Assembly: GCF_900046455.1 (NCBI RefSeq)
Contig: NZ_FCOT01000011.1
Coordinates: 124,001 to 188,000 of the forward strand
Source of the DNA: Cellulomonas timonensis
GTDB lineage: Bacteria > Actinomycetota > Actinomycetes > Actinomycetales > Cellulomonadaceae
Reading direction: 5' to 3'
DNA: 64,000 nt
Shown: one piece after another, positions 1 through 64,000 of the stretch
Position numbering within the stretch: the first letter of the stretch is position 1
How the letters are laid out: the number at the start of each line of letters is the position of its first letter
The notes under the pieces: model-generated
Told to the model about the DNA's origin: nothing
The model's input: the letters and a program-made list of their open reading frames with translations, nothing else
The model's database searches: none
Position numbers and translations under genes: made by a program

Positions 1-45
1 CGCCGACCCGACAATCGGGACGGCGCCGCCCGCCGGGCGCGCGGG

Positions 46-1683
46 TCAGGGACGCGCGACGAGGAACTGCGTGTACGCCGGGACGGTGAGGAACGTCGGG
101 TACTCGTCTGCGAGCGCGACCTGCTGGAACAGGTCCGCCGCGTCGTCATACCTGTCGCCCTCGAAGCGCGCGAGCTCCGCGAGCACATCGCGCAGCACCT
201 CGGTGACGTGGCCGCGCGTGACGACGGCCCCCTCGGCGGTGACAGTCCCCTGGTGCGCCCACTGCCAGATCTGCGAGCGGGAGATCTCGGCGGTGGCGGC
301 GTCCTCCATGAGGTTGTCGATGGCCACGGCCCCCGATCCGCGCAGCCACGCCTCGAGGTACCGCAGCCCGACGGAGACGTTCCCCCGCAGCCCGGCGTCG
401 GTCACGGCCCCCGGCTCGCCGCCCCCGGCCGACGTGATGTCGAGCAGCTCGGCGGCGGTGACGCGGACATCCTCGCGGAGCCGGTGGCGCTGGTCCGGAC
501 GCGAGCCGAGGGCCTCGTCGAAGACCGCGCGGGCGACGGGCACCAAGTCGGGGTGGGCCACCCACGTGCCGTCGTACCCCTGCCCGGCCTCACGCTCCTT
601 GTCGGCGCGGACCTGCTCCAGCGCGCGCTCGGTGACCTCCGGGTCGCGGCGGTTGGGGATGAACGCCGACATGCCGCCGATGGCATGCGCCCCGCGCCGG
701 TGGCACGTCGCGACGAGCAGCTCGGTGTAGGCGCGCATGAACGGGACGGTCATGGTGACCTTCGCGCGATCGGGCAGCACGAACCGGCTACCCCGGGACC
801 GGAAGTTCTTGATGATGCTGAAGATGTAGTCCCACCGGCCGGCGTTGAGCCCCGCGCAGTGCTCGCGCAACTCGTAGAGGATCTCCTCCATCTCGAAGGC
901 CGCCGTGATGGTCTCGATGAGCACCGTCGCGCGGATCGTGCCGCGCGGGATGTCGAGCCGGTCCTCGGTGAACAGGAACACTTCGTTCCACAGGCGCGCC
1001 TCGAGGTAGCCCTCGATCTTCGGCAGGTACAGGTACGGCCCGCGCCCGGCGTCGATGAGCGCCTGCGCGTTGTGGAACAGGTACAGCCCGGCGTCGACCA
1101 GGCTCGCCGACGCCGATGAGCGCTGCCCGGATCCGTCGGTGAGCTGCACGTGCCGCTCGGCGAGGTGCCAGCCACGCGGCCGCATGACGATGGTCGGCGT
1201 CGTCTCCCCCACCGTGTACTCGCGGCCGTCCTCAGCGGTGAAGTCCGCGCGGCCGCGGATCGCGTTCGCCAGGCTGAGCTGGCCGCCCACGATGTTCTCC
1301 CAGGTGGGCGACGTGGCGTCCTCCAGGTCGGCGAGCCACACCTTCGCGCCGGAGTTCAGCGCGTTGACGGTCATCTTGCGGTCGGTGGGGCCGGTGATCT
1401 CCACGCGGCGGTCCTCCAGGCCCGGGCCGGGGCCGGCGACGCGCCACGTCGGGTCATCGCGGATGTGCGCGGTCTCGGGCCGGAAGTCGGGGTCCAGGCC
1501 GTTGGCGAACCGCTCGCGCCGGCGCTGGCGGGCCAGCAGCAGGTCGTGGCGGGGCCCGGCGAACCGGGTGTGCAGCGCGGCGACGAAGTCGAGGGCCTCG
1601 GGCGTGAGGACCTGCTCGCCGCCCACCACTGCGGGTCCGGTGATCTCGAGCGTCGGGTTCGCGGCCGGGGCCAGGATGGTCAT
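46..1683 (-). CDS. aceB: malate synthase A
   Basis: Condenses glyoxylate with acetyl-CoA to malate, the second step of the cytosolic glyoxylate shunt. The 545-residue product has the normal length of the A isoform. It contains MRPRGWHL (167-174), which carries the catalytic arginine region, YLPKIEGYLEARLWNE (218-233) and the family signature GLNAGRWDYIFS (278-289). The ATG at 1683 follows a GAGGAGCACG ribosome site. The open frame runs much further upstream, but that part is the shadow of aceA in another frame. The gene lies 56 nt downstream of aceA on the same strand, so the two probably form one operon controlled by the divergent RamB-type regulator. The family call is essentially certain. 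Confidence 0.97.
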   Translation of the reverse strand: MTILAPAANPTLEITGPAVVGGEQVLTPEALDFVAALHTRFAGPRHDLLLARQRRRERFANGLDPDFRPETAHIRDDPTWRVAGPGPGLEDRRVEITGPTDRKMTVNALNSGAKVWLADLEDATSPTWENIVGGQLSLANAIRGRADFTAEDGREYTVGETTPTIVMRPRGWHLAERHVQLTDGSGQRSSASASLVDAGLYLFHNAQALIDAGRGPYLYLPKIEGYLEARLWNEVFLFTEDRLDIPRGTIRATVLIETITAAFEMEEILYELREHCAGLNAGRWDYIFSIIKNFRSRGSRFVLPDRAKVTMTVPFMRAYTELLVATCHRRGAHAIGGMSAFIPNRRDPEVTERALEQVRADKEREAGQGYDGTWVAHPDLVPVARAVFDEALGSRPDQRHRLREDVRVTAAELLDITSAGGGEPGAVTDAGLRGNVSVGLRYLEAWLRGSGAVAIDNLMEDAATAEISRSQIWQWAHQGTVTAEGAVVTRGHVTEVLRDVLAELARFEGDRYDDAADLFQQVALADEYPTFLTVPAYTQFLVARP

Positions 1684-1739
1684 GACGTGCTCCTCTCGGG
1701 GGTCGTGCTCGGGCGTCGTGCGTGGGACGTTGTTGCTGG

Positions 1740-3083
1740 TCAGTGCGTCGCGTGGAACTGCGCGGCCTCGGTGGACCCGGCCAGCGCGAGCGTCGCGCTG
1801 TTCGGGTTGAGCGCCGTGGCGACCTTGTCGAAGTAGCCGGTGCCGACCTCGCGCTGGTGGCGGGTGGCGGTGTACCCGGCGGCCTCGGAGGCGAACTCGG
1901 CCTCCTGCAGCTCGACGTAGGCGGTCATGCCGTGCTCGGCGTAGCCGCGGGCCAGCGTGAACATCGAGTGGTTGAGCGCGTGGAAGCCGGCCAGGGTGAT
2001 GAACTGGAACGCGTAGCCCAGGCCCGCGAGCTCCCTCTGGAATCGCGCGATCTGCGCGTCGTCCAGGGCCGCGCGCCAGTTGAAGGACGGCGAGCAGTTG
2101 TAGGCCAGCAGCTTGCCGGGGTGCGTGGCGTGGATCCGCTCGGCGAACTCGGCGGCGAGGCCGAGGTCCGGGGTGGACGTCTCGACCCAGATGAGGTCCG
2201 CGTAGTCGGCGTACGCCTCGGCGCGCGCGACGACGGCGTCCAGGCCGGGCCGCACCCGGTGGTAGCCCTCGACGGTGCGCTCCCCGGTGAGGAACTCGGC
2301 GTCGCGCGGATCGGCGTCGGAGGTGAGCAGATCGGCCGCGAGCGCGTCGGTGCGGGCGATGATGATCGTCGGGATGCCCGCGACGTCCGCGGCGAGGCGC
2401 GCGGCGGACAGGGTGCGCACGTGCTGGCTGGTGGGCACCAGCACCTTGCCGCCCAGGTGGCCGCACTTCTTCTCGGCGGCAAGCTGGTCCTCCCAGTGCA
2501 CTCCCGCGGCGCCCGAGGCGATCATCGAGGCCATCAGCTCGTAGGCATTGAGCGGGCCGCCGAACCCGGCCTCGGCGTCTGCGACGATCGGCGCGAGCCA
2601 CTCCCGGGTGCGCTGGCCACCGTTCTCGGAGGACTCGACCTGGTCGGCGCGCAGCAGCGCGTTGTTGATGCGGCGCACCACGGCGGGCACGGAGTTCGCC
2701 GGGTAGAGGCTCTGGTCCGGGTACGTCTGGCCGGAGAGGTTGGCGTCGGCGGCCACCTGCCAGCCGGACAGGTAGATCGCCTCGAGGCCGGCCTTGACCT
2801 GCTGGACGGCCTGGTTGCCGGTGAGGGCGCCCAGCGCGGGGACCCACTCGCGGCTGTGCAGCAGCTCCCACAGACGCTCGGCCCCCCTGCGGGCGAGCGT
2901 GTGCTCCTCGCGGACCGACCCGCGCAGCGTGATGACGTCCTGCGCGGTGTGGTCGCGGCAGATGCCGGCCCAGCGCGGGTCGGTGGCCCACTCCTGCTCC
3001 AGCTCGGCGGCCGTCTGGGTCTGGTCGCCCGGCGCAAGCGCGGCCGTGGCAGTGGTCCGTGTCGTCGTCGTCTCGGTGCTCAC
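1740..3083 (-). CDS. aceA: isocitrate lyase
   Basis: Cleaves isocitrate to glyoxylate and succinate, the entry step of the glyoxylate shunt needed for growth on acetate or fatty acids. The 447-residue protein carries the catalytic KKCGH motif at 205-209 followed by [11 protein letters not shown], and further on the substrate-loop motif YNCSPSFNW. The start chosen is a GTG at 3083 preceded by GGAGGAGC. The frame continues upstream, but only as a shadow of the divergent regulator. This is the first gene of the aceA-aceB operon. The 139-nt gap to ramB holds inverted repeats that are likely operators. Confidence 0.97.
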
Positions 3084-3125
3084 GATGCTCCTCCGGTGGA
3101 TCTGTCGGGTGCCGATGACTCCACT

Positions 3126-3198
3126 TTCCGGGAAGGACAACCCCTCTTCACCGCCGGACGAAGCAGAAGAATCGGGATACTTCTGCTCGACAGAAGCA
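3126..3198. promoter_or_regulatory. shared aceA/ramB promoter region with inverted repeats
   Basis: The divergent gap between aceA (start 3083) and ramB (start 3223) holds two dyads. TTCCGGGAA lies at 3126-3134. GCAGAAG (3163-3169) and CTTCTGC (3180-3186) form an inverted pair with a 10-nt spacer, followed by a third direct copy, CAGAAGC, at 3191-3197. RamB proteins of corynebacteria and mycobacteria bind the ace and ramB promoters, so these are candidate sites. The sequence does not match the published corynebacterial box, so the assignment is inference from position and symmetry. Confidence 0.5.
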
Positions 3199-3222
3199 AT
3201 GGCGTGCTGGGACGGTGGGGCG

Positions 3223-4707
3223 ATGACGACGACGCCTCCGCAGGCCGCCGATGACGGGCTCGACACGCTCGTCCTGGGCCGTCGCATCCGCCATCTGCGC
3301 ACCGCCCGAGGGCTCACCCTCGACGAGCTCGGCGCCGCCATCGGCCGCGCCGCGTCCCAGGTGTCCATGCTGGAGAACGGCCACCGCGAGCCGAAGCTGT
3401 CCCTGCTCCAGCAGGTCGCCACCGCGCTGGGCGTCCCGCTCGCCGAGCTGCTGCGCGACGAGCCGCCCACCCGCCGCGCCGCCCTCGAGGTCGAGCTCGA
3501 GCGCGCCCAACGCGGCCCGCTGTTCGCGTCGCTGCACGTGCCGACGGTCAAGGTCGGCCGGTCGCTGCCGAGCGACGCCCTCGAGGCGCTCGTCCGCCTG
3601 CAGGCCGAGGTGCAGCGCCTCCTCACCGAGAAGGCCGCCACCCCCGAGGAGGCCCGCCGCGCCAACGCCGAGCTGCGCGACACCATGCGCGCCCAGGACA
3701 ACTACTTCCCCGACCTCGAGGAGCACGCGCGAGTGCTGCTGCGCGCCATCGACCATCAGGGCGGCCCGCTGTCACAGCGCGCCACCGCGGACATCGCCGC
3801 GCACCTGGGCTTCACGCTGCACTACGTCCACGACCTGCCGCACTCCACCCGGTCCGTGACTGACCTGGCGCACGGCCGCATCTACCTGCCGCACGGCCTT
3901 ACCGCCACCAGCGACCCCCGGTCCACGCTGCTGCAGGCCCTGGCCAGCCACGTGCTGGGGCACACCGAGCCGCGCGACTACGGCGATTTCCTGCGCCAGC
4001 GGGTCGAGGCGAACTACCTGGCCGCCGCGCTGATGCTCCCCGAGGAGGGCGCCGTGGCACTGCTGCGCGAGGCCAAGGCGGAGCGGCGGGTCTCCATCGA
4101 GGACCTGCGGGACGCGTTCGCCGTCACCTACGAGACGGCCGCGCACCGGTTCACGAACCTCGCGACCCGCCACCTCGACGTGCCGGTGCACTTCATGAAG
4201 GTCCACGAGGGCGGCACGCTGCACAAGGCGTACGAGAACGACGGGGTGCGGTTCCCCTCCGACCCGCTCGGCGCCATCGAGGGGCAGCCCGTCTGCAAGC
4301 AGTGGACCGCCTGGACGGTGTTCACGATCCCCGACCGGTTCAGCCCGTATTACCAGTACACGGACACATCGTCGGGCACGTACTGGTGCACCTCACGCGT
4401 GCACGGCTCACCCGAGGGCGAGTACTCGGTGTCCGTCGGGGTGCCGTTCCAGCATGTGCGCTGGTTCCGGGGACGGGAGACGTCCGAGCGCGCGGTGTCG
4501 CGATGCCCCGACCCGGCATGCTGCCGGCAGCCGCCCGAGGCGCTGACGCTGCGCTGGGCCGACAAGTCCTGGCCGAGCGCGCGCCCGCACGCGAGCATGC
4601 TCGCCGCGCTCCCGTCCGGGGCGTTCCCCGGAGTGGACTCGACCGAGGTCTACTCGTTCCTCGACCGGCACGCGCCAGCCCCCCCCGCCGCCGCCGGCAC
4701 CGCCTAG
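3223..4707 (+). CDS. ramB: RamB-type regulator of acetate metabolism (XRE HTH)
   Basis: DNA-binding regulator of the glyoxylate shunt. The 494-residue protein has an XRE helix-turn-helix at about 18-78 ([19 protein letters not shown] through VPLAELL), a middle helical part, an IrrE/ImmA-like domain at about 190-330 and a C-terminal region with a CPDPACC cysteine cluster. This is the domain order of RamB and short-chain fatty-acyl regulators. In the IrrE-like part the expected HExxH zinc site reads SHVLGH, so it is probably not a protease. ATG 3223 follows GGTGGGG; an ATG at 3199 is an alternative. The gene is divergent from aceA, and its stop codon overlaps that of the convergent VOC gene. 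Confidence 0.9.
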
Positions 4708-5162
4708 AAGCCCGCCCCGACGTAGGTGCCCAGGTTCCACGCGTTGCCCTCAGGGTCGAGGAACGTGAACCCCACGGCTCCGTACCCGGTGTCCGCGGGC
4801 GGCTGGCTGATCGTCCAGCCGGCGCCCGCCACCCGTCCGGCGACATCGGCCACCGTGGCCACCGGCGCCGCCAGGTAGGCGGTGGAGGTGCCAGGCCCGC
4901 CCACGTCACCCGACCACCGGCCATCCGCCTGATCGGTGCCGAGCATGATGCCGCCGCCATACGGCCACAGCAGCTCGGCGTGCTGCACGGGCCGATCCTT
5001 GTCGCCGCGCTCCACCACGCTGACCACGAACCCCACCACGTCCACGAGGTACGAGATCGCGGCCTCGGCGTCGCGATAGCTCAGGGTGGGCCACACACCA
5101 GGGGCGGGACGGAAGTCGTCGTCGTCGACAGGGCTCTCCGTCGCCTTCGCTTCTTCGCTCAT
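4704..5162 (-). CDS. VOC (glyoxalase/bleomycin-resistance fold) family protein
   Basis: A 152-residue protein of the vicinal-oxygen-chelate fold. It reads like the short YycE/PhnB-like branch: WPTLSYRDAEAAISYL at the start, a central HAELLWPYGGGIMLGT strand pair, and a C-terminal FLDPEGNAWNLGTY that supplies the usual second-half metal strand. Family members bind a divalent metal and act as lyases, dioxygenases or antibiotic-binding proteins; the substrate cannot be read here. The ATG at 5162 lies 132 nt from the divergent DUF2249 gene. The 3' end overlaps the ramB stop in a shared CTAG. Confidence 0.85.
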   Translation of the reverse strand: MSEEAKATESPVDDDDFRPAPGVWPTLSYRDAEAAISYLVDVVGFVVSVVERGDKDRPVQHAELLWPYGGGIMLGTDQADGRWSGDVGGPGTSTAYLAAPVATVADVAGRVAGAGWTISQPPADTGYGAVGFTFLDPEGNAWNLGTYVGAGF

Positions 5163-5294
5163 GACACAGAGTGTGCCCCGTTTTGCGGCATTCGTCCTGC
5201 ACGGAGTGGCCCTTGGTCCCACATCTCGGCGGGATGGCGCGGCGATGCTGGAAGACGCCCACCGATGGGCCCCGGTCAAGCCTCGGAGGAGAGC

Positions 5295-5714
5295 ATGCCC
5301 CCCATGTCGACGCCACTCCCGATCGTCCCGCTGGGCCGACCCGGCGACGCTCCCGCCCGTTCGGGCTGCGGAGGCGGGGGCGGAGGGGGCCGAGGCCGTG
5401 GCGGCAAGGGCTGCGGCTGCGGCCAGCAGGGCCAGTCCGCCCAGCCCGAGGCAGCCGCCCATGAGCACGGCCAGCCCGACGCCGCCTCCGGCGAGATGGT
5501 GCTCGACGTCCGCAACATCCCGCTCGGCATCCGCGCCTCCACGGCACTCGCGGTGTTCGGCTCCGTGCCCGCCGACGGGAGCCTCGTCATCGTGACGTCC
5601 GGCGAGCCCATCAACCTGCTGCACCAGCTCGACACCGAGGCGCGGGGGGCGCTCGACGTGGAGTACCTCGACGACACCCCCGGCTCCTGGCGGGTGCGCG
5701 TCACCCGGCGGTAG
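5295..5714 (+). CDS. DUF2249 domain protein with Cys/Gly/His-rich N-terminus
   Basis: The 139-residue protein has a C-terminal DUF2249 domain (about 68-139: MVLDVRNIPLGIR, then INLLHQLDTEA, then SWRVRVTRR). It is a small ferredoxin-like or TusA-like fold often linked to nitric-oxide or redox metabolism and haemerythrin proteins. The N-terminal 65 residues are low complexity, with a run of glycines, three cysteines close together (KGCGCGQQ plus an upstream SGCGG) and AHEHG, which could ligate a metal. ATG 5295 follows GGAGGAGAGC; ATG 5304 is an alternative. The function is not established. Confidence 0.75.
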   Translation: MPPMSTPLPIVPLGRPGDAPARSGCGGGGGGGRGRGGKGCGCGQQGQSAQPEAAAHEHGQPDAASGEMVLDVRNIPLGIRASTALAVFGSVPADGSLVIVTSGEPINLLHQLDTEARGALDVEYLDDTPGSWRVRVTRR

Positions 5715-5721
5715 GCGCTCT

Positions 5722-6696
5722 GTGACATGTGACGCGCCAGGTCTGGCCACGGTCGTCGTCGAGCGCGGCGCCGCCGAGCTGACGGTCAGCGGCCGAGCCG
5801 ACACCGTGACCGGGTCGGCCGTCACCGAGCAGTCGGTCTTCCACGCCTGCTCCATGGCCAAGACCGTCACAGCGGTCGGGGTGCTCCGGCTCGCCCAGGC
5901 GGGGATGCTCGACCTCGACGCCGAGATCGACGCGTTCGCCCCCGTCGAGAACGACGGTTTCCCCTGCCCGACGATCCGTCAGCTGCTCGCGCACCGTGGC
6001 GGAGTGGTGGACCCGCCGGGCTCCTTCACGCCCCGACCACAGCCGGCGACGCCGCTGGCCGACATCTTGGCGGGCGCGAGCCCCGACCATGACGGGCCGA
6101 TCCGGGTCTCTCGCGCCCCGGGTCAGGCCTTCGAGTACTCCGATGCCGGCTACTGCCTCCTGGAGGCGGTGATCGAGTCGGTCACAGGCGCCGCGTTCGC
6201 GCGGGCGATGGACGATCTGGTCATCCGGCCGCTCGGCCTGCGGAGCACTGCGTTCTGGGCTGGCGATGCGCCTGGCCCTTTCCAGGAGCCCGTGTCGGGC
6301 CATCATGCCGACGGGTCGCGTGTCGCGGGCAAGCGCATGCACTACGGCGGCCTGGCCGCCTCCGGCTTGTGGGCGACGCCGTCCGACCTCGCGCATCTGC
6401 TCGGCGACCTGGGACGCGCCTGGTCGGGGTCAGGCCCCTCCACCCTGCTGGAGCCCGAGTTCGCGGCCCAGATGCTCGCCTCGGACGAGCCCGGCGTCGG
6501 ACTTGGGGTGTTCCTGGTCGGCGACCTCTCCACTCTGTGGGTGATGACCCAGGGGTGGGGCGTCGGCTTCCAGTGCCAGGCGCGTATCGATCCGCGCACC
6601 GGGAAGACGGTCCTGGTGATGATGAACGCCGACCCGGGCGTCCCGCAGGCAGAGTCAGCCGTCGGGGCGGCCATGCGTCGTCTCGCGGCGCCCTGA
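5722..6696 (+). CDS. serine hydrolase, class C beta-lactamase-related
   Basis: The 324-residue protein of the beta-lactamase class C/EstB/DD-peptidase superfamily has the nucleophile motif SMAK (about 45-48), a YSDAG tyrosine motif in place of the usual YxN, and a C-terminal QGWGVGFQ loop in the position of the KTG/HTG motif. No signal peptide is visible, so it probably acts in the cytoplasm as an esterase or amidase-type hydrolase rather than as a drug-resistance enzyme. The start is a GTG at 5722, only 7 nt after the DUF2249 stop, suggesting co-transcription. The 3' end overlaps the convergent TMEM175-like gene by 42 nt. Confidence 0.8.
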   Translation: MTCDAPGLATVVVERGAAELTVSGRADTVTGSAVTEQSVFHACSMAKTVTAVGVLRLAQAGMLDLDAEIDAFAPVENDGFPCPTIRQLLAHRGGVVDPPGSFTPRPQPATPLADILAGASPDHDGPIRVSRAPGQAFEYSDAGYCLLEAVIESVTGAAFARAMDDLVIRPLGLRSTAFWAGDAPGPFQEPVSGHHADGSRVAGKRMHYGGLAASGLWATPSDLAHLLGDLGRAWSGSGPSTLLEPEFAAQMLASDEPGVGLGVFLVGDLSTLWVMTQGWGVGFQCQARIDPRTGKTVLVMMNADPGVPQAESAVGAAMRRLAAP

Positions 6697-7296
6697 CCGG
6701 CGCCGTGCGAGCCGCTCGAGCGGGTCGGAGAGGAAGAGCAGGAACAGCCAGAACAGGCCCACGGCGGGCGCGACGACCACGAGCACGAGCGCGATCAGCA
6801 ACAGCACGAGCGCCAGGGCGGCTCCACGGACCTCGAGCGTGCCGCGGACCTCGGCGCGCTGGAGCTGGGGGTCACGCACGGCCAGCCACTCGATGAGCAG
6901 CAGGCTGCCGGTGGTGACGATCATGGTGGAGATGTACAGGGCGTTGACCGCGGGGTCATTCGTGCCCTGCTCGGCCAGGAGCTGCGTGGTGAACGGGATG
7001 AGCACGATGCTCGCGAGCCACAGGAAGTTGGCCCACAGCATCGCCCGCGAGTAGTCGCTCAGGTGCTCGAAGACCCGGTGGTGCCCCTCCCAGAAGTTCG
7101 CGATGACGACGTAGCTGATGGCGAACGCCAAGAAGGTCTGGCCGCCGTCATTCAGGAGCGAGGAGACCGAGTGCTCCGAGCCGTCCGTGAGCAGGTCGAC
7201 GAGCGGCAGCACGAGCAGCGTGATCGCGATCGCGACGGCTGCGTCGGAAAAGTTGACGAGCCGGTCCAGGCCTCGTTCCGTGCGGATCACCGCCAT
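6655..7296 (-). CDS. TMEM175-like (DUF1211) potassium channel family membrane protein
   Basis: The 213-residue integral membrane protein begins RLVNFSDAAVAIAITLLVLP, which contains the hallmark FSD motif of the DUF1211/TMEM175 family in its first transmembrane helix. About five to six hydrophobic helices follow, ending in a basic tail. Bacterial members are potassium-conducting channels. The length fits a single-repeat bacterial form. It starts at ATG 7296 and runs convergent to and slightly into the serine hydrolase gene. No operon partner is evident. Confidence 0.88.
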   Translation of the reverse strand: MAVIRTERGLDRLVNFSDAAVAIAITLLVLPLVDLLTDGSEHSVSSLLNDGGQTFLAFAISYVVIANFWEGHHRVFEHLSDYSRAMLWANFLWLASIVLIPFTTQLLAEQGTNDPAVNALYISTMIVTTGSLLLIEWLAVRDPQLQRAEVRGTLEVRGAALALVLLLIALVLVVVAPAVGLFWLFLLFLSDPLERLARRRSGRRETTHGRPDG

Positions 7297-7373
7297 CGAC
7301 GCCCCCCTGCATCGGTCCCAGCCTAGAAACGGGTTGGCCGTCCGGCGAGGGCTCCACCGAGCTCGGTTGAGCG

Positions 7374-7413
7374 GACTAGATAGACAGCCAGACTAGATAG
7401 CCCTACTGTCTAG
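7374..7413 (+). promoter_or_regulatory. padR promoter/operator with repeated CTAG motifs
   Basis: Two direct copies of GACTAGATAG (7374-7383 and 7391-7400) precede an inverted element CTGTCTAG (7406-7413) whose complement, CTAGACAG, resembles them. The arrangement ends 3 nt before the padR GTG at 7417, leaving no room for a ribosome site. A TACTGT hexamer at 7404-7409 lies 7 nt before the start codon, the right distance for a -10 box of a leaderless transcript. PadR proteins commonly repress their own promoter, so these repeats are the likely operator. Confidence 0.6.
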
Positions 7414-7416
7414 CGC

Positions 7417-7788
7417 GTGTCCACGTCTCCCTGGCCCAGCGAATGGCTGCGCGGCGCTCTCGAGGTATGCGTGCTCGCCGTGCTCTCCGAGGGACCCACC
7501 TACGGCTACGCGATCACCGCGCGGCTCGAGGCGCTCGGGCTCGGCACCGTCAAGGGCGGGACGCTCTACCCGCTGCTCGCGCGCCTCGAACAGGCCGGCC
7601 ACGTCAGCGTCGAATGGCGCGCCGGCGAAGGCGGCCCGGGCCGCAAGTACTTCGAGCTGACCGAGGCGGGAAGGCTCGCCCGAGCGGAGCAGGCCGAGCA
7701 CTGGCGCGCGTTCACCGCCCTGACCACCGCCATCACCTCGGGCGCCGCCACGAACGAGACGACCCCGGACCGAGAGGACACACCGTGA
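7417..7788 (+). CDS. PadR family transcriptional regulator
   Basis: The 123-residue protein is a short PadR (subfamily 1) winged-helix repressor. It has ALEVCVLAVLSEGPTYGYAI at 14-33, the GTLYPLLARLEQ recognition region, the PGRKYFELTEAG wing and a short C-terminal helix. It starts with GTG 7417 and has no Shine-Dalgarno sequence, so a leaderless mRNA is likely. Its stop overlaps the start of the next membrane-protein gene by 4 nt (GTGA). PadR genes paired with a HAAS-type membrane protein are a common arrangement. A degenerate copy of its N-terminal region lies at 19924-20019. Confidence 0.93.
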   Translation: MSTSPWPSEWLRGALEVCVLAVLSEGPTYGYAITARLEALGLGTVKGGTLYPLLARLEQAGHVSVEWRAGEGGPGRKYFELTEAGRLARAEQAEHWRAFTALTTAITSGAATNETTPDREDTP

Positions 7789-8501
7789 CCGCGCAGCAGC
7801 TCGTTCCGCGCCAGTGGCGAGACGACTTCATCCTGACCCTGCGGCACAGGGACGCCACCGGGGCGCAGATCGGCGACGCGCTCGCTCAGGTGGAGTCCTA
7901 CTGCGCCGAGTCGAACGAGACCGCCGGCGAGGCATTCGGCGACGCCCGCGAGTACGCGCAGTCCCTCCCGTTCCCGCCCTCCACCGAGTCCGGGACGAAC
8001 ATGTCCCGGGCACAACTGCTGCGACTCGGCGCCTCGCTGGCCGGGATGCTGGTGACGATCACCGCGGCATCCGGCTGGGCGTCGGGCACGAACCCCAGCC
8101 TCACGCTCGGGCTCGCGGTCAGCATCCCCCTCGTGCTGGGGCTCGCGGCGGCGATCGTCCGCATGGTCGACGCGCCGCACCGCTCCACCTGGCGCTTGGC
8201 AGCCACGCTCATGGCGGCGTTCGCGGCGGTGGGCGCGGCCCAGATCGCCCTCGACCAGACGCTCGTGACCGTGCCCGCGGCGCCGCTGCTCGCCGCCGGC
8301 CTAGCGCTGCTCCTGACGCCGCCCTGCTGGGAGGCCATCCGAGGTGGGCGCGTCGAGCCCGACGTGATCACGGGCCCCTTCGACGACCCTGAGGACGTGC
8401 GCCGCAGGAATGCCCGCGCCGCCGCGCTGATCCCGTGGATCCTGCCGGCGATGACCGTTCCCGCAGTCGCGATGGCCCTGGTCGTCGCCACGCTCGGCTG
8501 A
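7785..8501 (+). CDS. PadR-linked membrane protein with N-terminal HAAS-like region
   Basis: The 238-residue protein begins with a soluble region of about 75 residues (RQWRDDFILTLRHRDATGA, then AFGDAREYAQSL) that resembles the HAAS/DUF1700-type signalling module found beside PadR regulators. About five hydrophobic segments follow. The GTG at 7785 overlaps the padR stop codon, so the two are translationally coupled. The family's role is not well defined; it probably senses or modulates a membrane state together with PadR. Confidence 0.7.
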   Translation: MTAQQLVPRQWRDDFILTLRHRDATGAQIGDALAQVESYCAESNETAGEAFGDAREYAQSLPFPPSTESGTNMSRAQLLRLGASLAGMLVTITAASGWASGTNPSLTLGLAVSIPLVLGLAAAIVRMVDAPHRSTWRLAATLMAAFAAVGAAQIALDQTLVTVPAAPLLAAGLALLLTPPCWEAIRGGRVEPDVITGPFDDPEDVRRRNARAAALIPWILPAMTVPAVAMALVVATLG

Positions 8502-8518
8502 CTAGCCGCCCCCGCAGG

Positions 8519-9274
8519 TCATGCGGAGAGGCCGCTGACGTGGTCGAGGAGCGCGATGAAGTCGTCGACGGCCCACGCGGCTCGGCCGACGAAGAGCCCG
8601 TCGACAGCGGGCACCTTCAAGGTCTGCGCGGCGTTGCCCAAGGTCACAGACCCGCCGTAGAGCAGCCCCTCGACGGCTGATCCGAACTCTGCGCGCAGGG
8701 CCGCGAAGACCTCGGCGATGTCCTCTGGCCTGGCGGACCGGCCGCCGGCCCCGATGGCCCACACCGGCTCATACGCGATGAGCACCTGGGACGGGTCCCC
8801 GACACCGGCGAGCGCGGCGCGGGCCTGGCGTCGGACATGTTCGACAGAACCGCCCGAGCGGAAGACCTGGTCGGACTCTCCAACGCACACCAACGGGCGC
8901 ACGCCGTGCCGCAGCGCCGCGCGCACCTTGAGGTTGACGGTGTGGTCCGTCTCGCCGAAGTGCTCACGCCGTTCCGAATGGCCGATCTCGACCAGTCGGG
9001 CCCCCGCGTCCGCGACCTGCGGGACAGAGAGCTCCCCGGTCCACGCCCCGGCGTCCTCCCAATGCGCGTTCTGGGCGCCGAGAAGCACCTGGCTCTGATG
9101 GCCGAGCGTGTCACGCACCGCCGCGAGCGCGGTGGCCGGAGGGATGATGAACGGCTGGGTCCCCGCCCACCGCGACGAGTCCACAGCCGCGAGCGCCCGC
9201 GCGTAGGCGACCGACTCGGCCAGGGTCTTCGTCATCTTCCAACTCGTGCCCACCCACGTGGCGCCCGCCGCCAC
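8519..9274 (-). CDS. triosephosphate-isomerase-like tetrulose-phosphate isomerase (LerI/EryH type)
   Basis: The 251-residue TIM-barrel protein of the triosephosphate isomerase family keeps the catalytic residues: Lys13 in GTSWKMTKT, His99 in VEIGHSERR and Glu169 in AYEPVWAIG. The variant GTSWKM opening and WAIGAGG phosphate loop differ from housekeeping TpiA. The gene sits last in an operon with an RpiB-type isomerase and a dihydroxyacetone-type kinase, the set known for L-erythrulose 1-phosphate isomerase (LerI/EryH). A catabolic tetrulose phosphate isomerase is therefore more likely than glycolytic TpiA. GTG 9274 is chosen because it begins directly after the rpiB stop (9276). Confidence 0.78.
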   Translation of the reverse strand: MAAGATWVGTSWKMTKTLAESVAYARALAAVDSSRWAGTQPFIIPPATALAAVRDTLGHQSQVLLGAQNAHWEDAGAWTGELSVPQVADAGARLVEIGHSERREHFGETDHTVNLKVRAALRHGVRPLVCVGESDQVFRSGGSVEHVRRQARAALAGVGDPSQVLIAYEPVWAIGAGGRSARPEDIAEVFAALRAEFGSAVEGLLYGGSVTLGNAAQTLKVPAVDGLFVGRAAWAVDDFIALLDHVSGLSA

Positions 9275-9275
9275 C

Positions 9276-9740
9276 TCAGCGCTTCCGATCGGCGTCGTAG
9301 GAGTCGATCGCCGCGACCTTGTCCGCGGACCGCGACGTGCTGTCGAAGACGTGCCCGAGCCACTCACCGGCGAGTTTGCGCGCCAGTTCGAGCCCGATCA
9401 CCCGCTGTCCGAAGGTGAGCACCTGCGCATTGTTGGACAGCACGGAACGCTCGACCGAGTAGGAGTCATGCGCGGTGACGGCGCGGATCCCGGCGACCTT
9501 GTTCGCGGCGATCGCCACGCCGAGCCCGGTCCCGCACACGAGCAGCGCGCGGTCAGCCTCGCCTGCCGCGACAACGCGGGCGGCTCGCACGGCGACGTGC
9601 GGGTAGTCGGTGTCGGCGTGGGCGTCCACCCCGACGTCGAGGACTTCAGTGACTCGCGGATCGGCCTCGAGGTCCTTCTTGAGGGCTTCCTTGTACTCGA
9701 ACCCCGCACTGTCCGAGCCGACGACGATGCGGAAGGTCAT
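9276..9740 (-). CDS. RpiB/LacAB-family sugar-phosphate isomerase (EryI/DerI type)
   Basis: The 154-residue protein of the RpiB/LacAB family has the catalytic cysteine in CGTGLG (Cys69), His91 in AHDSYSVER and the conserved [15 protein letters not shown] segment (102-116). Related enzymes interconvert ribose and ribulose 5-phosphates, or in the EryI/DerI branch D-erythrulose 4-phosphate and D-erythrose 4-phosphate. Its position between a dihydroxyacetone-type kinase and a TIM-type isomerase favours the tetrose role. The ATG at 9740 overlaps the kinase stop by ATGA, showing translational coupling. Confidence 0.82.
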
Positions 9741-11476
9741 GGCAGTTCTCCTGTGGGTGAGTCGATGGTGAGGGCCTCGCCGATGGCTGACATGAGCAGC
9801 GCGAAGGAGGTCGCGCCCGGATCGGGGTGGCCCAGGCTGCTTGTCCCGTGGGTGCGGGCACGGCCTCGGCGTGCGGCGAGATCCGCTGTGGCCTGCGCGG
9901 CCTGGGTGGCCGAGGAGGCGGCGGCGCACCACGCGTGCGGCAGGTGGACGCCGGCCCGATGCGCTGCCTCGAGGCCCTCCACGAAGGGGAGCAGGGCGTC
10001 GACCATGGTCTTGTCGCCCCGGACGGCGCCACCCAGGCGAGTGACTGCCTGCCCGCCGGCACGGGTCGCTGCGACGACCCGCGCGCTGCTCGCCGCCGCG
10101 CTGTCATCCAGGGCTCCCCCCACGGCGGTCAACGCCGCGCCCCAGAGGGCGCCGGAGGTCCCACCCGCGGCATCCGACCAACCCGCGCCGGCCTCGATCA
10201 GCACCGTGCGGGCCCCTGCGCCGGCCGCGTGGGCCCGTCGCGCCGCGCGCAGGCCGCCGTTGGCCCCGAGGACCATCCCTTGGCCGTGGTCGCCGTCCCC
10301 TGCGATGGAGTCCAGGGCGCCGAGCTGTTCCTCATGCGCCAGGGCGCACTGCGCCATGACCTCGAGGAGGCCGACGAGTCGACCTGCCCACTCGTGCGAC
10401 TCGCTCGTTCCCGGCACGGTCGCCGCGTCGGCAGCCTGCTCCACGAGCTCCCGCCGCCGCGGCTCCTGTGCGGCGACGCGACGGAGCGCCGGGGTGTCCG
10501 CCGGCGCGGTCCACCATCGCTCGAGCTCGTCGTCCAGGAACATGAGCGACAGGGACAGCCCTGCCATGTCGAGGCTGGTGACGTGCTCCCCCACCTCGGG
10601 CGCCACGACTGTCAGCCCAGCCTGTGCGAGCCGTTCGACGACTCGGCCGAAGACGACGAAGAGCTCTTCGTGCTTGGTGGCCCCCAGACCGTTGAGCAGC
10701 AACGCGACCCGCCCGTGATAGCCGCCCTCCGCCCGCGGCGGCTCCTCGGCGAGCACGGCGTCGACGAGGAGGTCCGCGGTCGCGTCCGCGGTGCCGAGCG
10801 GCACGTCGCGGATCCCGGGCTCGCCGTGGATGCCCAGCCCGAGGGCCGTGACGTCCGACGGCACGGTGAACAGGGGCGCCGTCGCGCCGGGCAAGGTGCA
10901 GCCCGAGAAGGCCGCCCCCATCGAACGGGTCCGCTCGTTCGCGCGTCGTGCAGCCTGCTCCACGGCATCGAGGTCGAGGCCGTCCGCCGCGGCAGCGCCC
11001 GCGACTTTGAAGACCAAGAGGTCGCCGGCGATCCCCCTGCGAAGCCCTGTCATGTCGGCGGGAGCCGACGCGACGTCGTCGGTGACGGGCAGGACGCGCA
11101 CATCGATCCCCTCGGCCCGCAGCCGTTCGGCGGCCTGCCCGAAGTGCAGCACGTCGCCCGCATAGTTACCGAACCCGAGCAGGACGCCACCGCCGTTATC
11201 CGCCGCGCGCACCACCGAGTAGACCTGCGAGGCGGACGGCGACGCAAAGACGTTGCCGCAGACGGCGCCGTGCGCCATGCCCTCTCCCACCCAGCCCGCG
11301 AAGGCTGGATAGTGCCCGGAGCCGCCACCCAGGACGATGGCGACCTGTCCCTGGTCTCCGGCGCTCGCCCGGACGACCCCGCCCGGCGTGGCCATGACCC
11401 TGTCGGCGTGTGCCGCGACGAAGCCGTGCAACGCGTCCGCCGCGAACCGCCGTGGATCGTTGACCAGCCGCGTCAT
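9737..11476 (-). CDS. dihydroxyacetone-kinase-family protein (DhaK-DhaL fusion; candidate erythrulose kinase)
   Basis: The 579-residue ATP-type kinase fuses a DAK1 domain (about 1-330) to a DAK2 domain (about 360-570). DAK1 has GGGSGHYPA (50-58) and GIHGEPG with His217, the residue that covalently holds the ketose. DAK2 has the Mg-ATP motif AGDGDHG at 392-398. The family phosphorylates dihydroxyacetone or, in LerK/DerK members, L- or D-erythrulose. With the two isomerases downstream this would feed erythrose 4-phosphate into the pentose phosphate pathway. ATG 11476 directly follows the upstream stop at 11478. Dihydroxyacetone remains an alternative substrate. Confidence 0.85.
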
Positions 11477-11477
11477 C

Positions 11478-12446
11478 TCAACGCTCCAGCTTGGCCCGCA
11501 GGATGCGGCGCAGGTACTCACGGTTGGTGGCAGCCACGCTCAGGCCATCGCCCCCGTAGTGCTCGACGCACAACGGGCCGCGGAAGCCCGCGTCGAGCGC
11601 CATCGCGATGGCCGTGCGGTAGTCGATGAACCCCTGCTCGAGCGGGGCGGGGGCGGAGAAGTACGCGCCGGTGGCCGGATCGTGGTCGCGCAGGTAGTTC
11701 TTCACCTGCCAGTAGTTGGTGTGCGGCAGCACCCGCTCGAGCATCGTGCGCCAGTCCTCCACAGGACGGTGCAGGCGGACGATGTTCGCGATGTCGGGGC
11801 ACAGGCCCACGTTCGCCAGACCGATCTCGCGGACAAGGTCGACGGCGCCCTGGGAAGTCCCCAGATAGGTGCCCTCGTACATCTCGAGCGACACCTCGAC
11901 GCCGGCCTGTGCGGCGTGCTCGCCGATCCGCGCGAACCGTTCGACCGCCAGGTCGCGCACGGCGGGGTCGTCGGGGTCCTCGGCGCCGGGCACGAGCCAG
12001 AACCAGTGGGCGTCCTTCTGCGCGGGGGTCAAGGGCTGATGCAGGCCCAGGCACAGGGTGCCGACTCCCAGCTCCGCCGCCGCGTCCACCGTGCGCAGGG
12101 CGTACTCGACGTTGCGTGCCGCGACCTCGGGATCGGGGTCGATGACGCTTTGCCGTGTCACCGAGATCGCACTGAACGCCAGGCCCTGGTCCGCTGCCAC
12201 AGCGGTGAGGTCGCGCAGCCCCGCGGGAGGCAGGTCGCCCGGACGCACCCATGAGTCGGTCAGGTCGACATGCTCGAAGCCGGCCAGGGCCACCTCGCGC
12301 AGTGCGGGACGCCATGCCGATGGCCCGGCGTCGGTGACGCGGGACCCGTCGGGCATCACGCCCGGGAACTGCAGCATGGCGGCTCCCACCGGCCAACTCA
12401 TCGCGTCGTAGGGCGGGGTCTGGGCAGACTCAGGTTGGGACGTCAT
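11478..12446 (-). CDS. xylose-isomerase-like TIM-barrel sugar (phosphate) isomerase/epimerase
   Basis: The 322-residue protein of the sugar phosphate isomerase/epimerase superfamily has the usual metal-ligand positions: Glu in VSLEMYEG, Asp in GLCPDIANI, and a C-terminal Glu in CVEHYGGDG. Homologues include hydroxypyruvate isomerase, tagatose 3-epimerase and keto-sugar epimerases, and Brucella erythritol catabolism also uses an epimerase-type step on a tetrulose phosphate. The exact substrate cannot be read. The gene is placed between a dehydrogenase and a kinase in the same operon, so it probably prepares the ketose for phosphorylation. It starts at ATG 12446. Confidence 0.8.
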   Translation of the reverse strand: MTSQPESAQTPPYDAMSWPVGAAMLQFPGVMPDGSRVTDAGPSAWRPALREVALAGFEHVDLTDSWVRPGDLPPAGLRDLTAVAADQGLAFSAISVTRQSVIDPDPEVAARNVEYALRTVDAAAELGVGTLCLGLHQPLTPAQKDAHWFWLVPGAEDPDDPAVRDLAVERFARIGEHAAQAGVEVSLEMYEGTYLGTSQGAVDLVREIGLANVGLCPDIANIVRLHRPVEDWRTMLERVLPHTNYWQVKNYLRDHDPATGAYFSAPAPLEQGFIDYRTAIAMALDAGFRGPLCVEHYGGDGLSVAATNREYLRRILRAKLER

Positions 12447-12477
12447 CGTGCTCTCCTGGGGTGGGTTTCTGGGTCGG

Positions 12478-13440
12478 TCAGGCGACTGGGGAGGGGCCAA
12501 GGTCGTGCAGCAGCGCAGCCATGCGCGCGTAGGCCTCGCTGCGATACGCGACGAGGGCCTCGACCTCCTCGGGCGTGTAGTCACGGGTCAGGCCAGCGCC
12601 GTTCTTGGTCCCGTGCCGACCGGCGTCGACGGTCGTCCGCAAGAGCCCCGGGATCGCCATGCGGGGGCCGAAGGCCTCCTCGAACGTCGCGAAGCCGTTC
12701 GCGTAGACGTCCAGGCCCGCCATGTCGGCGATCGCGAAGGGCCCGAAGAACGGCAGCCGGAAGCCGAAGGTGGACCGGACGATCGTGTCGACGTCCCCCG
12801 GCGTTGCGACGCCCTCCTCGACGATCGACATCGCTTCCTTGAGGAGCACGTACTGGAGCCTGTTGAGGACGAACCCGGGGACGTCCGCCACCTGGGCGCT
12901 CTGCCGTCCCGCTCGCGTGAGCATGTCCTTGACCAGCGGGATGACCGCCGGGTCGGTGTCGGCGCCCGCGACGATCTCGATGCCCGGGATGAATGGCGCG
13001 GGGTTGCTCCAGTGCACCGTGAGGAAGCGCTCCGGACGGCTCACCGCCACGGCCATCACGCTCACCGGGATGGTCGAGGTGTTGCTGCCGATGATCGCGT
13101 CGGGCCGGGCGGCGGCAGCGATCCTGGCCAACACCTCGTGCTTGACGGTCGGCACCTCGCTCACGGCCTCTTCGATGAAGTCCACTCCGGCGACGGCGTC
13201 CTCGATGGAGTCGGCGGCGCGGAGGTTGCGCCGCACCTCGGCCGCGCTCCCAGGGGCGAACAGCCCTTGGGCCTCGAACTGCTCCGCCTCGCCCAGGATC
13301 CTGTCCAAGTGCGTGCGAGCAACCTCCGCCGACACGTCAGCGATCGTCACCTCGAACCCGCTCTGGGCCAGGGAATGGGCGATGCCGCCGCCCATGTACC
13401 CCGCGCCGACCACCGCAACCGTGCGAATCTGCTCGATCAT
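12478..13440 (-). CDS. 3-hydroxyacyl-CoA-dehydrogenase-like NAD-dependent dehydrogenase
   Basis: The 320-residue protein has an N-terminal Rossmann fold with VVGAGYMGGGIA (10-21), IIGSNTSTIP (117-125) with the catalytic serine, HWSNPAPFIPG with His143, and a C-terminal helical domain. This architecture is shared by 3-hydroxybutyryl-CoA dehydrogenase and by L-gulonate 3-dehydrogenase-type enzymes that oxidise sugar acids. Inside a sugar-uptake operon, with no acyl-CoA genes nearby, oxidation of a polyol or aldonate hydroxyl is the better guess. ATG 13440 follows AAGGAGCTGG. Confidence 0.8.
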   Translation of the reverse strand: MIEQIRTVAVVGAGYMGGGIAHSLAQSGFEVTIADVSAEVARTHLDRILGEAEQFEAQGLFAPGSAAEVRRNLRAADSIEDAVAGVDFIEEAVSEVPTVKHEVLARIAAAARPDAIIGSNTSTIPVSVMAVAVSRPERFLTVHWSNPAPFIPGIEIVAGADTDPAVIPLVKDMLTRAGRQSAQVADVPGFVLNRLQYVLLKEAMSIVEEGVATPGDVDTIVRSTFGFRLPFFGPFAIADMAGLDVYANGFATFEEAFGPRMAIPGLLRTTVDAGRHGTKNGAGLTRDYTPEEVEALVAYRSEAYARMAALLHDLGPSPVA

Positions 13441-13559
13441 GATCTGTTGCCAGCTCCTTGTGCTGTGGGACTTCGGATCAGCGCCCGCTCAGGGCGTGAC
13501 GGGATGGCCCGACGGCGTGGATCGCCTTCGGTTCAGGGGGTGAGTGCGAGCCCGCCGTG

Positions 13560-15506
13560 TCAGTGAGAGAGGACGTCGACGCGAGGCGTCCACACGCGCA
13601 TCGTGGACTTGCCGCGGTTGGCCCACCGGAAGTACGGCACGAGGGTCAGGTCCGTCGCCGTCGAGGAGGCCGGCGGCGCCTGCTCCCCATACGGCCACGT
13701 CGCGGCCGAGACGGCATGGGCGACGCCCTTGACCGTCACCGGCGTCACGCCGTCGATTCCCACGGACGCGGTGCTGTCCACCGGCGCGTGCGCGACGTCG
13801 ATGGCGACGAGGTCCAGGTCCAGGCCCGGCTGGTCGACCGACTCGATCGCGTACACCAGCGGCCCCCGCTCCACGGCCACGCAGCCACGCACGTGGTCGA
13901 TGCGGGGGTCGGGGTGCACGAACCGCGGGCTGACGTCGAGCTCGAGGCGCACCTCGTCGCCCACCGCCCACGCGCGGCTGATCGTGACCTCGCCGTGTGG
14001 GACGGCGCGCGCCTCGCCATCGACGATCAGCGTCGAGGCGCGGGACCATGCCGGCACCCGCAGGCTGAGGTCCCACTCGCCGCCGTCCGTCTCGTCGACG
14101 CAGACGGTGATCGCCCCGTCATGGGGGTAGGAGGTCGTGACGGACAGTCGCACCCGGCGGCCTGCGCCGAACGTCGTCTCGAGGGAGCCCTCGGCGTACT
14201 GGTGCAGGTGGACCCCCGTGGCGTCGACGGAGGCCACGTACGCGCTCAGGCTGGACATCAGGCGGGCGATGTTCGTGGGGCAGCAGGACGTCGTGAACCA
14301 GGGGGCCCGGGTGCCGTCGGTGCGCCGCAGGCTCGGGACACCCGGCTCGGGGTCGATGCCCGGCGCACGGCGCTGCAGCGCGTTGACGTAGAAGAAGCTG
14401 CGACCGTCGACCGACGGCGACGACACCACGGAGTTGTAGAGCGTCCGCTCAATCACGTCGGCGTACCGAGCGTCGCCGGTAGCTAGCAGCAAGCGCCACG
14501 CGACGTGCACCGAGGCGACCGAGGCGCACGTCTCGGCGTACGCGCGCTCGCTCGGCAGCTCGAAGTCGTCGCCGTAGGTCTCGCCGTGATGGTTCGATCC
14601 CATGGCGCCGGTCAGGTAGGTGCGACGCTCCAGGGTGCGGTCGTACTGGGCCCTCACCGCCGTGAACAGCTCGTCGTCGCCCGTCTCGACGGCCACGTCG
14701 AGCGCGCCGGCCGCGAGGTAGAGGGCGCGCACGGAGTGGCCCACGAGCACCTCGGCTGTGCGGACTGGCTCATTGTCCTGGTAGTAGTCGCGCCCCTTGT
14801 ACATCGTGTCGGCGAGGATCTGATGGCCGCGCCGCTCGACGAACAACGCCGCCTGGTCGAGGTAGCGGCGCTCCCCCGTGGCCCGGTACAGCTCGACGAG
14901 CGCCGTCTCGATCTCCGGGTGCCCGCAGAGGCTCTCGTGCCGGCCCGGCCCGAACTGGTCGCAGATGTGGTCGGCCAATCGGCGGGCCACGTCGACCAGC
15001 ACCTCGGGGCCGTCGGTCCGCATCACCGCGACAGCCGCCTGCAGCAGGTGGCCCGCGCAGTAGAGCTCATGGCCCCACTCCATGTCGGAGTACCTCTCGG
15101 GCCCTCCGTCGTAGCCGTAGAACGTGTTGAGGTAGCCGTCCTCGGCCTGGACGCGGGCCAGCAGGTCGGCGTGCTCCGCCAGCCGGGCGACGAGATCGGG
15201 GGCGGCCTCGCGGGCGTTCTCCCAGGCCATCGCCTCCATCGTCTTGTAGAGCTCGGAGTCGGTGAAGAGCCGGCCCACGCGCTCCGTCGCGAGTGTGCCG
15301 CGCTCGGCCGCGCGGAAGTTCCCCACCCAGCCGACCCGCTCCAGCGACTCGTCGCAGTGCGGGATGATTGCGTCCCGGTTGAGCCGCTGGAAGTCGGCCC
15401 AGAACCCGGAGGTGATCCTGTAGTCGGTCAACGAGATCGGCGCCTGGGCGCCATGCCCGGGCGAGCTGGGCCGGGGCGCCACGGGGGCGACGTGCTGCGT
15501 GGTCAT
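13560..15506 (-). CDS. GH127 family glycoside hydrolase (beta-L-arabinofuranosidase type)
   Basis: The 648-residue protein of the DUF1680/GH127 family shows the cysteine-zinc catalytic centre. A candidate acid/base Glu309 lies in HHGET, Glu325 and Cys327 in AETCAS, and Cys408-Cys409 in TTSCCPTN. The spacing agrees with the Bifidobacterium enzyme HypBA1. An (alpha/alpha)6 barrel is followed by C-terminal beta-sandwich domains. No signal peptide is present, so it works on an imported oligosaccharide or glycoside in the cytoplasm. Substrates in the family include beta-L-arabinofuranosides and, in some members, rarer branched sugars. It starts at ATG 15506, 26 nt after the permease gene. Confidence 0.9.
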   Translation of the reverse strand: MTTQHVAPVAPRPSSPGHGAQAPISLTDYRITSGFWADFQRLNRDAIIPHCDESLERVGWVGNFRAAERGTLATERVGRLFTDSELYKTMEAMAWENAREAAPDLVARLAEHADLLARVQAEDGYLNTFYGYDGGPERYSDMEWGHELYCAGHLLQAAVAVMRTDGPEVLVDVARRLADHICDQFGPGRHESLCGHPEIETALVELYRATGERRYLDQAALFVERRGHQILADTMYKGRDYYQDNEPVRTAEVLVGHSVRALYLAAGALDVAVETGDDELFTAVRAQYDRTLERRTYLTGAMGSNHHGETYGDDFELPSERAYAETCASVASVHVAWRLLLATGDARYADVIERTLYNSVVSSPSVDGRSFFYVNALQRRAPGIDPEPGVPSLRRTDGTRAPWFTTSCCPTNIARLMSSLSAYVASVDATGVHLHQYAEGSLETTFGAGRRVRLSVTTSYPHDGAITVCVDETDGGEWDLSLRVPAWSRASTLIVDGEARAVPHGEVTISRAWAVGDEVRLELDVSPRFVHPDPRIDHVRGCVAVERGPLVYAIESVDQPGLDLDLVAIDVAHAPVDSTASVGIDGVTPVTVKGVAHAVSAATWPYGEQAPPASSTATDLTLVPYFRWANRGKSTMRVWTPRVDVLSH

Positions 15507-15532
15507 CGGGGAACTCCTTCGTTCGAGGCGGG

Positions 15533-16378
15533 TCAGCCGCGGACCGCGCCGGCCGTGAAGCCACGCACGTAGTGCCGCTGGAGCAGGGTGAACATGAGCA
15601 GGCAGGGGATCGCCGCGACGACGATGCCGGCCTGCAGCGCGCCGAGGTCGACGGTTCCCATCTCCCCGCTGCGCAGGCTGACCAGGGCGATCGGCAACGT
15701 GAAGTTGCGGCCCTCGGTCAGGAAGATCAGTGGGGTGAGGAACTCGTTCCATGAGGCGAGGAAGGCGAACATCCCCACCGTGACCATCGCCGGGGTGACA
15801 GCGGGCAGGAGCACCCGCCGCAGGGCGCCCAGGTTGCCGCAGCCGTCGAGCAGCGCGGCCTCCTCCAACTCCTTGGGGAGGGCCTCGAACGCGTTGCGCA
15901 TCATGAACAGGCCGAACGGGAGCTGGAACATCACCAGCACCAGCGCGACGCTGACGAGCGAGTTCTGCAGGCCGACCCAGTTGAGCATCGTGTACAGCGG
16001 AACCAGGATCGTCGGGTGCGGCACCATGAGGATGGCCAGCGCCCCGATGAACAGCAGGTTCTTGCCCGGGAACTGGAACCTGGCCAGCGCGTAGCCGCCG
16101 AGGACTGTGACGAGCAGCGTGCCGATCACCGTCAGCACGGTGACGACCGAGGTGTTCCAGGTGTACCGGCCCAGGCCCGCGCCGTACTCGGCCAGGCGGA
16201 TGTAGTTGTCCGGGCCGAACCCGCCCTTCCCGCCTGTGGCCCGGGGGCCGTGCACCGACGAGTAGAACGACCAGACCAGGGGGCTGAGGAAGAGCACCGC
16301 GAGCACCACGTTGGTGCTGTAGAAGCTCACCCCCCGCAGCCTCTTCACCAGGTTGCCTGTCATGCCCGGGGCCCTCAC
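15533..16378 (-). CDS. carbohydrate ABC transporter permease (MalG/CUT1 type)
   Basis: The 281-residue inner-membrane permease of the CUT1 sugar ABC family has about six transmembrane helices and the EAA loop LPKELEEAALLDGCGNLGAL, which docks the ATPase. The GTG at 16378 overlaps the preceding permease stop (GTGA), typical of paired permeases; an internal ATG at 16363 is possible. Together with the next permease and the lipoprotein at 17445-18731 it forms the importer of operon A. No ATPase gene is nearby. Confidence 0.92.
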   Translation of the reverse strand: MRAPGMTGNLVKRLRGVSFYSTNVVLAVLFLSPLVWSFYSSVHGPRATGGKGGFGPDNYIRLAEYGAGLGRYTWNTSVVTVLTVIGTLLVTVLGGYALARFQFPGKNLLFIGALAILMVPHPTILVPLYTMLNWVGLQNSLVSVALVLVMFQLPFGLFMMRNAFEALPKELEEAALLDGCGNLGALRRVLLPAVTPAMVTVGMFAFLASWNEFLTPLIFLTEGRNFTLPIALVSLRSGEMGTVDLGALQAGIVVAAIPCLLMFTLLQRHYVRGFTAGAVRG

Positions 16379-17301
16379 TTCTTGTCCTTGTCACGGAAGG
16401 CGTACATCTGCCCGAGGTTGATCGCGACGAGGGCCACGAGGATGACCATCGCGATGGCGGCCGCGCTCCCCAGGTCGAACAGGGTGAAGGCCTCGCGGAA
16501 CATCGCGATCACCATCGTCACGGTGCTGTTGCTGGGGCCGCCCGCGGTGAGCACGTAGAACGGCTCGAAGGCCAGCAGGGACCCTGTGACGCTCAGGACG
16601 AGCACCAGCAGGATCGTCGGCTTGAGCAGCGGCAGGGTGATCAGCCGCAGGGTCTGCCACCAGCTCGCGCCGTCCATCCGGGAGGCCTCGTACACCTCGA
16701 CGGGAATGGCTTGCAGGCCGGTGAGCAGGACGATCATGTAGAAGCCCGCGAACCGCCACGTCACCATGAGCACGGTGGAGGCGAAGGCCGCATTCGGCGT
16801 GCCGAGGAAGTCAGCGTCACCGCTGATGAGGCCCAGCGCGCGCAGCACGTCGTCGAGCGGGCCGTAGTCGTTGTTGTACATCGCGTAGAAGAGCAGCGCG
16901 GAGGACGCAACGCCCACGGCGGCGGGCAGCAGGAAGGCCGTGCGGAACAGCCCGACGCCGGGTCGGGTGCTCTGCACGAGCAGCGCCAACCCGAGCGCCA
17001 CCGCCAAGAAGATCACCGTGACCACGGCGGTGTACTTGAGCGTGAAGAGCACGGAGTCCATGAACAGCTTGTTGTTGCTGATCGCCACGTAGTTGTCGGG
17101 GGCGTTGAAGCTCGGGTCGCCGATCAGCGGCCAGTCGTTCAGCGACATCCAGGCGGCCAGGACGAGCGGCACGATGAACAGGACCACGACGAACAAGATC
17201 GCGGGCAGCGAGAACAGAAGCCCTGATGTCGCCTCGGTCCTCGCCCGTCTACGCGCGCCGTCCGATCGCCTTGATCGTGGGGCCGACGTGATGGTCGACA
17301 T
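16375..17301 (-). CDS. carbohydrate ABC transporter permease (MalF/CUT1 type)
   Basis: The 308-residue membrane protein has six predicted helices, a basic N-terminus and the EAA-type loop IPVEVYEASRMDGASWWQTL. It is the MalF-like partner of the downstream permease. The ATG at 17301 is preceded by GAGGAGAAC. A very stable hairpin separates it from the binding-protein gene, which probably lowers permease expression relative to the binding protein. Confidence 0.92.
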   Translation of the reverse strand: MSTITSAPRSRRSDGARRRARTEATSGLLFSLPAILFVVVLFIVPLVLAAWMSLNDWPLIGDPSFNAPDNYVAISNNKLFMDSVLFTLKYTAVVTVIFLAVALGLALLVQSTRPGVGLFRTAFLLPAAVGVASSALLFYAMYNNDYGPLDDVLRALGLISGDADFLGTPNAAFASTVLMVTWRFAGFYMIVLLTGLQAIPVEVYEASRMDGASWWQTLRLITLPLLKPTILLVLVLSVTGSLLAFEPFYVLTAGGPSNSTVTMVIAMFREAFTLFDLGSAAAIAMVILVALVAINLGQMYAFRDKDKK

Positions 17302-17378
17302 GGTCCGTTCTCCTCGCGGTGAGGTGGGCCCGGGTTGCCCGGGCGGGGCGTTGGCTGGGCGCGCGGGGCGCCCCGTGG

Positions 17379-17412
17379 GGTCCCGCCCGTCCGGGTGCGG
17401 ACGGGCGGGACC
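17379..17412 (-). terminator. strong intra-operon hairpin after the binding-protein gene
   Basis: A perfect 15-bp stem (17379-17393 with 17398-17412) closes a GGTG or CACC tetraloop, 33 nt past the stop of the binding-protein gene and before the first permease. There is no T-tract, so full termination is unlikely. Such hairpins between malE-like and malF-like genes usually protect the upstream mRNA or attenuate, giving more binding protein than permease. Confidence 0.7.
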
Positions 17413-17444
17413 GTCGGACGGCGCGGAGCCGCCCTCCTGGTGGG

Positions 17445-18731
17445 TCAGCCGCCGAGCGAGCTGGTGATCGCGTCGTTGCCCGCGTCGAGGGCGGTCTTCG
17501 CGTCCGCGCCGAACATCGCGTCACGCAGGACGGCGAGTGCCGGGCCGTTCGGGTCGTTGAACGTCTGGCCGTAGTTGAGCGCCTTGGGCGTGTCGCCCAG
17601 GCCGACGAGCTCGTTGAGGCGCACGACGCGCGGGTCGGCCTGGGCGAACTCGTTCTCGGCCAGGTCGCTACGGACGGTGAGCTGGTTCATCTGGGCGTAG
17701 ACGCCGACCTGGGCCTCCTCGCTCAGCGTCCAGGACAGGAACTCCCAGGCCGCGTCCACGTCGCCGCAGGAGACGGTGATCCCGATGGAGTCGCCGCCCA
17801 CGTAGCCGCTGACACCGCCGCCGACGCCGGGGATGCCCTGCACCCCGATCTTGAGCCCGTCGGTCTCGGGGACCGTCTGGACCACCGAGTTGCTCGCGAG
17901 CACGTAGCCGACCTTGCCCGATCCGAACACCTCGTTGCGCGTGGCGCCGCTCTCGTTCCGGACGCTCGCGGGAGAGGCCCCGGTGCTGAACATCTTGTTG
18001 AAGACGTCGAAGACGGCGACCGACTCCTTCGAGTTGAGGAGCGACTCGGTCCCATCCGCCGAGATCGCCTGGCCGCCCGATGCCCAGATCGCCGGGAAGT
18101 GCGTGAAGGAAATGGAGCCGGCGTTGTTGCCGGTGTAGTAGAGCCCGTCGATGTCGTCGCCGAGCGCCGCGACCTTCGCCGCGTTCTCGGCGAGCTCCTC
18201 GAGGCTGCCCAACTCCTTGGCGGGGTCGATCCCCGCCTGCTCCAGGAGCACGTCGTTCTGGAAGATCGCCGAGACGGACACGTTGTGCGGCACGCCGTAG
18301 ACGGCGTCCCCGTCGCTCGAGAGCCTGATGTGCCCCTGGGCGAGCGTGTCAGCGAAGCCGAGGGCCTCGATGCGCTCGGCGATGTCGACGTAGAGGTTCT
18401 TGTCGAGGAAGTTCGGCATGTAGATGACGTCGGACGCCATCAAGCACGGCAGGTCGTTGGAGCCGGCGGCGACGCCGACCTTCTGGAGGTAGTTGTCGGT
18501 GGGGACCACCGTGAGCTCGACCTTGCGGTCGTTCTCTGCGTTCCAGGCGTCGACGAGGGCTTGGCTCTGCGATGCCGTGGCTGCGCGCGCCCACATGGTG
18601 ATGGGCTGCTGCGCGCCTCCCGTCGGAGTCTCTGAGGACTCGGCGGGGTCGGCGCTGCAGGCGGTCAGCGCGAGTGCGCCGAGCATCAGGCCCACCAGGT
18701 AGGTGCTGGGCCTGCGGGAAGGGTTACGCAT
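17445..18731 (-). CDS. sugar ABC transporter substrate-binding lipoprotein
   Basis: The 428-residue extracellular solute-binding protein of family 1 has a lipoprotein signal peptide: a basic RNPSRR start, a hydrophobic stretch and the lipobox LTAC with the acylated cysteine near residue 25. The mature part begins with a serine and threonine-rich linker and then ITMWARAATASQSQALVDAW, the usual first strand and helix. It starts at ATG 18731. It is the first gene of operon A, so its ligand should be the substrate of the GH127/tetrulose pathway. A promoter with an embedded GntR operator lies about 130 nt upstream. Confidence 0.92.
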   Translation of the reverse strand: MRNPSRRPSTYLVGLMLGALALTACSADPAESSETPTGGAQQPITMWARAATASQSQALVDAWNAENDRKVELTVVPTDNYLQKVGVAAGSNDLPCLMASDVIYMPNFLDKNLYVDIAERIEALGFADTLAQGHIRLSSDGDAVYGVPHNVSVSAIFQNDVLLEQAGIDPAKELGSLEELAENAAKVAALGDDIDGLYYTGNNAGSISFTHFPAIWASGGQAISADGTESLLNSKESVAVFDVFNKMFSTGASPASVRNESGATRNEVFGSGKVGYVLASNSVVQTVPETDGLKIGVQGIPGVGGGVSGYVGGDSIGITVSCGDVDAAWEFLSWTLSEEAQVGVYAQMNQLTVRSDLAENEFAQADPRVVRLNELVGLGDTPKALNYGQTFNDPNGPALAVLRDAMFGADAKTALDAGNDAITSSLGG

Positions 18732-18861
18732 CACGTCTCCGGTCCTCCGACGCGGCGACGTTGCCGGGTCGGGTCGCTGTGAGGCCGTCGCTTCGACATT
18801 GACGGCGAGTGGCCTCGGTCTGGCTGGTGAAGGTTTGCGGTTACTGCTGAGCGGTGACAGG

Positions 18862-18891
18862 AACGTACCTCTCATCTGATGAGTTGGGCAA
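18862..18891 (-). promoter_or_regulatory. operon A promoter with embedded GntR-type operator
   Basis: Read on the minus strand, TTGCCC (18891-18886) and TACGTT (18867-18862) are separated by 18 nt. The spacer holds the perfect palindrome CTCATC-T-GATGAG (18871-18883). A repressor there would block RNA polymerase. A near-copy of the same 16-nt sequence occurs in front of the divergent GntR gene, so the regulator at 19045 is the obvious binder. Confidence 0.7.
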
Positions 18892-18991
18892 GCACCATTG
18901 CCCTCGGTGTTCGCTTCTTCGAGCGAGAAGCGCGGAATAATGGGGATCTGCCGCGCGATCCCTCCGAAAACTCCGGATATGCGCCAGCAAA

Positions 18992-19007
18992 CTCACCAGA
19001 TGAATTG
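18992..19007 (+). promoter_or_regulatory. second copy of the GntR operator, upstream of the regulator gene
   Basis: CTCACCAGATGAATTG at 18992-19007 matches CTCATCTGATGAGTTG at 18871-18886 in 13 of 16 positions. It lies 38 nt before the regulator start at 19045 and suggests autoregulation. Two matching boxes, one for each divergent promoter, strongly suggest one binding protein. Confidence 0.65.
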
Positions 19008-19044
19008 CGTGAGCGAGCGCTTCACATGCGACGAGAGGTCTGCC

Positions 19045-19869
19045 ATGCTTCGCGTCATGGGCACCGTGGATCTTGAGGCCGAGCCAGGCGACGGCGGCGG
19101 CGACGGCGACGGCACACCGACGCGCGCCACCGGCGCCCGCGGACGCGACCGGCTCGCGACCGACACCGTGGTGCGGCATCTCGAGCAGATCATCTTCGGC
19201 GGCGAGGTCGAGCCCGGCGACTCGCTGCCCTCAGAGAGCGAGCTCTCCGCGGACCTCGGCGTCAGCCGACTCACCGTGCGCGAGGGCGTGCGGACGCTCC
19301 AGGCCCGCGCGCTGATCGAGGTCAGTCACGGCCGACGCCCCGTGGTGGCCCACCCCAACGCGGCGCCGCTCCATGACTTCTTCTCAGCGGCAGTGCGGCG
19401 CGACCCGCGCGGCCTCCTCGAGCTGCTAGAGGTCCGGCTCGCCATCGAGGTTCACACCGCCCAGCTCGCCGCACGGAACGCCACTCGGGCCGACATCTCC
19501 GCGCTCGAGGCAGCCCTGGAGGGCATGCGCCTCGGCGTTGACGACGAGGTGGCCTTCAACGCCGCAGACGTCCGCTTCCACGCGGCCATCGCCGCCGCCA
19601 GCGGGAACCGGATGCTCAGCTTCATCGTCGAGGGGATGGAGGAGCCCCTCCACACCAGCCGCATCGCGAGTATCCGCGGCTACCGGGCGCAATCCGCTGA
19701 CCTCGGCGCGCTCATCCAACTGCACCAGGCGATCTTCGACTGCATCTCCGAGCGCGACACCGCAGGCGCCGCGGCGAGCATGCGCAAACACTTGATCGGC
19801 ACGCGCAACGACCTGCGGGCCGCGTTCGCGCTCCAGCCGACGCCGATGGGACTGACCGACCCCTCGTGA
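19045..19869 (+). CDS. GntR family (FadR/FCD subfamily) transcriptional regulator of operon A
   Basis: The 274-residue repressor has an N-terminal winged helix (LPSESELSADLGVSRLTVREGVRTL at about 55-80) and an all-helical FCD ligand domain containing the metal-ligand pattern DVRFHAAIAAASGN, then LIQLHQAIFD and MRKHL. FCD members usually bind small organic or sugar acids with a divalent metal. ATG 19045 follows GAGAGG; the open frame extends upstream over the operator but lacks a ribosome site there. It is divergent from the binding-protein gene of operon A and likely represses it until the catabolite appears. Confidence 0.9.
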   Translation: MLRVMGTVDLEAEPGDGGGDGDGTPTRATGARGRDRLATDTVVRHLEQIIFGGEVEPGDSLPSESELSADLGVSRLTVREGVRTLQARALIEVSHGRRPVVAHPNAAPLHDFFSAAVRRDPRGLLELLEVRLAIEVHTAQLAARNATRADISALEAALEGMRLGVDDEVAFNAADVRFHAAIAAASGNRMLSFIVEGMEEPLHTSRIASIRGYRAQSADLGALIQLHQAIFDCISERDTAGAAASMRKHLIGTRNDLRAAFALQPTPMGLTDPS

Positions 19870-19923
19870 CCTGCCGGCGCTTGCGGACGTTCTGGGCGCG
19901 CCACCATTGACCCGGGCCAGGCC

Positions 19924-20019
19924 GTCGAAGTGTGCGTGCTCGCCGTGCTGGCCGAGGGACCCACCTACGGCTACACGATCACCGCGCGGCTCGCGCACCT
20001 CGACGTCCACCTCCGCTGA
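19924..20019 (+). pseudogene. remnant of a padR-type regulator gene
   Basis: The 96-nt stretch translates as VEVCVLAVLAEGPTYGYTIT plus a few residues before a stop. It matches the N-terminal helix region of the intact PadR at 7417-7788 (LEVCVLAVLSEGPTYGYAI) at protein and nucleotide level; a run of over 60 nt is almost identical. There is no start codon, recognition helix or wing, so it cannot make a working regulator. It marks a duplication or recombination scar between operon A and the HNH gene. Confidence 0.85.
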
Positions 20020-20146
20020 TCGAGAGATGAGCCCGCGCCGGGGTTCACCCGGATGCCTCGGCCCAGTTCCTTGTCGCACGTCTCCGCAGCTGATGAGCTC
20101 ACACCGTGAGCCCACGTCCCCGCACCGGCGGCCCCAGAGCATTGCG

Positions 20147-21103
20147 GTGAGCCGGTCCATCTGGAGCTGCCACTCCCGCGTCGCAGCCACGCCTGAGGAC
20201 AGCTTGTACGGCGACGTCTTCGGCGGGCGGTACGAGTACGACTCCCATGTCATCAACCACCGCCAGGTCTCGGTGGGTGACTTGTTGGTGATCCGCGACC
20301 GCCACCTCATCCACGGGTACGGCGTCGTGGAGGACATCGCCATCCGGCCGGAAATCAAGCTCATGCAGCGATGTGTGAACGCGGAGTGCCGGTCGGCGGC
20401 GATTCAGCCCCGGAAGTCGCGCCTCCCCCGATTCCGCTGCAATGACTGCCACGCGGAGTTCGACGAGCCGGTCATCGAAGAGAAGGACGTCACGCTCTAC
20501 TCGGCCTCGTACGAGACGTGGTGGCTGCCATTCGCGTCACCGGCACCCGTGCGCGCGCTCGACGGTGTCTACGCGGGACGTGACCGGCAGAACGCGATCC
20601 GCCGGCTCGACACGGCAGAGGCGCATGCAATGCTCCGGTTCCATGCCGGCCTCGACGCGGAGTTGCACCTGCAGCTCCTCGACCGGGCACAGCCCATCGT
20701 GGGTGGTCACGTCGACGCCTTGGTCAAGCGGCGAATCGGGCAGCAGCGCTTCCGCGAGCGCCTGCTCGACCGTTACGGGGCGACGTGCGCGGTGACGGGC
20801 AGCCAGCCGGATGCCGTGCTCGACGCCGCGCACCTCTACACGTATGCCGAGCGCCCGGTGCATGAGGAGGACGGCGGCCTGCTGCTCCGCGCCGACGTGC
20901 ACCGGATGTTCGACCGTCTCCTGATCACCTTCGATCCGGCGACGTGGCGCTCCCGCGTGGCTCCCGGGCTCCTTGCCCGGCATGACCGGCTTCAGGTGAT
21001 GGAAGACCAGCCCATCGTGGTGCCGGATCGGCTCCGGCCCTCCGTAGCGCTCGTCGAGCGGCATCATCGTGCCGCACGGGAGCGGTGGCGCGAGGACCGC
21101 TGA
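20147..21103 (+). CDS. HNH endonuclease with N-terminal PUA-like/zinc region
   Basis: The roughly 318-residue protein has three visible parts. An N-terminal beta-rich segment (YEYDSHVINHRQVSVGDLLV followed by GYGVVEDI) resembles a PUA/EVE-like fold. A zinc-ribbon-like motif CVNAEC...FRCNDC follows. The C-terminal HNH_2 nuclease reads CAVTGSQPDAVLDAAHLYTY, then GGLLLRADVHRMFDRLLITF. HNH_2 nucleases are common in solitary and modification-dependent restriction enzymes. GTG 20147 is chosen because similarity to known folds starts there; an ATG at 20093 is in frame. It has no methyltransferase neighbour. It lies beside a gene remnant, consistent with an acquired defence gene. Confidence 0.75.
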   Translation: MSRSIWSCHSRVAATPEDSLYGDVFGGRYEYDSHVINHRQVSVGDLLVIRDRHLIHGYGVVEDIAIRPEIKLMQRCVNAECRSAAIQPRKSRLPRFRCNDCHAEFDEPVIEEKDVTLYSASYETWWLPFASPAPVRALDGVYAGRDRQNAIRRLDTAEAHAMLRFHAGLDAELHLQLLDRAQPIVGGHVDALVKRRIGQQRFRERLLDRYGATCAVTGSQPDAVLDAAHLYTYAERPVHEEDGGLLLRADVHRMFDRLLITFDPATWRSRVAPGLLARHDRLQVMEDQPIVVPDRLRPSVALVERHHRAARERWREDR

Positions 21104-21134
21104 CAGGGCGCAGGCGCAGTCCGGCGCCGAGGTC

Positions 21135-21455
21135 TCATGCGAAGGCGGCCACTCCGAGGATGGTCAGCGCGATGGACACCCAGGCGGCGGCTGGGATCCG
21201 CTCGGTCGTCGTCCAGGACCGCACCAGTGCGACGGTGGAGACGAGGAGCGCGACGCAGCCCGTGACGAGCGCGGTGGGCGCAACGCCAGGGCGGTACGAG
21301 GTCCAGGCCGCCAGCACCAAGAGCAGGCCGCCGAGGTCGCAGAAGAACGCGGCGGTCCGCCAGCGTTTGCCTCGGGTCGATGACCCCTTCACCGAGTTGA
21401 TGTACTCCAGCGTCTGAGGCGTCGGAAGAGGAAGCGGGCCGACCGGACCTGACAT
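21135..21455 (-). CDS. small membrane protein of unknown function
   Basis: The 106-residue protein has a proline-rich N-terminus (MSGPVGPLPLPTPQTLEYI) and three hydrophobic helices (AAFFCDLGGLLLVLAAW, ALVTGCVALLVSTVALV, AAWVSIALTILGVAAFA). I do not recognise a family. ATG 21455 follows GGGGGTGAGC. It is convergent to the HNH gene, with only 31 nt between the two stops. Confidence 0.55.
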   Translation of the reverse strand: MSGPVGPLPLPTPQTLEYINSVKGSSTRGKRWRTAAFFCDLGGLLLVLAAWTSYRPGVAPTALVTGCVALLVSTVALVRSWTTTERIPAAAWVSIALTILGVAAFA

Positions 21456-21529
21456 GCTCACCCCCGAGGCGCATGCGTTCGTCGCTGACATCGAGCCTAA
21501 TTCCGCTCGAGGACTGTCGTCCAGGGGGC

Positions 21530-23098
21530 CTAGAGCACCGGCAGGTACTCGAAGCGCTCCACGTGGGCGGTGGTCGACGTCGGGCGGGCGTTGCTGGTGG
21601 CGAAGACGCCGAGCCACAGCCCCAGGAACCCGCCGGTGGCGACGCTGTCGAGGGTGCGGCCGTCGGCCACGGCGACGGTGACGGGCTCCTCGCCGGGGGC
21701 GCCGACGAGGAGGCGGTAGTCCTGGCCGCGTGCGCTGACGGTCAGGGTGACGGGGCCCTGGTCGTCGAGCAGCCGCGCCTCGCCGAGCACGGTGTCGACG
21801 CCGCCCTGCCGGTGGACGGCGACGACTCGCCGGGCGCCGCCGGCGGCGGGGGCGTCGCGGGTGACGAACACCCGGACGTGGTCCTGCTCGGACTGCCGCA
21901 CGGTGAGCCCGACGTCCTCGCCGACGCCAAGGTCGGCCTGAAAAGTGACGCGCACGTCGACGTCCATGTGCTGCTGCCGCACGCCGAGGAACGCGGGGGC
22001 GCCCGTGTCGGCGAGGGTGTCGGGTCGCAGCGGGAGGTCCCACCCGTCGCCGCGCGGGGTCGCGAGCTCTGCGGGGAGATGGCGCAGCGCCGTCCAGCGC
22101 GGGTCGTCGGGGCGGATGACGCCGCTCTCGTGGCCCTGGGCGATGCCGGGCTGCGCGTCCCCACGGGTCGGCACCTCGATCTGCGACGGGACGCGACCCT
22201 GCCCGGGGGCGAACACCGGCCACCCGTCTTCCCAGGTCACGGGCACCAGGAACGTCTCACGCCCGAGGTTGTAGTGGTAGCCGCCGTAGGGGCGCATGGC
22301 GAGCAGCACGGCCCACCAGGCGCCGTCGGCGTCCTGCACAAGGTCGGCGTGGCCGACGCCGACGACGTCGACCCCACGGCCCAGGTGCCGGTGCGTGAGG
22401 ATCGGGTTGCCCTTGTTGCCGACGTAGGGGCCGGTGACGGACTCGGCGCGCGCCACGGAGATGGCGTGGTGGATCTCGGTGCCGCCCTCGGCGGCGAGCA
22501 GGTAGTAGGCGCCGTCCACCTTGTACAGGTGCGGCCCCTCCGCCCACACGGCGCCACGCACGGCGCCCGTCCACAGGATGTGCTCGGGCCCGGTCAGGGC
22601 CTTGGTCTGCGGGTCGAGCTCGCGCAGCCACACCTCGGTCTGGTGGAACCACTCGGGGTCGCGGGCCAGGCGCGTGCCATGCACCCACACCCGGCCGTCG
22701 TCGTCGAAAAAGATCGACGGGTCGATGCCGTCCACGTCGAGCCACACCGGGTCGGACCACGGCCCGGCAGGGTCCGTCGCCGTCATCAGGAAGTTCCCGC
22801 CACGCGACTCGTCCCGCTGGTCCACCAGCGTGCAGACCAGCCAGAACACCCCGTCGTGGTGCCGCAGCGTCGGGGCGTACAGCCCGCCCGACGACGCGAT
22901 GCCGCTGTAGTCGAGCTGTCCGGCGCGGTCCACGACGTGGCCGATCTGCTCCCAGTGCGCCAGGTCCTTGCTGCGGAACACGGGCAGCCCGGGGAGGTAC
23001 TCGAACGTCGAGGTCACCAGGTAGAAGTCGTCGCCGACCCGGCAGATCGACGGGTCCGGGTAGCAGCCGGGCAGCACCGGGTTCCGCACCACAGTCAT
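21530..23098 (-). CDS. GH43 beta-xylosidase/alpha-L-arabinofuranosidase
   Basis: The 522-residue protein has a five-bladed beta-propeller GH43 domain plus a C-terminal beta-sandwich. The general base is Asp15 in PGCYPDPS, the pKa-modulating Asp126 lies in DGIDPSIF, and the general acid Glu187 in VWAEGPHLY. The two-domain build and length match the GH43 subfamilies that release xylose or arabinose from short xylo-oligosaccharides. There is no signal peptide, so it acts in the cytoplasm. The ATG at 23098 overlaps the GH3 stop (ATGA). It is the last gene of operon B. Confidence 0.92.
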   Translation of the reverse strand: MTVVRNPVLPGCYPDPSICRVGDDFYLVTSTFEYLPGLPVFRSKDLAHWEQIGHVVDRAGQLDYSGIASSGGLYAPTLRHHDGVFWLVCTLVDQRDESRGGNFLMTATDPAGPWSDPVWLDVDGIDPSIFFDDDGRVWVHGTRLARDPEWFHQTEVWLRELDPQTKALTGPEHILWTGAVRGAVWAEGPHLYKVDGAYYLLAAEGGTEIHHAISVARAESVTGPYVGNKGNPILTHRHLGRGVDVVGVGHADLVQDADGAWWAVLLAMRPYGGYHYNLGRETFLVPVTWEDGWPVFAPGQGRVPSQIEVPTRGDAQPGIAQGHESGVIRPDDPRWTALRHLPAELATPRGDGWDLPLRPDTLADTGAPAFLGVRQQHMDVDVRVTFQADLGVGEDVGLTVRQSEQDHVRVFVTRDAPAAGGARRVVAVHRQGGVDTVLGEARLLDDQGPVTLTVSARGQDYRLLVGAPGEEPVTVAVADGRTLDSVATGGFLGLWLGVFATSNARPTSTTAHVERFEYLPVL

Positions 23099-25533
23099 GC
23101 CGTCACAACCTCCACATCGACGATGCGCGCGTCGGCGATCGTCACCGGGTGCACGTCGCCGACGATGCGGACCGTCGCGCGCGGGGTCGCGGCGCCGGGG
23201 ATCTCCGTCTTCTCGATCGGCTTCTCGCTGACGATCGCGCCGCCCGTGGACTCCTCGACGGCGACGTCCGCCGCGGAGGCCGCCGCGTGCGAGCCGACCC
23301 ACACCTCGACGTCGCCGGGCTCGACGACCTTGACCATGCGGCGGTCGGTGAACGCGAATCGGGTGGTGGGCACGCTGAACGTCACGCGCGCGGACTCGCC
23401 GGCCGCGAGCTCGACGCGCGTGTAGCCGAGGAGCTGGACGACCGGACGGGCGATCGAGCCCAGCACGTCATGCCCGTACAGCTGCACGACGTCCGATCCG
23501 GCCACCGAGCCGGTGTTGGACACCGTCACCGACGCTGCGAACGTGCCGTCGGACACGACCTCGCCGTCGACGGCCAGGTCGGAGTACTGGAACGACGTGT
23601 ACGACAGGCCGAAGCCGAAGGGCCGCAACGGCGTCGGGTCGGTGGCCGTCACGTCGGACGGGCCGCCCAGGATCGGGTGCAGGTAGGAGTACGGCTGCGC
23701 GCCCGTGGAGCGCGGCATCGACACGGGCAGGCGCCCGGACGGGTTGACGGCGCCGGTGACGACGTCGGCGATGGCCAGGCCACCGCCCTCGCCGGGGAAG
23801 AACGCCTGCAGCACGGCGGCCGGGCGGGGCTGGTCGCCGTCGAGCGCCCAGCCGATGGCGTACGGGCGGCCGGTGAGCAGCACCATCACCACGGGCTTGC
23901 CGGTGGCGACCAGCGCCTCGACGAGCTCGCGCTGCACACCCGGCAGCTCGAGCGACTCCGAGTCGTTGCCCTCGCCCACGGTGCCGCGCCCGAACAGCCC
24001 GGCCTGGTCGCCGACCACCACGACCGTCACATCGGACCTCTGCGCGGCGTCGATCGCCGCCTGGAATCCGGAGGTGTCGGCGCCCTCGACGGTGCAGCCC
24101 TCGGCGAAGACGACCTCCGGCTGCGCGATCCCGGCGCCCGCGAAGGCGCCGCCCTGGAACGCCTCGAGCACCGTCGGGATGGAGAACCCGATCTCGTGGT
24201 CCGGGTACTGCCCGAGCACGTGGTTCGCGAACGAGTAGCAGCCCTGCAGGGCCTCGCTGCGATGGGCGTTGGGGCCGACGACCGCGACGCGCAGCGGCGC
24301 CGACTCCCGCCGGTTCAGGGGCAGCACGCCGTCGTTCGCGACCAGCACCACGGACTCCTCCGCGAGTCGGCGCGCGATGGCCTGGTGTCGCGGGGAGTCG
24401 AGGTCGATCTGCGTGGGGGGCTCGTCCTCGAACGCGTCGGCGTCGAGCAGGCCCAGCTCCTCCTTCTGCCGCAGCGCGCGCAGCACGGCCCGGTCCACGT
24501 AGGCCTCGTCGAACTCGCCGGCGCGGATGCGCTCCGCGAGCGGCTCGAGGTACGCGTCGCCGGTGGGCAGCTCGATGTCGATGCCGGCCTCGAGCGCCTG
24601 CGCGGCGGCCTCCCCGCGATCGGCGGCGATGGCGTGCATGACCTGCAGGAACGCGACGGCGAAGTAGTCAGCGACCACGACCCCGTCGAAGCCGAGCCGG
24701 CCGCGCAAGATGTCGGTGAGGTACTCGGCGCTGGACGCGATGGGCACGCCGTCCACGTCGGTGTACGAGTTCATGACGGACTTCGCGCCGCCGTCGACGA
24801 TCGCCATCTCGAAGGGAGGCATGAGGATGTCGGCGATCTCACGGGGCCCGGCGGACACGGGCGCGTGGTTGCGGCCGGCCTTCGAGTCGGAGTAGCCGAT
24901 GAAGTGCTTCAGGGTGGCGTGCACGCCGGACTCCTGGAGGCCGCGCACGTAGGCGGTGCCCACCGTGCCGACCAGGTAGGGGTCCTCGCCGATGCACTCC
25001 TCCACCCGGCCCCAGCGGGGGTCGCGGACCACGTCGAGCACCGGGGCCAGGCCCTGGTGGACGCCGAGCTGGCGCATGGACTCGCCGATCACCGCGCCCA
25101 TCTCGTAGACGAGCTCGGGGTCGAACGCCGCGCCCCACGCGAGGGGCGTCGGGAAGGTCGCCGCCTTCCACGCGGCGAGGCCCGTCAGGCACTCCTCGTG
25201 GACCAGCGCGGGGATACCCAGGCGGGTCTCGCGCTTGAGCCGGCGCTGCTCGTTCCACAGCCAGGCCGCGCGCTCGACGGGCTCCACCGGGCGGGTGCCG
25301 TAGACCCGCGTGTAGTGGCCGAGCCCATGCTCGGTGATCTCGGCGACCGCGTCGGAGCCCTTCTGGCTGGCCCCCATCTCGCCCTGCATCGGGGCCACCA
25401 CGTTGCCACCCTGGTCGAGCCAGTAGCCCACGATCTGGGCGAGCTTCTCCTCGAGGGTCATCTGGGCGTGCAGGGCGCGCACGCGCTCCGACACCTCGGG
25501 CATCGACGGGATGGATGCGGGGTTCGCGGTCAC
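23095..25533 (-). CDS. GH3 family beta-glycosidase (probable beta-xylosidase/beta-glucosidase)
   Basis: The 812-residue cytoplasmic protein has the GH3 TIM-like domain, with substrate-binding KHFIGYSDSKAGRNHAPV (209-226) and nucleophile Asp289 in GVVVADYF. The second alpha/beta domain and a C-terminal fibronectin-III-like domain follow. The RNHAPV signature is typical of actinobacterial enzymes acting on xylo- or gluco-oligosaccharides. GTG 25533 follows AGGAGTGACC. It is coupled to GH43, so the pair finishes depolymerisation of an imported hemicellulose oligosaccharide. Confidence 0.92.
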   Translation of the reverse strand: MTANPASIPSMPEVSERVRALHAQMTLEEKLAQIVGYWLDQGGNVVAPMQGEMGASQKGSDAVAEITEHGLGHYTRVYGTRPVEPVERAAWLWNEQRRLKRETRLGIPALVHEECLTGLAAWKAATFPTPLAWGAAFDPELVYEMGAVIGESMRQLGVHQGLAPVLDVVRDPRWGRVEECIGEDPYLVGTVGTAYVRGLQESGVHATLKHFIGYSDSKAGRNHAPVSAGPREIADILMPPFEMAIVDGGAKSVMNSYTDVDGVPIASSAEYLTDILRGRLGFDGVVVADYFAVAFLQVMHAIAADRGEAAAQALEAGIDIELPTGDAYLEPLAERIRAGEFDEAYVDRAVLRALRQKEELGLLDADAFEDEPPTQIDLDSPRHQAIARRLAEESVVLVANDGVLPLNRRESAPLRVAVVGPNAHRSEALQGCYSFANHVLGQYPDHEIGFSIPTVLEAFQGGAFAGAGIAQPEVVFAEGCTVEGADTSGFQAAIDAAQRSDVTVVVVGDQAGLFGRGTVGEGNDSESLELPGVQRELVEALVATGKPVVMVLLTGRPYAIGWALDGDQPRPAAVLQAFFPGEGGGLAIADVVTGAVNPSGRLPVSMPRSTGAQPYSYLHPILGGPSDVTATDPTPLRPFGFGLSYTSFQYSDLAVDGEVVSDGTFAASVTVSNTGSVAGSDVVQLYGHDVLGSIARPVVQLLGYTRVELAAGESARVTFSVPTTRFAFTDRRMVKVVEPGDVEVWVGSHAAASAADVAVEESTGGAIVSEKPIEKTEIPGAATPRATVRIVGDVHPVTIADARIVDVEVVTA

Positions 25534-25564
25534 GGGGTCACTCCTAGTTACGCGGGTGTCATCG

Positions 25565-25598
25565 GGCAGCCCTGCCGCGAGGCTGCGGCAGGGCTGCC
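25565..25598 (-). terminator. strong intra-operon hairpin between permease and GH3 genes
   Basis: A perfect 14-bp inverted repeat (25565-25578 with 25585-25598) with a 6-nt loop lies between the permease stop (25625) and the GH3 start (25533). No T-tract follows. It may attenuate transcription into the glycosidase genes or mark a processing site. Operon A has a similar hairpin in a different place. Confidence 0.65.
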
Positions 25599-25624
25599 GA
25601 GGTGGTGCAGGGGGCGGGCTGCGG

Positions 25625-26518
25625 TCAGCCCTTGACGGCGCCTGTCAGGCCGCCGACGATCCGCCGCTCGAAGAGCGAGAAGAAGATCAGCGCGGGGATC
25701 ATCGACAACGCCGTGAACGCGAGGACCCGGGCCGTGTCGACCGAGTACTGCGACGCGAACGACTGGACCCCGAGGGGCAGCGTGTACGACGACTCGTTGT
25801 TGAGCACGAACAGCGGCAGCATGTAGCTGTTCCAGGCGGAGATGAACGCCAGGATGCCCGTGGTCACGACACCCGGCATCGACAGCGGGACGACCATCCG
25901 GAAGAAGAACCCAAGGCGGCTCGTGCCGTCGATGGACGCCGCCTCCTCGAGCTCCTTGGGGATCGCCTGCAGGAACGGCACCAGGATGATGATCGTGGTC
26001 GGCAGGGCGAAGGCGATCTGCGGCAGGATGATGCCCGCCAGGTTGTTCGTCAGGCCCAGGTTCTTGATGAGGATGTACAGCGGCGTGATGGCCACCGTCA
26101 TCGGGAACATCAGGCCAGCCGCGAACAGCGAGTACATCGCGCCACGGCCCACGAAGTTGTAGCGAGCGAGCACGTAGCTGGCCATCACGCCCAGGGTCAC
26201 GACGCCCAGAGTCGTGCAGATCGCGGAGATCGCCGAGTTGCCGATCTGCTGCCAGAACACCGAGCTGCGCAGCACGTCGACGTAGTTGCCGATCTGCCAC
26301 GGGCTGGGGAAGCCCGACGGGTCGGCGGTGATCTGCGCGTTCGTCCGGAAGCCGCCGATGATGATGTAGAGGACCGGGGCGATGCACAGGCCCACGAACG
26401 CGTACGCGATGACGTAGGTCATCGGGCCGGCGCGGCCGATCCTCGACTTCTTGACGTTGCCCGACTTCTTGCCCGACCGGCGGGCGGTCGCGGTGGCCGG
26501 GGCGGTGATCGTCGTCAT
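25625..26518 (-). CDS. carbohydrate ABC transporter permease (CUT1, MalG type)
   Basis: The 297-residue membrane protein has a Lys/Arg-rich N-terminal tail, six helices and the EAA loop IPKELEEAASIDGTSRLGFF. The C-terminal FERRIVGGLTGAVKG is characteristic of CUT1 second permeases. The ATG at 26518 overlaps the upstream stop; an overlapping GTG at 26521 is equally possible. It is part of the operon B importer for oligosaccharides. Confidence 0.92.
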   Translation of the reverse strand: MTTITAPATATARRSGKKSGNVKKSRIGRAGPMTYVIAYAFVGLCIAPVLYIIIGGFRTNAQITADPSGFPSPWQIGNYVDVLRSSVFWQQIGNSAISAICTTLGVVTLGVMASYVLARYNFVGRGAMYSLFAAGLMFPMTVAITPLYILIKNLGLTNNLAGIILPQIAFALPTTIIILVPFLQAIPKELEEAASIDGTSRLGFFFRMVVPLSMPGVVTTGILAFISAWNSYMLPLFVLNNESSYTLPLGVQSFASQYSVDTARVLAFTALSMIPALIFFSLFERRIVGGLTGAVKG

Positions 26519-27543
26519 CACTTCTTCCCTTCGGTGAGCGCGCCCTCGGTGTCCCGCCGGAGCACGTACCGCTGGTACACCAGCGCGATGATGAGCGAGA
26601 TCAGGAACAGCACGACGGCGACCGCGTTGCCGTAGCCGTAGTTGCCGGCGTTACGGCCGTTGGCGACCATGTACGTCGCCATCGTCGAGGTGCCGGCCGT
26701 GGAGGCCACGTACTGGCCCCAGATGATGTAGACGAGGTCGAAGAGCTGCAACGAGCCGATGATCGACAAGAACGCCCAGATCCGCATGGTCGGGCCGAGC
26801 AGCGGCAGCGTGATGCTGCGCTGCATCTGCCAGTAGGAGGCGCCGTCGATCGACGCGGCCTCGTACAGCTCCTCGGGGATGGACTGCAGCCCTGCGAGGA
26901 AGAGGATCACGGCGAAGCCGACGTACTTCCAGCTGATGATGATCAGCAGCGACCAGATGGCCACATCCGGGTCGGAGAGCCAGTCGACCGCCCAGGTGGG
27001 CAACCCGATCTTGGCCAGCAGGTCGTTCACCGCGCCGGTGGTCTGGAGCATGAGGCCCCAGCCGGTGCCGACGATGACCTCGGAGACCACGTACGGCACG
27101 AAGATCATCACGCGGATGAACGAGCGCCCACGCATCTTCTGGTTGAGCAGCAGCGCCAGCACGATGGCGGCGGGGCCCTGGATCACCAGGGACATCACGA
27201 CGATGAAGCCGTTGTGCATCAGGGCTTCGTGGAACGCGGTGTCCTTGAAGATGACCAGGTAGTTCTCGAATCCGACGAAGTCCGTCGGGACCCCGTAGCC
27301 CTTCCACTTGAAGAAGCCGTAGTACGCGGCCATCACCACGGGGAAGATCACGAACATCAGGAACATGACGATCGCGGGCCCGGAGAGGAGCGCGATCTCC
27401 ATGCGCTTGCGCCAGTCAGCGCCTCCGCGTCGTCCGGTCCGGCGGGCCGGGGACGGCGCCGTGATGGCGCCGCCCCCTGCCGCCGAGCGACCCCGGGGCG
27501 GAGTCTGGGTGGCTAGCGAGCTCTCGCCCTGGGAGTCACTCAT
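26518..27543 (-). CDS. carbohydrate ABC transporter permease (CUT1, MalF type)
   Basis: The 341-residue permease has a disordered N-terminal 45 residues, six transmembrane helices and the loop IPEELYEAASIDGASYWQMQ for the ATPase contact. It starts at ATG 27543, 7 nt after the binding-protein stop, and is coupled at its end to the second permease. No ATPase is encoded in the operon. Confidence 0.92.
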   Translation of the reverse strand: MSDSQGESSLATQTPPRGRSAAGGGAITAPSPARRTGRRGGADWRKRMEIALLSGPAIVMFLMFVIFPVVMAAYYGFFKWKGYGVPTDFVGFENYLVIFKDTAFHEALMHNGFIVVMSLVIQGPAAIVLALLLNQKMRGRSFIRVMIFVPYVVSEVIVGTGWGLMLQTTGAVNDLLAKIGLPTWAVDWLSDPDVAIWSLLIIISWKYVGFAVILFLAGLQSIPEELYEAASIDGASYWQMQRSITLPLLGPTMRIWAFLSIIGSLQLFDLVYIIWGQYVASTAGTSTMATYMVANGRNAGNYGYGNAVAVVLFLISLIIALVYQRYVLRRDTEGALTEGKK

Positions 27544-27550
27544 GGTTCCG

Positions 27551-28849
27551 CTACTCCTTGGCCGCGGCGTCAGCCAGTGACTTGACGATGCCGGCGGCGT
27601 CGCCCTTGCCCGCGAGCATGTCGACGACACCGGAGTTGAGGGCGTTGCCGATGTTCTGGCCGAACGTGGTGTCCATCCAGATCTCGACGTACGGCGCCTC
27701 GTTGTAGGCCTCGAGGATCGACTGGAGGGCCGGGTCGGTCACGACACCCTGGGCCTCCTTGCTAGCCGGCAGCGTGTGGAACGCCGTCGCGTAGCCCTCC
27801 TGGTACTCCTTCTGCATGAAGAAGTTGAGGAAGTCGGCGCACTCCTTGGGAGCGTCGGCCGAGCAGGAGAAGCCGTCGACGCCGCCCATCATCGCGCCGG
27901 GCTCACCCTCGCCGCCCTCGAGCTCGGGGAACGGGAACCAGCCGAGGTCGGCCAGCGGCTGCTCGTCCGGGGTGAGGGAGGCGATGACGCCGGTGTTCCA
28001 GGCGCCCATGAGCTCCATGCCCGCCTTGTGGTTGGCGATGAGGCCAGCGGACGAGCCAGCGCCCTGCTGAGCGGAGGTCGTGAGGAAGCCGTTGTTGAAC
28101 GGGTTCGTCCCGGCGAACTCCTCGAGGTCCTCGCCAGCCTTGCTCCAGCACTCGTCGTCGAAGGACTTGGTGGTCCCGGCCTCGGTGATGGTGTCCTGCG
28201 AGCACTCGCGCAGCGCGAAGAAGTAGTACCAGTGCGCTGCGGGCCACGCGTCCTTGGCGCCGAGGGCGATCGGGTCGACGCCCGAGGCCTTGAGCGCGGT
28301 CACCGCGTCGTTGAGCTCGTCCATGGTCGTGGGGGTCGACGTGATGCCGGCCGCCGCGAACAGGTCCTTGCTGTAGTAGATGCCGCCGGGGAGGACCGCC
28401 GTCGGCATGCCGTAGATCTTGCCGTCGACGGTGAACGCGCTGAACGCGCCCTCGCCACCGAGGGCCGACATCGTCGCGTCGTCGATGGCGTCGGTGAGGT
28501 CCATGACCTGGCCGGCCTCGACCACGTCGGCGAGCTTGCCGCCACCGCGGGCCATGAAGATGTCCGGGGCGTCGCCAGAGTTGAGGGCGGTCTGGAGCTT
28601 GCCGTCCATGTCCTCGTTCTGGATGGCCTGGATCTCGATGGTGACGCCGGGGTTCGCCGCCTCGAAGTCGGCGACGGTGTCCTCCCAGAAGGCCTTGCCC
28701 TCACCGGTGGTGGAGTTGTGCCAGAAGGTCATGGCGGTGGAGCCGTCACTGGACCCGCCAGCGTCGCCGCCGGCACAGCCGGCGGCCAGGAGCGCGATCG
28801 TGGCGCTCAGCGCGACAGTGCCCGCCGCGCCGCGAAACTTCCTCGTCAT
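27551..28849 (-). CDS. oligosaccharide ABC transporter substrate-binding lipoprotein
   Basis: The 432-residue family 1 solute-binding protein has a lipoprotein signal (basic TRKFR, hydrophobic core, lipobox LAAGC). The mature protein starts with a short glycine-rich linker and TAMTFWHNSTTGEGKAFWED. Cysteines in LRECSQ, DDECW, FSCSADAPKEC suggest structural disulfides outside the cell. It is the first gene of operon B, with ATG 28849 after AGGAATCC and a LacI-type operator 87 nt upstream. Confidence 0.93.
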   Translation of the reverse strand: MTRKFRGAAGTVALSATIALLAAGCAGGDAGGSSDGSTAMTFWHNSTTGEGKAFWEDTVADFEAANPGVTIEIQAIQNEDMDGKLQTALNSGDAPDIFMARGGGKLADVVEAGQVMDLTDAIDDATMSALGGEGAFSAFTVDGKIYGMPTAVLPGGIYYSKDLFAAAGITSTPTTMDELNDAVTALKASGVDPIALGAKDAWPAAHWYYFFALRECSQDTITEAGTTKSFDDECWSKAGEDLEEFAGTNPFNNGFLTTSAQQGAGSSAGLIANHKAGMELMGAWNTGVIASLTPDEQPLADLGWFPFPELEGGEGEPGAMMGGVDGFSCSADAPKECADFLNFFMQKEYQEGYATAFHTLPASKEAQGVVTDPALQSILEAYNEAPYVEIWMDTTFGQNIGNALNSGVVDMLAGKGDAAGIVKSLADAAAKE

Positions 28850-28935
28850 CGTGGATTCCTTGTCATCTTTGACTACTCGACAGTTCGCCTGCCGCGCTCA
28901 GTTGTACGCGCGCACCCTGTGAGTGTCAAACGATA

Positions 28936-28951
28936 TCGATACCGTTATCGA
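28936..28951 (-). promoter_or_regulatory. LacI-type operator upstream of operon B
   Basis: TCGATA-CCGT-TATCGA is a 16-bp dyad with perfect 6-bp arms, embedded in an AT-rich segment (CGATATCGATACCGTTATCG) that stands out from the GC-rich background. The shape fits operators of LacI/CelR-type sugar repressors of actinobacteria. It lies 87 nt before the binding-protein start. No LacI gene is in the window, so the repressor would be encoded elsewhere. Confidence 0.65.
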
Positions 28952-29142
28952 AATCGTGACCTGCGGGCATGCATCCGCTCCAGGGGTCGGTTTTGCCCAT
29001 GACAAAGGGGTTGTTGCGACATGAACCGGGCTCGCCAGAATGTGCCCAAGTTGGAGGAAGTCCACAAACGTGAGGTAACGGGTCAACCACATCTCCCTGG
29101 GAGCCGCCTACCTCCCGCCTGGGGCCGTGACGGCCGGAATGA

Positions 29143-29187
29143 GAGCGGGGTGCGGGCCCGGCCATCGGCCAGTCCCGCACCCCGCTC
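29143..29187 (-). terminator. terminator-like hairpin after the ugp operon
   Basis: A perfect 14-bp inverted repeat, GAGCGGGGTGCGGG (29143-29156) with its complement (29174-29187), and a 17-nt loop lies 70 nt past the ugpQ stop. The stem is very GC-rich and no long T-run follows, as is usual for actinobacterial terminators. The rest of 28850-29256 holds the LacI-type operator and the promoter region of operon B; I see no gene in it. Confidence 0.75.
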
Positions 29188-29256
29188 ACCTGCTCCCACC
29201 TGATGTCAGGGTCTCCACCGCTGCACCTGCCACCAAGGTCCTGCGCTCTGTCGCGG

Positions 29257-30006
29257 CTAGGCCGCCACCACGCTGACGGCGCGCCCGGCGAGCCAGCCCG
29301 CCAACCGGTCCGGGCGGTCCGTGATGATCGCGTCAACCCCCGCGGCCGTCGCCGCAGCCCACTGCTCGGGCTCGTTGAGCGTCCACACCATGACCACCAC
29401 GCCCGCCTCGCGCAGCTCGTCCACCAGGCCCGGGTGGTCGCGCAGCAGCTGCCCATGCGGGTTGCACGCCACCACATCAAGTCCGCGGCACAGCCCGATC
29501 ACGTCGTCATGGAGCTCCGCGATCAGGAGCCCCCGTCGCAGCGACGGGGCCGCCTCCCGCAAGGCCGCCACCGTGCCCGGCCAGAAGCTCTGCGCGATGG
29601 TGCGCGAGCCCAGGCCTGCGGCGGCCACGGCCTGCGTCACCGGGCGGACCTGCTCGGCCGTCCACTCCCCCTTGACCTCCAGCAGCAGGTCGAGGCCCGG
29701 GCGCTCGAGCATCAGGCCCAGCACCTCGTCGAACGTCGGCACCCGGTGCCCCGCGAACACCGGCGAGAACCACGAGCCGGCGTCCAGCCCGCGCACCTCG
29801 TCCCCCGTCATCGAGCGCACCTCGCCCGAGCCATCGGTGGTCGCGTCGACGGTGTCGTCGTGGATCACCACGACCTGGCCGTCGGCAGTGAGCTGCACGT
29901 CGATCTCGATCGCGTGGGCGCCCGCCCGCCACGCCGCCTCGAAGGCCGCGAGCGTGTTCTGAGGCGCCACCGAGGAGTTGCCCCGGTGCCCGATCACGAC
30001 CGTCAC
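29257..30006 (-). CDS. ugpQ: glycerophosphodiester phosphodiesterase
   Basis: Hydrolyses glycerophosphodiesters to glycerol 3-phosphate and an alcohol. The 249-residue protein has the GDPD motifs IGHRGNSSVAPQNT (5-18), EIDVQLTADGQVVVIHDDT with the catalytic metal ligands and His, LEVKGEW, and a C-terminal ITDRPD. There is no signal peptide, so it is the cytoplasmic UgpQ type. The GTG at 30006 overlaps the stop of the binding-protein gene (GTGA). The operon context with a Ugp-like importer supports use of glycerophosphodiesters as a phosphate or carbon source. Confidence 0.93.
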   Translation of the reverse strand: MTVVIGHRGNSSVAPQNTLAAFEAAWRAGAHAIEIDVQLTADGQVVVIHDDTVDATTDGSGEVRSMTGDEVRGLDAGSWFSPVFAGHRVPTFDEVLGLMLERPGLDLLLEVKGEWTAEQVRPVTQAVAAAGLGSRTIAQSFWPGTVAALREAAPSLRRGLLIAELHDDVIGLCRGLDVVACNPHGQLLRDHPGLVDELREAGVVVMVWTLNEPEQWAAATAAGVDAIITDRPDRLAGWLAGRAVSVVAA

Positions 30007-31373
30007 AGGTATGGCTCCACATTCTCGCGGTACGCCGTCTCGAGCTGCGGGGTGATGCCCTCGAACGCCGTCTGCGGGTCCACGCCCTTGAGCACGATCT
30101 GCTCGATCGCCTCGGTGAGGATCTGGTCCGCGCCCGGCACGAACACCCGGATCCAGTCCTGCGAGCGGGCGCGGTCGGCGAGCTGGTCCACCGCCGTGCG
30201 GAACTGCGGGGTCGCCGCGTAGACCGCCTTCATGTCGTCGGACTCCACCGCCGACGTCCGCACCGGCATGTACCCGGTGTTCTGCGAGAAGTACGCCGTG
30301 GAGTCCGTGGACGTCAGGAACTTCAGGAACGTCGCCGCCGCGAGCTGGTTCTCCACCGGGCGCGACGACGGGATCGCCAGGCCGGTGCCGCCGGTGGGCG
30401 TGCCACCGCCATCCGGGCCCTGGGGCAGGTACGCCGTGCCGACCTCGAAGGACGCCGCGTCGAGGATGCCCTTGAGGCTGCCCGTCGAGCCGATCGTCGC
30501 GGCCACCACCCCCGCCGAGAAGTCCGCGTTCGCATCCGTCGAGACCGTCGCGACCTTGCTCCCGTGGAACAGGTCCCGCAGGAACTCACCGGCCTCCAGC
30601 GCCTCCGGGGAGGTCAGCGTCGTGTCCCACCCGTCGGAGTACTCGCCGCCGTGGCCCCAGATCATGTTCTCGAACCACCACGCCGCCCAGGACGTGCCGG
30701 TCGCCAGGCCCAGCGGCGCGCTGTCAGCGGGGACCTGCGCGTCGAGCTGGGCGCCCCACTGCGCGAACTCGGCCCACGTCTCCGGGCCACGATCGGGCAG
30801 CCCGGCGGCCGCCCACATGTCCTTGTTGTAGTAGAAGAGCGGTGTCGAGCGCGCGTACGGGGCCGCCCAGTGGGCGCCGTCGTACTCGTAGTCGCCGTAC
30901 AGCGCCGGGTTGAAGTCCGCCGCGTCGGCGTCGATCGCCTCGAAGACCTCGTCGAGCGCCAGGATCTGGTCGTTCAGGTGGTACCGGAACCACCACACGT
31001 CCGACGCGATGACCAGGTCCGGCAGCTCGGAGGTCTGCGAGGCGGCCTGGAAGCGCTGCGCCACCTCGTCGTAGTTGGCGCCCGCCGTCACGAGCTTGAC
31101 GGTGATGTCGGGGTTCTCCGCCTCGAACCGGCGGATGAGCTCCTCCTCGACCTTCTGGGAGGAGCCAGGGTGGTTGCTCCACCACGTGATCTCGCTGGCG
31201 GGGGTGACGCCGGACCAGTCGACCGCGTCGGCCGACGTCGTCCCGGCCGCCTCAGCCTGGATGCCCACGGTCGGCGTGGAGCAGGCCGCGGTCAGCGTCA
31301 GGGCGCCGGCAGCCGCCAGCGCGCCGAGGATGAGGGCAGGCCGACGACGCCGGCGCGCGAGGGGTTCGAACAC
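30003..31373 (-). CDS. ugpB: UgpB-like glycerol-3-phosphate/glycerophosphodiester-binding lipoprotein
   Basis: The 456-residue extracellular binding protein has an RRRRR-rich N-terminus and the lipobox LTAAC (acylated cysteine near residue 31). The mature part has ITWWSNHPGSSQKVEEELIR, then LPDLVIASDVWWFRYHLNDQ and PLFYYNKDMWAAAGL, a pattern close to UgpB-type proteins. GTG 31373 is the visible start. The downstream coupled phosphodiesterase makes glycerophosphodiester or glycerol 3-phosphate the best ligand guess; the ligand itself is not proven by sequence. Confidence 0.85.
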   Translation of the reverse strand: MFEPLARRRRRPALILGALAAAGALTLTAACSTPTVGIQAEAAGTTSADAVDWSGVTPASEITWWSNHPGSSQKVEEELIRRFEAENPDITVKLVTAGANYDEVAQRFQAASQTSELPDLVIASDVWWFRYHLNDQILALDEVFEAIDADAADFNPALYGDYEYDGAHWAAPYARSTPLFYYNKDMWAAAGLPDRGPETWAEFAQWGAQLDAQVPADSAPLGLATGTSWAAWWFENMIWGHGGEYSDGWDTTLTSPEALEAGEFLRDLFHGSKVATVSTDANADFSAGVVAATIGSTGSLKGILDAASFEVGTAYLPQGPDGGGTPTGGTGLAIPSSRPVENQLAAATFLKFLTSTDSTAYFSQNTGYMPVRTSAVESDDMKAVYAATPQFRTAVDQLADRARSQDWIRVFVPGADQILTEAIEQIVLKGVDPQTAFEGITPQLETAYRENVEPYL

Positions 31374-31445
31374 GGGATTCTCCTAGGGGTGGGAGGTCGC
31401 ACGGTGCTGCGGTCGCAGCCCGGACGTGTGAGGGGGCGCGTCACG

Positions 31446-32420
31446 TCAGCCGGTGACGGCGCCGGCGGTGAGGCCGGCCACGAGGCGGCGCTGCAACACC
31501 AGGAAGAGCAGCAGGACGGGCAGCGTCACCACGACGGTGGCCGCCAGCAGCACGCCCCAGTTGCTCATCCCGTCGATGTTCTGCAGCAGGGTCAGGCCCA
31601 CGGGCAGCGTCATCTTCTGCGCGTCGTCGACCACCAGGAACGGCCACAGGTAGTCGTTCCACTCGGTGACCACGGACACCAGCCCGACAGCCGCCAGCGT
31701 GGGCGTGGACATCGGCAGCACCACCTGCCAGAGCCGCCGCAGATGCCCGGCGCCATCGAGCTCGGCCGCCTCGAGCACCGACGCGGGCAGCGACAGGAAG
31801 TGCTGGCGGAACAGGAACGTCCCGAACGCGCTGGCCAGGCCCGGCACGAGGATGCCCTGGTACGTGTTCAGCCAGCCCAGGCTCGCGACGAACGTGTAGT
31901 TGGGGATGATCGTGATCTGCGGCGGGATCATCAGCGTCGCCAGCACCAGCAGGAACACCGCCCGCTTGAACGGCACGTCGAGGAAGACGAGCGCGTACGC
32001 GCAGCACAGCCCGAGCAGCACCTTGAGCCCGGCGCCGGCGATCGTCAGGCCCACGCTGTTGAGCAGCAGCCGGCCCAGCGGGATCGTCTCGGCGGCCTGC
32101 GCGTAGTTCGACAGGTCGAACGAGCCGGGCAGCCACTGCAACGGCAGCCGGTACAGCTCGTCGGGCATCTTCAGGCTGGCCAGGCCCATCCACAGCAGCG
32201 GGGCGCCGATCACGACGGTCGCGGCGATCATCGCCAGGTAGCCGCCCGCGTCGAGCAGGCGCGGGCCGGAGGAGCGGCGGCCGGGCGGGGTCGGCTTGAT
32301 GGCCGATGGCGTGCGGCGGGGTGGAACCCGGGTGGCGTCCGGGTCGATCACCGGGGCGGCATCGGGGCGCGTGTCGCGCACCACGACGTCGGCGACTGGG
32401 CGAGGGGCGATCGTGGTCAT
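31446..32420 (-). CDS. ugpE: UgpE-like ABC transporter permease
   Basis: The 324-residue CUT1 permease has a long polar N-terminus (about 55 residues), six helices and an ATPase-contact loop LPASVLEAAELDGAGHLRRL. Its C-terminus, LQRRLVAGLTAGAVTG, is typical of UgpE/MalG. The ATG at 32420 overlaps the stop of the upstream permease (ATGA). Confidence 0.88.
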   Translation of the reverse strand: MTTIAPRPVADVVVRDTRPDAAPVIDPDATRVPPRRTPSAIKPTPPGRRSSGPRLLDAGGYLAMIAATVVIGAPLLWMGLASLKMPDELYRLPLQWLPGSFDLSNYAQAAETIPLGRLLLNSVGLTIAGAGLKVLLGLCCAYALVFLDVPFKRAVFLLVLATLMIPPQITIIPNYTFVASLGWLNTYQGILVPGLASAFGTFLFRQHFLSLPASVLEAAELDGAGHLRRLWQVVLPMSTPTLAAVGLVSVVTEWNDYLWPFLVVDDAQKMTLPVGLTLLQNIDGMSNWGVLLAATVVVTLPVLLLFLVLQRRLVAGLTAGAVTG

Positions 32421-33358
32421 GCGTAGTGCACCTTCCGCTCGACGTAACGCATCTGGACCGCTGTGACGGCGAGCAGGACGAGGAAGAGGATCGTGGCCCC
32501 CGCCGACGCGTAGCCGGCCCGGCCGTTGACGAAGCCCTCCTGGTAGATCTGGTACATCAGCGTGGTGGTGCTGCCCAGCGGGCCGCCCTGCGTCATCGCC
32601 TTGATCACGTCGAAGGACTGCAACGAGCTGAGCATCATCGTCACGACCAGGAAGAACGTGGTCGGGGTGAGCAGCGGCAGCACCACCGAGCGCAGCGTCC
32701 GCGTCCGCGAGGCGCCATCGAGTGACGCCGCGTCGCGCAGGTCCTGCGGGATGGCCTGCAGGCCGGCCAAGTAGATGAGCGCGACGTACCCGACGTGCTT
32801 CCACAGGTAGACCACGGTGATCATCACCAACGGCCACGGCTCCGCGGTGTACCACTGCGGCGAGGACAGCCCCACCATGCGCAGCAGCGCGCCGATCAGC
32901 CCGTAGCGCGGATCGAACATGAACAGCCACAGCACGCCGACGGCGAACCCCGACAGCACGTACGGCGCGAAGGCCACGGTCCGCGCGAAGCCCCGGCCAG
33001 CCATCTTCCGGTTCAGCAGCAGCGCCAAGCCCAGGCCCAGCACCAGCGAGCCACCCACCGTCGCGACCGTGAACACCGCAGTGGTGGTGAGCACCTGCGC
33101 GGTGCCCGGGTCGGTGAACCACTCGCGGTAGTTGCCCAACCCCACGAACCGGGCCACCGGCGACCCGAGGTTCCACTGCATCGTCGAGAGGTAGAAGCTC
33201 TCCAGCAGCGGCCGGTACACGAACAGCAGCAGCAGGGCGATGTTGGGACCGGCCAGCAGCGCGAATGCCACCAGGTCACGTCGGCGGCGCCGGCTCGCGC
33301 GACGCTTCGGCCCGGGGGTGATCACCGTGGGCGGCGGGTGCAGGACTGTCGTCGACAT
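32417..33358 (-). CDS. ugpA: UgpA-like ABC transporter permease
   Basis: The 313-residue membrane protein is the first gene of the ugp-like operon. It has a basic cluster RRASRRRRRD before the first helix, six helices and the loop IPQDLRDAASLDGASRTRTL. ATG 33358 follows AAGAGAAGTG. Upstream phased GTT repeats suggest PhoP control, in line with Ugp operons being phosphate-starvation induced. There is no ugpC ATPase gene in the operon. Confidence 0.88.
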   Translation of the reverse strand: MSTTVLHPPPTVITPGPKRRASRRRRRDLVAFALLAGPNIALLLLFVYRPLLESFYLSTMQWNLGSPVARFVGLGNYREWFTDPGTAQVLTTTAVFTVATVGGSLVLGLGLALLLNRKMAGRGFARTVAFAPYVLSGFAVGVLWLFMFDPRYGLIGALLRMVGLSSPQWYTAEPWPLVMITVVYLWKHVGYVALIYLAGLQAIPQDLRDAASLDGASRTRTLRSVVLPLLTPTTFFLVVTMMLSSLQSFDVIKAMTQGGPLGSTTTLMYQIYQEGFVNGRAGYASAGATILFLVLLAVTAVQMRYVERKVHYA

Positions 33359-33450
33359 GGCACTTCTCTTCGTGGGACTGGCGCTCCGAAGAGCTCGGCC
33401 ACGACGAAGTTAAGGAGCCCTGTAGGGTGCCTGGCGCCAAAGCACAGAGA

Positions 33451-33486
33451 GTTGCCGGGCAGTTGGCGGAAGGTTCATATGCCGTC
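33451..33486 (+). promoter_or_regulatory. PHO-box-like direct repeats upstream of the ugp operon
   Basis: GTT occurs with exact 11-nt phasing at 33451 (GTTGCCGGGCA), 33462 (GTTGGCGGAAG) and 33473 (GTTCATATGCC), followed by GTC at 33484. Streptomyces PHO boxes are tandem 11-nt units beginning GTTCA. The third unit fits best and the others are degenerate. The repeats lie about 93 nt before ugpA, pointing away from it. The rest of 33359-33808 shows no gene. Confidence 0.5.
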
Positions 33487-33808
33487 TCCCCAGTTCGCCG
33501 TCAGGCCTGGTTCTCGACACCCGCCGACTCCGGCGTTCGATGGCACTCCAGCGCAGGTCGGTACGATCGGGGCCGGTCAGCGCCGGGGGACGAGCCCCCA
33601 GCCATCGGACAACGGAGCGCGCAGCACGATGCAGCGGGGAAGTGTGGCGGCCGTTCTGGCCTGCTCAGCGGCGGCCCAGACGCCCGCCCAGCACGCCTGA
33701 CACCCCTCATCGGGGGCGGTTGGCGGTGCTCGGCGGAGCGTGCCCTCCCGCCGCGGACAGCCGCCGGCGGGACCTGCCACCCGCGCCGTCACCCGAGAGC
33801 TGAGAACC

Positions 33809-34303
33809 ATGAACCCCCTGACCGAGCAGCAGATCCGCGCGTCCTTCGTGAACTGCTCCCGTGGCGAGGCCACCCGCCTCAACCTCCCGCCCGACCTGGC
33901 CGACCTCGACTGGGACCGCCTCGACTACCTCGGCTGGATCGACCGCAAGGCCCCGCAGCGCGCGTGCGTCGTCCTCCCCGTCGACGACACGGTGGTGGGG
34001 CTGCTGCTCCGCTCCCCCGAGGGCGGCGCCAAGCGCCGACGCGCCCTGTGCGCCTGGTGCGAGGACGTCTACTCCAAGGACGAGGTGTCCCTCTACGTCG
34101 CTCGTCGCTCCGGCGCCGCGGGCCGCAACCTCAACTCGATCGGCACGCTGATCTGCACGCGGTTCGGGTGCTCGCGCAACGTGCGGCGACGGCCCACGAT
34201 CATCGAGGCCGGCCAGGACCCCGAGGGCCTGGTGCAGCGCCGCATTGAGGGGCTGCGCGAGCGGTCCCAGCGCTTCGCCCGCGAGGTGCTGCAGGACGTG
34301 TGA
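33809..34303 (+). CDS. FBP-type EF-G-binding domain protein (treble-clef zinc finger)
   Basis: The 164-residue protein has an N-terminal helical part (TEQQIRASFVNCSRGEA) and a C-terminal four-cysteine treble-clef: ALCAWCEDV near 95 and ICTRFGCSRN near 130. This is the build of FusB/FBP-like proteins that bind elongation factor G, where some members rescue ribosomes from fusidic acid. Whether this one binds EF-G is inference from the family. ATG 33809 follows GAGAGCTGAGAACC. Confidence 0.85.
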   Translation: MNPLTEQQIRASFVNCSRGEATRLNLPPDLADLDWDRLDYLGWIDRKAPQRACVVLPVDDTVVGLLLRSPEGGAKRRRALCAWCEDVYSKDEVSLYVARRSGAAGRNLNSIGTLICTRFGCSRNVRRRPTIIEAGQDPEGLVQRRIEGLRERSQRFAREVLQDV

Positions 34304-34368
34304 CCTCAGGCCCCGGGCGAGCACCACGTCTGTGCTGGCCCGGGGCCTCGTGTCCGTGCCCGGCGATG

Positions 34369-34388
34369 ATATTCCTTGACAGGAATAT
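34369..34388 (+). promoter_or_regulatory. ArsR-type operator over the -35 box of the SRPBCC regulator gene
   Basis: ATATTCCT-TGAC-AGGAATAT is a perfect 8-bp dyad at 34369-34388. It covers the -35 hexamer TTGACA (34376-34381). A plausible -10, GAGAAT, lies at 34397-34402, 10 nt before the ATG. The AT-rich palindrome fits an ArsR winged-helix dimer and implies autorepression of the two-gene operon. Confidence 0.7.
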
Positions 34389-34411
34389 TCACTGTGGAGA
34401 ATCCTCGCGGG

Positions 34412-35260
34412 ATGGATGCTCGCTTCGCCGCGCTGGCCGACCCCGTCCGATGGCGGCTCGTCACGCTCCTCGCCGAGCGGCCCCGGCCGGTCGGAGTGCT
34501 CGCCCGGCTCGCCGGCGCACGGCAACCCCAGACCACCAAGCACCTGCAGACCCTCGAGCGAGCCGGGGTGGTCGTGTCCCAGCGCTCCGGCCAGCGCCGG
34601 ATCTACGCGCTGAACCCGGAGGCGCTGCGGGAGGCGTCGGCAGCACTGAGCGGCTTGGCGGACGACGCCGACCGAGCGGGCTCGCGCGAGGCCTTCGAGC
34701 GCTACGGGGTGGACCTCTCGCGGGAGCGGCTCGCCGCCCAGGAGCCAGGCTGGGCCGACGGGCGCTCCTTCGAGTTCTCTCGATCGCTCGCCGCGCGGCC
34801 CGAGGTGGCCTGGCGACACCTCACCGAGGCCCCCCTGCTCGCCCAGTGGTGGACGCCGGAGGAGCTACGCGTGTCCGAGCTCGTCTTCGAGGCACGCCCC
34901 GGCGGCAGGATCCTCCACGAGTACCGCGACGTCGAGGACGTGGACGGCTCGGACCCCGTCGCCGGGCGCGCACGGGGAGAGGTGGTCGAGGTGCGCCCCG
35001 GAGAGCGCTTGGCCTATCGGCTCTCCCCCGTCCTTCCCGACGACCAGGTCGCCTTCACCGCGCACGTCCGACTCGACCTGCGCGCCAGCGAGACCGGCGC
35101 CGACCTCGACGTCCATTTCCGGGTCGCCGACAGCACGGTCGAGTCTGCCGATTTCATCGCGGGCGTCGAGCTCGGCTTCGGGCAGAGCCTCGACAAGCTC
35201 GTGACGATCCTCTCCGCATCCCCCGACAGCGCCGACTCCCACCCGAGGAGCACCACATGA
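34412..35260 (+). CDS. ArsR-type regulator fused to SRPBCC/AHSA1 domain
   Basis: The 282-residue protein has an N-terminal ArsR winged helix (FAALADPVRWRLVTLLAER, then ARQPQTTKHLQTLERAGVV, to about residue 85) fused to an AHSA1-like SRPBCC domain (from about residue 120: FEFSRSLAARPEVAWRHLTE, then LAQWWTPEEL). SRPBCC folds bind hydrophobic ligands, so this may be a one-component sensor. The upstream frame extends to 34376, but the promoter and operator occupy that stretch, so ATG 34412 is preferred. It is coupled to the next reductase gene by ATGA. Confidence 0.88.
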   Translation: MDARFAALADPVRWRLVTLLAERPRPVGVLARLAGARQPQTTKHLQTLERAGVVVSQRSGQRRIYALNPEALREASAALSGLADDADRAGSREAFERYGVDLSRERLAAQEPGWADGRSFEFSRSLAARPEVAWRHLTEAPLLAQWWTPEELRVSELVFEARPGGRILHEYRDVEDVDGSDPVAGRARGEVVEVRPGERLAYRLSPVLPDDQVAFTAHVRLDLRASETGADLDVHFRVADSTVESADFIAGVELGFGQSLDKLVTILSASPDSADSHPRSTT

Positions 35261-35847
35261 CCGACCGCATCGTGACCGCGAACCTCGCCCTCACCCTCGA
35301 CGGGCGCTACCACGGCCCCGGCGGCCGCGGAGACTTCGGCGCCTTCGCGCCCTACGTCGCCACCGACACCGCGCGCGACCACATGACCCGCATCTGGGAG
35401 AACGCGACAACGGCGGTCCTCGGCCGCGTCAACGCCGAGGGCTTCATGGGCTACTGGCCGTCCGTCGCCGACGACGAGAGCGCAGATCCTCGGGACCGCG
35501 GATACGCGAGGTGGCTGGTCACCACGGAGAAGGTCGTCTTCTCGACCACGTTGGCCGATGCGCCGTGGGAACGCACGCGCGTGGTGAACGCCCCCGCCGC
35601 TGACACCATCGCGGCGCTCAAGCACGCCGGTGACGGCGAGATCCTCGTCAACAGCAGCGCGAGCGTCATCACGTCGCTCCTGTCCGTCGACATGATCGAC
35701 CGCCTCTACCTCATGATCGTGCCGGAGATCGCAGGCGGCGGACCGCGCCTGCTCGACGACGGCCTGCCCGGCACCCGATGGACGTTGACCCGGCACGAGG
35801 CCGGGGCATCCGGCGAGCTCGCGATGATCTACGACCGAGCCCGCTGA
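35257..35847 (+). CDS. dihydrofolate-reductase-like (RibD C-terminal domain) protein
   Basis: The 196-residue protein of the RibD C-terminal/DHFR fold has the NADPH-binding opening RIVTANLALTLDGRYHGPGG, the central WENATTAVLGRVNAEGFMGYW and the GDGEILVNSSASVITSLLS loop. These small proteins are annotated as YyaP/YwjB-like reductases of unknown substrate. ATG 35257 overlaps the regulator stop and follows GAGGAG, so it is probably the regulated target of the ArsR-SRPBCC protein. A fragment resembling its loop occurs at 37892-37935. Confidence 0.85.
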   Translation: MTDRIVTANLALTLDGRYHGPGGRGDFGAFAPYVATDTARDHMTRIWENATTAVLGRVNAEGFMGYWPSVADDESADPRDRGYARWLVTTEKVVFSTTLADAPWERTRVVNAPAADTIAALKHAGDGEILVNSSASVITSLLSVDMIDRLYLMIVPEIAGGGPRLLDDGLPGTRWTLTRHEAGASGELAMIYDRAR

Positions 35848-35891
35848 GGCAGCCGCGCCTGGTTGAGTGCCGCGCCCATCTCCGCGCCCGG

Positions 35892-36758
35892 CTAGCGAGA
35901 GTCGGCCATCATCTTCTGGGTGCCGATGGTCCCGAGGAACGCGAGCTTGCTCTCGGACTCGCTGCCCGGCTCAGCGGTGCACATCATGATCCGCAGGTCG
36001 TGGCGTTGCGTGATGAGGATGTCGCAGTCCAGGTCGAGGGTCCCGACCTCGGAGTGGACCACCCTTTTGATGGTCGGTCCGTGCTCGTCGATCTCGTGAC
36101 GCGCCCACAATTCGCGGAACTGCGCGCTGGCCTGGTCCAGCCGTGCGACGAGCTGTCGCAGCTGGGGGTCGTCGGGGTAGCGCCCGGCGCTGCGTCGCAG
36201 GTCGGCGACGAGGGACGCGTCGAGGGACTCGGCACTTCCAGGGCCGTGCAGATGGCAGTCCGAAGCACCGGTGAAATGCAGCCAGACCAGGTTGCGATCG
36301 GATTCCCGCGAGGACGCGGGATCACCCATCAATGCCGCCCACATGGGGTTCCAGAGTAGAATGTTCCACATAGCGTCAAAAACCGCCTGAGGCCTTTCCC
36401 CGGTGCGTTCCACCAATCGGCGAATATTCGCCGGCACCATGCGGCTAATGCGCCCACCGCCGGTCGCGTGCCCGGCAAGCCGGAACAGATGCTCCTGCTC
36501 GGTGTCGCTGAGCTGCAACGCCTGGGCGAGCGCGACGCACACCTGCACCGACGGCGCCGCCGAGCGCCCCTGCTCCAGACGGACGATGTAGTCGACAGAC
36601 ACCGAGGCCAGCACCGCGAGCTCCTCACGCCGAAGGCCTGCGGTGCGCCTGGCGGCGCCCGACGGCAGCCCGGCCATGTGCGGAGCCAGGCGCTCGCGCC
36701 ACACCCTCAGGATCGTTGCCAGCTCTCCTGGTTCACTCATGGCATTCACGACGCTCAT
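35892..36758 (-). CDS. XRE regulator with MmyB-like ligand-binding domain
   Basis: The 288-residue protein has an N-terminal XRE helix-turn-helix (TAGLRREELAVLASVSVDYI, then RLEQGRSAAPS, residues about 38-75) followed by the MmyB-like domain (VFDAMWNILLWNPMWAALMG, then GTLDLDCDILI). The MmyB domain is a PAS-like pocket thought to bind fatty acids or other small ligands. Start 36758 is used; ATG 36740 is also possible and neither has a clear ribosome site. Such regulators usually control an adjacent divergent oxidoreductase gene, here the QorB-like gene at 36942. Confidence 0.9.
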   Translation of the reverse strand: MSVVNAMSEPGELATILRVWRERLAPHMAGLPSGAARRTAGLRREELAVLASVSVDYIVRLEQGRSAAPSVQVCVALAQALQLSDTEQEHLFRLAGHATGGGRISRMVPANIRRLVERTGERPQAVFDAMWNILLWNPMWAALMGDPASSRESDRNLVWLHFTGASDCHLHGPGSAESLDASLVADLRRSAGRYPDDPQLRQLVARLDQASAQFRELWARHEIDEHGPTIKRVVHSEVGTLDLDCDILITQRHDLRIMMCTAEPGSESESKLAFLGTIGTQKMMADSR

Positions 36759-36899
36759 CGTCGCAGTGAACCCTGGGAGACGGCCTGAATCCCCGAAGAA
36801 TAGCCTGGTACTCCACTTCCTAGGATGCGTTTCCCCTGGCCCGGGCCGCTAGGAACGAGCCTCTCTGGATCGATCCCGTGATGCGCCATACGTTCATTC

Positions 36900-36916
36900 C
36901 ATGGCCATCAGCCATG
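36900..36916. promoter_or_regulatory. inverted repeat before the QorB-like gene
   Basis: CATGGC-CATCA-GCCATG is a 17-nt dyad with perfect 6-bp arms ending 25 nt before the reductase start. It lies between two divergent genes, so it may be the operator of the MmyB-type regulator. This is support by position only. Confidence 0.4.
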
Positions 36917-36941
36917 ACCCGTGATCAGAAGGAACAGATTC

Positions 36942-37805
36942 ATGATTGTCGTCACCGGAGCCACCGGTCAGCTCGGCCGCCAGGTCGTCCACCACCTGCT
37001 CGCCCAGGGCGTCCCCGCCGCCCAGATCATCGCCGTCGACCGCGATTCCGCCGACGCCAACGAGCTGTCCACCCTGGGTGTCGAGGTCCGCTTCGCCGAC
37101 TACGACCTCCCCGAGACCCTGGCGCCCGCCTTCGCCGGCGCCGACAAGGTGCTGCTGGTGTCCTCCCCCGCAGGCACCGACGCCACGCGCGTCAAGCAGC
37201 ACCAAGCCGTCATCGGCGCCGCCCTCGAGTCCGGTGTGCAGCTCCTCGCCTACACCTCGGTCACGCACGCACCGACCAACACGATGGGACTGGCGCCGGT
37301 GCACCGCGCCACCGAGCAGGCCATCGCCGCCTCCGGCCTGCCCGCTGTCATCCTGCGCAACGGCTGGTACGCGGAGAACCACACGGCAGCACTGCGCGGC
37401 GCCGTCACGTACGGCGCCCTCACCGGCAGCGCAGGCAATGGCCGGATGGCCGCGGTCAGCCGCGCAGACCTCGCCGAGGCCGCCGCCGTCGTGCTGACCC
37501 GCGAGGACCAGGCCGGAAAGACCTACGACCTGACCGGCGACACCACGTGGACCTTGTCCGATCTCGCAGCCGAGGCCGCCGCGCAGTCGGGCACGACGCT
37601 CACCTACACGGACCTTCCCGCCGAGCAGTACCGGCAAGTCCTGCAGCAGGCAGGGCTGCCCGAGCACATCGTCGAGCTCATCGTCGATGCTGATGTCGCG
37701 ATCGCCGGTGGCACGCTGGACCACGTCACGAGCGACCTGAGCACGCTCCTGGGTCGCCCCACCACGCCGATGTCCGCCATCGTCGCCCAGGCTCTGCGCG
37801 CCTGA
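36942..37805 (+). CDS. NAD(P)H-binding NmrA/QorB-like oxidoreductase
   Basis: The 287-residue atypical short-chain dehydrogenase begins with the Rossmann motif VVTGATGQLGRQVVHHL (4-20). It continues with TSVTHAPTNTMGL, RNGWYAENHTAAL and VSRADLAEAAAVVL, the pattern of QorB (YtfG) quinone reductases and NmrA-like redox sensors. It lacks the catalytic YxxxK of classical SDRs, as the family does. ATG 36942 follows AAGGAAC. It is divergent from the MmyB-type regulator, which probably controls it. Confidence 0.88.
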   Translation: MIVVTGATGQLGRQVVHHLLAQGVPAAQIIAVDRDSADANELSTLGVEVRFADYDLPETLAPAFAGADKVLLVSSPAGTDATRVKQHQAVIGAALESGVQLLAYTSVTHAPTNTMGLAPVHRATEQAIAASGLPAVILRNGWYAENHTAALRGAVTYGALTGSAGNGRMAAVSRADLAEAAAVVLTREDQAGKTYDLTGDTTWTLSDLAAEAAAQSGTTLTYTDLPAEQYRQVLQQAGLPEHIVELIVDADVAIAGGTLDHVTSDLSTLLGRPTTPMSAIVAQALRA

Positions 37806-37815
37806 GGCCGCACCA

Positions 37816-37935
37816 CGCGCCTCAGCCACTCGTGGTGCCGGAACACCTCAAGGGCGAACGCGTCGCCGGCGACGACTGCGCCGTGGAGGCCGCCGGGGAC
37901 GGCGAAGTCCTCGTCAATAGCAGCGCCAGCGTCAG
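37816..37935. pseudogene. mosaic of two gene fragments
   Basis: Positions 37816-37890 match 39644-39718, an internal part of the minus-strand gene at 39432-40406, with roughly one mismatch in ten. Directly after, 37892-37935 resembles 35627-35670 of the DHFR-like gene and translates as GDGEVLVNSSASV against GDGEILVNSSASV. Neither piece has a start codon or enough length for a domain. Two unrelated fragments joined end to end, beside a frameshifted gene, indicate a recombination scar. Confidence 0.75.
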
Positions 37936-38694
37936 CGGACCCACGGATTCTGCCTCCGATGGGTCGATGTCTCCTCGTCCCTCGAGAGCGCGAGCCTCAG
38001 GCGCGAGACTCCATCGATCGCCCCGTCGATCGACTTCCACGACGCGTCCTTCGTCATGAGGCCGAGCATGTTGTTCAGATGCTCGCGATCCCGGGGCCCG
38101 GCGGTGTCGATGCGGTCGGACGGCCGGATCAAGGTGGTGAGCGTCGCGAAGTCATGCAGATGTCGAGAACTTCGCGGGTCGACCAGAATCCGCATCGCGG
38201 CTGCCTTCCCGACGAGCGCTCCCAGCAAGGTCGGGCGACGTACGCGGCCTTCCCGAGGCTCGACCGTGACACCGACCCCCTCGGCTCGGTCGACAGCCTT
38301 GCTGCGCGCCGAAGGTCTCAATGGTCGTTGCCCCGGTGACAGTCAGCCGCGCGGGACTGGCCTCTCGAAGGCCACGTGGAATGAGCACGTCGATCGCGGC
38401 GCGCTGTCGCACCCATCGATGCTGGTAGCCCTGTGGAGATGTCCCTGCTGGCTCGAATCCCAGTTCTCGAAGCACAGACGTGAAGGTGGCCAGTGCGCGG
38501 GGGTCGGCGCGAACGTCCACCGCCGTGTCAGCGTCGTTCGTCGGGCGGGTCGGCGCCACACCTCGTTCAGCGCAATGCAGGTGCACCATCTGGCCGCCTA
38601 CGAGTGCCCAGCCGGTCGGCATCCTGTCGTGCAGGTCCATCAACGCATGCCAGGCGTCGCGCTGCGGGTCGGGCATCGGTGGGAGGACGATCAC
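37932..38694 (-). pseudogene. frameshifted nucleotidyltransferase-type toxin gene (AbiEii-like)
   Basis: The first part (38694 down to about 38300) encodes a nucleotidyltransferase fold: TGWALVGGQMVHLHCAERG, RPTNDADTAVDVRAD with the two metal-binding Asp residues, then AAIDVLIP. The frame then breaks. The expected continuation (VDRAEGVGVTV, RRPTLLGALVGKAAAM, SRHLHDFATL) is in the next frame down to 37932. Removing one A of the AA (plus-strand TT, 38299-38300) restores one frame of about 253 codons. It overlaps the upstream DNA-binding gene by 4 nt, as in toxin-antitoxin pairs. A sequencing error could also explain the shift. Confidence 0.75.
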
Positions 38695-39377
38695 GGCGCA
38701 ACCCGCCCCACGACGTCGTGGACCAACTCCCTCGCCCGCGACCGTTCGCGTGCCGAGCCGTGCTCGGCGAGGTCAGCCGCGACCTGCAGCCGCGTCGACG
38801 CCGCTGGCAGGTGCTCGGTCACGTGCAGCCAGACGTTCGGTCGGTTATCCGCCGGCTCGACGAGCAGGTGCCGGCGCATGACCTTGCGGAGGTCGTCGAC
38901 GTGCACGTAGCCCTCAAATGAGGAGCCTGCCGAGAGGCCCGAGCGCTCGTCGCTGAGGCCTGAGACGACGACCTCGTCGTCTGCCGAGAGGCCTTGGGGC
39001 TCCGCGCCGTGAAGCGCGATCCGGTCGGCGCGGTTGACGACCAGTGCCTGGAGCAGAACCTCGGGCTCCGGGTCGACTCGCAGTCGCGCGAGGTGCTGGC
39101 GCAGCCGCGATCGCTCTGTGGGCGCCACCCACTCGACGGGCCTGCCGTCCGCGAAGAGGAGCAGGGCCCACGCCATGCGTGTGCTCATCGGCCGGCCGGA
39201 TCGGCGTGGCAGCGCGGACAGCTCGGAGAGGTCGTCGATCACATGCTGGTGGCCGATGCGCCGCGACCGCACGCGGCCTGACCGCACGAGCGCGTCGACC
39301 CGCGACCGACTCAGCCCTAAAGCGTCCGCCGCTTGGGCCAGGCTCATGGCCGGCCCGACTCGCTCGGATGCGCTCAT
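38691..39377 (-). CDS. HTH DNA-binding protein, putative antitoxin of the nucleotidyltransferase pair
   Basis: The 228-residue protein starts with an excisionase/MerR-like helix-turn-helix (MSLAQAADALGLSRSRVDAL, then VRSGRVRSRRIGHQHVIDD). A middle part follows (MAWALLLFADGRPVEWVAP) and a C-terminal region (VHVDDLRKVMRRHLLVEPAD, then STRLQVAADLAEHGSARERS) that resembles transcriptional antitoxins paired with nucleotidyltransferases. ATG 39377 lies inside an inverted repeat; a GTG at 39383 is in frame. It ends in an ATGA overlap with the damaged toxin gene. Confidence 0.75.
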   Translation of the reverse strand: MSASERVGPAMSLAQAADALGLSRSRVDALVRSGRVRSRRIGHQHVIDDLSELSALPRRSGRPMSTRMAWALLLFADGRPVEWVAPTERSRLRQHLARLRVDPEPEVLLQALVVNRADRIALHGAEPQGLSADDEVVVSGLSDERSGLSAGSSFEGYVHVDDLRKVMRRHLLVEPADNRPNVWLHVTEHLPAASTRLQVAADLAEHGSARERSRARELVHDVVGRVAP

Positions 39378-39412
39378 ACACACAACCGTAGCGATGTAGC
39401 GATGATTGTGTA
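39377..39412 (-). promoter_or_regulatory. operator/promoter of the antitoxin-toxin pair
   Basis: An imperfect inverted pair (TACACACAA at 39377-39385 and TTGTGTA at 39406-39412) flanks two tandem copies of GTAGCGAT (39388-39395, 39396-39403). The element overlaps the start codon and there is no ribosome site, so the transcript may be leaderless. Autorepression by the HTH protein is the natural reading. Confidence 0.5.
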
Positions 39413-39431
39413 TAGGGCTACAGGGAAGGCT

Positions 39432-40406
39432 CTAGGCCCCGAGCCCTGCCACCTGCGCCGCGGCCTCTGAGAGCAGCCGGTGGGCGCCGGAGCCCTCGGG
39501 CACGACCAGTTCGATGCGGGTGGCGCCGGCGCTCAGCGTGACCACCATGACGCCCAGGTAGTCGGGGTGTGGTGCGACGTCGATCCGGTCCGGGGCGTTG
39601 AGCGGGATGACCAGGCGCGACGCGGAGTGCATGGGCTTCTTGCCGCGCATCAGCCACTCGTGGCGCCCGAACACCTCCAGGGCGAACGAGTCGCCGGCGA
39701 CGACGGCGCCGTGGAGGGTTGCCGGCGAGAGCGCGTGCCCGATGGCCTTGACCGGATCGGCGCCGCGCAGCGCGACCTGTCGTCGTCCGTGCCCCGACCA
39801 CAAGGTCAGGCCGGGCAGGTGGCGGGACACGTCCTGGAAGTCCCCGAGCAGGGAGGCGTCCACTCGGCCGAGGTCCGGTGTGGCGCTGGCGTGCTGGGCG
39901 CCCGATTCGATCAGGGCGAACGCCAGGGGACGCGGGTAGCCCTCCGACGCGCTGGCCCGGAGCTCGTCGACGAGCGTCCTCATCGTGCTCCGGCCTGAGC
40001 CGTTGTACCGGACGGTGAGGTCGGAGCCGGTGCGCGTGTGCAGCGTCAGCGTGCCGTCGAGCAGGTTCATGACGTCACGGACCGCCACCACGTCCTCGAA
40101 CGGGACGTCGCGCACGTCGAAGACGCCCGGCCCTGGCGCTCGCCGGGTCGCGTGGTCGTGCTCGGTGCGCCGTGACAGAACGGTGAGCCCGTCGTCGTCG
40201 AGCACGAGGAGGTGGTCGTACAGGTCCATGTCCGCCGTGGCGTCGCGGCGGGCGATGTTCCGGGGGACCTTGAGCACGAGGCGCGCGGCGTCGAGGTCGA
40301 CCGGGTGTCCGCGGAACAGGCGGGGGATGTCCTCCGGGAGCCGTACCTCGTCGATCCACGGCCCGAAGCGGTCGTACTCGCTGGTTCCGGCCGCTGTGGT
40401 GTCCAT
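39432..40406 (-). CDS. conserved-looking protein of unknown function
   Basis: The 324-residue soluble protein belongs to no family I recognise. Its first half reads as beta-rich (YDHLLVLDDDGLTVLSRR, then GTLTLHTRTGSDLTVRYNGS), resembling PH-like or membrane-proximal sensor folds. The second half has HSASRLVIPLNAPDRIDVAP and LGVMVVTLSAGATRIELVVP. No signal peptide or membrane helix is visible. ATG 40406 follows CGGAGAG. Part of it is duplicated as a remnant at 37816-37890. It is divergent from the MerR-HEAT operon. Confidence 0.6.
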   Translation of the reverse strand: MDTTAAGTSEYDRFGPWIDEVRLPEDIPRLFRGHPVDLDAARLVLKVPRNIARRDATADMDLYDHLLVLDDDGLTVLSRRTEHDHATRRAPGPGVFDVRDVPFEDVVAVRDVMNLLDGTLTLHTRTGSDLTVRYNGSGRSTMRTLVDELRASASEGYPRPLAFALIESGAQHASATPDLGRVDASLLGDFQDVSRHLPGLTLWSGHGRRQVALRGADPVKAIGHALSPATLHGAVVAGDSFALEVFGRHEWLMRGKKPMHSASRLVIPLNAPDRIDVAPHPDYLGVMVVTLSAGATRIELVVPEGSGAHRLLSEAAAQVAGLGA

Positions 40407-40511
40407 GTCTCTCCGTCTGCCTCTCGGCGGGTCGCCCACTGCTGTGTGCTCAGACGGTGACGGCGCCCTCGCTCATCGTGGGGGGAATCTACTGGACCTC
40501 AGGGCGCGGCC

Positions 40512-40542
40512 TTGACCTTGACACCATGACAAGGTCTTGGCT
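40512..40542 (+). promoter_or_regulatory. MerR-type promoter/operator
   Basis: GACCTTG (40514-40520) and CAAGGTC (40530-40536) form a perfect 7-bp dyad with a 9-nt spacer. It follows a -35-like TTGACC (40512-40517) with an overlapping TTGACA (40518-40523). A dyad placed between -35 and a distant -10, with about 19 nt between them, is the classic arrangement for MerR activators. The -10 (TTGGCT, 40537-40542) is weak, as expected for an activator-dependent promoter. The MerR-HEAT protein two genes down is the likely binder. Confidence 0.7.
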
Positions 40543-40562
40543 GGGCTGCGGAGGTGGTGGAG

Positions 40563-41204
40563 ATGGACACGCAGGTGATCGAGGCACTCGCGGCCGGGAA
40601 CTCGTCCACGCGACTGCAGGCGGCACTCGCCGCAGGGACGCGGCCCGACCCGCGCCTTGTCGACGTGCTCGTGGAGCGCTGCGCCGTCGAGCCGGACTTC
40701 TACGTGCGGGACATGCTGACCTGGGCGCTCACCCGGGCGCCCGCCGAGCACACCGTGCCGCTGCTGCGCGCCGAGCTCCGGTCCGACCGGCCGCAGGCGA
40801 GGAGCCAGGCGCTGCACACGCTGTCCAAGATCGGCGACAGGTCCGTGTGGCCATCCGTCACCCGGTCCCTGCTGCACGACCCGGACGACGAGGTCGCCCG
40901 CAGTGCCTGGCGCGCCGCCGTCCTGCTCGTGCCCGCCGACGAGGAGGCCGCACTCGCCGCCGACCTCGTGACGCAACTCGGTCGAGGCGACCGCGAGGTG
41001 CAACTCAGCCTCAGCCGCGCCCTCGAAGCCCTCGGAGACGTCACCCGACCCGCCCTCGAGGCAGCGCGCACACATGCAGACGCGAGGGTGCGCGCCCACG
41101 CACGGGCCACCGAGCGGCTCCTCGACGACCCCGACGCGGGCTTCGACCTGGCGGTCAACGAGGCGAATCGGGCCTACGCGCTCGGCCCCGACCGGGCGCG
41201 CTGA
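40563..41204 (+). CDS. HEAT-repeat protein
   Basis: The roughly 213-residue all-helical protein is built from HEAT-like pairs of about 32 residues: VEPDFYVRDMLTWALTRAP, DRPQARSQALHTLSKIGD, DPDDEVARSAWRAAVLL, GDREVQLSLSRALEALGD. HEAT solenoids are protein-binding scaffolds. The gene follows a GGAGGTGG site and ends 3 nt before a MerR regulator that itself carries HEAT repeats, so the two are co-expressed and may form a pair. Confidence 0.8.
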   Translation: MDTQVIEALAAGNSSTRLQAALAAGTRPDPRLVDVLVERCAVEPDFYVRDMLTWALTRAPAEHTVPLLRAELRSDRPQARSQALHTLSKIGDRSVWPSVTRSLLHDPDDEVARSAWRAAVLLVPADEEAALAADLVTQLGRGDREVQLSLSRALEALGDVTRPALEAARTHADARVRAHARATERLLDDPDAGFDLAVNEANRAYALGPDRAR

Positions 41205-41207
41205 CGC

Positions 41208-42254
41208 ATGCTCATCGGTGAGGCTGCCCGCCGCTCAGGGGTGAGCGCCCGCATGCTCCGGCACTACGACACCCTCGGCCTGGTCCGGCCGACGGGACGG
41301 ACCGTCGGCGGCTACCGCGAGTACTCACCGCAGGACATCCGCAGAATCTTCCACGTCGAGAGCCTGCGGTCGCTCGGCCTGTCGCTGCGGGACATCGGAC
41401 GGGCCCTCGACGACCCCGGCTTCACCCCGACCGCGCTCGTCGCCGATCTGGTCCAGCGCTCGGAGGAGCGCCTGCGACGCGAGCGGGAGCTCCTGGAGCG
41501 GCTGCGCGCCGTCGACTCCTCCGGGCCCGCCGAATGGGAGGACGTCCACCGGCTCGTCGAGCTGCTGCACGGCCTCGCGTCGCCCAGCCCTGCCCGCCGA
41601 CAGCAGACGGCGCTGTCGTCGGAGGACACCCCCGCGACGGCCCGGATGCTCGCTGAGGCGCTCCTCGCCGAACCGGACACGAACGTCGCCGGGGCGCTGC
41701 GCTGGGCCCTTGCGCGTGCCGGTGGCGAGGGAGTGGCGGCGGGGGCCGCCGGGCTGGACTCCGACGACGTCGAAGTGCGCCGCCGTGCGGTCTTCACCCT
41801 CGCTGGAACCACAGGGGACGACGCTGCGGCGTCCCTCCTGCGGGCACTCGACGACCCCGACGTGGCGGTCCGCGAACACGCCGCCCTCGCATTGGGCGGC
41901 CGTGGCGAGCCGGCAGCCGTGCCAGTGCTCATCGCGATGGTGGTGGCGGGGACGAAGGACGTCGAGGCAGGCGAGGCGCTGGGCGTCGTGGCCCAGAAGA
42001 CTGACGACACGGCGATCGTCGGCACGCTCGTCGACACCCTCGCCGCCCACACCGCCGACCCCGCGGTGCGGCTGCGTGTGGCGCAGGCCCTCGCCGAGGT
42101 GCCCGGCGCCGACGCCGCTGGGGTGCTCGCCGACCTCATGCGCGACCCCGATCGGGCGGTATCCCTCACGGCCACCGCTATCTCGCGAATGCGCGACCGC
42201 ACCGGGCGCACCTCAGCCAACAATGCCAATGACCGGCTGGCACCCGGCCACTAG
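41208..42254 (+). CDS. MerR-family regulator fused to C-terminal HEAT repeats
   Basis: The 348-residue protein has an N-terminal MerR winged helix (MLIGEAARRSGVSARMLRHY, GGYREYSPQDIRRI, residues 1-70) and a dimerising coiled coil (about 75-115: QRSEERLRRERELLERLRAV). In place of a small ligand pocket it has about 200 residues of HEAT repeats (SDDVEVRRRAVFTLAGTTGD, DPDVAVREHAALALGG). This suggests a regulator that senses a protein partner, possibly the HEAT protein upstream. It starts at ATG 41208. Confidence 0.88.
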   Translation: MLIGEAARRSGVSARMLRHYDTLGLVRPTGRTVGGYREYSPQDIRRIFHVESLRSLGLSLRDIGRALDDPGFTPTALVADLVQRSEERLRRERELLERLRAVDSSGPAEWEDVHRLVELLHGLASPSPARRQQTALSSEDTPATARMLAEALLAEPDTNVAGALRWALARAGGEGVAAGAAGLDSDDVEVRRRAVFTLAGTTGDDAAASLLRALDDPDVAVREHAALALGGRGEPAAVPVLIAMVVAGTKDVEAGEALGVVAQKTDDTAIVGTLVDTLAAHTADPAVRLRVAQALAEVPGADAAGVLADLMRDPDRAVSLTATAISRMRDRTGRTSANNANDRLAPGH

Positions 42255-42347
42255 AGTCCCGCCTATGGGCTCCTGACCTGCGAAAACCCAGTGTGCCGCA
42301 CCACCGCTGCGGCGCCTCCGCACGTCCTCTCGCACCAGGAGCACCCC

Positions 42348-43187
42348 ATGCCCTCAGCCCTGCCCCGACCCGAGCCCTTCAGCGCCTTCACCACCCCCGA
42401 GTTCTGGGACGACGCGCACATCTCCGCCCGAATGCTGGCCCTGCATCTCGACCCCGAGGCGGCGCCGGCCTCCCGTCCCCACGCCTTCATCGATCGCTCA
42501 GTGGAGTGGCTGGTCGAGGCCCTAGTACTGCGCCGCGGAAGCCGGGTGCTCGACCTCGGGTGCGGGCCCGGCCTGTACGCCTGCCGCCTCGCCCGCCAGG
42601 GCATCGAGGTCACCGGGCTCGACGTGTCGCGTCGGTCGATCGCCCACGCCCGCTCGATTGCAGACGCCGAAGGGCTGCCCGCCGAGTTCCGCCGGGCCGA
42701 CTACCTGCGAGACGACCTGGGCCACGGGTTCGACGCCGCGATCCTCATCTACGAGGACTTCTGCACCCTCAGCCCGGATCAGCGAGCGGGCCTGCTGCGT
42801 CGAACCCGGGAGGCGCTACGTCCTGGGGGCGCCCTCGTGATGGACGTGACCGCTGCCCCGCGCTTCGACCTCGAGAGCGCGGGAGTCGTGCGCGAACCCG
42901 ACCTGATGGGAGGTTTCTGGGCTCGGTCGCCTTACATGGGAACTCATGAGACCTGGACGTACCCCGAGCTCCGGCTGGTGCTCGACCGCTACACAATCGA
43001 CACCGGGTCCGAGGTCCGGCAGTTCTGGAACTGGCTGCACTGCCTGACACCAGCCCAGGTCACCGCGGAACTCACCGCCGCGGCCCTGACAGCGCCAGAC
43101 CTGTTCGGCGACGTGACCGGCGCCCCGTTCGACCCGACCGCGCCGACGTTCGCCGTCCTCACTCGGGCTGCGCCACCCCAGCCCTGA
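42348..43187 (+). CDS. SAM-dependent class I methyltransferase
   Basis: The 279-residue methyltransferase has the SAM motif VLDLGCGPGLYACRLA (about 67-82), the motif II acidic residue GLDVSRRSIAHAR, and LRPGGALVMDVT. The N-terminal helical part (PFSAFTTPEFWDDAHISARM) and the late WTYPELRLVLDRY segment are shared with small-molecule methyltransferases. The substrate is unknown. ATG 42348 follows CCAGGAGCACC. It appears to stand alone. Confidence 0.88.
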   Translation: MPSALPRPEPFSAFTTPEFWDDAHISARMLALHLDPEAAPASRPHAFIDRSVEWLVEALVLRRGSRVLDLGCGPGLYACRLARQGIEVTGLDVSRRSIAHARSIADAEGLPAEFRRADYLRDDLGHGFDAAILIYEDFCTLSPDQRAGLLRRTREALRPGGALVMDVTAAPRFDLESAGVVREPDLMGGFWARSPYMGTHETWTYPELRLVLDRYTIDTGSEVRQFWNWLHCLTPAQVTAELTAAALTAPDLFGDVTGAPFDPTAPTFAVLTRAAPPQP

Positions 43188-43248
43188 CTGCGATCAGGGC
43201 GCTCATCGACTCCCCCGCCCGACGGCGTCGAGCGAGCCCGTCGGGTGG

Positions 43249-45276
43249 TCAGCCGAGCGCTCGCTCCACCTGCTGCACCAGGTACAACGACCGCAGCAGC
43301 GACTCCGCCGGATCGATGCTCGGGTCCGGCTCGGCGAACACGGACAGGCCGACCGCTCGGGCGGCGGCATGGGCCCGCGCCAGCCGACGGTGGACCTCCC
43401 CCGGCACGGTCCCGCCGCACCCGCGCTGTGCGGCCTGCTCGACGACGGATCGCAAGGCCGCCACCGGGGCGGGGACCAGCCCGGCATCGTCGACCGGCGC
43501 GTCCGGTGGGGTCGGCCGGTCCGCGGCGCCGGCGGCCAGTAGTCCGGCCACGAGCGCAGACTCCGCGGTGGACCCGGGGTCGGGGTCGGGGTCGAAGTGC
43601 AGCGCGTCGATCGCACCCCGCTCGGGCAGCACAAGGCTGAGCGGCTCACCCACCAGCTGACCCCGCACTCGTTGGACACGTGCCACCACACCCGCGCCCT
43701 GCGGGAATGCCCCACCGAGCGCCTCGATGCGGCTGATCGCATGCGCGTGCAGCCGGGACCACGGCACCTCGAGCGTCAGGACGTCGCCGTCGCCGTCCAG
43801 CAGCGGCCAGCGCAGCGTCTGTGCCACGCCATCCCACTGCGCCGGCAGCGAGCCAGCCGCCCGCAGGACGGTCCACATCGAGGACTGATCGGCCGGGTCG
43901 CGCAGACCGGTGGCCCGGCGGACGGCCAGCTCGCCCCAGGACTCCCGCACCGGCAGCGCATCCAACAGGGCCGCTCCGCGCAGCTCGGTGACTGCGGCTG
44001 TCGTGGCCTCCACCCCGGACAGCCGCCCGTCCGGGCTGACCTGCGCATGCGTCAGGACGATCCGCCGGCCGGTCGCCGCCGCGGGTGTGGACAGGCCGGT
44101 CCACGGGCCAGGCTGCGTCCACCGCGCACGCGGGGCGAACCCCGGCAACGTGTCGGGGCGCGCGTCGGTCCACGTGAGCATCCGGGACCCCGCCGCATCC
44201 CAGAAGAGGCACGTCAGCCCTTGGTAGCCCGAGCCTGTGCGCCACGGACGCCCGCCAAGCCCCACCAGGTCGAGCCGGCGCACCTGGTCGTATGACGTGC
44301 GGGCCCTGCCGAGCAGGGCGGGCGGCTCCTCCCCGGCGGCGTTGTCGAGGGCGGCCACGAGGGCGTGCGCGACGGCCACCTCGTCGAGCAGGGCCAGGTC
44401 GTCCGCACGCGCCGAGCGGGCCAGCAGCAGTTCGACCTCGTCGGCGATCCGGCGCATCAGCAGGGCGAGCCGGTGGTACTCGACGCCCTGCGCCCACACG
44501 GCAGATGTCACCAGGCGCTCATGGATCGCGGGCGACAAGTGGGAGATGCCGACGCGGACCGTGTCGTGGAGAACGGCGGTGGCCGTGCCTCGCAGGCGCT
44601 GCCGGGACTCCACGCGCGACAGCGACTCCTCACTCGGCCGCGACTTCGGCGGTGGGGGTGGTGCCAGGACCAGGCCGTGCGCCCGCTGCCACGCGAGGAC
44701 CACTGCCACCCGGAAGCGCTCGACGTGGGGCACCGCCTCGTCGAGCAGCAGGGCGTCGAGGCCCCCGCCCAGGTAGCGGGCCGTCAGGCCGCGGCGCGGG
44801 AACGTGACGCTCAGGTAGCCGTCACGCGTCAGCTCGGGTGGCTCGTCCGCGTCGTCCAGCGCCTGGCACGCCCACCGGTATCCGGGCAGCCCGGCGTACG
44901 CCGTCAGGGTCTCGACGTCGAACCCCATGAGCTCCGCGTGCAGGGCGTCCGTGGCGCCGCTCACTGACTCGTCCGTGTCCGGCGCGGCCGGCGCCACGGC
45001 TCCGGCGGCGAGCCACAGGCCGGCGGTGAGGATGTGCTGGCAGGTCACAGCGCTCGGGCAGGAGCACGTGGCCTGGCCAGGACCGGCCACCCCGATGCGC
45101 ACCGTCGCCTCCCCGACGCCGACCTCGACGTCGGAGCCATGCTCCGCGACGACCCGCACGGTCGACGACTCGAGGTCCTTGCGGGCGCGCCGCAGCAGTC
45201 CACGGTTCGCCAGGGCCACCCACGCGTCCTCGTCGTACCGGGCCAGCACCGCTGCGACGTCGGCACTCCCACTCAT
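43249..45276 (-). CDS. SWIM zinc-finger protein of the MoxR/VWA island (YehQ-like)
   Basis: The 675-residue protein has an N-terminal SWIM zinc finger CSCPSAVTCQH (Cys71, Cys73, Cys79, His81), a fold that binds DNA or protein. A long helical region without recognised domains follows, containing ESREESLSR-like charged segments and a conserved-looking TGSGYQGLTCLFWDAAGSRM. ATG 45276 overlaps the VWA stop (ATGA). It is the last gene of the five-gene operon and may supply a nucleic-acid or partner-binding part of the ATPase complex. Confidence 0.85.
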   Translation of the reverse strand: MSGSADVAAVLARYDEDAWVALANRGLLRRARKDLESSTVRVVAEHGSDVEVGVGEATVRIGVAGPGQATCSCPSAVTCQHILTAGLWLAAGAVAPAAPDTDESVSGATDALHAELMGFDVETLTAYAGLPGYRWACQALDDADEPPELTRDGYLSVTFPRRGLTARYLGGGLDALLLDEAVPHVERFRVAVVLAWQRAHGLVLAPPPPPKSRPSEESLSRVESRQRLRGTATAVLHDTVRVGISHLSPAIHERLVTSAVWAQGVEYHRLALLMRRIADEVELLLARSARADDLALLDEVAVAHALVAALDNAAGEEPPALLGRARTSYDQVRRLDLVGLGGRPWRTGSGYQGLTCLFWDAAGSRMLTWTDARPDTLPGFAPRARWTQPGPWTGLSTPAAATGRRIVLTHAQVSPDGRLSGVEATTAAVTELRGAALLDALPVRESWGELAVRRATGLRDPADQSSMWTVLRAAGSLPAQWDGVAQTLRWPLLDGDGDVLTLEVPWSRLHAHAISRIEALGGAFPQGAGVVARVQRVRGQLVGEPLSLVLPERGAIDALHFDPDPDPGSTAESALVAGLLAAGAADRPTPPDAPVDDAGLVPAPVAALRSVVEQAAQRGCGGTVPGEVHRRLARAHAAARAVGLSVFAEPDPSIDPAESLLRSLYLVQQVERALG

Positions 45277-46415
45277 CGTGCGGTCACCTCCGCGAGCCAC
45301 TCGGCGAGCCGCCCCGGGGTCAGCGCGGAGACCGGCATCCCGACATCGGCGAGGTCCTGGGCCATCCGCTTGTCATAGGCCGGGTGCGCGGTCCCGTCGA
45401 GGGAGGCCAGGCCGATCGTCGTCACCCGCGCCTCGACGAGACGGCGGACGGCCGCGACAAGGTGGGACGGTGGCCCGCCCTCGCAGAAGTCGCTGACGAG
45501 CACCACGACGGCCTTGGCCGGGTTCTCGATGATCTGCTCGGCGTACGTGACCGCCTGGGCGATGTCGGTGCCGCCCCCGAGCTGAACTGTCATGAGGAGC
45601 TCGACGGGATCGCCGGCGAGGTCGGTCAGGTCGACGACGCTGGTGTCGAAGACGACCAGGCGCAATCGGTAGGCCGGCAGGCCGGCGAGGATGCCCGCCA
45701 TCACGGCGCTGTGGATGACGGACCCGACCATCGACCCGCTCTGGTCGACGAGCAGGACGACCTCCCAGGGGATGCGGCGGGTGTCCCGCTGGAAGAACAG
45801 CGGCCGCTCGACGATGAGGCGCTGACTGTCCGCGTCCCAGTGCCGCAGGTTGGCCCGGATGGTGCCGCGGGGGTCGAAGTTCGCGGTGACGGCGAGCGGC
45901 GAGTGGCGGTGCTGGCTGAGCCGGCCCGTCAACGCCTGGCGGACCTCGTTCTCGAGCCGGCGTCGCAGATCGTCCACGACGGCGCGGACGATCCGGCGCA
46001 CCTCGCCCAGCACGGTGGGGTCGAGGTGTCCTTTGAGGGACAGGAGGGTCTTGAGCAGCGCCTCGCTGGGCTCGATCCGGGCGAGCACCTCGGCGTCGCT
46101 CACGAGCTCTGTCAGGCCGTAGCGGTCCAGGGCGTGGCGCTCGATCGTCTCGACGGTCTCGCGCGGGAACAGCTCGCGCACCTCGCCAAGCCAGTCGACG
46201 ATCGACGGTGCGGACGGGTCCAGGGAGCCGGGTGACAGGTCCCGGTCGGAGCCGTCCGTCCCGTCATCGGCGCGCCCGCCGCGGCCGGCGTACTCCCGCC
46301 CGTACAGGTACTCCAGGGCGGCCTCGTAGCGCAGCCCGTCGGAGTCCTGCGGGGCGGGGAGGCGCCCGTCGGCGTATCGCCCCAGGACGAGGCGCCATCG
46401 GTCCGTCGGCCTCAT
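45273..46415 (-). CDS. VWA domain protein of the MoxR island (YehP/CoxE-like)
   Basis: The 380-residue protein has a helical N-terminal half and a C-terminal von Willebrand A domain (about 215-380) with an intact MIDAS motif DQSGSM (Asp224, Ser226, Ser228), the threonine-bearing GGGTDIAQA and the late aspartate in VLVSDFCEGG. VWA proteins of this kind are metal-dependent adaptors for MoxR ATPases. ATG 46415 starts 14 nt past the DUF5682 stop; the longer open frame upstream is a shadow of DUF5682. Confidence 0.9.
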   Translation of the reverse strand: MRPTDRWRLVLGRYADGRLPAPQDSDGLRYEAALEYLYGREYAGRGGRADDGTDGSDRDLSPGSLDPSAPSIVDWLGEVRELFPRETVETIERHALDRYGLTELVSDAEVLARIEPSEALLKTLLSLKGHLDPTVLGEVRRIVRAVVDDLRRRLENEVRQALTGRLSQHRHSPLAVTANFDPRGTIRANLRHWDADSQRLIVERPLFFQRDTRRIPWEVVLLVDQSGSMVGSVIHSAVMAGILAGLPAYRLRLVVFDTSVVDLTDLAGDPVELLMTVQLGGGTDIAQAVTYAEQIIENPAKAVVVLVSDFCEGGPPSHLVAAVRRLVEARVTTIGLASLDGTAHPAYDKRMAQDLADVGMPVSALTPGRLAEWLAEVTAR

Positions 46416-46428
46416 CGGTGCGACCGCC

Positions 46429-48867
46429 TCATGGGTGCGACCCGGTCGCGGCCCAGGCCCCGAGGCCGTCGCGCTCGAGCACCTCGACGAGGCTCTGGGA
46501 CAACTCCGCGAGCGCCTGGACCGTGTGCTCGTCGACATCGCGCCGCAGCGGCACATCCGGCCGCGCGCCCCCGTGCAGTGCCGCGACAGCCCCGGCGACG
46601 CGGTCCGTCTCGCGAGGGGTGAGTCCAGCGAAGGCGAGCCGGAGGTCGGGCAGCGTGGACAGGAACGTGGGCTGGTCCCAGTCGACGAGTCGCGAGTCCA
46701 ACGCTGAGACCACACCGGAGTCCTGCCACACCGTCTCCCGCGCCGTCGCGAAGAGGCCGCGCACGAACCCGACCGACTCGTGCGCGTCGATCGAGCCGGC
46801 GAGGTGCCCCGCGACGTCCCGCGCCAGGTCGTCGGCATCGAGCCGCCCGGCGGTGGACGCCAGCCCCGCCGACGCCCCCCGCACCAGCGCCCTCGTGTGC
46901 TCATGTCGCAGCCGTTCGACGAGCTCCCAGAACGGCGCCGCGTCCAGGTCCTGCCCCCCGGGCGAGGCGAGCAGCTCGCGCAGGCGCGCCAGCGCCGTCG
47001 CGACGTCTTCCGGGGGCTCCTCGTCGCCTCGCAGTTGTGCCCCCAAGTACAGGCAGCGCGCGTAGGAGTGCGCGACCAGCTCGGCGAGTCCTGCGAGGCG
47101 CCCGGACTCGACTGCCTCGCGGCCGTCTGCCAGGAGGGCCAACGCCCCCACCGCGTGCACCGCGTCCACAAAGGATGTCTCGGCCCCCAGCGCGTGCCGC
47201 ACCAGCTCGACCACCGGCGCAGTCCTGTCATGCAGCCCCACGACTGCCCCCTGGGCGAGCAGGGAGACCGCGTCGACGCTCCTCGGCGTCCGGCCGTCCT
47301 CCGTGGCAGCGGCGACAAGGGACCCGAACCGCCCCTCCACGGCCTCGTCCAAAGTGGAGCCCAGCATCGACACCTCCGCGAGGCAGCCCTCGGTGGACGG
47401 TCCCCAGAGATAGGTCCACCGTTCCTGCAGACGGGTCAGGCCCCTCCCGCGCACGAAGTCCGGCCCCGCGACATGGGTGGCGAACGGCACGCCGAGCAGC
47501 GCCAAACCGTGCAGGGCCCGGCTCGTGCGGCGGTGCGGGGCGCTGCGGTACAGGTCCAAGGCCAGGGTGCGCGGCTCGATGGCGTCGGTGTCGAGGCGCA
47601 GCTCCCGCAGCCGGGCCAGGGTGTCCCGGACCAGCGGCGGTGTCCCGGCCCCGGGTGGCACGCGCCCCACCCGGTCGCCGGTGAGCATGCGACGGGTCGC
47701 GGTCGCCACGACGAGGCCCTCGACGTCGGCGTCGCCCTGCACCAGGCAACTGGTGATGGCGTCGACCAGGTCGCTGCGCAGCGGCGCCGGACGGCCTCGC
47801 AACTCGGCGAGCGTGAGCGCCTGCTGGTACGCCGCTGCCAGCGTCGGTGTCGCCACGGGCGACCCGTGGCGGCCCCTGAGCTCGGCCGCGAGGTCCAGCA
47901 GCGCCGTCAGTGTCGCGTTCACCCGAGCCGTGTCGGCGGCGGTGCCGCTGAGGTGCTCGTCCCAGACGCGTTGGTGCCATCCCGGCGATGTCATGCCGCT
48001 GTCGTAGCCGTTGAGCCGGTCGAGCCGGTCGAAGCCGTAGCGGACCAGCGCATGGCCGTCCTCGACGGCCCCGACGTCCACGTTGGGCCTGGCGGGTGCG
48101 GATGCGAGCAGGTCGGGCATGGCGACAGCGTGGAAGCCGCCGACGACGACCATCACCGGGCCGTCGCCCGGTTGCCGCGCGCGAAGCGCCTCCCGCACGT
48201 GCCACACCATCTCCGCCTCGCGCGGACGCGTCCCGTCACGGTCCAACTCGGCGTCGGTGCTGTCCCGCCGCGCGAGCACGCAGTACGCCGTCATCCGGTC
48301 CAGGTGGGCGTCCAGGCCGTCGTCGGCGCCAGCCTCGAACAGCAACTCCCACAGGTCTTCCTGGTCGCGGCAGCCGAGGCGCTCGGCGAGAGCGGCCAGC
48401 GACCGGCTGTGCGCGTACACGTCCTCGCGCAGCAGCGACCCGGCGCCGGGCAGCACCGTGCTCGACGCGGCCGCCGCTTGCTCCCCGACCTCGAGGTCGC
48501 AGAAGGCGACGGGCACGCCGGCCGCGTGGGCCAGCCGCGTGGCGACCAGCTCGGGTGAGTAGTCGCAGAACGGGTAGTACCCGCCATGCCCCTCCCCCGG
48601 CGCGGTGGACCGGCCAGCCGGTCGGGACCACGCGTACACGGCGAGCGGGAATCGCGCCTCGGGGTGGCAGAGCAGGTCGACCAGGCCGGTGAACGACCGC
48701 GGCCCCTCGATCAGCACACGTGACGGGGCATGCCGCTCGAACGCCGCGGTGACAGCGCGCGCGCACGCGGGGCTGTGGTGCCGCACGGGGATCACCACCA
48801 CGTCGTCGCTGACGAGCCGGGCGGACAGCGCCCGCACGTCGTCGCCGGTCGGAAGCGGAAAGGTCAA
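46429..48867 (-). CDS. DUF5682 family protein of the MoxR island (YehM-like)
   Basis: The 812-residue protein opens with VIPVRHHSPACARAV (26-40), the hallmark of DUF5682, followed by VLIEGPRSF. The N-terminal third alternates strands and helices like an enzyme domain, and the conserved His-His pair could be catalytic or metal-binding. The rest is largely helical. The start is an unusual TTG at 48867 whose TTGA overlaps the ATPase stop, so translation is coupled. Its activity is not known to me. It is the largest partner specific to this system after DUF4132. Confidence 0.85.
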   Translation of the reverse strand: MTFPLPTGDDVRALSARLVSDDVVVIPVRHHSPACARAVTAAFERHAPSRVLIEGPRSFTGLVDLLCHPEARFPLAVYAWSRPAGRSTAPGEGHGGYYPFCDYSPELVATRLAHAAGVPVAFCDLEVGEQAAAASSTVLPGAGSLLREDVYAHSRSLAALAERLGCRDQEDLWELLFEAGADDGLDAHLDRMTAYCVLARRDSTDAELDRDGTRPREAEMVWHVREALRARQPGDGPVMVVVGGFHAVAMPDLLASAPARPNVDVGAVEDGHALVRYGFDRLDRLNGYDSGMTSPGWHQRVWDEHLSGTAADTARVNATLTALLDLAAELRGRHGSPVATPTLAAAYQQALTLAELRGRPAPLRSDLVDAITSCLVQGDADVEGLVVATATRRMLTGDRVGRVPPGAGTPPLVRDTLARLRELRLDTDAIEPRTLALDLYRSAPHRRTSRALHGLALLGVPFATHVAGPDFVRGRGLTRLQERWTYLWGPSTEGCLAEVSMLGSTLDEAVEGRFGSLVAAATEDGRTPRSVDAVSLLAQGAVVGLHDRTAPVVELVRHALGAETSFVDAVHAVGALALLADGREAVESGRLAGLAELVAHSYARCLYLGAQLRGDEEPPEDVATALARLRELLASPGGQDLDAAPFWELVERLRHEHTRALVRGASAGLASTAGRLDADDLARDVAGHLAGSIDAHESVGFVRGLFATARETVWQDSGVVSALDSRLVDWDQPTFLSTLPDLRLAFAGLTPRETDRVAGAVAALHGGARPDVPLRRDVDEHTVQALAELSQSLVEVLERDGLGAWAATGSHP

Positions 48868-49970
48868 CGGTCGAGCTCTCCGCGGGTCTCCAGGACGGAC
48901 TTCCAGCGTCGGTCCCGCTTCGCGCGGGGCCGCACGACGACGTCGAAGTAGTGCTGCAGCTTCTTCCCGTCCTCCGGGTTGTCCTTGAGCACGGTGCCGA
49001 TGAGCTGCCGGGCGAGGTGTCCGCCGCCCACCTCGCCGTCGCCGAAGTAGTGGGCGTCCAGCGCCGCCGCGTACCCCACCGCGACGGCCTCGGCCGAGCT
49101 CATCACCGCGGTCGGCCTCTCGACGGCGATCCCGTCGGCCGTCACCCCGTCACGCAGATCGTGGAACGCCGTGACCAGCAGGTCCACGACATCCGGGGCG
49201 AGGCGGGTGTCGATGCCGCCCTGCGCGAGTAGCTCGGACGTCTGCTCCAGGATGAGGCGGCGCTCCAGGTCGCGGTCCCGGATCGGGCGCACCGTCTCGA
49301 AGTTGAACCGGCGCTTGAGGGCGCTCGACATCTCGTGGACGCCACGGTCGCGTAAGTTCGCCGTGGCGAGGACGTTGAAGCCCCGGGCCGCGAACACGAC
49401 GCTCTCCGGCCCGGCGAGCTCGGGGACGTGGAGGACCTTGTCGGACATCACGCCGATCAGGACGTCCTGGATCTCCGGCTGGACGCGGGTGACCTCTTCG
49501 AACCGGCACACGGCGCCGTCGGTCATCGCCCGGTGCAGGGGCCCCCGCACGAGCGCGCGGGGTGTCGGGCCCTCCGCCAGCAGGAGCGCGTAGTTCCACG
49601 AGTACGTGATCTGGTCGCCGGTGGTGCCGGAGCTGCCCTGCACCGTGCAGGTCGAGTCGCCTGAGACCGCCGCGGCGAGCAACTCGGACAGCATCGACTT
49701 CGCCGTGCCGGGCTCACCGACCAGCAGCAGGCCGCGGCTGCTCATGAGCGTCACGACGCACCGGTCCACCAGGGCGTCGTCACCGTAGAACTTCCGGGTC
49801 ACGCCGAGCCGTGGGTCGCCGACGATGAAGGCCCGCACCGCGCGGGGCGTCAGGCGCCAACCCGCCGGCCGGCTCCCCGCGTCGGCAGCGGCCAGGGCGG
49901 CCAGCTCGGCGGCGAACTCGACCTCGGCCGGGGCGCGCAGCACCCTGGTGGTCACGGGGTCAGCAGTCAC
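48864..49970 (-). CDS. MoxR-type AAA+ ATPase of the island (YehL-like)
   Basis: The 368-residue AAA+ protein has Walker A GEPGTAKS (85-92), Walker B with CRFEE (155-159), sensor 1 in NVLATAN, and the arginine-finger region MSSALKRRFNFETV. The middle insertion GSSGTTGDQITYSWNYALL is characteristic of the YehL branch. MoxR ATPases remodel proteins with VWA partners, and a VWA gene lies two genes downstream. GTG 49970 is preceded by GGCGGAG and lies 2 nt after the DUF4132 stop. Confidence 0.93.
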   Translation of the reverse strand: MTADPVTTRVLRAPAEVEFAAELAALAAADAGSRPAGWRLTPRAVRAFIVGDPRLGVTRKFYGDDALVDRCVVTLMSSRGLLLVGEPGTAKSMLSELLAAAVSGDSTCTVQGSSGTTGDQITYSWNYALLLAEGPTPRALVRGPLHRAMTDGAVCRFEEVTRVQPEIQDVLIGVMSDKVLHVPELAGPESVVFAARGFNVLATANLRDRGVHEMSSALKRRFNFETVRPIRDRDLERRLILEQTSELLAQGGIDTRLAPDVVDLLVTAFHDLRDGVTADGIAVERPTAVMSSAEAVAVGYAAALDAHYFGDGEVGGGHLARQLIGTVLKDNPEDGKKLQHYFDVVVRPRAKRDRRWKSVLETRGELDR

Positions 49971-49972
49971 TG

Positions 49973-52900
49973 TCAGTACTCCGCCTTCTTCTGCCAGTCC
50001 GGGTCGAACCCGCCGCCCTGTGCCGCCATCTGGCGCAGGTCATGCCAGCACTCGGACACGAGGACCGCTGGGACGTCGCCGAGGGTGAGCTGCTCGCGCT
50101 CGGGCGCGCCGGGCCGCACACGGTGGAATGACAGCGTGCGCAGGGCCACCAGGCGGTCCTCCTCGGGGAGCGTGTTCCCGGTGAACTCGACCTCCGCGAC
50201 GATGCCGAGCGTCGGGAACCGCTTCGCGTAGGAGGTGAACCAGCCGCCGTCGCCGGGCGCACCGCGGGTGTAGCCCAGCCGGGTGGCGCGGCTCCGCAGC
50301 GCGTACGCCTGGAGCGTGTGCCCCTCGAAATCGTCCAGCGTGTGCCGCGAGCGGTCCTGCGCGGTGACGGCGTGCACGCCACGCCCGAGCTGCTGGAACA
50401 ACGGGGAGATCTCGTAGTCGGCCAGGTGGGCGGTCCACGCCTCGACCTGGCCGGCCGTCAGGACGCTGTCATGCGCGAGCCGCACCCGTGCTGTCGCCGC
50501 CAGGGTCACCGGCTCGTCGTCGACGTCGGTGAGGCTCCCGTCGTCGAGGGGCCGGAACACGACCGGCTCGGCTCCCGCCCCGTCGGTCGCGACCCACACC
50601 AGCCGTCGGACGGCCGGTCCCACGACGGGGTGCGCGGCGAGGTAGCGCTGCCAGTCCTCGGCCGACCACGACCGCTCGGTGCACAGCGCCTCGTACAGCC
50701 GCCGCGACTGCAGGTCCGCGACCGTCTTGACGTCCTTCTTGGCCATGGTGAGCGCCTTCTTGGCGTCCTTGGCCTGCTCGGGGTCGTCGGACTGCCGCGG
50801 CGCCGGAAGGGCCTTGATCGGCTTGCCGTCGGGGTCGCGCAGGTCCACGGTCAGGCCGGGGAGCAACCGGGCGGTGAAGACCCGTGGCCCATAGGACAGC
50901 TCGAGCAGCCCGTCGTCGCCGAAGCCGCCCGTCGGGATGGTGCGGTCGGCCAGCTCGTCGACCGTCCACCCCTTGCGCTCGGCCAACGCCTGCGCCTGCG
51001 CCATGGCCTCCTCCTGGAAGCCCTTGGTGCGGAACCGGGAGCCGATGGCGAGCACGAGCTGCGTCGCGGACGGATGGTCCACCCAGGCCAGCATGGCGAT
51101 GAGGGCCTTGCCCTGGGCTGCGCGCTGGCCGAACCACTCGCGCAGGTACCGCTCCGTGGGGGCGACAACGTCACGACCACCGCATGCGGCGATGACGGCG
51201 AGCACCCCCTTGCTGGAGATCGCCGATCCCGCTGGCTGTCGCAGATACACGGGCAGCAGCGCCGCAGTCAGCTGCTCGACAGTCATCCCGTGGAATGGGC
51301 TGTCCGCGTCACGCGTCCAGGGATGGCTGCTCACGGCGTCATTCCGGGCGTGTTCCTCCGCGACATCCGCGGGGATCGGGCGCACGTCAGCCTGCAGCCA
51401 CCCGGTCAGCAGGTGGTGCGCGAGCCGCTGCCTGTCAGCGGGCGCGAACAGTGCCGCGTACTGCCGCAGCACAGCGTCCGGCTCGGGCGAGCGGGCCTTG
51501 ACGGCAGTCGCGCACAGCCACTGCACGACCTCGCGCGGCACCCTCTCCCCCGAGGCGGCCCAAGCGATGTCCGGGAGCGCGTCCCAGTCGCACCAGTCCA
51601 GTGCGGAGGGCAACCCCTTGCTGACTGCCTTCGCCGCGTTCTGGCTGGTCGCCTGCGGGTCGAGGTAGGTCTCGGCGCGCTCACCCAGCGCGAGCAGGGC
51701 GTCGAGCAGGGCGCCCCGCACGACGTCGTTGCGTTCCTTGGCCCAGGCGGCCTGCAGCGCGGGAAGCGTCGCGGGGTCCGCGAGCCGGGTCAGCCACTGC
51801 GTCGCGACGAGGCGACGGTCGCTCTTCCCGTCCTGAAGCCCGGCGGCGGCGCGGGACGCGATCTGGGGGGCGCCGGCAAGCGCCTCCTGAGCGGGCCCAC
51901 GCAGCGCCTTGCGGGACCCGAGCGCGAGCGGGACCAGTGCGTCGACAAGCCGCGCGGGCCGCGTCGGCAGCGTGGCGGTCGCTGCGAACAGCGCGAGCTC
52001 GTCGACCTCCCACCCGGTGCGGGACGGCTCGGCGAGAATCCAGTCCAGGTGCTCGGCGACGAACGGCCAGACGTCCGCGTCGTCCCAGCCACGGCCCAGC
52101 CGCGGACCGTAGGAGCCGGAGTAGGAGCCCCAGACCCGCGCACGGCCGTCCAGTCCCATCTCGTCGAACATGGCCTTGAGCGTGCGCAGATCAGGCTTCC
52201 CGGTGCGGCGGTACAGGTCGTCCAGGACGGCCACACCCCCGCCGTACCCGCCGCGCCTCTCGAGCATGTCGAGCACGGGGATGAGCTTCACCGCGCTGAC
52301 CACGTCGAGGAGCCCCTCACCGGCCAGCTTGAGGAGCACTCGCGTGGTCGACCACGTCGGCGCCTCGAGCCACGCCTGCGTCGAGGGAGCCGCGTCGGAG
52401 ACGAGCACGGCCACCAGGTCCCGGAACGTGCGCTCCGTCGGCAGGGGCATGACACGCCCGGCACCCTGGCCCGGCGAACGCGCCATGACGCTCTGGTTGT
52501 AGCCCTCGATGGCACTCGACAATTCCGCGACGAGGCGCCGCGCACACGCCTCCGCCGCCTGCCGGGGGACGGCCCAGCGGATCGGTGGCAAAGGCTCGGG
52601 CCGGTCGTCATCCTCCGGCGGGTCGACGAGCACCGCCGCGTCCCACTTCGTGACCAGAGCCTGGACGCTCGCGGCGCGGTCGGCCAGCGCCGTCTTCCGG
52701 GCCCATTCGAGCTCCTCGGGCCGGGCCGCGAGCAACTCGAGGGCGCGCCCGCGTACTTGAGGGCTGCCCTGGACCGCGGTGACTCGCGGCGCCGCCGCCG
52801 CTGGCCCAGCCCCGCGCCCCAGGGGGGCCTCGGCGTGCCCCCGCACCTGCCGGCTCGTCCCGGTAGCCGCCTCGACGAGCGGATCGACGACCGCCTCGAG

Positions 52901-53587
52901 CTCGTCGTCGGTGAGCGCGGCGCCGACGACGCCCAGCGCCGCGACCCGGGCGTCGACCGACTCCGCCGTCAGCATGGCCGCGACCCGGTCGGGGTGCGCG
53001 AGCAGGGCGTCGCCGAACCCGGGCAGCCGGGCCAGCTGCGCGCAGGTGTATCGCGGGCAGTAGTGCGACCGTGTCTCGATCGTCAGCATCGCGGTGACGA
53101 GCTCAGCAGGGCCCACCTCGTCCAGCGCGGCGATCCGCGCGATGTCGACGAAGCCGCCGGGCAGCGGCCCAGGCGCGGGGGTGGCGGCGACCATCTGGGC
53201 GATCATCAAGTCATGCCAGGACTTGCCGGCGATGGGCACCGCCGTCCTGCCCCAGACGCGCCGACCCTGGACGGCGTCGAGGACGTGCCCCCACCTGCGC
53301 AGGACGGAGGCATCGACAGTTCCGAGCCCGGCATACAGGGACCGCAAGGCCGGCAAGTCGGCCTTGCCTGTGTCGCCATTCCCCCTCGGGAGCCACGAGA
53401 TATGGCTCGCGCTCATGAGGTTCGACAACACCCCCAAGAAAGCGGGGTCGCGTCCGGTCAGCACATAGTCGGCGACCCGGCGGGCTTCCGGAAGTGAGGA
53501 GGCGACCTTTTCCAGGTCCCGGACCCACCCCCGTGAGGGGCGTCCCACGGTGTCCGCACCACGTCGTCCGAGCCCGAACAGCGCCAT
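49973..53587 (-). CDS. DUF4132 family giant protein of the MoxR island (YehI/MolR-like)
   Basis: The 1204-residue protein is the first gene of the operon. Most of it is helical with HEAT-like blocks (ALGSRKALRGPAQEALAGAP, RLADPATLPALQAAWAKE). The C-terminal part (about 900-1150: ELSYGPRVFTARLLPGLTV, ALTMAKKDVKTVADLQSRR, SPLFQQLGRGVHAV) is the DUF4132 domain. Start ATG 53587 is preferred over 53593 because the AGGGAG site fits its spacing. Family members accompany MoxR, VWA and SWIM proteins in many bacteria. The name MolR refers to an old E. coli locus and does not establish function. Confidence 0.87.
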   Translation of the reverse strand: MALFGLGRRGADTVGRPSRGWVRDLEKVASSLPEARRVADYVLTGRDPAFLGVLSNLMSASHISWLPRGNGDTGKADLPALRSLYAGLGTVDASVLRRWGHVLDAVQGRRVWGRTAVPIAGKSWHDLMIAQMVAATPAPGPLPGGFVDIARIAALDEVGPAELVTAMLTIETRSHYCPRYTCAQLARLPGFGDALLAHPDRVAAMLTAESVDARVAALGVVGAALTDDELEAVVDPLVEAATGTSRQVRGHAEAPLGRGAGPAAAAPRVTAVQGSPQVRGRALELLAARPEELEWARKTALADRAASVQALVTKWDAAVLVDPPEDDDRPEPLPPIRWAVPRQAAEACARRLVAELSSAIEGYNQSVMARSPGQGAGRVMPLPTERTFRDLVAVLVSDAAPSTQAWLEAPTWSTTRVLLKLAGEGLLDVVSAVKLIPVLDMLERRGGYGGGVAVLDDLYRRTGKPDLRTLKAMFDEMGLDGRARVWGSYSGSYGPRLGRGWDDADVWPFVAEHLDWILAEPSRTGWEVDELALFAATATLPTRPARLVDALVPLALGSRKALRGPAQEALAGAPQIASRAAAGLQDGKSDRRLVATQWLTRLADPATLPALQAAWAKERNDVVRGALLDALLALGERAETYLDPQATSQNAAKAVSKGLPSALDWCDWDALPDIAWAASGERVPREVVQWLCATAVKARSPEPDAVLRQYAALFAPADRQRLAHHLLTGWLQADVRPIPADVAEEHARNDAVSSHPWTRDADSPFHGMTVEQLTAALLPVYLRQPAGSAISSKGVLAVIAACGGRDVVAPTERYLREWFGQRAAQGKALIAMLAWVDHPSATQLVLAIGSRFRTKGFQEEAMAQAQALAERKGWTVDELADRTIPTGGFGDDGLLELSYGPRVFTARLLPGLTVDLRDPDGKPIKALPAPRQSDDPEQAKDAKKALTMAKKDVKTVADLQSRRLYEALCTERSWSAEDWQRYLAAHPVVGPAVRRLVWVATDGAGAEPVVFRPLDDGSLTDVDDEPVTLAATARVRLAHDSVLTAGQVEAWTAHLADYEISPLFQQLGRGVHAVTAQDRSRHTLDDFEGHTLQAYALRSRATRLGYTRGAPGDGGWFTSYAKRFPTLGIVAEVEFTGNTLPEEDRLVALRTLSFHRVRPGAPEREQLTLGDVPAVLVSECWHDLRQMAAQGGGFDPDWQKKAEY

Positions 53588-54011
53588 CGCCATCTCCCTA
53601 GGGTCGATCCCGCCGCGAGCGTAGCGGCGTCCACCGACGCGAAGGATCGACCAGCCGCGGCCAAATGGGTGGCTCATCGCTCAACCGAGCCCGTATCGCC
53701 CCTGGGAGCTCCGCGCCCAGGTCAGAGCGCCAAAAGGCTCGTGATCAGCCGTCAACTCCGCTTCGAGATGGCGACCGCGGTCAGGGCGGCTGCGACGCAT
53801 ACCGGGTAGACCGCATTGGGCTGGGCCCACCGCTACGAGAAGGGAGTTCTCCGCATCGGAACCGTCGGGGCCTTGCTCACCGGGCGTTCGCGTCGAGGCG
53901 AGACGTGCGTTCGAGGCGGAGCGACGCGGTCCCGAGTGGAGGAGGAGCCGGTGCCAGCGCTGCCCTCTCGACAGCCATGCCGCCCATCCCGACGCCCAGA
54001 ATGACGAAGAA
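53588..54011. other. intergenic region without a supported gene
   Basis: About 420 nt lie between the start of the DUF4132 gene and the tRNA terminator. A plus-strand frame of 119 codons (53665-54024) is arginine, proline and serine-rich, has no ribosome site and looks like chance. The region must carry the promoter of the five-gene operon, but I see no convincing -10/-35 pair or dyad. Confidence 0.5.
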
Positions 54012-54033
54012 CCGGAGACCCTGAGGTCTCCGG
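54012..54033 (-). terminator. terminator of tRNA-Leu
   Basis: CCGGAGACC-CTGA-GGTCTCCGG is a perfect 9-bp stem with a 4-nt loop. On the minus strand it is followed by TTCTTCGTC, a short T-rich run. It lies 36 nt past the tRNA 3' end in the direction of tRNA transcription, a typical rho-independent layout. Confidence 0.8.
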
Positions 54034-54069
54034 CTCTTCATCGGCCTGGGACATCTCCCAGGCAACACG

Positions 54070-54152
54070 TGCGCGAGGGGGGATTTGAACCCCCACGCCC
54101 TTTCGGACACTGGCACCTGAAGCCAGCGCGTCTGCCGTTCCGCCACTCGCGC
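54070..54152 (-). tRNA. tRNA-Leu (anticodon CAG)
   Basis: Read on the minus strand, the acceptor arms GCGCGAG and CTCGCGC pair perfectly, followed by discriminator A. The anticodon stem-loop CTGGC-TTCAGGT-GCCAG gives anticodon CAG, so it reads CUG leucine codons, frequent in high-GC genes. A long variable arm and the GGTTCAAATCC T-arm confirm a class II tRNA. CCA is not encoded. A -10-like GATAATGTT lies just upstream. Confidence 0.97.
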
Positions 54153-54533
54153 GTGCTGCAGAACATTATCACGATGCGGAGGGGGTCCCTCCCACCGCCC
54201 TGCGGCCCTCCGACCAGGCCTCCGGCTGCCCTCCGTCTCGATCTGTGGCGACCTCACCGGGTCGGGATCCACGTCGGCTGGGGGTGGCGCGCCCGGGGTG
54301 CAGGCGGCTCTCAGGTTGGGCAGTGATCCTTGTCGCATGGGACTGACGTGCAGGTCATCACGTCGCCGAACGGGACATAGGGGGACACCTGCGCCCAGCG
54401 CGCACCGCTCACCAGCGGGTTCTACCCCGCGACGCGGGCGCCAAGTGCCAGGCGAACGAGGGTTCTGGGCGGTGTCCGTGGATACGATCAAGCCCGACGA
54501 CCAGCGTAGGAGCACCTGAAAGGAGGTGGAGGC
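54153..54533. promoter_or_regulatory. divergent promoter region of tRNA-Leu and the fhaA operon
   Basis: The 380-nt gap has no supported gene. On the minus side, GATAATGTT about 8-20 nt before the tRNA is a good -10. On the plus side, TACGAT at 54483-54488 is a possible -10 for fhaA, 46 nt before its start. The consensus ribosome site AAAGGAGGT (54520-54528) precedes the fhaA GTG. Confidence 0.55.
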
Positions 54534-55244
54534 GTGGGCATCCTCGACAAGTTCGAGCACTCTGTGGAGCGCGTGGTGAACAACGCCTTCGCCAAGGCGT
54601 TCCGTTCTGAGGTGAAGCCCGTCGAGCTCGCGAGCGCGTTGCGCCGTGAGGTGGACGATCGTGCCGCGGTGGTGGATCGCAACCGCACGGTCATCCCGAA
54701 CGAGTTCACCATCGAGCTCTCCCCCGCGGATCACGAGCAGGTGGAGACGTGGGGCGCGGAGGCGCTGGCCGATGAGCTGGCGGCGAATGTCACGGAGCAC
54801 GCGGCGAGCCAGCGGTACGCGTTCGTGGGCCCGGTGACTGTGACGTTCTTGGAGCATGAGGACCTGGAGACGGGCCGGTTCCGGGTGCGGAGCGCCACGA
54901 TCCGCGGCGCGGTGGCCCCGGCGACCACGTCCTCGCCGAGCCCTCGTCATCCGCTGGTGGACATCGACGGCCAGCGGTATCTGCTGACGGGGCCGGTGAC
55001 GGTGATCGGCCGTGGCTCCGAGGCGGACATCATCGTCGACGACCCGGGCGTCTCCCGCCGGCACCTGGAGATTCGGGTCACCCCGGACGGTGTGGTGGCC
55101 AGCGACTTGGGCTCGACGAATGGGTTGTTCGTGGAGGGCCATCAGGTTCCTGCCGCGACGCTCCTCGACGGCAACACCCTCACGATCGGCCGCACCCGCA
55201 TCATGTTCTGGACGGGCGAGTCGTCCGATGAGCTGGACGAGTGA
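54534..55244 (+). CDS. fhaA: FhaA: DUF3662 and FHA domain protein
   Basis: The 236-residue protein has an N-terminal DUF3662 domain (GILDKFEHSVERVVNNAFAK, 2-21) and a C-terminal FHA domain (about 145-225) with phosphothreonine-binding residues in IGRGSEADIIVDD, VSRRHLEI and LGSTNGLF. FhaA binds phosphorylated partners such as MviN at the division site and acts in peptidoglycan synthesis control. The linker between the domains is shorter than in mycobacteria. GTG 54534 has a near-perfect ribosome site. It is the first gene of the operon. Confidence 0.95.
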   Translation: MGILDKFEHSVERVVNNAFAKAFRSEVKPVELASALRREVDDRAAVVDRNRTVIPNEFTIELSPADHEQVETWGAEALADELAANVTEHAASQRYAFVGPVTVTFLEHEDLETGRFRVRSATIRGAVAPATTSSPSPRHPLVDIDGQRYLLTGPVTVIGRGSEADIIVDDPGVSRRHLEIRVTPDGVVASDLGSTNGLFVEGHQVPAATLLDGNTLTIGRTRIMFWTGESSDELDE

Positions 55245-55253
55245 TCGGCCCGC

Positions 55254-55757
55254 ATGAGTGAGCTGACGGTCACGCTGCTGCGCGTGGGGTACTTGGTGCT
55301 CCTGTGGGTCTTCGTGCTGTCCGCGATCGGCGTGCTGCGCCGCGACCTGTACGGCACCAAGATCGTCGACCGCAGGGTCCGTTCCGGCCGTCAGCCCGCT
55401 GCTGTCAGCGCGGGCGGCGGCGATGCGCCTCGTGTGGTGACCCCGTCCCGCGGCCGTGGGTCGGCTGGCCCGACGCGGCTGGTGGTGACCGAGGGCCCGT
55501 TGCGCGGCACGACGCTGCCGTTGGGCACGTCGTCGGTGCTGATCGGCCGGGCGCCGTCGTGCACGCTCGTGCTGGACGACGACTACTCCTCATCGCGGCA
55601 CGCCCGGATCTTCCCCCAGGGCGACCAGTGGTGGGTGGAGGACTTGGGCTCCACGAACGGCACTTTCCTTGGCGACCAGCGCGTCGACCAGCCCACTCCC
55701 GTGCCACCAGGTATGCAGGTGCGCGTGGGTCAGAGCGTGCTCGAGCTGCAGAGGTAG
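55254..55757 (+). CDS. fhaB: FhaB/FipA: membrane-anchored FHA protein
   Basis: The 167-residue protein has one N-terminal transmembrane helix (VGYLVLLWVFVLSAIGVL, about 11-28), a basic linker and a C-terminal FHA domain with LIGRAPSCTLVLDD, SSRHARIF and LGSTNGTFLG. In mycobacteria the homologue links FtsZ and FtsQ in a phosphorylation-dependent manner. ATG 55254 lies 9 nt after fhaA. Confidence 0.95.
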   Translation: MSELTVTLLRVGYLVLLWVFVLSAIGVLRRDLYGTKIVDRRVRSGRQPAAVSAGGGDAPRVVTPSRGRGSAGPTRLVVTEGPLRGTTLPLGTSSVLIGRAPSCTLVLDDDYSSSRHARIFPQGDQWWVEDLGSTNGTFLGDQRVDQPTPVPPGMQVRVGQSVLELQR

Positions 55758-55763
55758 CCCCCG

Positions 55764-57059
55764 GTGTCCATCGCGCTGCGTTATGCGGCCAGGTCCGACG
55801 TCGGGCTGGTCCGCTCCAACAACCAGGACTCCGCCTATGCGGGCCCGCATCTGCTGGTGGTCGCGGACGGCATGGGCGGCCATGCCGGCGGCGATGTGGC
55901 GTCGTCGGTGGCCGTCGCGGCCCTGGCGCCCTTGGACGGCGAGTCGCATGGGCCCGACGACGCGCTCGACGAGCTGGAGCGCGCGTTGGAGGCGGCGCGG
56001 GACGAGATTGTGGCGCGCACGCACTCCGACCCCGATCTGGCCGGCATGGGCACCACCGTCACGGCGATCCTGCGGGCGGGCAACAAGCTGGCGATGGTGC
56101 ACCTGGGCGACTCGCGCGGCTATCTGCTGCGTGATGGCGCGTTGTCGCAGGTCACCACGGACCACACCTTTGTGCAGCACCTGGTGAACACCGGCAAGAT
56201 CACCGCCGAGGAGGCGGAGCACCACCCGCAGCGCTCGGTGGTCATGCGGGTGCTGGGCGACTTCGAGCCGGATGTCGCCCCCGACCTGTCGGTGCGCGAG
56301 GCGCGCCCGGGCGACCGCTGGCTGCTGTGCTCGGATGGCCTGTCGGGCTTCGTCAGCGCCGAGACCATCGCCGACACGATGCGCTCGCTCGAGGATGTCG
56401 ACGCGTGCGCGGACCGCCTGGTCCAGCTCGCGCTGCGCGCCGGTGGCGGGGACAACGTGACGGTCATCGTCGCGGACGTCGTCGAGCTGGACGACGTGCC
56501 CGACGGCACCGGGCCCTCGACTGCGGCGAGCGTCGTCGGCTCCGCGGCCACGACCCGGCACCGCCCCACGGCGGCCGCCGACGGCCCCGCAGCGCGCGCG
56601 GCCACCCTCAGCAAGCAGGCGGCTGCGGCGGCCCGGGACGGCGATGAGGACCTGGCCGGCGCCGACCTCGACCCCGACGACGAGGACGCGCAGCACGACG
56701 ACGAGCCTGTGGACCCGGTCCGCCGGCGTCGGCGTCGCGTGGTGGGAACCCTGTTCAGCGTGCTGCTGGTGGGCCTGCTCGCGGGCGCCGGGTACCTCGG
56801 GTACCGCTGGACGCAGACGCAGTACTACGTGGGCGTCACCGACGATGTCGTGACGATCTACCGGGGCATCCCGCAGACCATCGGCCCCATCAAGCTGTCC
56901 ACCGCGCTGGAGAGCTCCTCGACGCACGTCAAGGAGTTGCCCGCGTACGTGCGCGACCGCCTGGACCAGACCATCCCCGCTGACTCGCTCGACGATGCGC
57001 GCGACCGTGTGCGCAAGCTCGAGGACGACGCCCGCACAGCCTCGGTGGCGACCGGCTGA
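55764..57059 (+). CDS. pstP: PstP: membrane PP2C-type Ser/Thr phosphatase
   Basis: The 431-residue protein removes phosphates from PknA, PknB and their substrates. The catalytic PP2C domain (1-240) has RSNNQDSAYAG, VVADGMGGHAGG (metal-binding Asp), VHLGDSRGYLL and the GGGDNVTVIV C-terminal motif. An Ala and Asp-rich linker, a transmembrane helix (TLFSVLLVGLLAGAGYLGY) and an extracellular tail of about 85 residues follow. GTG 55764 starts 6 nt after fhaB. The end overlaps rodA (TGATG). Confidence 0.96.
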   Translation: MSIALRYAARSDVGLVRSNNQDSAYAGPHLLVVADGMGGHAGGDVASSVAVAALAPLDGESHGPDDALDELERALEAARDEIVARTHSDPDLAGMGTTVTAILRAGNKLAMVHLGDSRGYLLRDGALSQVTTDHTFVQHLVNTGKITAEEAEHHPQRSVVMRVLGDFEPDVAPDLSVREARPGDRWLLCSDGLSGFVSAETIADTMRSLEDVDACADRLVQLALRAGGGDNVTVIVADVVELDDVPDGTGPSTAASVVGSAATTRHRPTAAADGPAARAATLSKQAAAAARDGDEDLAGADLDPDDEDAQHDDEPVDPVRRRRRRVVGTLFSVLLVGLLAGAGYLGYRWTQTQYYVGVTDDVVTIYRGIPQTIGPIKLSTALESSSTHVKELPAYVRDRLDQTIPADSLDDARDRVRKLEDDARTASVATG

Positions 57060-58570
57060 TGGCCACCGTCCAGCCGCACCGCGTCCGGCCGGGCAGGGGT
57101 ATCGAGCTCGGCCTCCTCGCCCTCGCCCTCGCGATCGGCATCGCCGCGTATGCCCTGGTGGGCATCGGTGTGACGGGCGAGGTGCCGGCCGACGTCGTCG
57201 GGTACGGCATCGGCATGACGGTTCTGGGGCTCGGGCTGCATGTGGTGCTGCGGTGGCGCGCGCCGTATGCGGACCCGGTGATCATGCCGTCGGTGATCGC
57301 GCTCAACGGCATCGGCCTAGCGATGATCTACCGGCTCGACCTCGCCGAGGACACGTCGTTCGCGACCCGCCAGCTCGGCTGGACGGCCGTGTCGGTGGTG
57401 CTCGCGGGCGCGGTGATCGTGCTGCTGCGGGACCACCGCACGCTGCGCCGGTACACGTACACCGCGATGATCGTCGGCCTCGTGCTGGTGGTGCTGCCAC
57501 TGGTCCCGGGCCTGGGCGCGCAGATCAACGGCGCGAACATCTGGATCCGCCTGGGCCCGTTCTCGCTGCAGCCCGCCGAGCTGGCCAAGATCGCGCTGGC
57601 GATCTTCTTCGCCGGGTACCTGGTGACCAACCGCGACACGTTGGCGCTGGCCGGCCCGAAGGCGCTGGGCCTGCAGCTCCCCCGCATCCGCGATCTGGGG
57701 CCCATCATCATCGCGTGGGCGGCGTCGCTGGCCGTGCTGATCTCCGAGCGCGACCTGGGCACGTCGCTGCTGTTCTTCGGGCTGTTCGTCGCGATGTTGT
57801 ACGTCGCCACCGAGCGGCTGAGCTGGGTGATCATCGGCCTGAGCATGTTCGTCGTCGGCGCGGGCGTCGCCGCCACCACGTTCCCGCACGTCGGGGCGCG
57901 TTTCGACGTGTGGCTCAACGCCTTGGACAACGACATCTACAACCGGTTCCCCGGCGGTTCAGGGCAGCTCGTGGGCGGGCTGTTCGGCCTGGCCAGCGGG
58001 GGGCTGTTCGGCACCGGCTGGGGCGCGGGCCGCCCTGACCTGGTGCCCTATGCGGAGTCCGACTTCATCGTCGCGTCCCTCGGCGAGGAGCTGGGCCTGA
58101 CGGGCGTCCTGGCGATCCTGCTGGTGTACCTGGTCCTCGCCGAGCGTGGCCTGCGCACCGCCATCGGCGTGCGGGACGGCTTCGGCAAGCTGCTGGCCGG
58201 CGGGCTGGCGTTCGTCGTCGCGTTCCAGTGCTTCGTGGTGGTCGGCGGGATCACCCGGATCATCCCGCTCACGGGCCTGACGACGCCGTTCCTCGCCTAC
58301 GGTGGGTCGTCGTTGCTCGCCAACTGGATCATCGTCGCGCTGCTGCTGCGCATCTCGGACGACGCGCGTCGTCCGGCGGGGGTGGTGCGGGGACCGCAGG
58401 GCGGGTCACCCGCGACGCCGCCGCAGGGCTCTCCGGGGCCGATCCGTGTGGGTGGATCGGCCGCGGCGCCCACCCGGCCGCCGCGGTCCGCACGCGACAC
58501 GGGCGCGCCCGGCGCGTCGGACACCCGGCCCACCGAACGGATCGACGAGATGCGAGGTGATGACGCATGA
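57059..58570 (+). CDS. rodA: RodA/FtsW SEDS peptidoglycan glycosyltransferase
   Basis: The 503-residue SEDS membrane protein polymerises lipid II for peptidoglycan elongation. About ten to twelve helices are visible. Diagnostic motifs are GANIWIRLGPFSLQPAELAKI, ISERDLGTSLLFFGLF with the catalytic aspartate, and the C-terminal TGLTTPFLAYGGSSLLANW. A Pro/Arg-rich cytosolic tail follows. The start overlaps the pstP stop and the end overlaps pbpA by 4 nt, in keeping with a stoichiometric RodA-PbpA pair. Confidence 0.96.
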   Translation: MATVQPHRVRPGRGIELGLLALALAIGIAAYALVGIGVTGEVPADVVGYGIGMTVLGLGLHVVLRWRAPYADPVIMPSVIALNGIGLAMIYRLDLAEDTSFATRQLGWTAVSVVLAGAVIVLLRDHRTLRRYTYTAMIVGLVLVVLPLVPGLGAQINGANIWIRLGPFSLQPAELAKIALAIFFAGYLVTNRDTLALAGPKALGLQLPRIRDLGPIIIAWAASLAVLISERDLGTSLLFFGLFVAMLYVATERLSWVIIGLSMFVVGAGVAATTFPHVGARFDVWLNALDNDIYNRFPGGSGQLVGGLFGLASGGLFGTGWGAGRPDLVPYAESDFIVASLGEELGLTGVLAILLVYLVLAERGLRTAIGVRDGFGKLLAGGLAFVVAFQCFVVVGGITRIIPLTGLTTPFLAYGGSSLLANWIIVALLLRISDDARRPAGVVRGPQGGSPATPPQGSPGPIRVGGSAAAPTRPPRSARDTGAPGASDTRPTERIDEMRGDDA

Positions 58571-60027
58571 ACACCCCTCTGCGACGTCTGTCGCTGGTCG
58601 TCGTGACCATGTTCCTCGCGTTGATGGTCGGCACCTCGTGGGTGCAGTTCGTCCAGGCCGACGCGTTGAACAACGACTCCCGCAACGTGCGGACCCTGTA
58701 CCGCGAGTTCGGCAACCCGCGCGGCCCGATCATCGTGGCCGGCACGCCCATCGCGTGGTCGGAGCCGGTGGACGACGCGTTCGGGTACCAGCGCATCTAC
58801 TCCCCCGGCGCGATGTACTCGAACGTCACGGGGTTCTACTCGATCGTCAACGGCCGCACCGGCATCGAGTCGGCCGAGAACGACGTGCTGACCGGCAGCT
58901 CCGACTCGCTGTTCCTCAGCCGCATCCAGGACCTCATCACCGGCAAGCAGCCGCAGGGCTCGTCGGTGGAGCTCACGCTGAACCCGGCGGCGCAGCAGGC
59001 CGCGTGGGACGCGCTGGGCGACCAGGTGGGCGCCGTGGTGGCCCTCGACCCGACCACAGGCGCCGTGCTGGCGCTCGTCTCCACGCCGGGCTTCGACCCG
59101 AACGCGCTGGCCACCCACGACACCGCCGCGGCGAGCGCCGCCTACCAAGAGCTCAACTCTGCGGCGAACGACCCCCTGGCGGACAAGGCGATCAAGGGCA
59201 AGACCTACCCCCCAGGCTCCACGTTCAAGCTGGTCACGGCCGCGGCGGCCCTGGAGAGCGGCCAGTACTCCGCCGACAGCGTGCTCGCGGCGCCCGACGT
59301 GCTGTCCCTGCCGCAGACCTCCGCCACGATCGGCAACTACGGTGGCGCGTCCTGCGGATCGGGCGGCCAGACGACCCTGTCCGACGCGCTGCGGGTGTCC
59401 TGCAACACCGCGTTCGCGCAGCTCGGCATGGACCTGGGCGCCGACGCGCTCCGCGAGCAGGCGGAGAAGTTCGGCTTCGGCGAGGCGCTGAGCATCCCGA
59501 TGTCGGTGACGAAGAGCTACTTCCCCCCGAACGAGGACCTCGACCCCGCGAAGCTCGCGAAGTCCGCGATCGGCCAGCAGGACGTGCGGACCACCCCCAT
59601 GCAGATGGCGATGGTCGCCGCGGGGATCGCCAACGGCGGCAAGGTCATGACCCCGTACACCGTGGCCACGGTCCGCACTGCCGACCTGGACGTCATCTCC
59701 GAGACCGAGCCCTCGGTGTTCTCCACGGCCATCTCCGCGGGGACCGCCTCGACGCTGCGCGACATGATGGTCTCCGTCGTGGACAGCGGCACCGGCACCG
59801 CCGCGAAGATCCCCGGGGTGCAGGTCGCGGGCAAGACGGGCACCGCCGAGACCACCAGCGAGCAGTCGCCGCATGCCTGGTTCACCGGGTTCGCCCCGGC
59901 GAACGACCCGAAGGTCGCCGTCGCGGTGATCGTGGAGCACGGCGGCAGCAGGGGCAACGAGGCCACGGGCGGCAAGGTGGCGGCCCCCATCGCCAAGGCC
60001 GTCATGCAGGCGGTGCTGGGCCAATGA
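58567..60027 (+). CDS. pbpA: PbpA: class B penicillin-binding protein (transpeptidase)
   Basis: The 486-residue transpeptidase cross-links new peptidoglycan. It has one N-terminal membrane anchor (SLVVVTMFLALMVGTSW), a dimerisation domain and a transpeptidase domain with catalytic STFK (218-221), SCN (278-280) and KTG (423-425). It is somewhat compact but normal for actinobacterial PbpA. ATG 58567 overlaps rodA and its end overlaps pknA (ATGA). Confidence 0.96.
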   Translation: MNTPLRRLSLVVVTMFLALMVGTSWVQFVQADALNNDSRNVRTLYREFGNPRGPIIVAGTPIAWSEPVDDAFGYQRIYSPGAMYSNVTGFYSIVNGRTGIESAENDVLTGSSDSLFLSRIQDLITGKQPQGSSVELTLNPAAQQAAWDALGDQVGAVVALDPTTGAVLALVSTPGFDPNALATHDTAAASAAYQELNSAANDPLADKAIKGKTYPPGSTFKLVTAAAALESGQYSADSVLAAPDVLSLPQTSATIGNYGGASCGSGGQTTLSDALRVSCNTAFAQLGMDLGADALREQAEKFGFGEALSIPMSVTKSYFPPNEDLDPAKLAKSAIGQQDVRTTPMQMAMVAAGIANGGKVMTPYTVATVRTADLDVISETEPSVFSTAISAGTASTLRDMMVSVVDSGTGTAAKIPGVQVAGKTGTAETTSEQSPHAWFTGFAPANDPKVAVAVIVEHGGSRGNEATGGKVAAPIAKAVMQAVLGQ

Positions 60028-61484
60028 GGCCGACAACGGGCACGATGCTCGGCGAGCGCTACCGCCTGGTGCGGGAGATCGCCGTCGGCGGGATGGGCGA
60101 GGTCTGGGTGGGGCATGACGACGCCCTGGCCCGCGACGTGGCCGTCAAGGTGCTGCGCGAGGAGTTCGCCGGCGACCCCGGATTCATCAAGCGGTTCCGC
60201 ACCGAGGCCCGCAACTCCGCGTCGCTCTCCCACCAGAACATCGCCCAGCTCTACGACTACGGCGAGCAGGAGGGATCGGCATTCCTCATCATGGAGCTCG
60301 TCCTCGGCGAGCCCATGAGCGACCTGCTCGAGCGCGAGCCCGTGCTGCCCATGCAACGGCTGCTGCGGATCCTCGCGCAGACCTCCCGCGCGCTCCACGC
60401 CGCGCATGTGGCCGGTGTGGTGCACCGCGACGTGAAGCCGGGCAACATCCTGCTGGGCCGCGCAGGGCGCGTGAAGATCACCGACTTCGGGGTGTCGCTG
60501 GCCACCAACCAGGTGCCGATGACGGCCACCGGCATGGTCATGGGCACCGCGCAGTACCTCTCCCCCGAGCAGGCCGTCGGCAAGCCGGCCACCCCCGCCT
60601 CCGACCTGTACTCCCTGGGCATCGTGGCGTATGAGTCCCTCGCCGGGAACCGCCCGTTCACGGGCCCGACGGCTGTGGACATCGCCGTCGCGCACGTGAA
60701 CTCGCCCGTCCCCCCACTGCCGGCCTCCGTCGACCCACGCCTCGCGGACATCGTCATGCGGCTGCTGTCGAAGGACCCCGCCGAGCGCCCGCGCTCCGCC
60801 GCGGCGCTGGCCCGCAGCCTCGACGCGATGGTCGAGAAGACGCCGCCCACCGGCATGTCCGTCGTCGTCGCCGATCCGGCTGCCCGACGCGCGGAGCCGG
60901 TGGCGTCCGCCATCGAGGTCGCCCCTCCCCCGCCCGGCGCGGACCCGGAGCCGGCGCTGCGCTCCCGCGCGGCCGCCCGCAAGGGGACCCACTGTCGAGG
61001 TCCGGCCGGCGGGCGAGATTTGAAAAGGAGCCGGCCCCGGGCGCGCCCCTGCCCCCCCGGCGCGCCCCCCCGAGGGGGGGGGGGGCCCCCCCCCCCCCGG
61101 CCCCCCCCCCCCCGCCGCGAGCTCCGCGACGGCGCCGAGGCCCGCCGGGCGAGCGGCTCGCACCGCGCCCAGTCGAAGCCCGCACGCCGCGGCCCCCTGT
61201 CCATGGGTGTCCGGGTCGGGCGGCTGACCTGGCCGTTAGTGGCCCTGTTCTTCCTGGTCGTCGCGGTCCTGGGGGCCGCCGTCGCAGATAGGCTCACGCG
61301 GGCCGAGCAGACGATCGGCTCAGATCAGCAGGTCACAGCGATGACGACCCTGCAGCCCGAGGTCGCCCCGGCGGTCAGGCTGCCCGGATACCCTTCTCCG
61401 GGCCCTGACGATGGGATGATCACCGAACGCGCGCCGACCGCCACCGCGGACAGCGCCGGAACGACGACAGCTAAGGACGTCTAG
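60024..61484 (+). CDS. pknA: PknA: membrane Ser/Thr protein kinase
   Basis: The 486-residue kinase phosphorylates cell-wall and division proteins. It has a glycine loop IAVGGMGEVWVG, Lys42 in VAVKVL, catalytic HRDVKPGN (134-141), DFG (154-156) and the activation loop MTATGMVMGTAQYLSPEQ. The kinase domain ends near 285. A linker then runs to a single transmembrane helix (LTWPLVALFFLVVAVLGAAV, about 410-430) and a short outer tail. The linker contains extreme homopolymer-coded Gly/Pro stretches (61074-61113) that are suspect. The reading frame is intact on both sides. ATG 60024 overlaps pbpA. Confidence 0.93.
   Translation: MRPTTGTMLGERYRLVREIAVGGMGEVWVGHDDALARDVAVKVLREEFAGDPGFIKRFRTEARNSASLSHQNIAQLYDYGEQEGSAFLIMELVLGEPMSDLLEREPVLPMQRLLRILAQTSRALHAAHVAGVVHRDVKPGNILLGRAGRVKITDFGVSLATNQVPMTATGMVMGTAQYLSPEQAVGKPATPASDLYSLGIVAYESLAGNRPFTGPTAVDIAVAHVNSPVPPLPASVDPRLADIVMRLLSKDPAERPRSAAALARSLDAMVEKTPPTGMSVVVADPAARRAEPVASAIEVAPPPPGADPEPALRSRAAARKGTHCRGPAGGRDLKRSRPRARPCPPGAPPRGGGGPPPPRPPPPRRELRDGAEARRASGSHRAQSKPARRGPLSMGVRVGRLTWPLVALFFLVVAVLGAAVADRLTRAEQTIGSDQQVTAMTTLQPEVAPAVRLPGYPSPGPDDGMITERAPTATADSAGTTTAKDV
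61074..61113. repeat. G12/C13/C13 homopolymer tract inside pknA
   Basis: Twelve G (61074-61085) are followed directly by 13 C (61086-61098), two G, and 13 C (61101-61113). The first two runs form a perfect self-complementary palindrome. It lies in the juxtamembrane linker of PknA, and the 150 nt around it also depart from normal codon use. Such tracts are typical of low-quality consensus or of slippage-prone contingency sequences. Confidence 0.9.
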
Positions 61485-61486
61485 TG

Positions 61487-63523
61487 ATGGACGACGGATC
61501 CCGGATCCTCGCCGGACGATACGAGGTCGGCGAGCTCATCGGGCGCGGCGGCATGGCCGAGGTGCACATCGGGCACGACACCCGGCTCGGACGCACGGTC
61601 GCCATCAAGGTGCTGCGCTCCGACCTGGCACGCGACCCGTCCTTCCAGGCACGGTTCCGCCGCGAGGCCCAGGCCGCGGCCTCTCTGAACCACCCGGCGA
61701 TCGTCGCGGTGTACGACACCGGCGAGGACGTCGTCACGGAGGCGTCCGGCGTCGTCGCGCACGTGCCGTTCATCGTCATGGAGTACGTCGAGGGCCACAC
61801 CGTCCGCGACATCCTCCGTGACGGCAACGCAGTGCCGATCGAGGAGGCCGCGGAGATCACCGCGGGCGTCCTCTCGGCGCTCGAGTACTCCCACCACGCG
61901 GGCATCGTGCACCGCGACATCAAGCCCGCGAACGTCATGCTCACGCCGACGGGCGCGGTCAAGGTGATGGACTTCGGCATCGCGCGCGCCGTGGCCGACT
62001 CCGCCGCGACGATGACGCAGACGCAGGCCGTGATCGGCACCGCGCAGTACCTCTCCCCCGAGCAGGCACGCGGCGAGACCGTGGACGCCCGCTCCGACCT
62101 CTACTCGACGGGCTGCCTGCTCTTCGAGCTGCTCACGGGCCGCCCGCCGTTCATCGGCGACTCCCCCGTGGCCGTGGCCTACCAGCACGTCCGCGAGGCC
62201 GCGCCGACGCCGAGCTCGATCGCCTCCGACATCCCCGAGACGTTCGACCGCATCACGCTCAAGGCCCTCGCGAAGGAGCGCGACTCGCGCTACTCCACCG
62301 CCGCGGAGTTCCGCTCCGACCTGGAGGCCGCCGTGCGCGGTGGCCACGTCAGCGCACCATCCGTCGGCGCGCTGATGGCCGCTGGCTCCGGCGACGCGAC
62401 ACAGGTGATGGGCGCCACCCCCGGCTCCACGCAGGTCATGCAGGGCGCGGCTGTCCCCGCCGCCGGGACGCCCCCGTGGGGCATGACCAGCCCCGGTGGG
62501 CCCGGCTCGGGCCAGCCCGAGCAGCCCGGGGCTGCCGCTGAGGACGAGGACGCGCCCAAGAAGCGCTGGCTCCTGTGGACGCTGATCGCGGTCGCCCTGG
62601 CCGCGGTGATCGGCATCGCCGCGGTGCTCATCGCGGGCAACCAAGAGGACCCGCCCGCGCTGGTCACCATCCCCACCACGCTGGTGGACACCCCCGCCGA
62701 CGACGCGGTGGCGACGTTGAGCGGGCTGGGCCTCGTCCCGGTGGAAGTGGAACAGGCCAGCGACTCGATCGCCGAGGGCAACGTCATCGGCACCGACCCC
62801 AAGGGCGGCGAGCAGCTCGAGGAGGGCTCGGATGTCACCGTCTTCGTCTCCACGGGCTCCGACTCCGTCCAGCTCGAGTCCTTGGCAGGGCTCAGCCAGG
62901 AGGCGGCCCGTGCGCGCCTCACCGAGCTCGGCCTCACTGTGGGCGACGTGACTCCCGAGAACAGCGCCGAGCAGGCCGCTGGCGTCGTCACCAAGACCTC
63001 CCCGGCCGCAGGGGAGTCCGTCCCCAAGGGCTCGAAGGTCAACCTCTTCGTGGCCAGCGGCAACGTCGAGCTCCCGAACCTCGTCGGCCGGACGCAGGCC
63101 GAGGCGGAGGAGGTGCTGCTCTCGCTCAAGCTCACCCCGGTCGTCGAGTTCGAGGAGACGGAAGACGCCGCGGCTGGCACGGTCATCAGGCAGAACCGGC
63201 AGGAGGGCCTGGTCCAGCAGGGCGCGGCCGTGCGCATCACCGTGGCCGAGGCCCGCGACCTCCCGACCGTCCCGGACGGCCTGGTCGGCATGACCTACGA
63301 CCAGGCAGCCGCGCGGCTCGAGGCGATCGGGCTGCGCGCCCAGCGCGAGAACGTCGACTCCGACCGGCCCAAGGACGAGGTGATCTCGACGAATCCCACC
63401 AAGGGCACCGCGCTCGAAGAGGGGTCCACGGTCAAGCTGAACGTGTCCAAGGGCCCGTCGGGCGGCAACAACGGCAACAACCCGAGTTCGTCGGCCACGC
63501 CCACGACCCCGGCGAACCCCTAG
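61487..63523 (+). CDS. pknB: PknB: PASTA-domain Ser/Thr protein kinase
   Basis: The 678-residue receptor kinase senses muropeptides or lipid II. The kinase domain (1-275) has LIGRGGMAEVHIG, Lys41, HRDIKPAN, DFG and the activation loop MTQTQAVIGTAQYLSPEQ with the paired threonines of PknB. After a Pro/Gly-rich linker comes a transmembrane helix (LLWTLIAVALAAVIGIAAVLI) and four extracellular PASTA repeats (starting near LVTIPTTLV, VQLESLAGL, VELPNLVGR and RDLPTVPDG). ATG 61487 follows AAGGA; a GTG at 61484 overlaps the pknA stop. It is the last gene of the operon. Confidence 0.96.
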   Translation: MDDGSRILAGRYEVGELIGRGGMAEVHIGHDTRLGRTVAIKVLRSDLARDPSFQARFRREAQAAASLNHPAIVAVYDTGEDVVTEASGVVAHVPFIVMEYVEGHTVRDILRDGNAVPIEEAAEITAGVLSALEYSHHAGIVHRDIKPANVMLTPTGAVKVMDFGIARAVADSAATMTQTQAVIGTAQYLSPEQARGETVDARSDLYSTGCLLFELLTGRPPFIGDSPVAVAYQHVREAAPTPSSIASDIPETFDRITLKALAKERDSRYSTAAEFRSDLEAAVRGGHVSAPSVGALMAAGSGDATQVMGATPGSTQVMQGAAVPAAGTPPWGMTSPGGPGSGQPEQPGAAAEDEDAPKKRWLLWTLIAVALAAVIGIAAVLIAGNQEDPPALVTIPTTLVDTPADDAVATLSGLGLVPVEVEQASDSIAEGNVIGTDPKGGEQLEEGSDVTVFVSTGSDSVQLESLAGLSQEAARARLTELGLTVGDVTPENSAEQAAGVVTKTSPAAGESVPKGSKVNLFVASGNVELPNLVGRTQAEAEEVLLSLKLTPVVEFEETEDAAAGTVIRQNRQEGLVQQGAAVRITVAEARDLPTVPDGLVGMTYDQAAARLEAIGLRAQRENVDSDRPKDEVISTNPTKGTALEEGSTVKLNVSKGPSGGNNGNNPSSSATPTTPANP

Positions 63524-63541
63524 CGGTCAGCACCCACGCAG

Positions 63542-63598
63542 AGAGCCTGCGACCGGGGCGGAGCGAGCCGAGAGGCTCCCGCGCTGGTCGCAGGCTCT
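63542..63598. terminator. bidirectional terminator between pknB and pabA
   Basis: A perfect 13-bp inverted repeat, AGAGCCTGCGACC (63542-63554) with GGTCGCAGGCTCT (63586-63598), and a 31-nt loop with internal pairing lies between two convergent genes, 18 nt past the pknB stop and 35 nt past the pabA stop. It can serve both directions. Confidence 0.8.
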
Positions 63599-63633
63599 TC
63601 GTGTGCGTGGCCGCGGGTGGAGCGGCGCTCAGA

Positions 63634-64000
63634 TCAGGCGCGCACCAGCGGGTGCAGCCCGGCGGACCGCCCCACCGCGTCCGCGTCGCCGCAGATCTCC
63701 AGCCAGTTGGCCAGCAGCCGGTGGCCGCCCTCGGTGAGCACCGACTCGGGGTGGAACTGCACGCCGTGCAGGGGCAGGGTCTTGTGCTGCAGGCCCATGA
63801 TGATGGGCCCGTGCGCGGAGGCGACGGTGGCCGTCACCTCGAGCTCGTCCGGCGCCGTCTCACCGATCACGGCCAGCGAGTGGTACCGCGTCGCGGTGAA
63901 CGGCGTCGGCAGGCCCGCAAGCACCCCGGCGCCCGCGTGCTCGACCTGGCTGGTCTTGCCGTGCATCAGCTCGGGGGCGTGCGCCACAGTGCCGCCGAAG
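63634..64000 (-). CDS. pabA: glutamine amidotransferase subunit of anthranilate/aminodeoxychorismate synthase (5' part outside window)
   Basis: Only the C-terminal ~122 residues are in the window; the start lies beyond 64000. The class I amidotransferase hallmarks are present: YHSLAVIGE, GLQHKTLPLHGVQFHPESVL with the catalytic His-Pro-Glu, and GHRLLANWLEICG. The subunit supplies ammonia from glutamine for anthranilate (TrpG) or 4-amino-4-deoxychorismate (PabA). Actinobacteria keep this gene convergent to pknB (trpG/pabA of the mycobacterial Rv0013 locus), so the annotation is secure but the choice between the two names is not. Confidence 0.9.
   Translation of the reverse strand, partial: FGGTVAHAPELMHGKTSQVEHAGAGVLAGLPTPFTATRYHSLAVIGETAPDELEVTATVASAHGPIIMGLQHKTLPLHGVQFHPESVLTEGGHRLLANWLEICGDADAVGRSAGLHPLVRA

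What the first reader, a model, noticed from the sequence alone, without database searches (positions are those of the whole stretch)
43249..53587. Five-gene MoxR-VWA-SWIM-DUF5682-DUF4132 operon, a yeh-like ATPase machine
Five minus-strand genes are packed with overlaps or gaps of 2-14 nt in the order DUF4132, AAA+ MoxR, DUF5682, VWA, SWIM. Every key motif is intact: Walker A GEPGTAKS, MIDAS DQSGSM, SWIM Cys71/73/79-His81, and HHSP of DUF5682. The set and order match E. coli yehI, yehL, yehM, yehP, yehQ as I know them, whose role is unresolved. Conservation over such distance in a translationally coupled block argues for one complex: an ATPase with VWA adaptor, a large scaffold, a possible enzyme (DUF5682) and a nucleic-acid or protein-binding finger. 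Function in protein remodelling, metal-centre maturation or biological conflict is open.
Basis: partly seen in the sequence, partly recalled or inferred. Interest (0 to 1): 0.85.

Follow-up and report, generated by a model that had tools for sequence, protein, structure and literature searches.

The report
AAA+ machine with TraB-like hydrolase
The five genes are real and are the actinobacterial version of the E. coli yeh cluster, a widespread bacterial protein-remodelling motor that seems to carry its own built-in enzyme of a known hydrolase fold, which makes this unexplained gene cluster testable.

Summary
In detail: five coupled minus-strand genes, DUF4132, YehL-type MoxR, DUF5682, CoxE-type VWA and SWIM. 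The set is strongly conserved: of 61 relatives' loci with at least 9 kb on both sides of MoxR, 56 hold all five, though the loci were selected by their MoxR. New here: (1) The N-terminal domain of DUF5682 resembles the TraB/Tiki hydrolase superfamily; H30, E54, H246 and R-E-x-x-M are conserved in 72 of 72 sequences. A profile match, weak Pfam hits and the top fold hits agree; no fold hit is significant alone. (2) The system is modular: of 87 DUF5682 places in the three stronger bins of a 296-genome class sample, 84 have DUF4132 or DUF5691 within 15 kb and none has both. (3) Three ORFs fuse DUF5682 to the VWA, which argues for contact. (4) The window copy looks horizontally acquired, beside a tRNA-Leu. 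Best model: a MoxR-VWA motor that remodels or metallates its own TraB-like hydrolase, with SWIM and HEAT proteins as receptor parts. Defence is not excluded but weakly supported: yehL is in 5171 of 5426 E. coli genomes and neighbours show no clear defence enrichment.

The parts
49973..53587 (-). DUF4132 gene (ATG 53587; longest ATG 53677): HEAT-type repeats plus C-terminal DUF4132 domain; predicted large receptor/scaffold subunit
   Evidence: profile matches to HEAT and artificial alphaRep chains
48864..49970 (-). MoxR AAA+ ATPase of the YehL type (GTG start)
49695..49718 (-). Walker A GEPGTAKS (MoxR residues 85-92)
46429..48867 (-). DUF5682 gene (TTG start): N-terminal TraB/Tiki-like domain followed by a helical-repeat region
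47968..48825 (-). Predicted TraB/Tiki-like hydrolase domain (residues about 15-300) with R29 H30 H31, E54, D124, R216 E217 M220, G243, H246
   Evidence: conservation; profiles; model and fold
45273..46415 (-). VWA protein, CoxE type, with intact MIDAS (D224, S226, S228, T283, D309)
43249..45276 (-). SWIM zinc-finger protein (ATG 45276; GTG 45300 possible)
   Evidence: (below Pfam cut-off)
45034..45066 (-). SWIM zinc ligands CxC...CxH
54069..54152 (-). tRNA-Leu(CAG); homology to relatives resumes at its 3' end, so it bounds the variable stretch that holds the operon

Best explanation
A five-part AAA+ machine. The MoxR (YehL type) ring and its CoxE-type VWA partner form an ATP-driven remodelling motor, as in NorQ-NorD. 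Its direct client is the co-encoded DUF5682 protein, whose N-terminal domain is a TraB/Tiki-like hydrolase and whose C-terminal helical repeats hold the VWA. The motor loads a metal into, opens or resets that active site. The SWIM protein and a swappable large subunit (DUF4132, or DUF5691 in another subfamily) recognise the trigger or substrate. Shown here: gene set, conserved motifs, pairing rules, DUF5682-VWA fusions. Inferred: the complex itself, the hydrolase activity, metal loading, the substrate and the trigger.
For: 56 of 61 loci with 9 kb on each side hold all five genes. DUF5682 found with MoxR in 78 of 80 loci (77 strong; none found in L037 and L086). DUF5682 and VWA_CoxE are one ORF in L102, L200 and L205. 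H30, E54, R216, E217, M220 and H246 kept in 72 of 72 sequences. Profile match to TraB_PrgY_gumN: probability 79, score 45.9, against at most 17.6 for 60 column-shuffled decoys and probability below 1 for the six unrelated alignments tried. Pfam at E up to 1: 14 of 63 N-domains hit ChaN 'Tiki superfamily' (best 0.0011) and 4 hit TraB (best 0.051). Fold: best PDB hit 2rad (BcR135), best BFVD hit 'TraB family protein'. Precedent: the NorD linker is remodelled by NorQ for metal insertion (PMC13036017, abstract).
Against: No fold hit reaches E 0.001 (2rad 0.023; second PDB hit 7w5z_E, a Tetrahymena complex IV chain, 0.031; BFVD 1.4e-3), and the full-length search gave only helical-repeat noise. The profile match rests mostly on 42 columns around REaxM...GGFH; the N-terminal half alone gives probability 2.8, score 21.4 against a decoy maximum of 17.55. 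Global-mode hhalign gave 90, but a decoy scored higher in that mode, so it is not counted. The Gly of the first GxxH motif is absent (P27). The match to erythromycin esterases is weak (2.9) and to ChaN modest (19). In Pfam 5 of 63 N-domains also hit B12-binding (best 0.014) and the window's own N-domain hits that, not ChaN or TraB. The PDB sequence profile search gave two hits, both at E above 1. No complex was modelled and no activity is known.
Confidence: 0.5

Rival explanations
1. A metal-centre or complex-assembly chaperone for a target encoded elsewhere, as NorQD serves nitric oxide reductase; DUF5682, SWIM and DUF4132 would be adaptors.
For: MoxR-VWA pairs studied so far act this way (PMC3893208 passages; PMC13036017 abstract); the superfamily has a haem-binding branch (ChaN, Pfam description).
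Against: Among 622 neighbour ORFs of 80 loci, 12 clusters recur in 3 or more loci; judged by eye from one representative each, none is a metalloenzyme shared by unrelated genomes (an endonuclease IV-like gene recurs in three Gilliamella loci only). The invariant residues of DUF5682 look catalytic. A client encoded elsewhere would not be seen this way.
Confidence: 0.22
2. An anti-phage or other biological-conflict system related in design to the MoxR-vWA ternary systems.
For: Position beside a tRNA-Leu in a variable site and apparent horizontal transfer; in the closest relative G006 the stretch between operon and tRNA holds DruM-type methylase and AbiTii matches; an Iodobacter plasmid copy lies beside a type I restriction system.
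Against: No PADLOC match for the five better than E 0.058; yehL in 5171 and yehQ in 5310 of 5426 E. coli genomes; 119 neighbour ORFs gave 13 PADLOC families at E up to 1e-10, 9 of them with one member, against 6 families for 119 control ORFs from 20 regions of 12 genomes, a small excess without a clear theme; bpMoxR below its cut-off. Effector variability was not tested systematically.
Confidence: 0.15
3. A DNA-damage or nucleic-acid stress system: SWIM and WGR domains would bind nucleic acid.
For: An E. coli DUF4132 paralogue carries a WGR domain; a D. radiodurans DUF4132 protein, DRA0166, rises after mitomycin C under DdrO/IrrE control (PMC8533742, passages).
Against: Six box patterns (LexA, actinobacterial, alphaproteobacterial and DdrO types, written from recall) are not clearly enriched upstream of 79 operons: 2, 13, 0, 0, 2 and 0 hits against 1.2, 9.2, 0.7, 0.2, 2.9 and 0.2 expected. 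The window DUF4132 has no WGR match. DRA0166 was not shown to lie beside MoxR or DUF5682.
Confidence: 0.1

Closest known systems
E. coli yehI-yehL-yehM-yehP-yehQ (YehL subfamily of MoxR)
   Same: Same five families in the same order; MoxR 46-47% identical.
   Different: The window copy is tightly coupled and has one DUF4132 gene without a WGR match; the E. coli copy has two DUF4132 genes and a 1 kb gap. No tested function found for either.
NorQ-NorD, RavA-ViaA and other MoxR-VWA pairs
   Same: MoxR AAA+ with a VWA partner in one operon (PMC13036017 abstract; PMC3893208 passages; PMC9976466 search listing only).
   Different: Here the pair comes with an enzyme-like DUF5682, a SWIM protein and a HEAT-rich subunit, and no metalloenzyme gene was seen beside it.
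MoxR-vWA ternary conflict systems (VMAP, iSTAND, FtsH, beta-propeller)
   Same: MoxR plus VWA plus a third conserved protein; VMAP systems keep a strict gene order (PMC7159879, passages).
   Different: Third component is DUF5682; bpMoxR score below cut-off; the words SWIM and YehL do not occur in that paper's text.
TraB/PrgY/GumN and the TIKI superfamily (TraB, ChaN, erythromycin esterase)
   Same: Profile similarity to TraB, two conserved His and a Glu in the expected order, REaxM-type motif, GGFH motif, top fold hits.
   Different: First motif is PVRHHSP, not GxxH; long helical-repeat C-terminus; fixed link to a MoxR-VWA pair.

Membership tests
YehL subfamily of MoxR ATPases | MoxR/AAA_5 domain with Walker A GxPGTAK(S/T) | tested here: met
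YehL subfamily of MoxR ATPases | Full-length similarity to E. coli YehL, with DUF5682, VWA and SWIM genes downstream as in E. coli | tested here: met
   46-47% identity over 90%; order
MoxR-VWA remodelling pairs | VWA protein with intact MIDAS in the same operon | tested here: met
   (VWA_CoxE 8.6e-53); D, S, S, D in 53 of 53 and T in 52 of 53
MoxR-VWA remodelling pairs | Physical MoxR-VWA complex and ATP-driven remodelling of a client | not testable with these tools
   single-chain models only
TIKI/TraB superfamily | Profile similarity above unrelated folds | tested here: met
   score 45.9 against decoy maximum 17.6; TraB against ChaN, both in the superfamily, gives probability 76 and DUF5682 against TraB 79
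TIKI/TraB superfamily | Two His and two Glu at the active site (PMC6254334 passages) | tested here: inconclusive
   H30, E54 and H246 invariant in 72 of 72; no second Glu equivalent assigned and 3D distances not measured
TIKI/TraB superfamily | First motif GxxH (definition recalled) | tested here: not met
   PVRHHSP; P27 at the Gly position, P in at least 90% of rows
TIKI/TraB superfamily | TIKI core fold with a parallel sheet | tested here: inconclusive
   N-domain model pLDDT 90.9, pTM 0.91; top hits from the superfamily but E 0.023 and 1.4e-3
MoxR-vWA ternary conflict systems | VMAP, iSTAND, FtsH or beta-propeller third component | tested here: not met
   no such Pfam match among the five; bpMoxR 22.9 bits, cut-off 27
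Known anti-phage systems (PADLOC) | Match of system proteins to PADLOC models | tested here: not met
   only REase_II at E 0.058 for MoxR

The most novel reading that the evidence does not exclude
DUF5682 founds a new branch of TIKI-superfamily hydrolases that is switched on by a dedicated MoxR-VWA motor tethered to it, making a widespread and so far undescribed class of AAA+-gated hydrolase or protease machine whose recognition subunit is swapped between two families (DUF4132 or DUF5691).
Probability: 0.35. Interest if true: 0.8.

Novelty: new variant of a known kind. Interest (0 to 1): 0.62.

Why it matters
yehL is matched in 5171 of 5426 E. coli genomes, yet the paper library held no paper with DUF5682 or DUF5691 and three with DUF4132; in the passages read from two of those three no tested function is given. 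A predicted active site on DUF5682, natural DUF5682-VWA fusions and clear pairing rules turn an unassigned AAA+ operon into something that single-residue mutants in a laboratory E. coli can test.

Tried and rejected
Fold search with the full-length DUF5682 model: helical-repeat noise; replaced by the N-terminal domain alone. Sequence search of PDB with the N-domain profile: two hits, both at E above 1. SOS-type boxes upstream: no clear enrichment. Recurrent neighbour genes: none convincing. DUF5691 against DUF4132 profiles: probability 10.6 over 74 columns, not taken as homology. Global-mode hhalign statistics rejected because a shuffled decoy scored 128. First ORF caller failed on GC-rich loci; replaced by HMM annotation of stop-to-stop frames. 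First extraction of TraB, esterase and ChaN proteins took wrong frames; redone with seed HMMs. Phage collection: one 14 kb unannotated faecal record only. The last literature search was swamped by unrelated words.
Full report
Observation. The five genes are present as described: DUF4132 49973-53587 or -53677, MoxR 48864-49970, DUF5682 46429-48867, VWA 45273-46415 and SWIM 43249-45276, all on the minus strand with a 2 nt gap, 4 nt overlap, 13 nt gap and 4 nt overlap. PADLOC gives nothing better than E 0.058.

Conservation. They span Actinomycetota, Pseudomonadota, Bacillota, Planctomycetota, Verrucomicrobiota, Spirochaetota, Cyanobacteriota and others. HMM annotation finds DUF5682 with MoxR in 78 of 80 loci (weak in L084; not found in L037 and L086, both on contigs under 9 kb). 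Of the 61 loci with 9 kb on both sides of MoxR, 56 hold all five families, 3 lack a detectable DUF4132 (L076, L097, L102) and 2 show only MoxR-DUF5682 (L043, L093). Of the 56, 44 have DUF4132-MoxR-DUF5682-VWA-SWIM (16 of them with further DUF4132 matches, some of which may be fragments), 8 have DUF4132 last, 3 start with VWA-SWIM, and 1 has reversed DUF4132 matches at the end. The loci were chosen by MoxR, so this is conditional on MoxR.

Modularity. An annotated Deinococcus plasmid has SWIM-DUF5691-MoxR-DUF5682-VWA, and Pfam confirms DUF5691 in a same-genus relative (L017) and in another genome of the class (L199). In 296 genomes of the class, DUF5682 occurs in 75, DUF5691 in 62 and DUF4132 in 44. 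I split 103 DUF5682 places by E-value into bins of my own (13 second fragments and 3 places under the cut-off dropped). Of 58 in the strongest bin, 55 have DUF5691 within 15 kb and none DUF4132; the other 3 are in genomes whose DUF5691 was listed on another contig. Of 21 in the middle bin 18 have DUF4132; the 3 with DUF5691 are partial hits that probably belong to the first bin. All 8 in the window's bin have DUF4132. Of 16 weak places 15 have neither and 1 has DUF5691. No place had both. All 62 genomes with DUF5691 also have DUF5682. DUF4132 also occurs without it: 29 of the 62 places I entered (of 65 listed) lie within 15 kb of a DUF5682.

Contact. L200 and L205 are likely one lineage, so two origins are suggested rather than shown. 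In L205 the order is DUF4132, a 1640-aa protein, MoxR, the fusion, and a protein with a weak SWIM match. Pairwise distances of the five families over 65 sets correlate at 0.86 to 0.95, which co-inheritance also explains.

DUF5682 as a TraB/Tiki-like domain. Over 72 sequences R29, H30, P33, E54, P105, E106, D124, W173, E178, R200, R216, E217, M220, G243 and H246 are invariant and H31 is kept in 71. Full-length model: pLDDT 90.8, pTM 0.86, an alpha/beta N-domain and a helical-repeat remainder. N-domain model: pLDDT 90.9, pTM 0.91. Profile comparison probabilities: TraB 79, ChaN 19, erythromycin esterase 2.9, MoxR 0.29, VWA 0.50, own C-terminus 0.30; TraB against ChaN gives 76; SWIM 0.11, DUF4132 0.18, DUF5691 0.04. 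Local score 45.9 against a maximum of 17.6 in 60 shuffled decoys and 14.65 reversed. The C-terminal half carries the signal (72.7); the N-terminal half scores 21.4 against a decoy maximum of 17.55 and pairs H30 with the GTxH His and E54 with the Glu, but with probability only 2.8. Pfam at E up to 1: 14 of 63 N-domains hit ChaN, best 0.0011, 5 hit B12-binding, best 0.014, and 4 hit TraB, best 0.051. Foldseek: top PDB chain 2rad, E 0.023; 3b55, the same target BcR135, is compared as a TIKI-superfamily protein in PMC6254334 (passages); the top BFVD model is annotated TraB, E 1.4e-3. No hit is below 0.001. The first motif lacks the Gly of GxxH. I therefore call it TraB/Tiki-like and do not file it as a TraB family member.

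Window copy. tRNA-Leu(CAG) lies at 54069-54152. Homology to G005 and G006 resumes at 54066, at the tRNA 3' end; G006 shares 40511-53759 at 95% and then has about 35 kb before the tRNA; the 20 kb of G005 next to its tRNA show nothing of 34301-54066, and G005 has no DUF5682. Within the genus 4 of 7 genomes have a DUF5682, two of them of this type. Among 65 complete sets, the nearest relatives of all five proteins after G006 are L032-L036 and L038, that is Luteimicrobium, Pedococcus, two Burkholderiaceae bins, a Pseudomonas and Roseateles, not the copies in the same family; a quick 65-row tree of three proteins agrees. This fits horizontal transfer into a tRNA-linked variable site; it was not tested against other histories.

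Function. MoxR-VWA pairs remodel clients, and NorQ acts on a NorD linker for metal insertion (PMC13036017, abstract). With an enzyme-like subunit in the same operon, nearly always beside MoxR and sometimes fused to the VWA, the simplest model is that DUF5682 is the client and the output of the motor. Defence and DNA-damage readings were tested as far as possible and are weak; the defence-gene neighbours in G006 and Iodobacter are single cases in favour. Prior print: YehL is a named MoxR subfamily (PMC3893208 passages); DUF5682 and DUF5691 give no paper in the library, DUF4132 three; three or more yeh gene names together give one genome announcement (listing).

Noticed in passing
window 34301-54066: Not found in the 20 kb of same-genus G005 next to its tRNA-Leu(CAG), and bounded by the tRNA 3' end: a variable site that holds the operon.
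   Followed up: partly
L133, L134 (G006): The closest relative has about 35 kb between operon and tRNA with a DruM-type cytosine methylase (6.6e-174) and an AbiTii match (5.6e-34), and a transposase-like ORF by eye.
   Followed up: partly
window 40554-43187: HEAT-repeat protein, MerR-HEAT regulator and methyltransferase on the opposite strand are part of the same 13 kb block shared with G006 at 95%.
   Followed up: no
16 weak DUF5682 places, e.g. L202, L203: A distant DUF5682 subfamily in the class; 15 of 16 places have neither DUF4132 nor DUF5691 within 15 kb.
   Followed up: no
MoxR residues 156-159 (window): Walker B region reads RFEE rather than ending in DE; R156, E158 and E159 are in 64 of 64 sequences: a possible hallmark of the YehL type.
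   Followed up: no
L040, L045, L070, L072, L074, L080, L081, L087 and others: Two or more DUF4132 matches in tandem in front of MoxR, as in the E. coli copy.
   Followed up: no
L064, L074, L080 (Gilliamella): An endonuclease IV-like gene (by eye) lies 146-355 nt upstream of the operon in all three Gilliamella loci.
   Followed up: no
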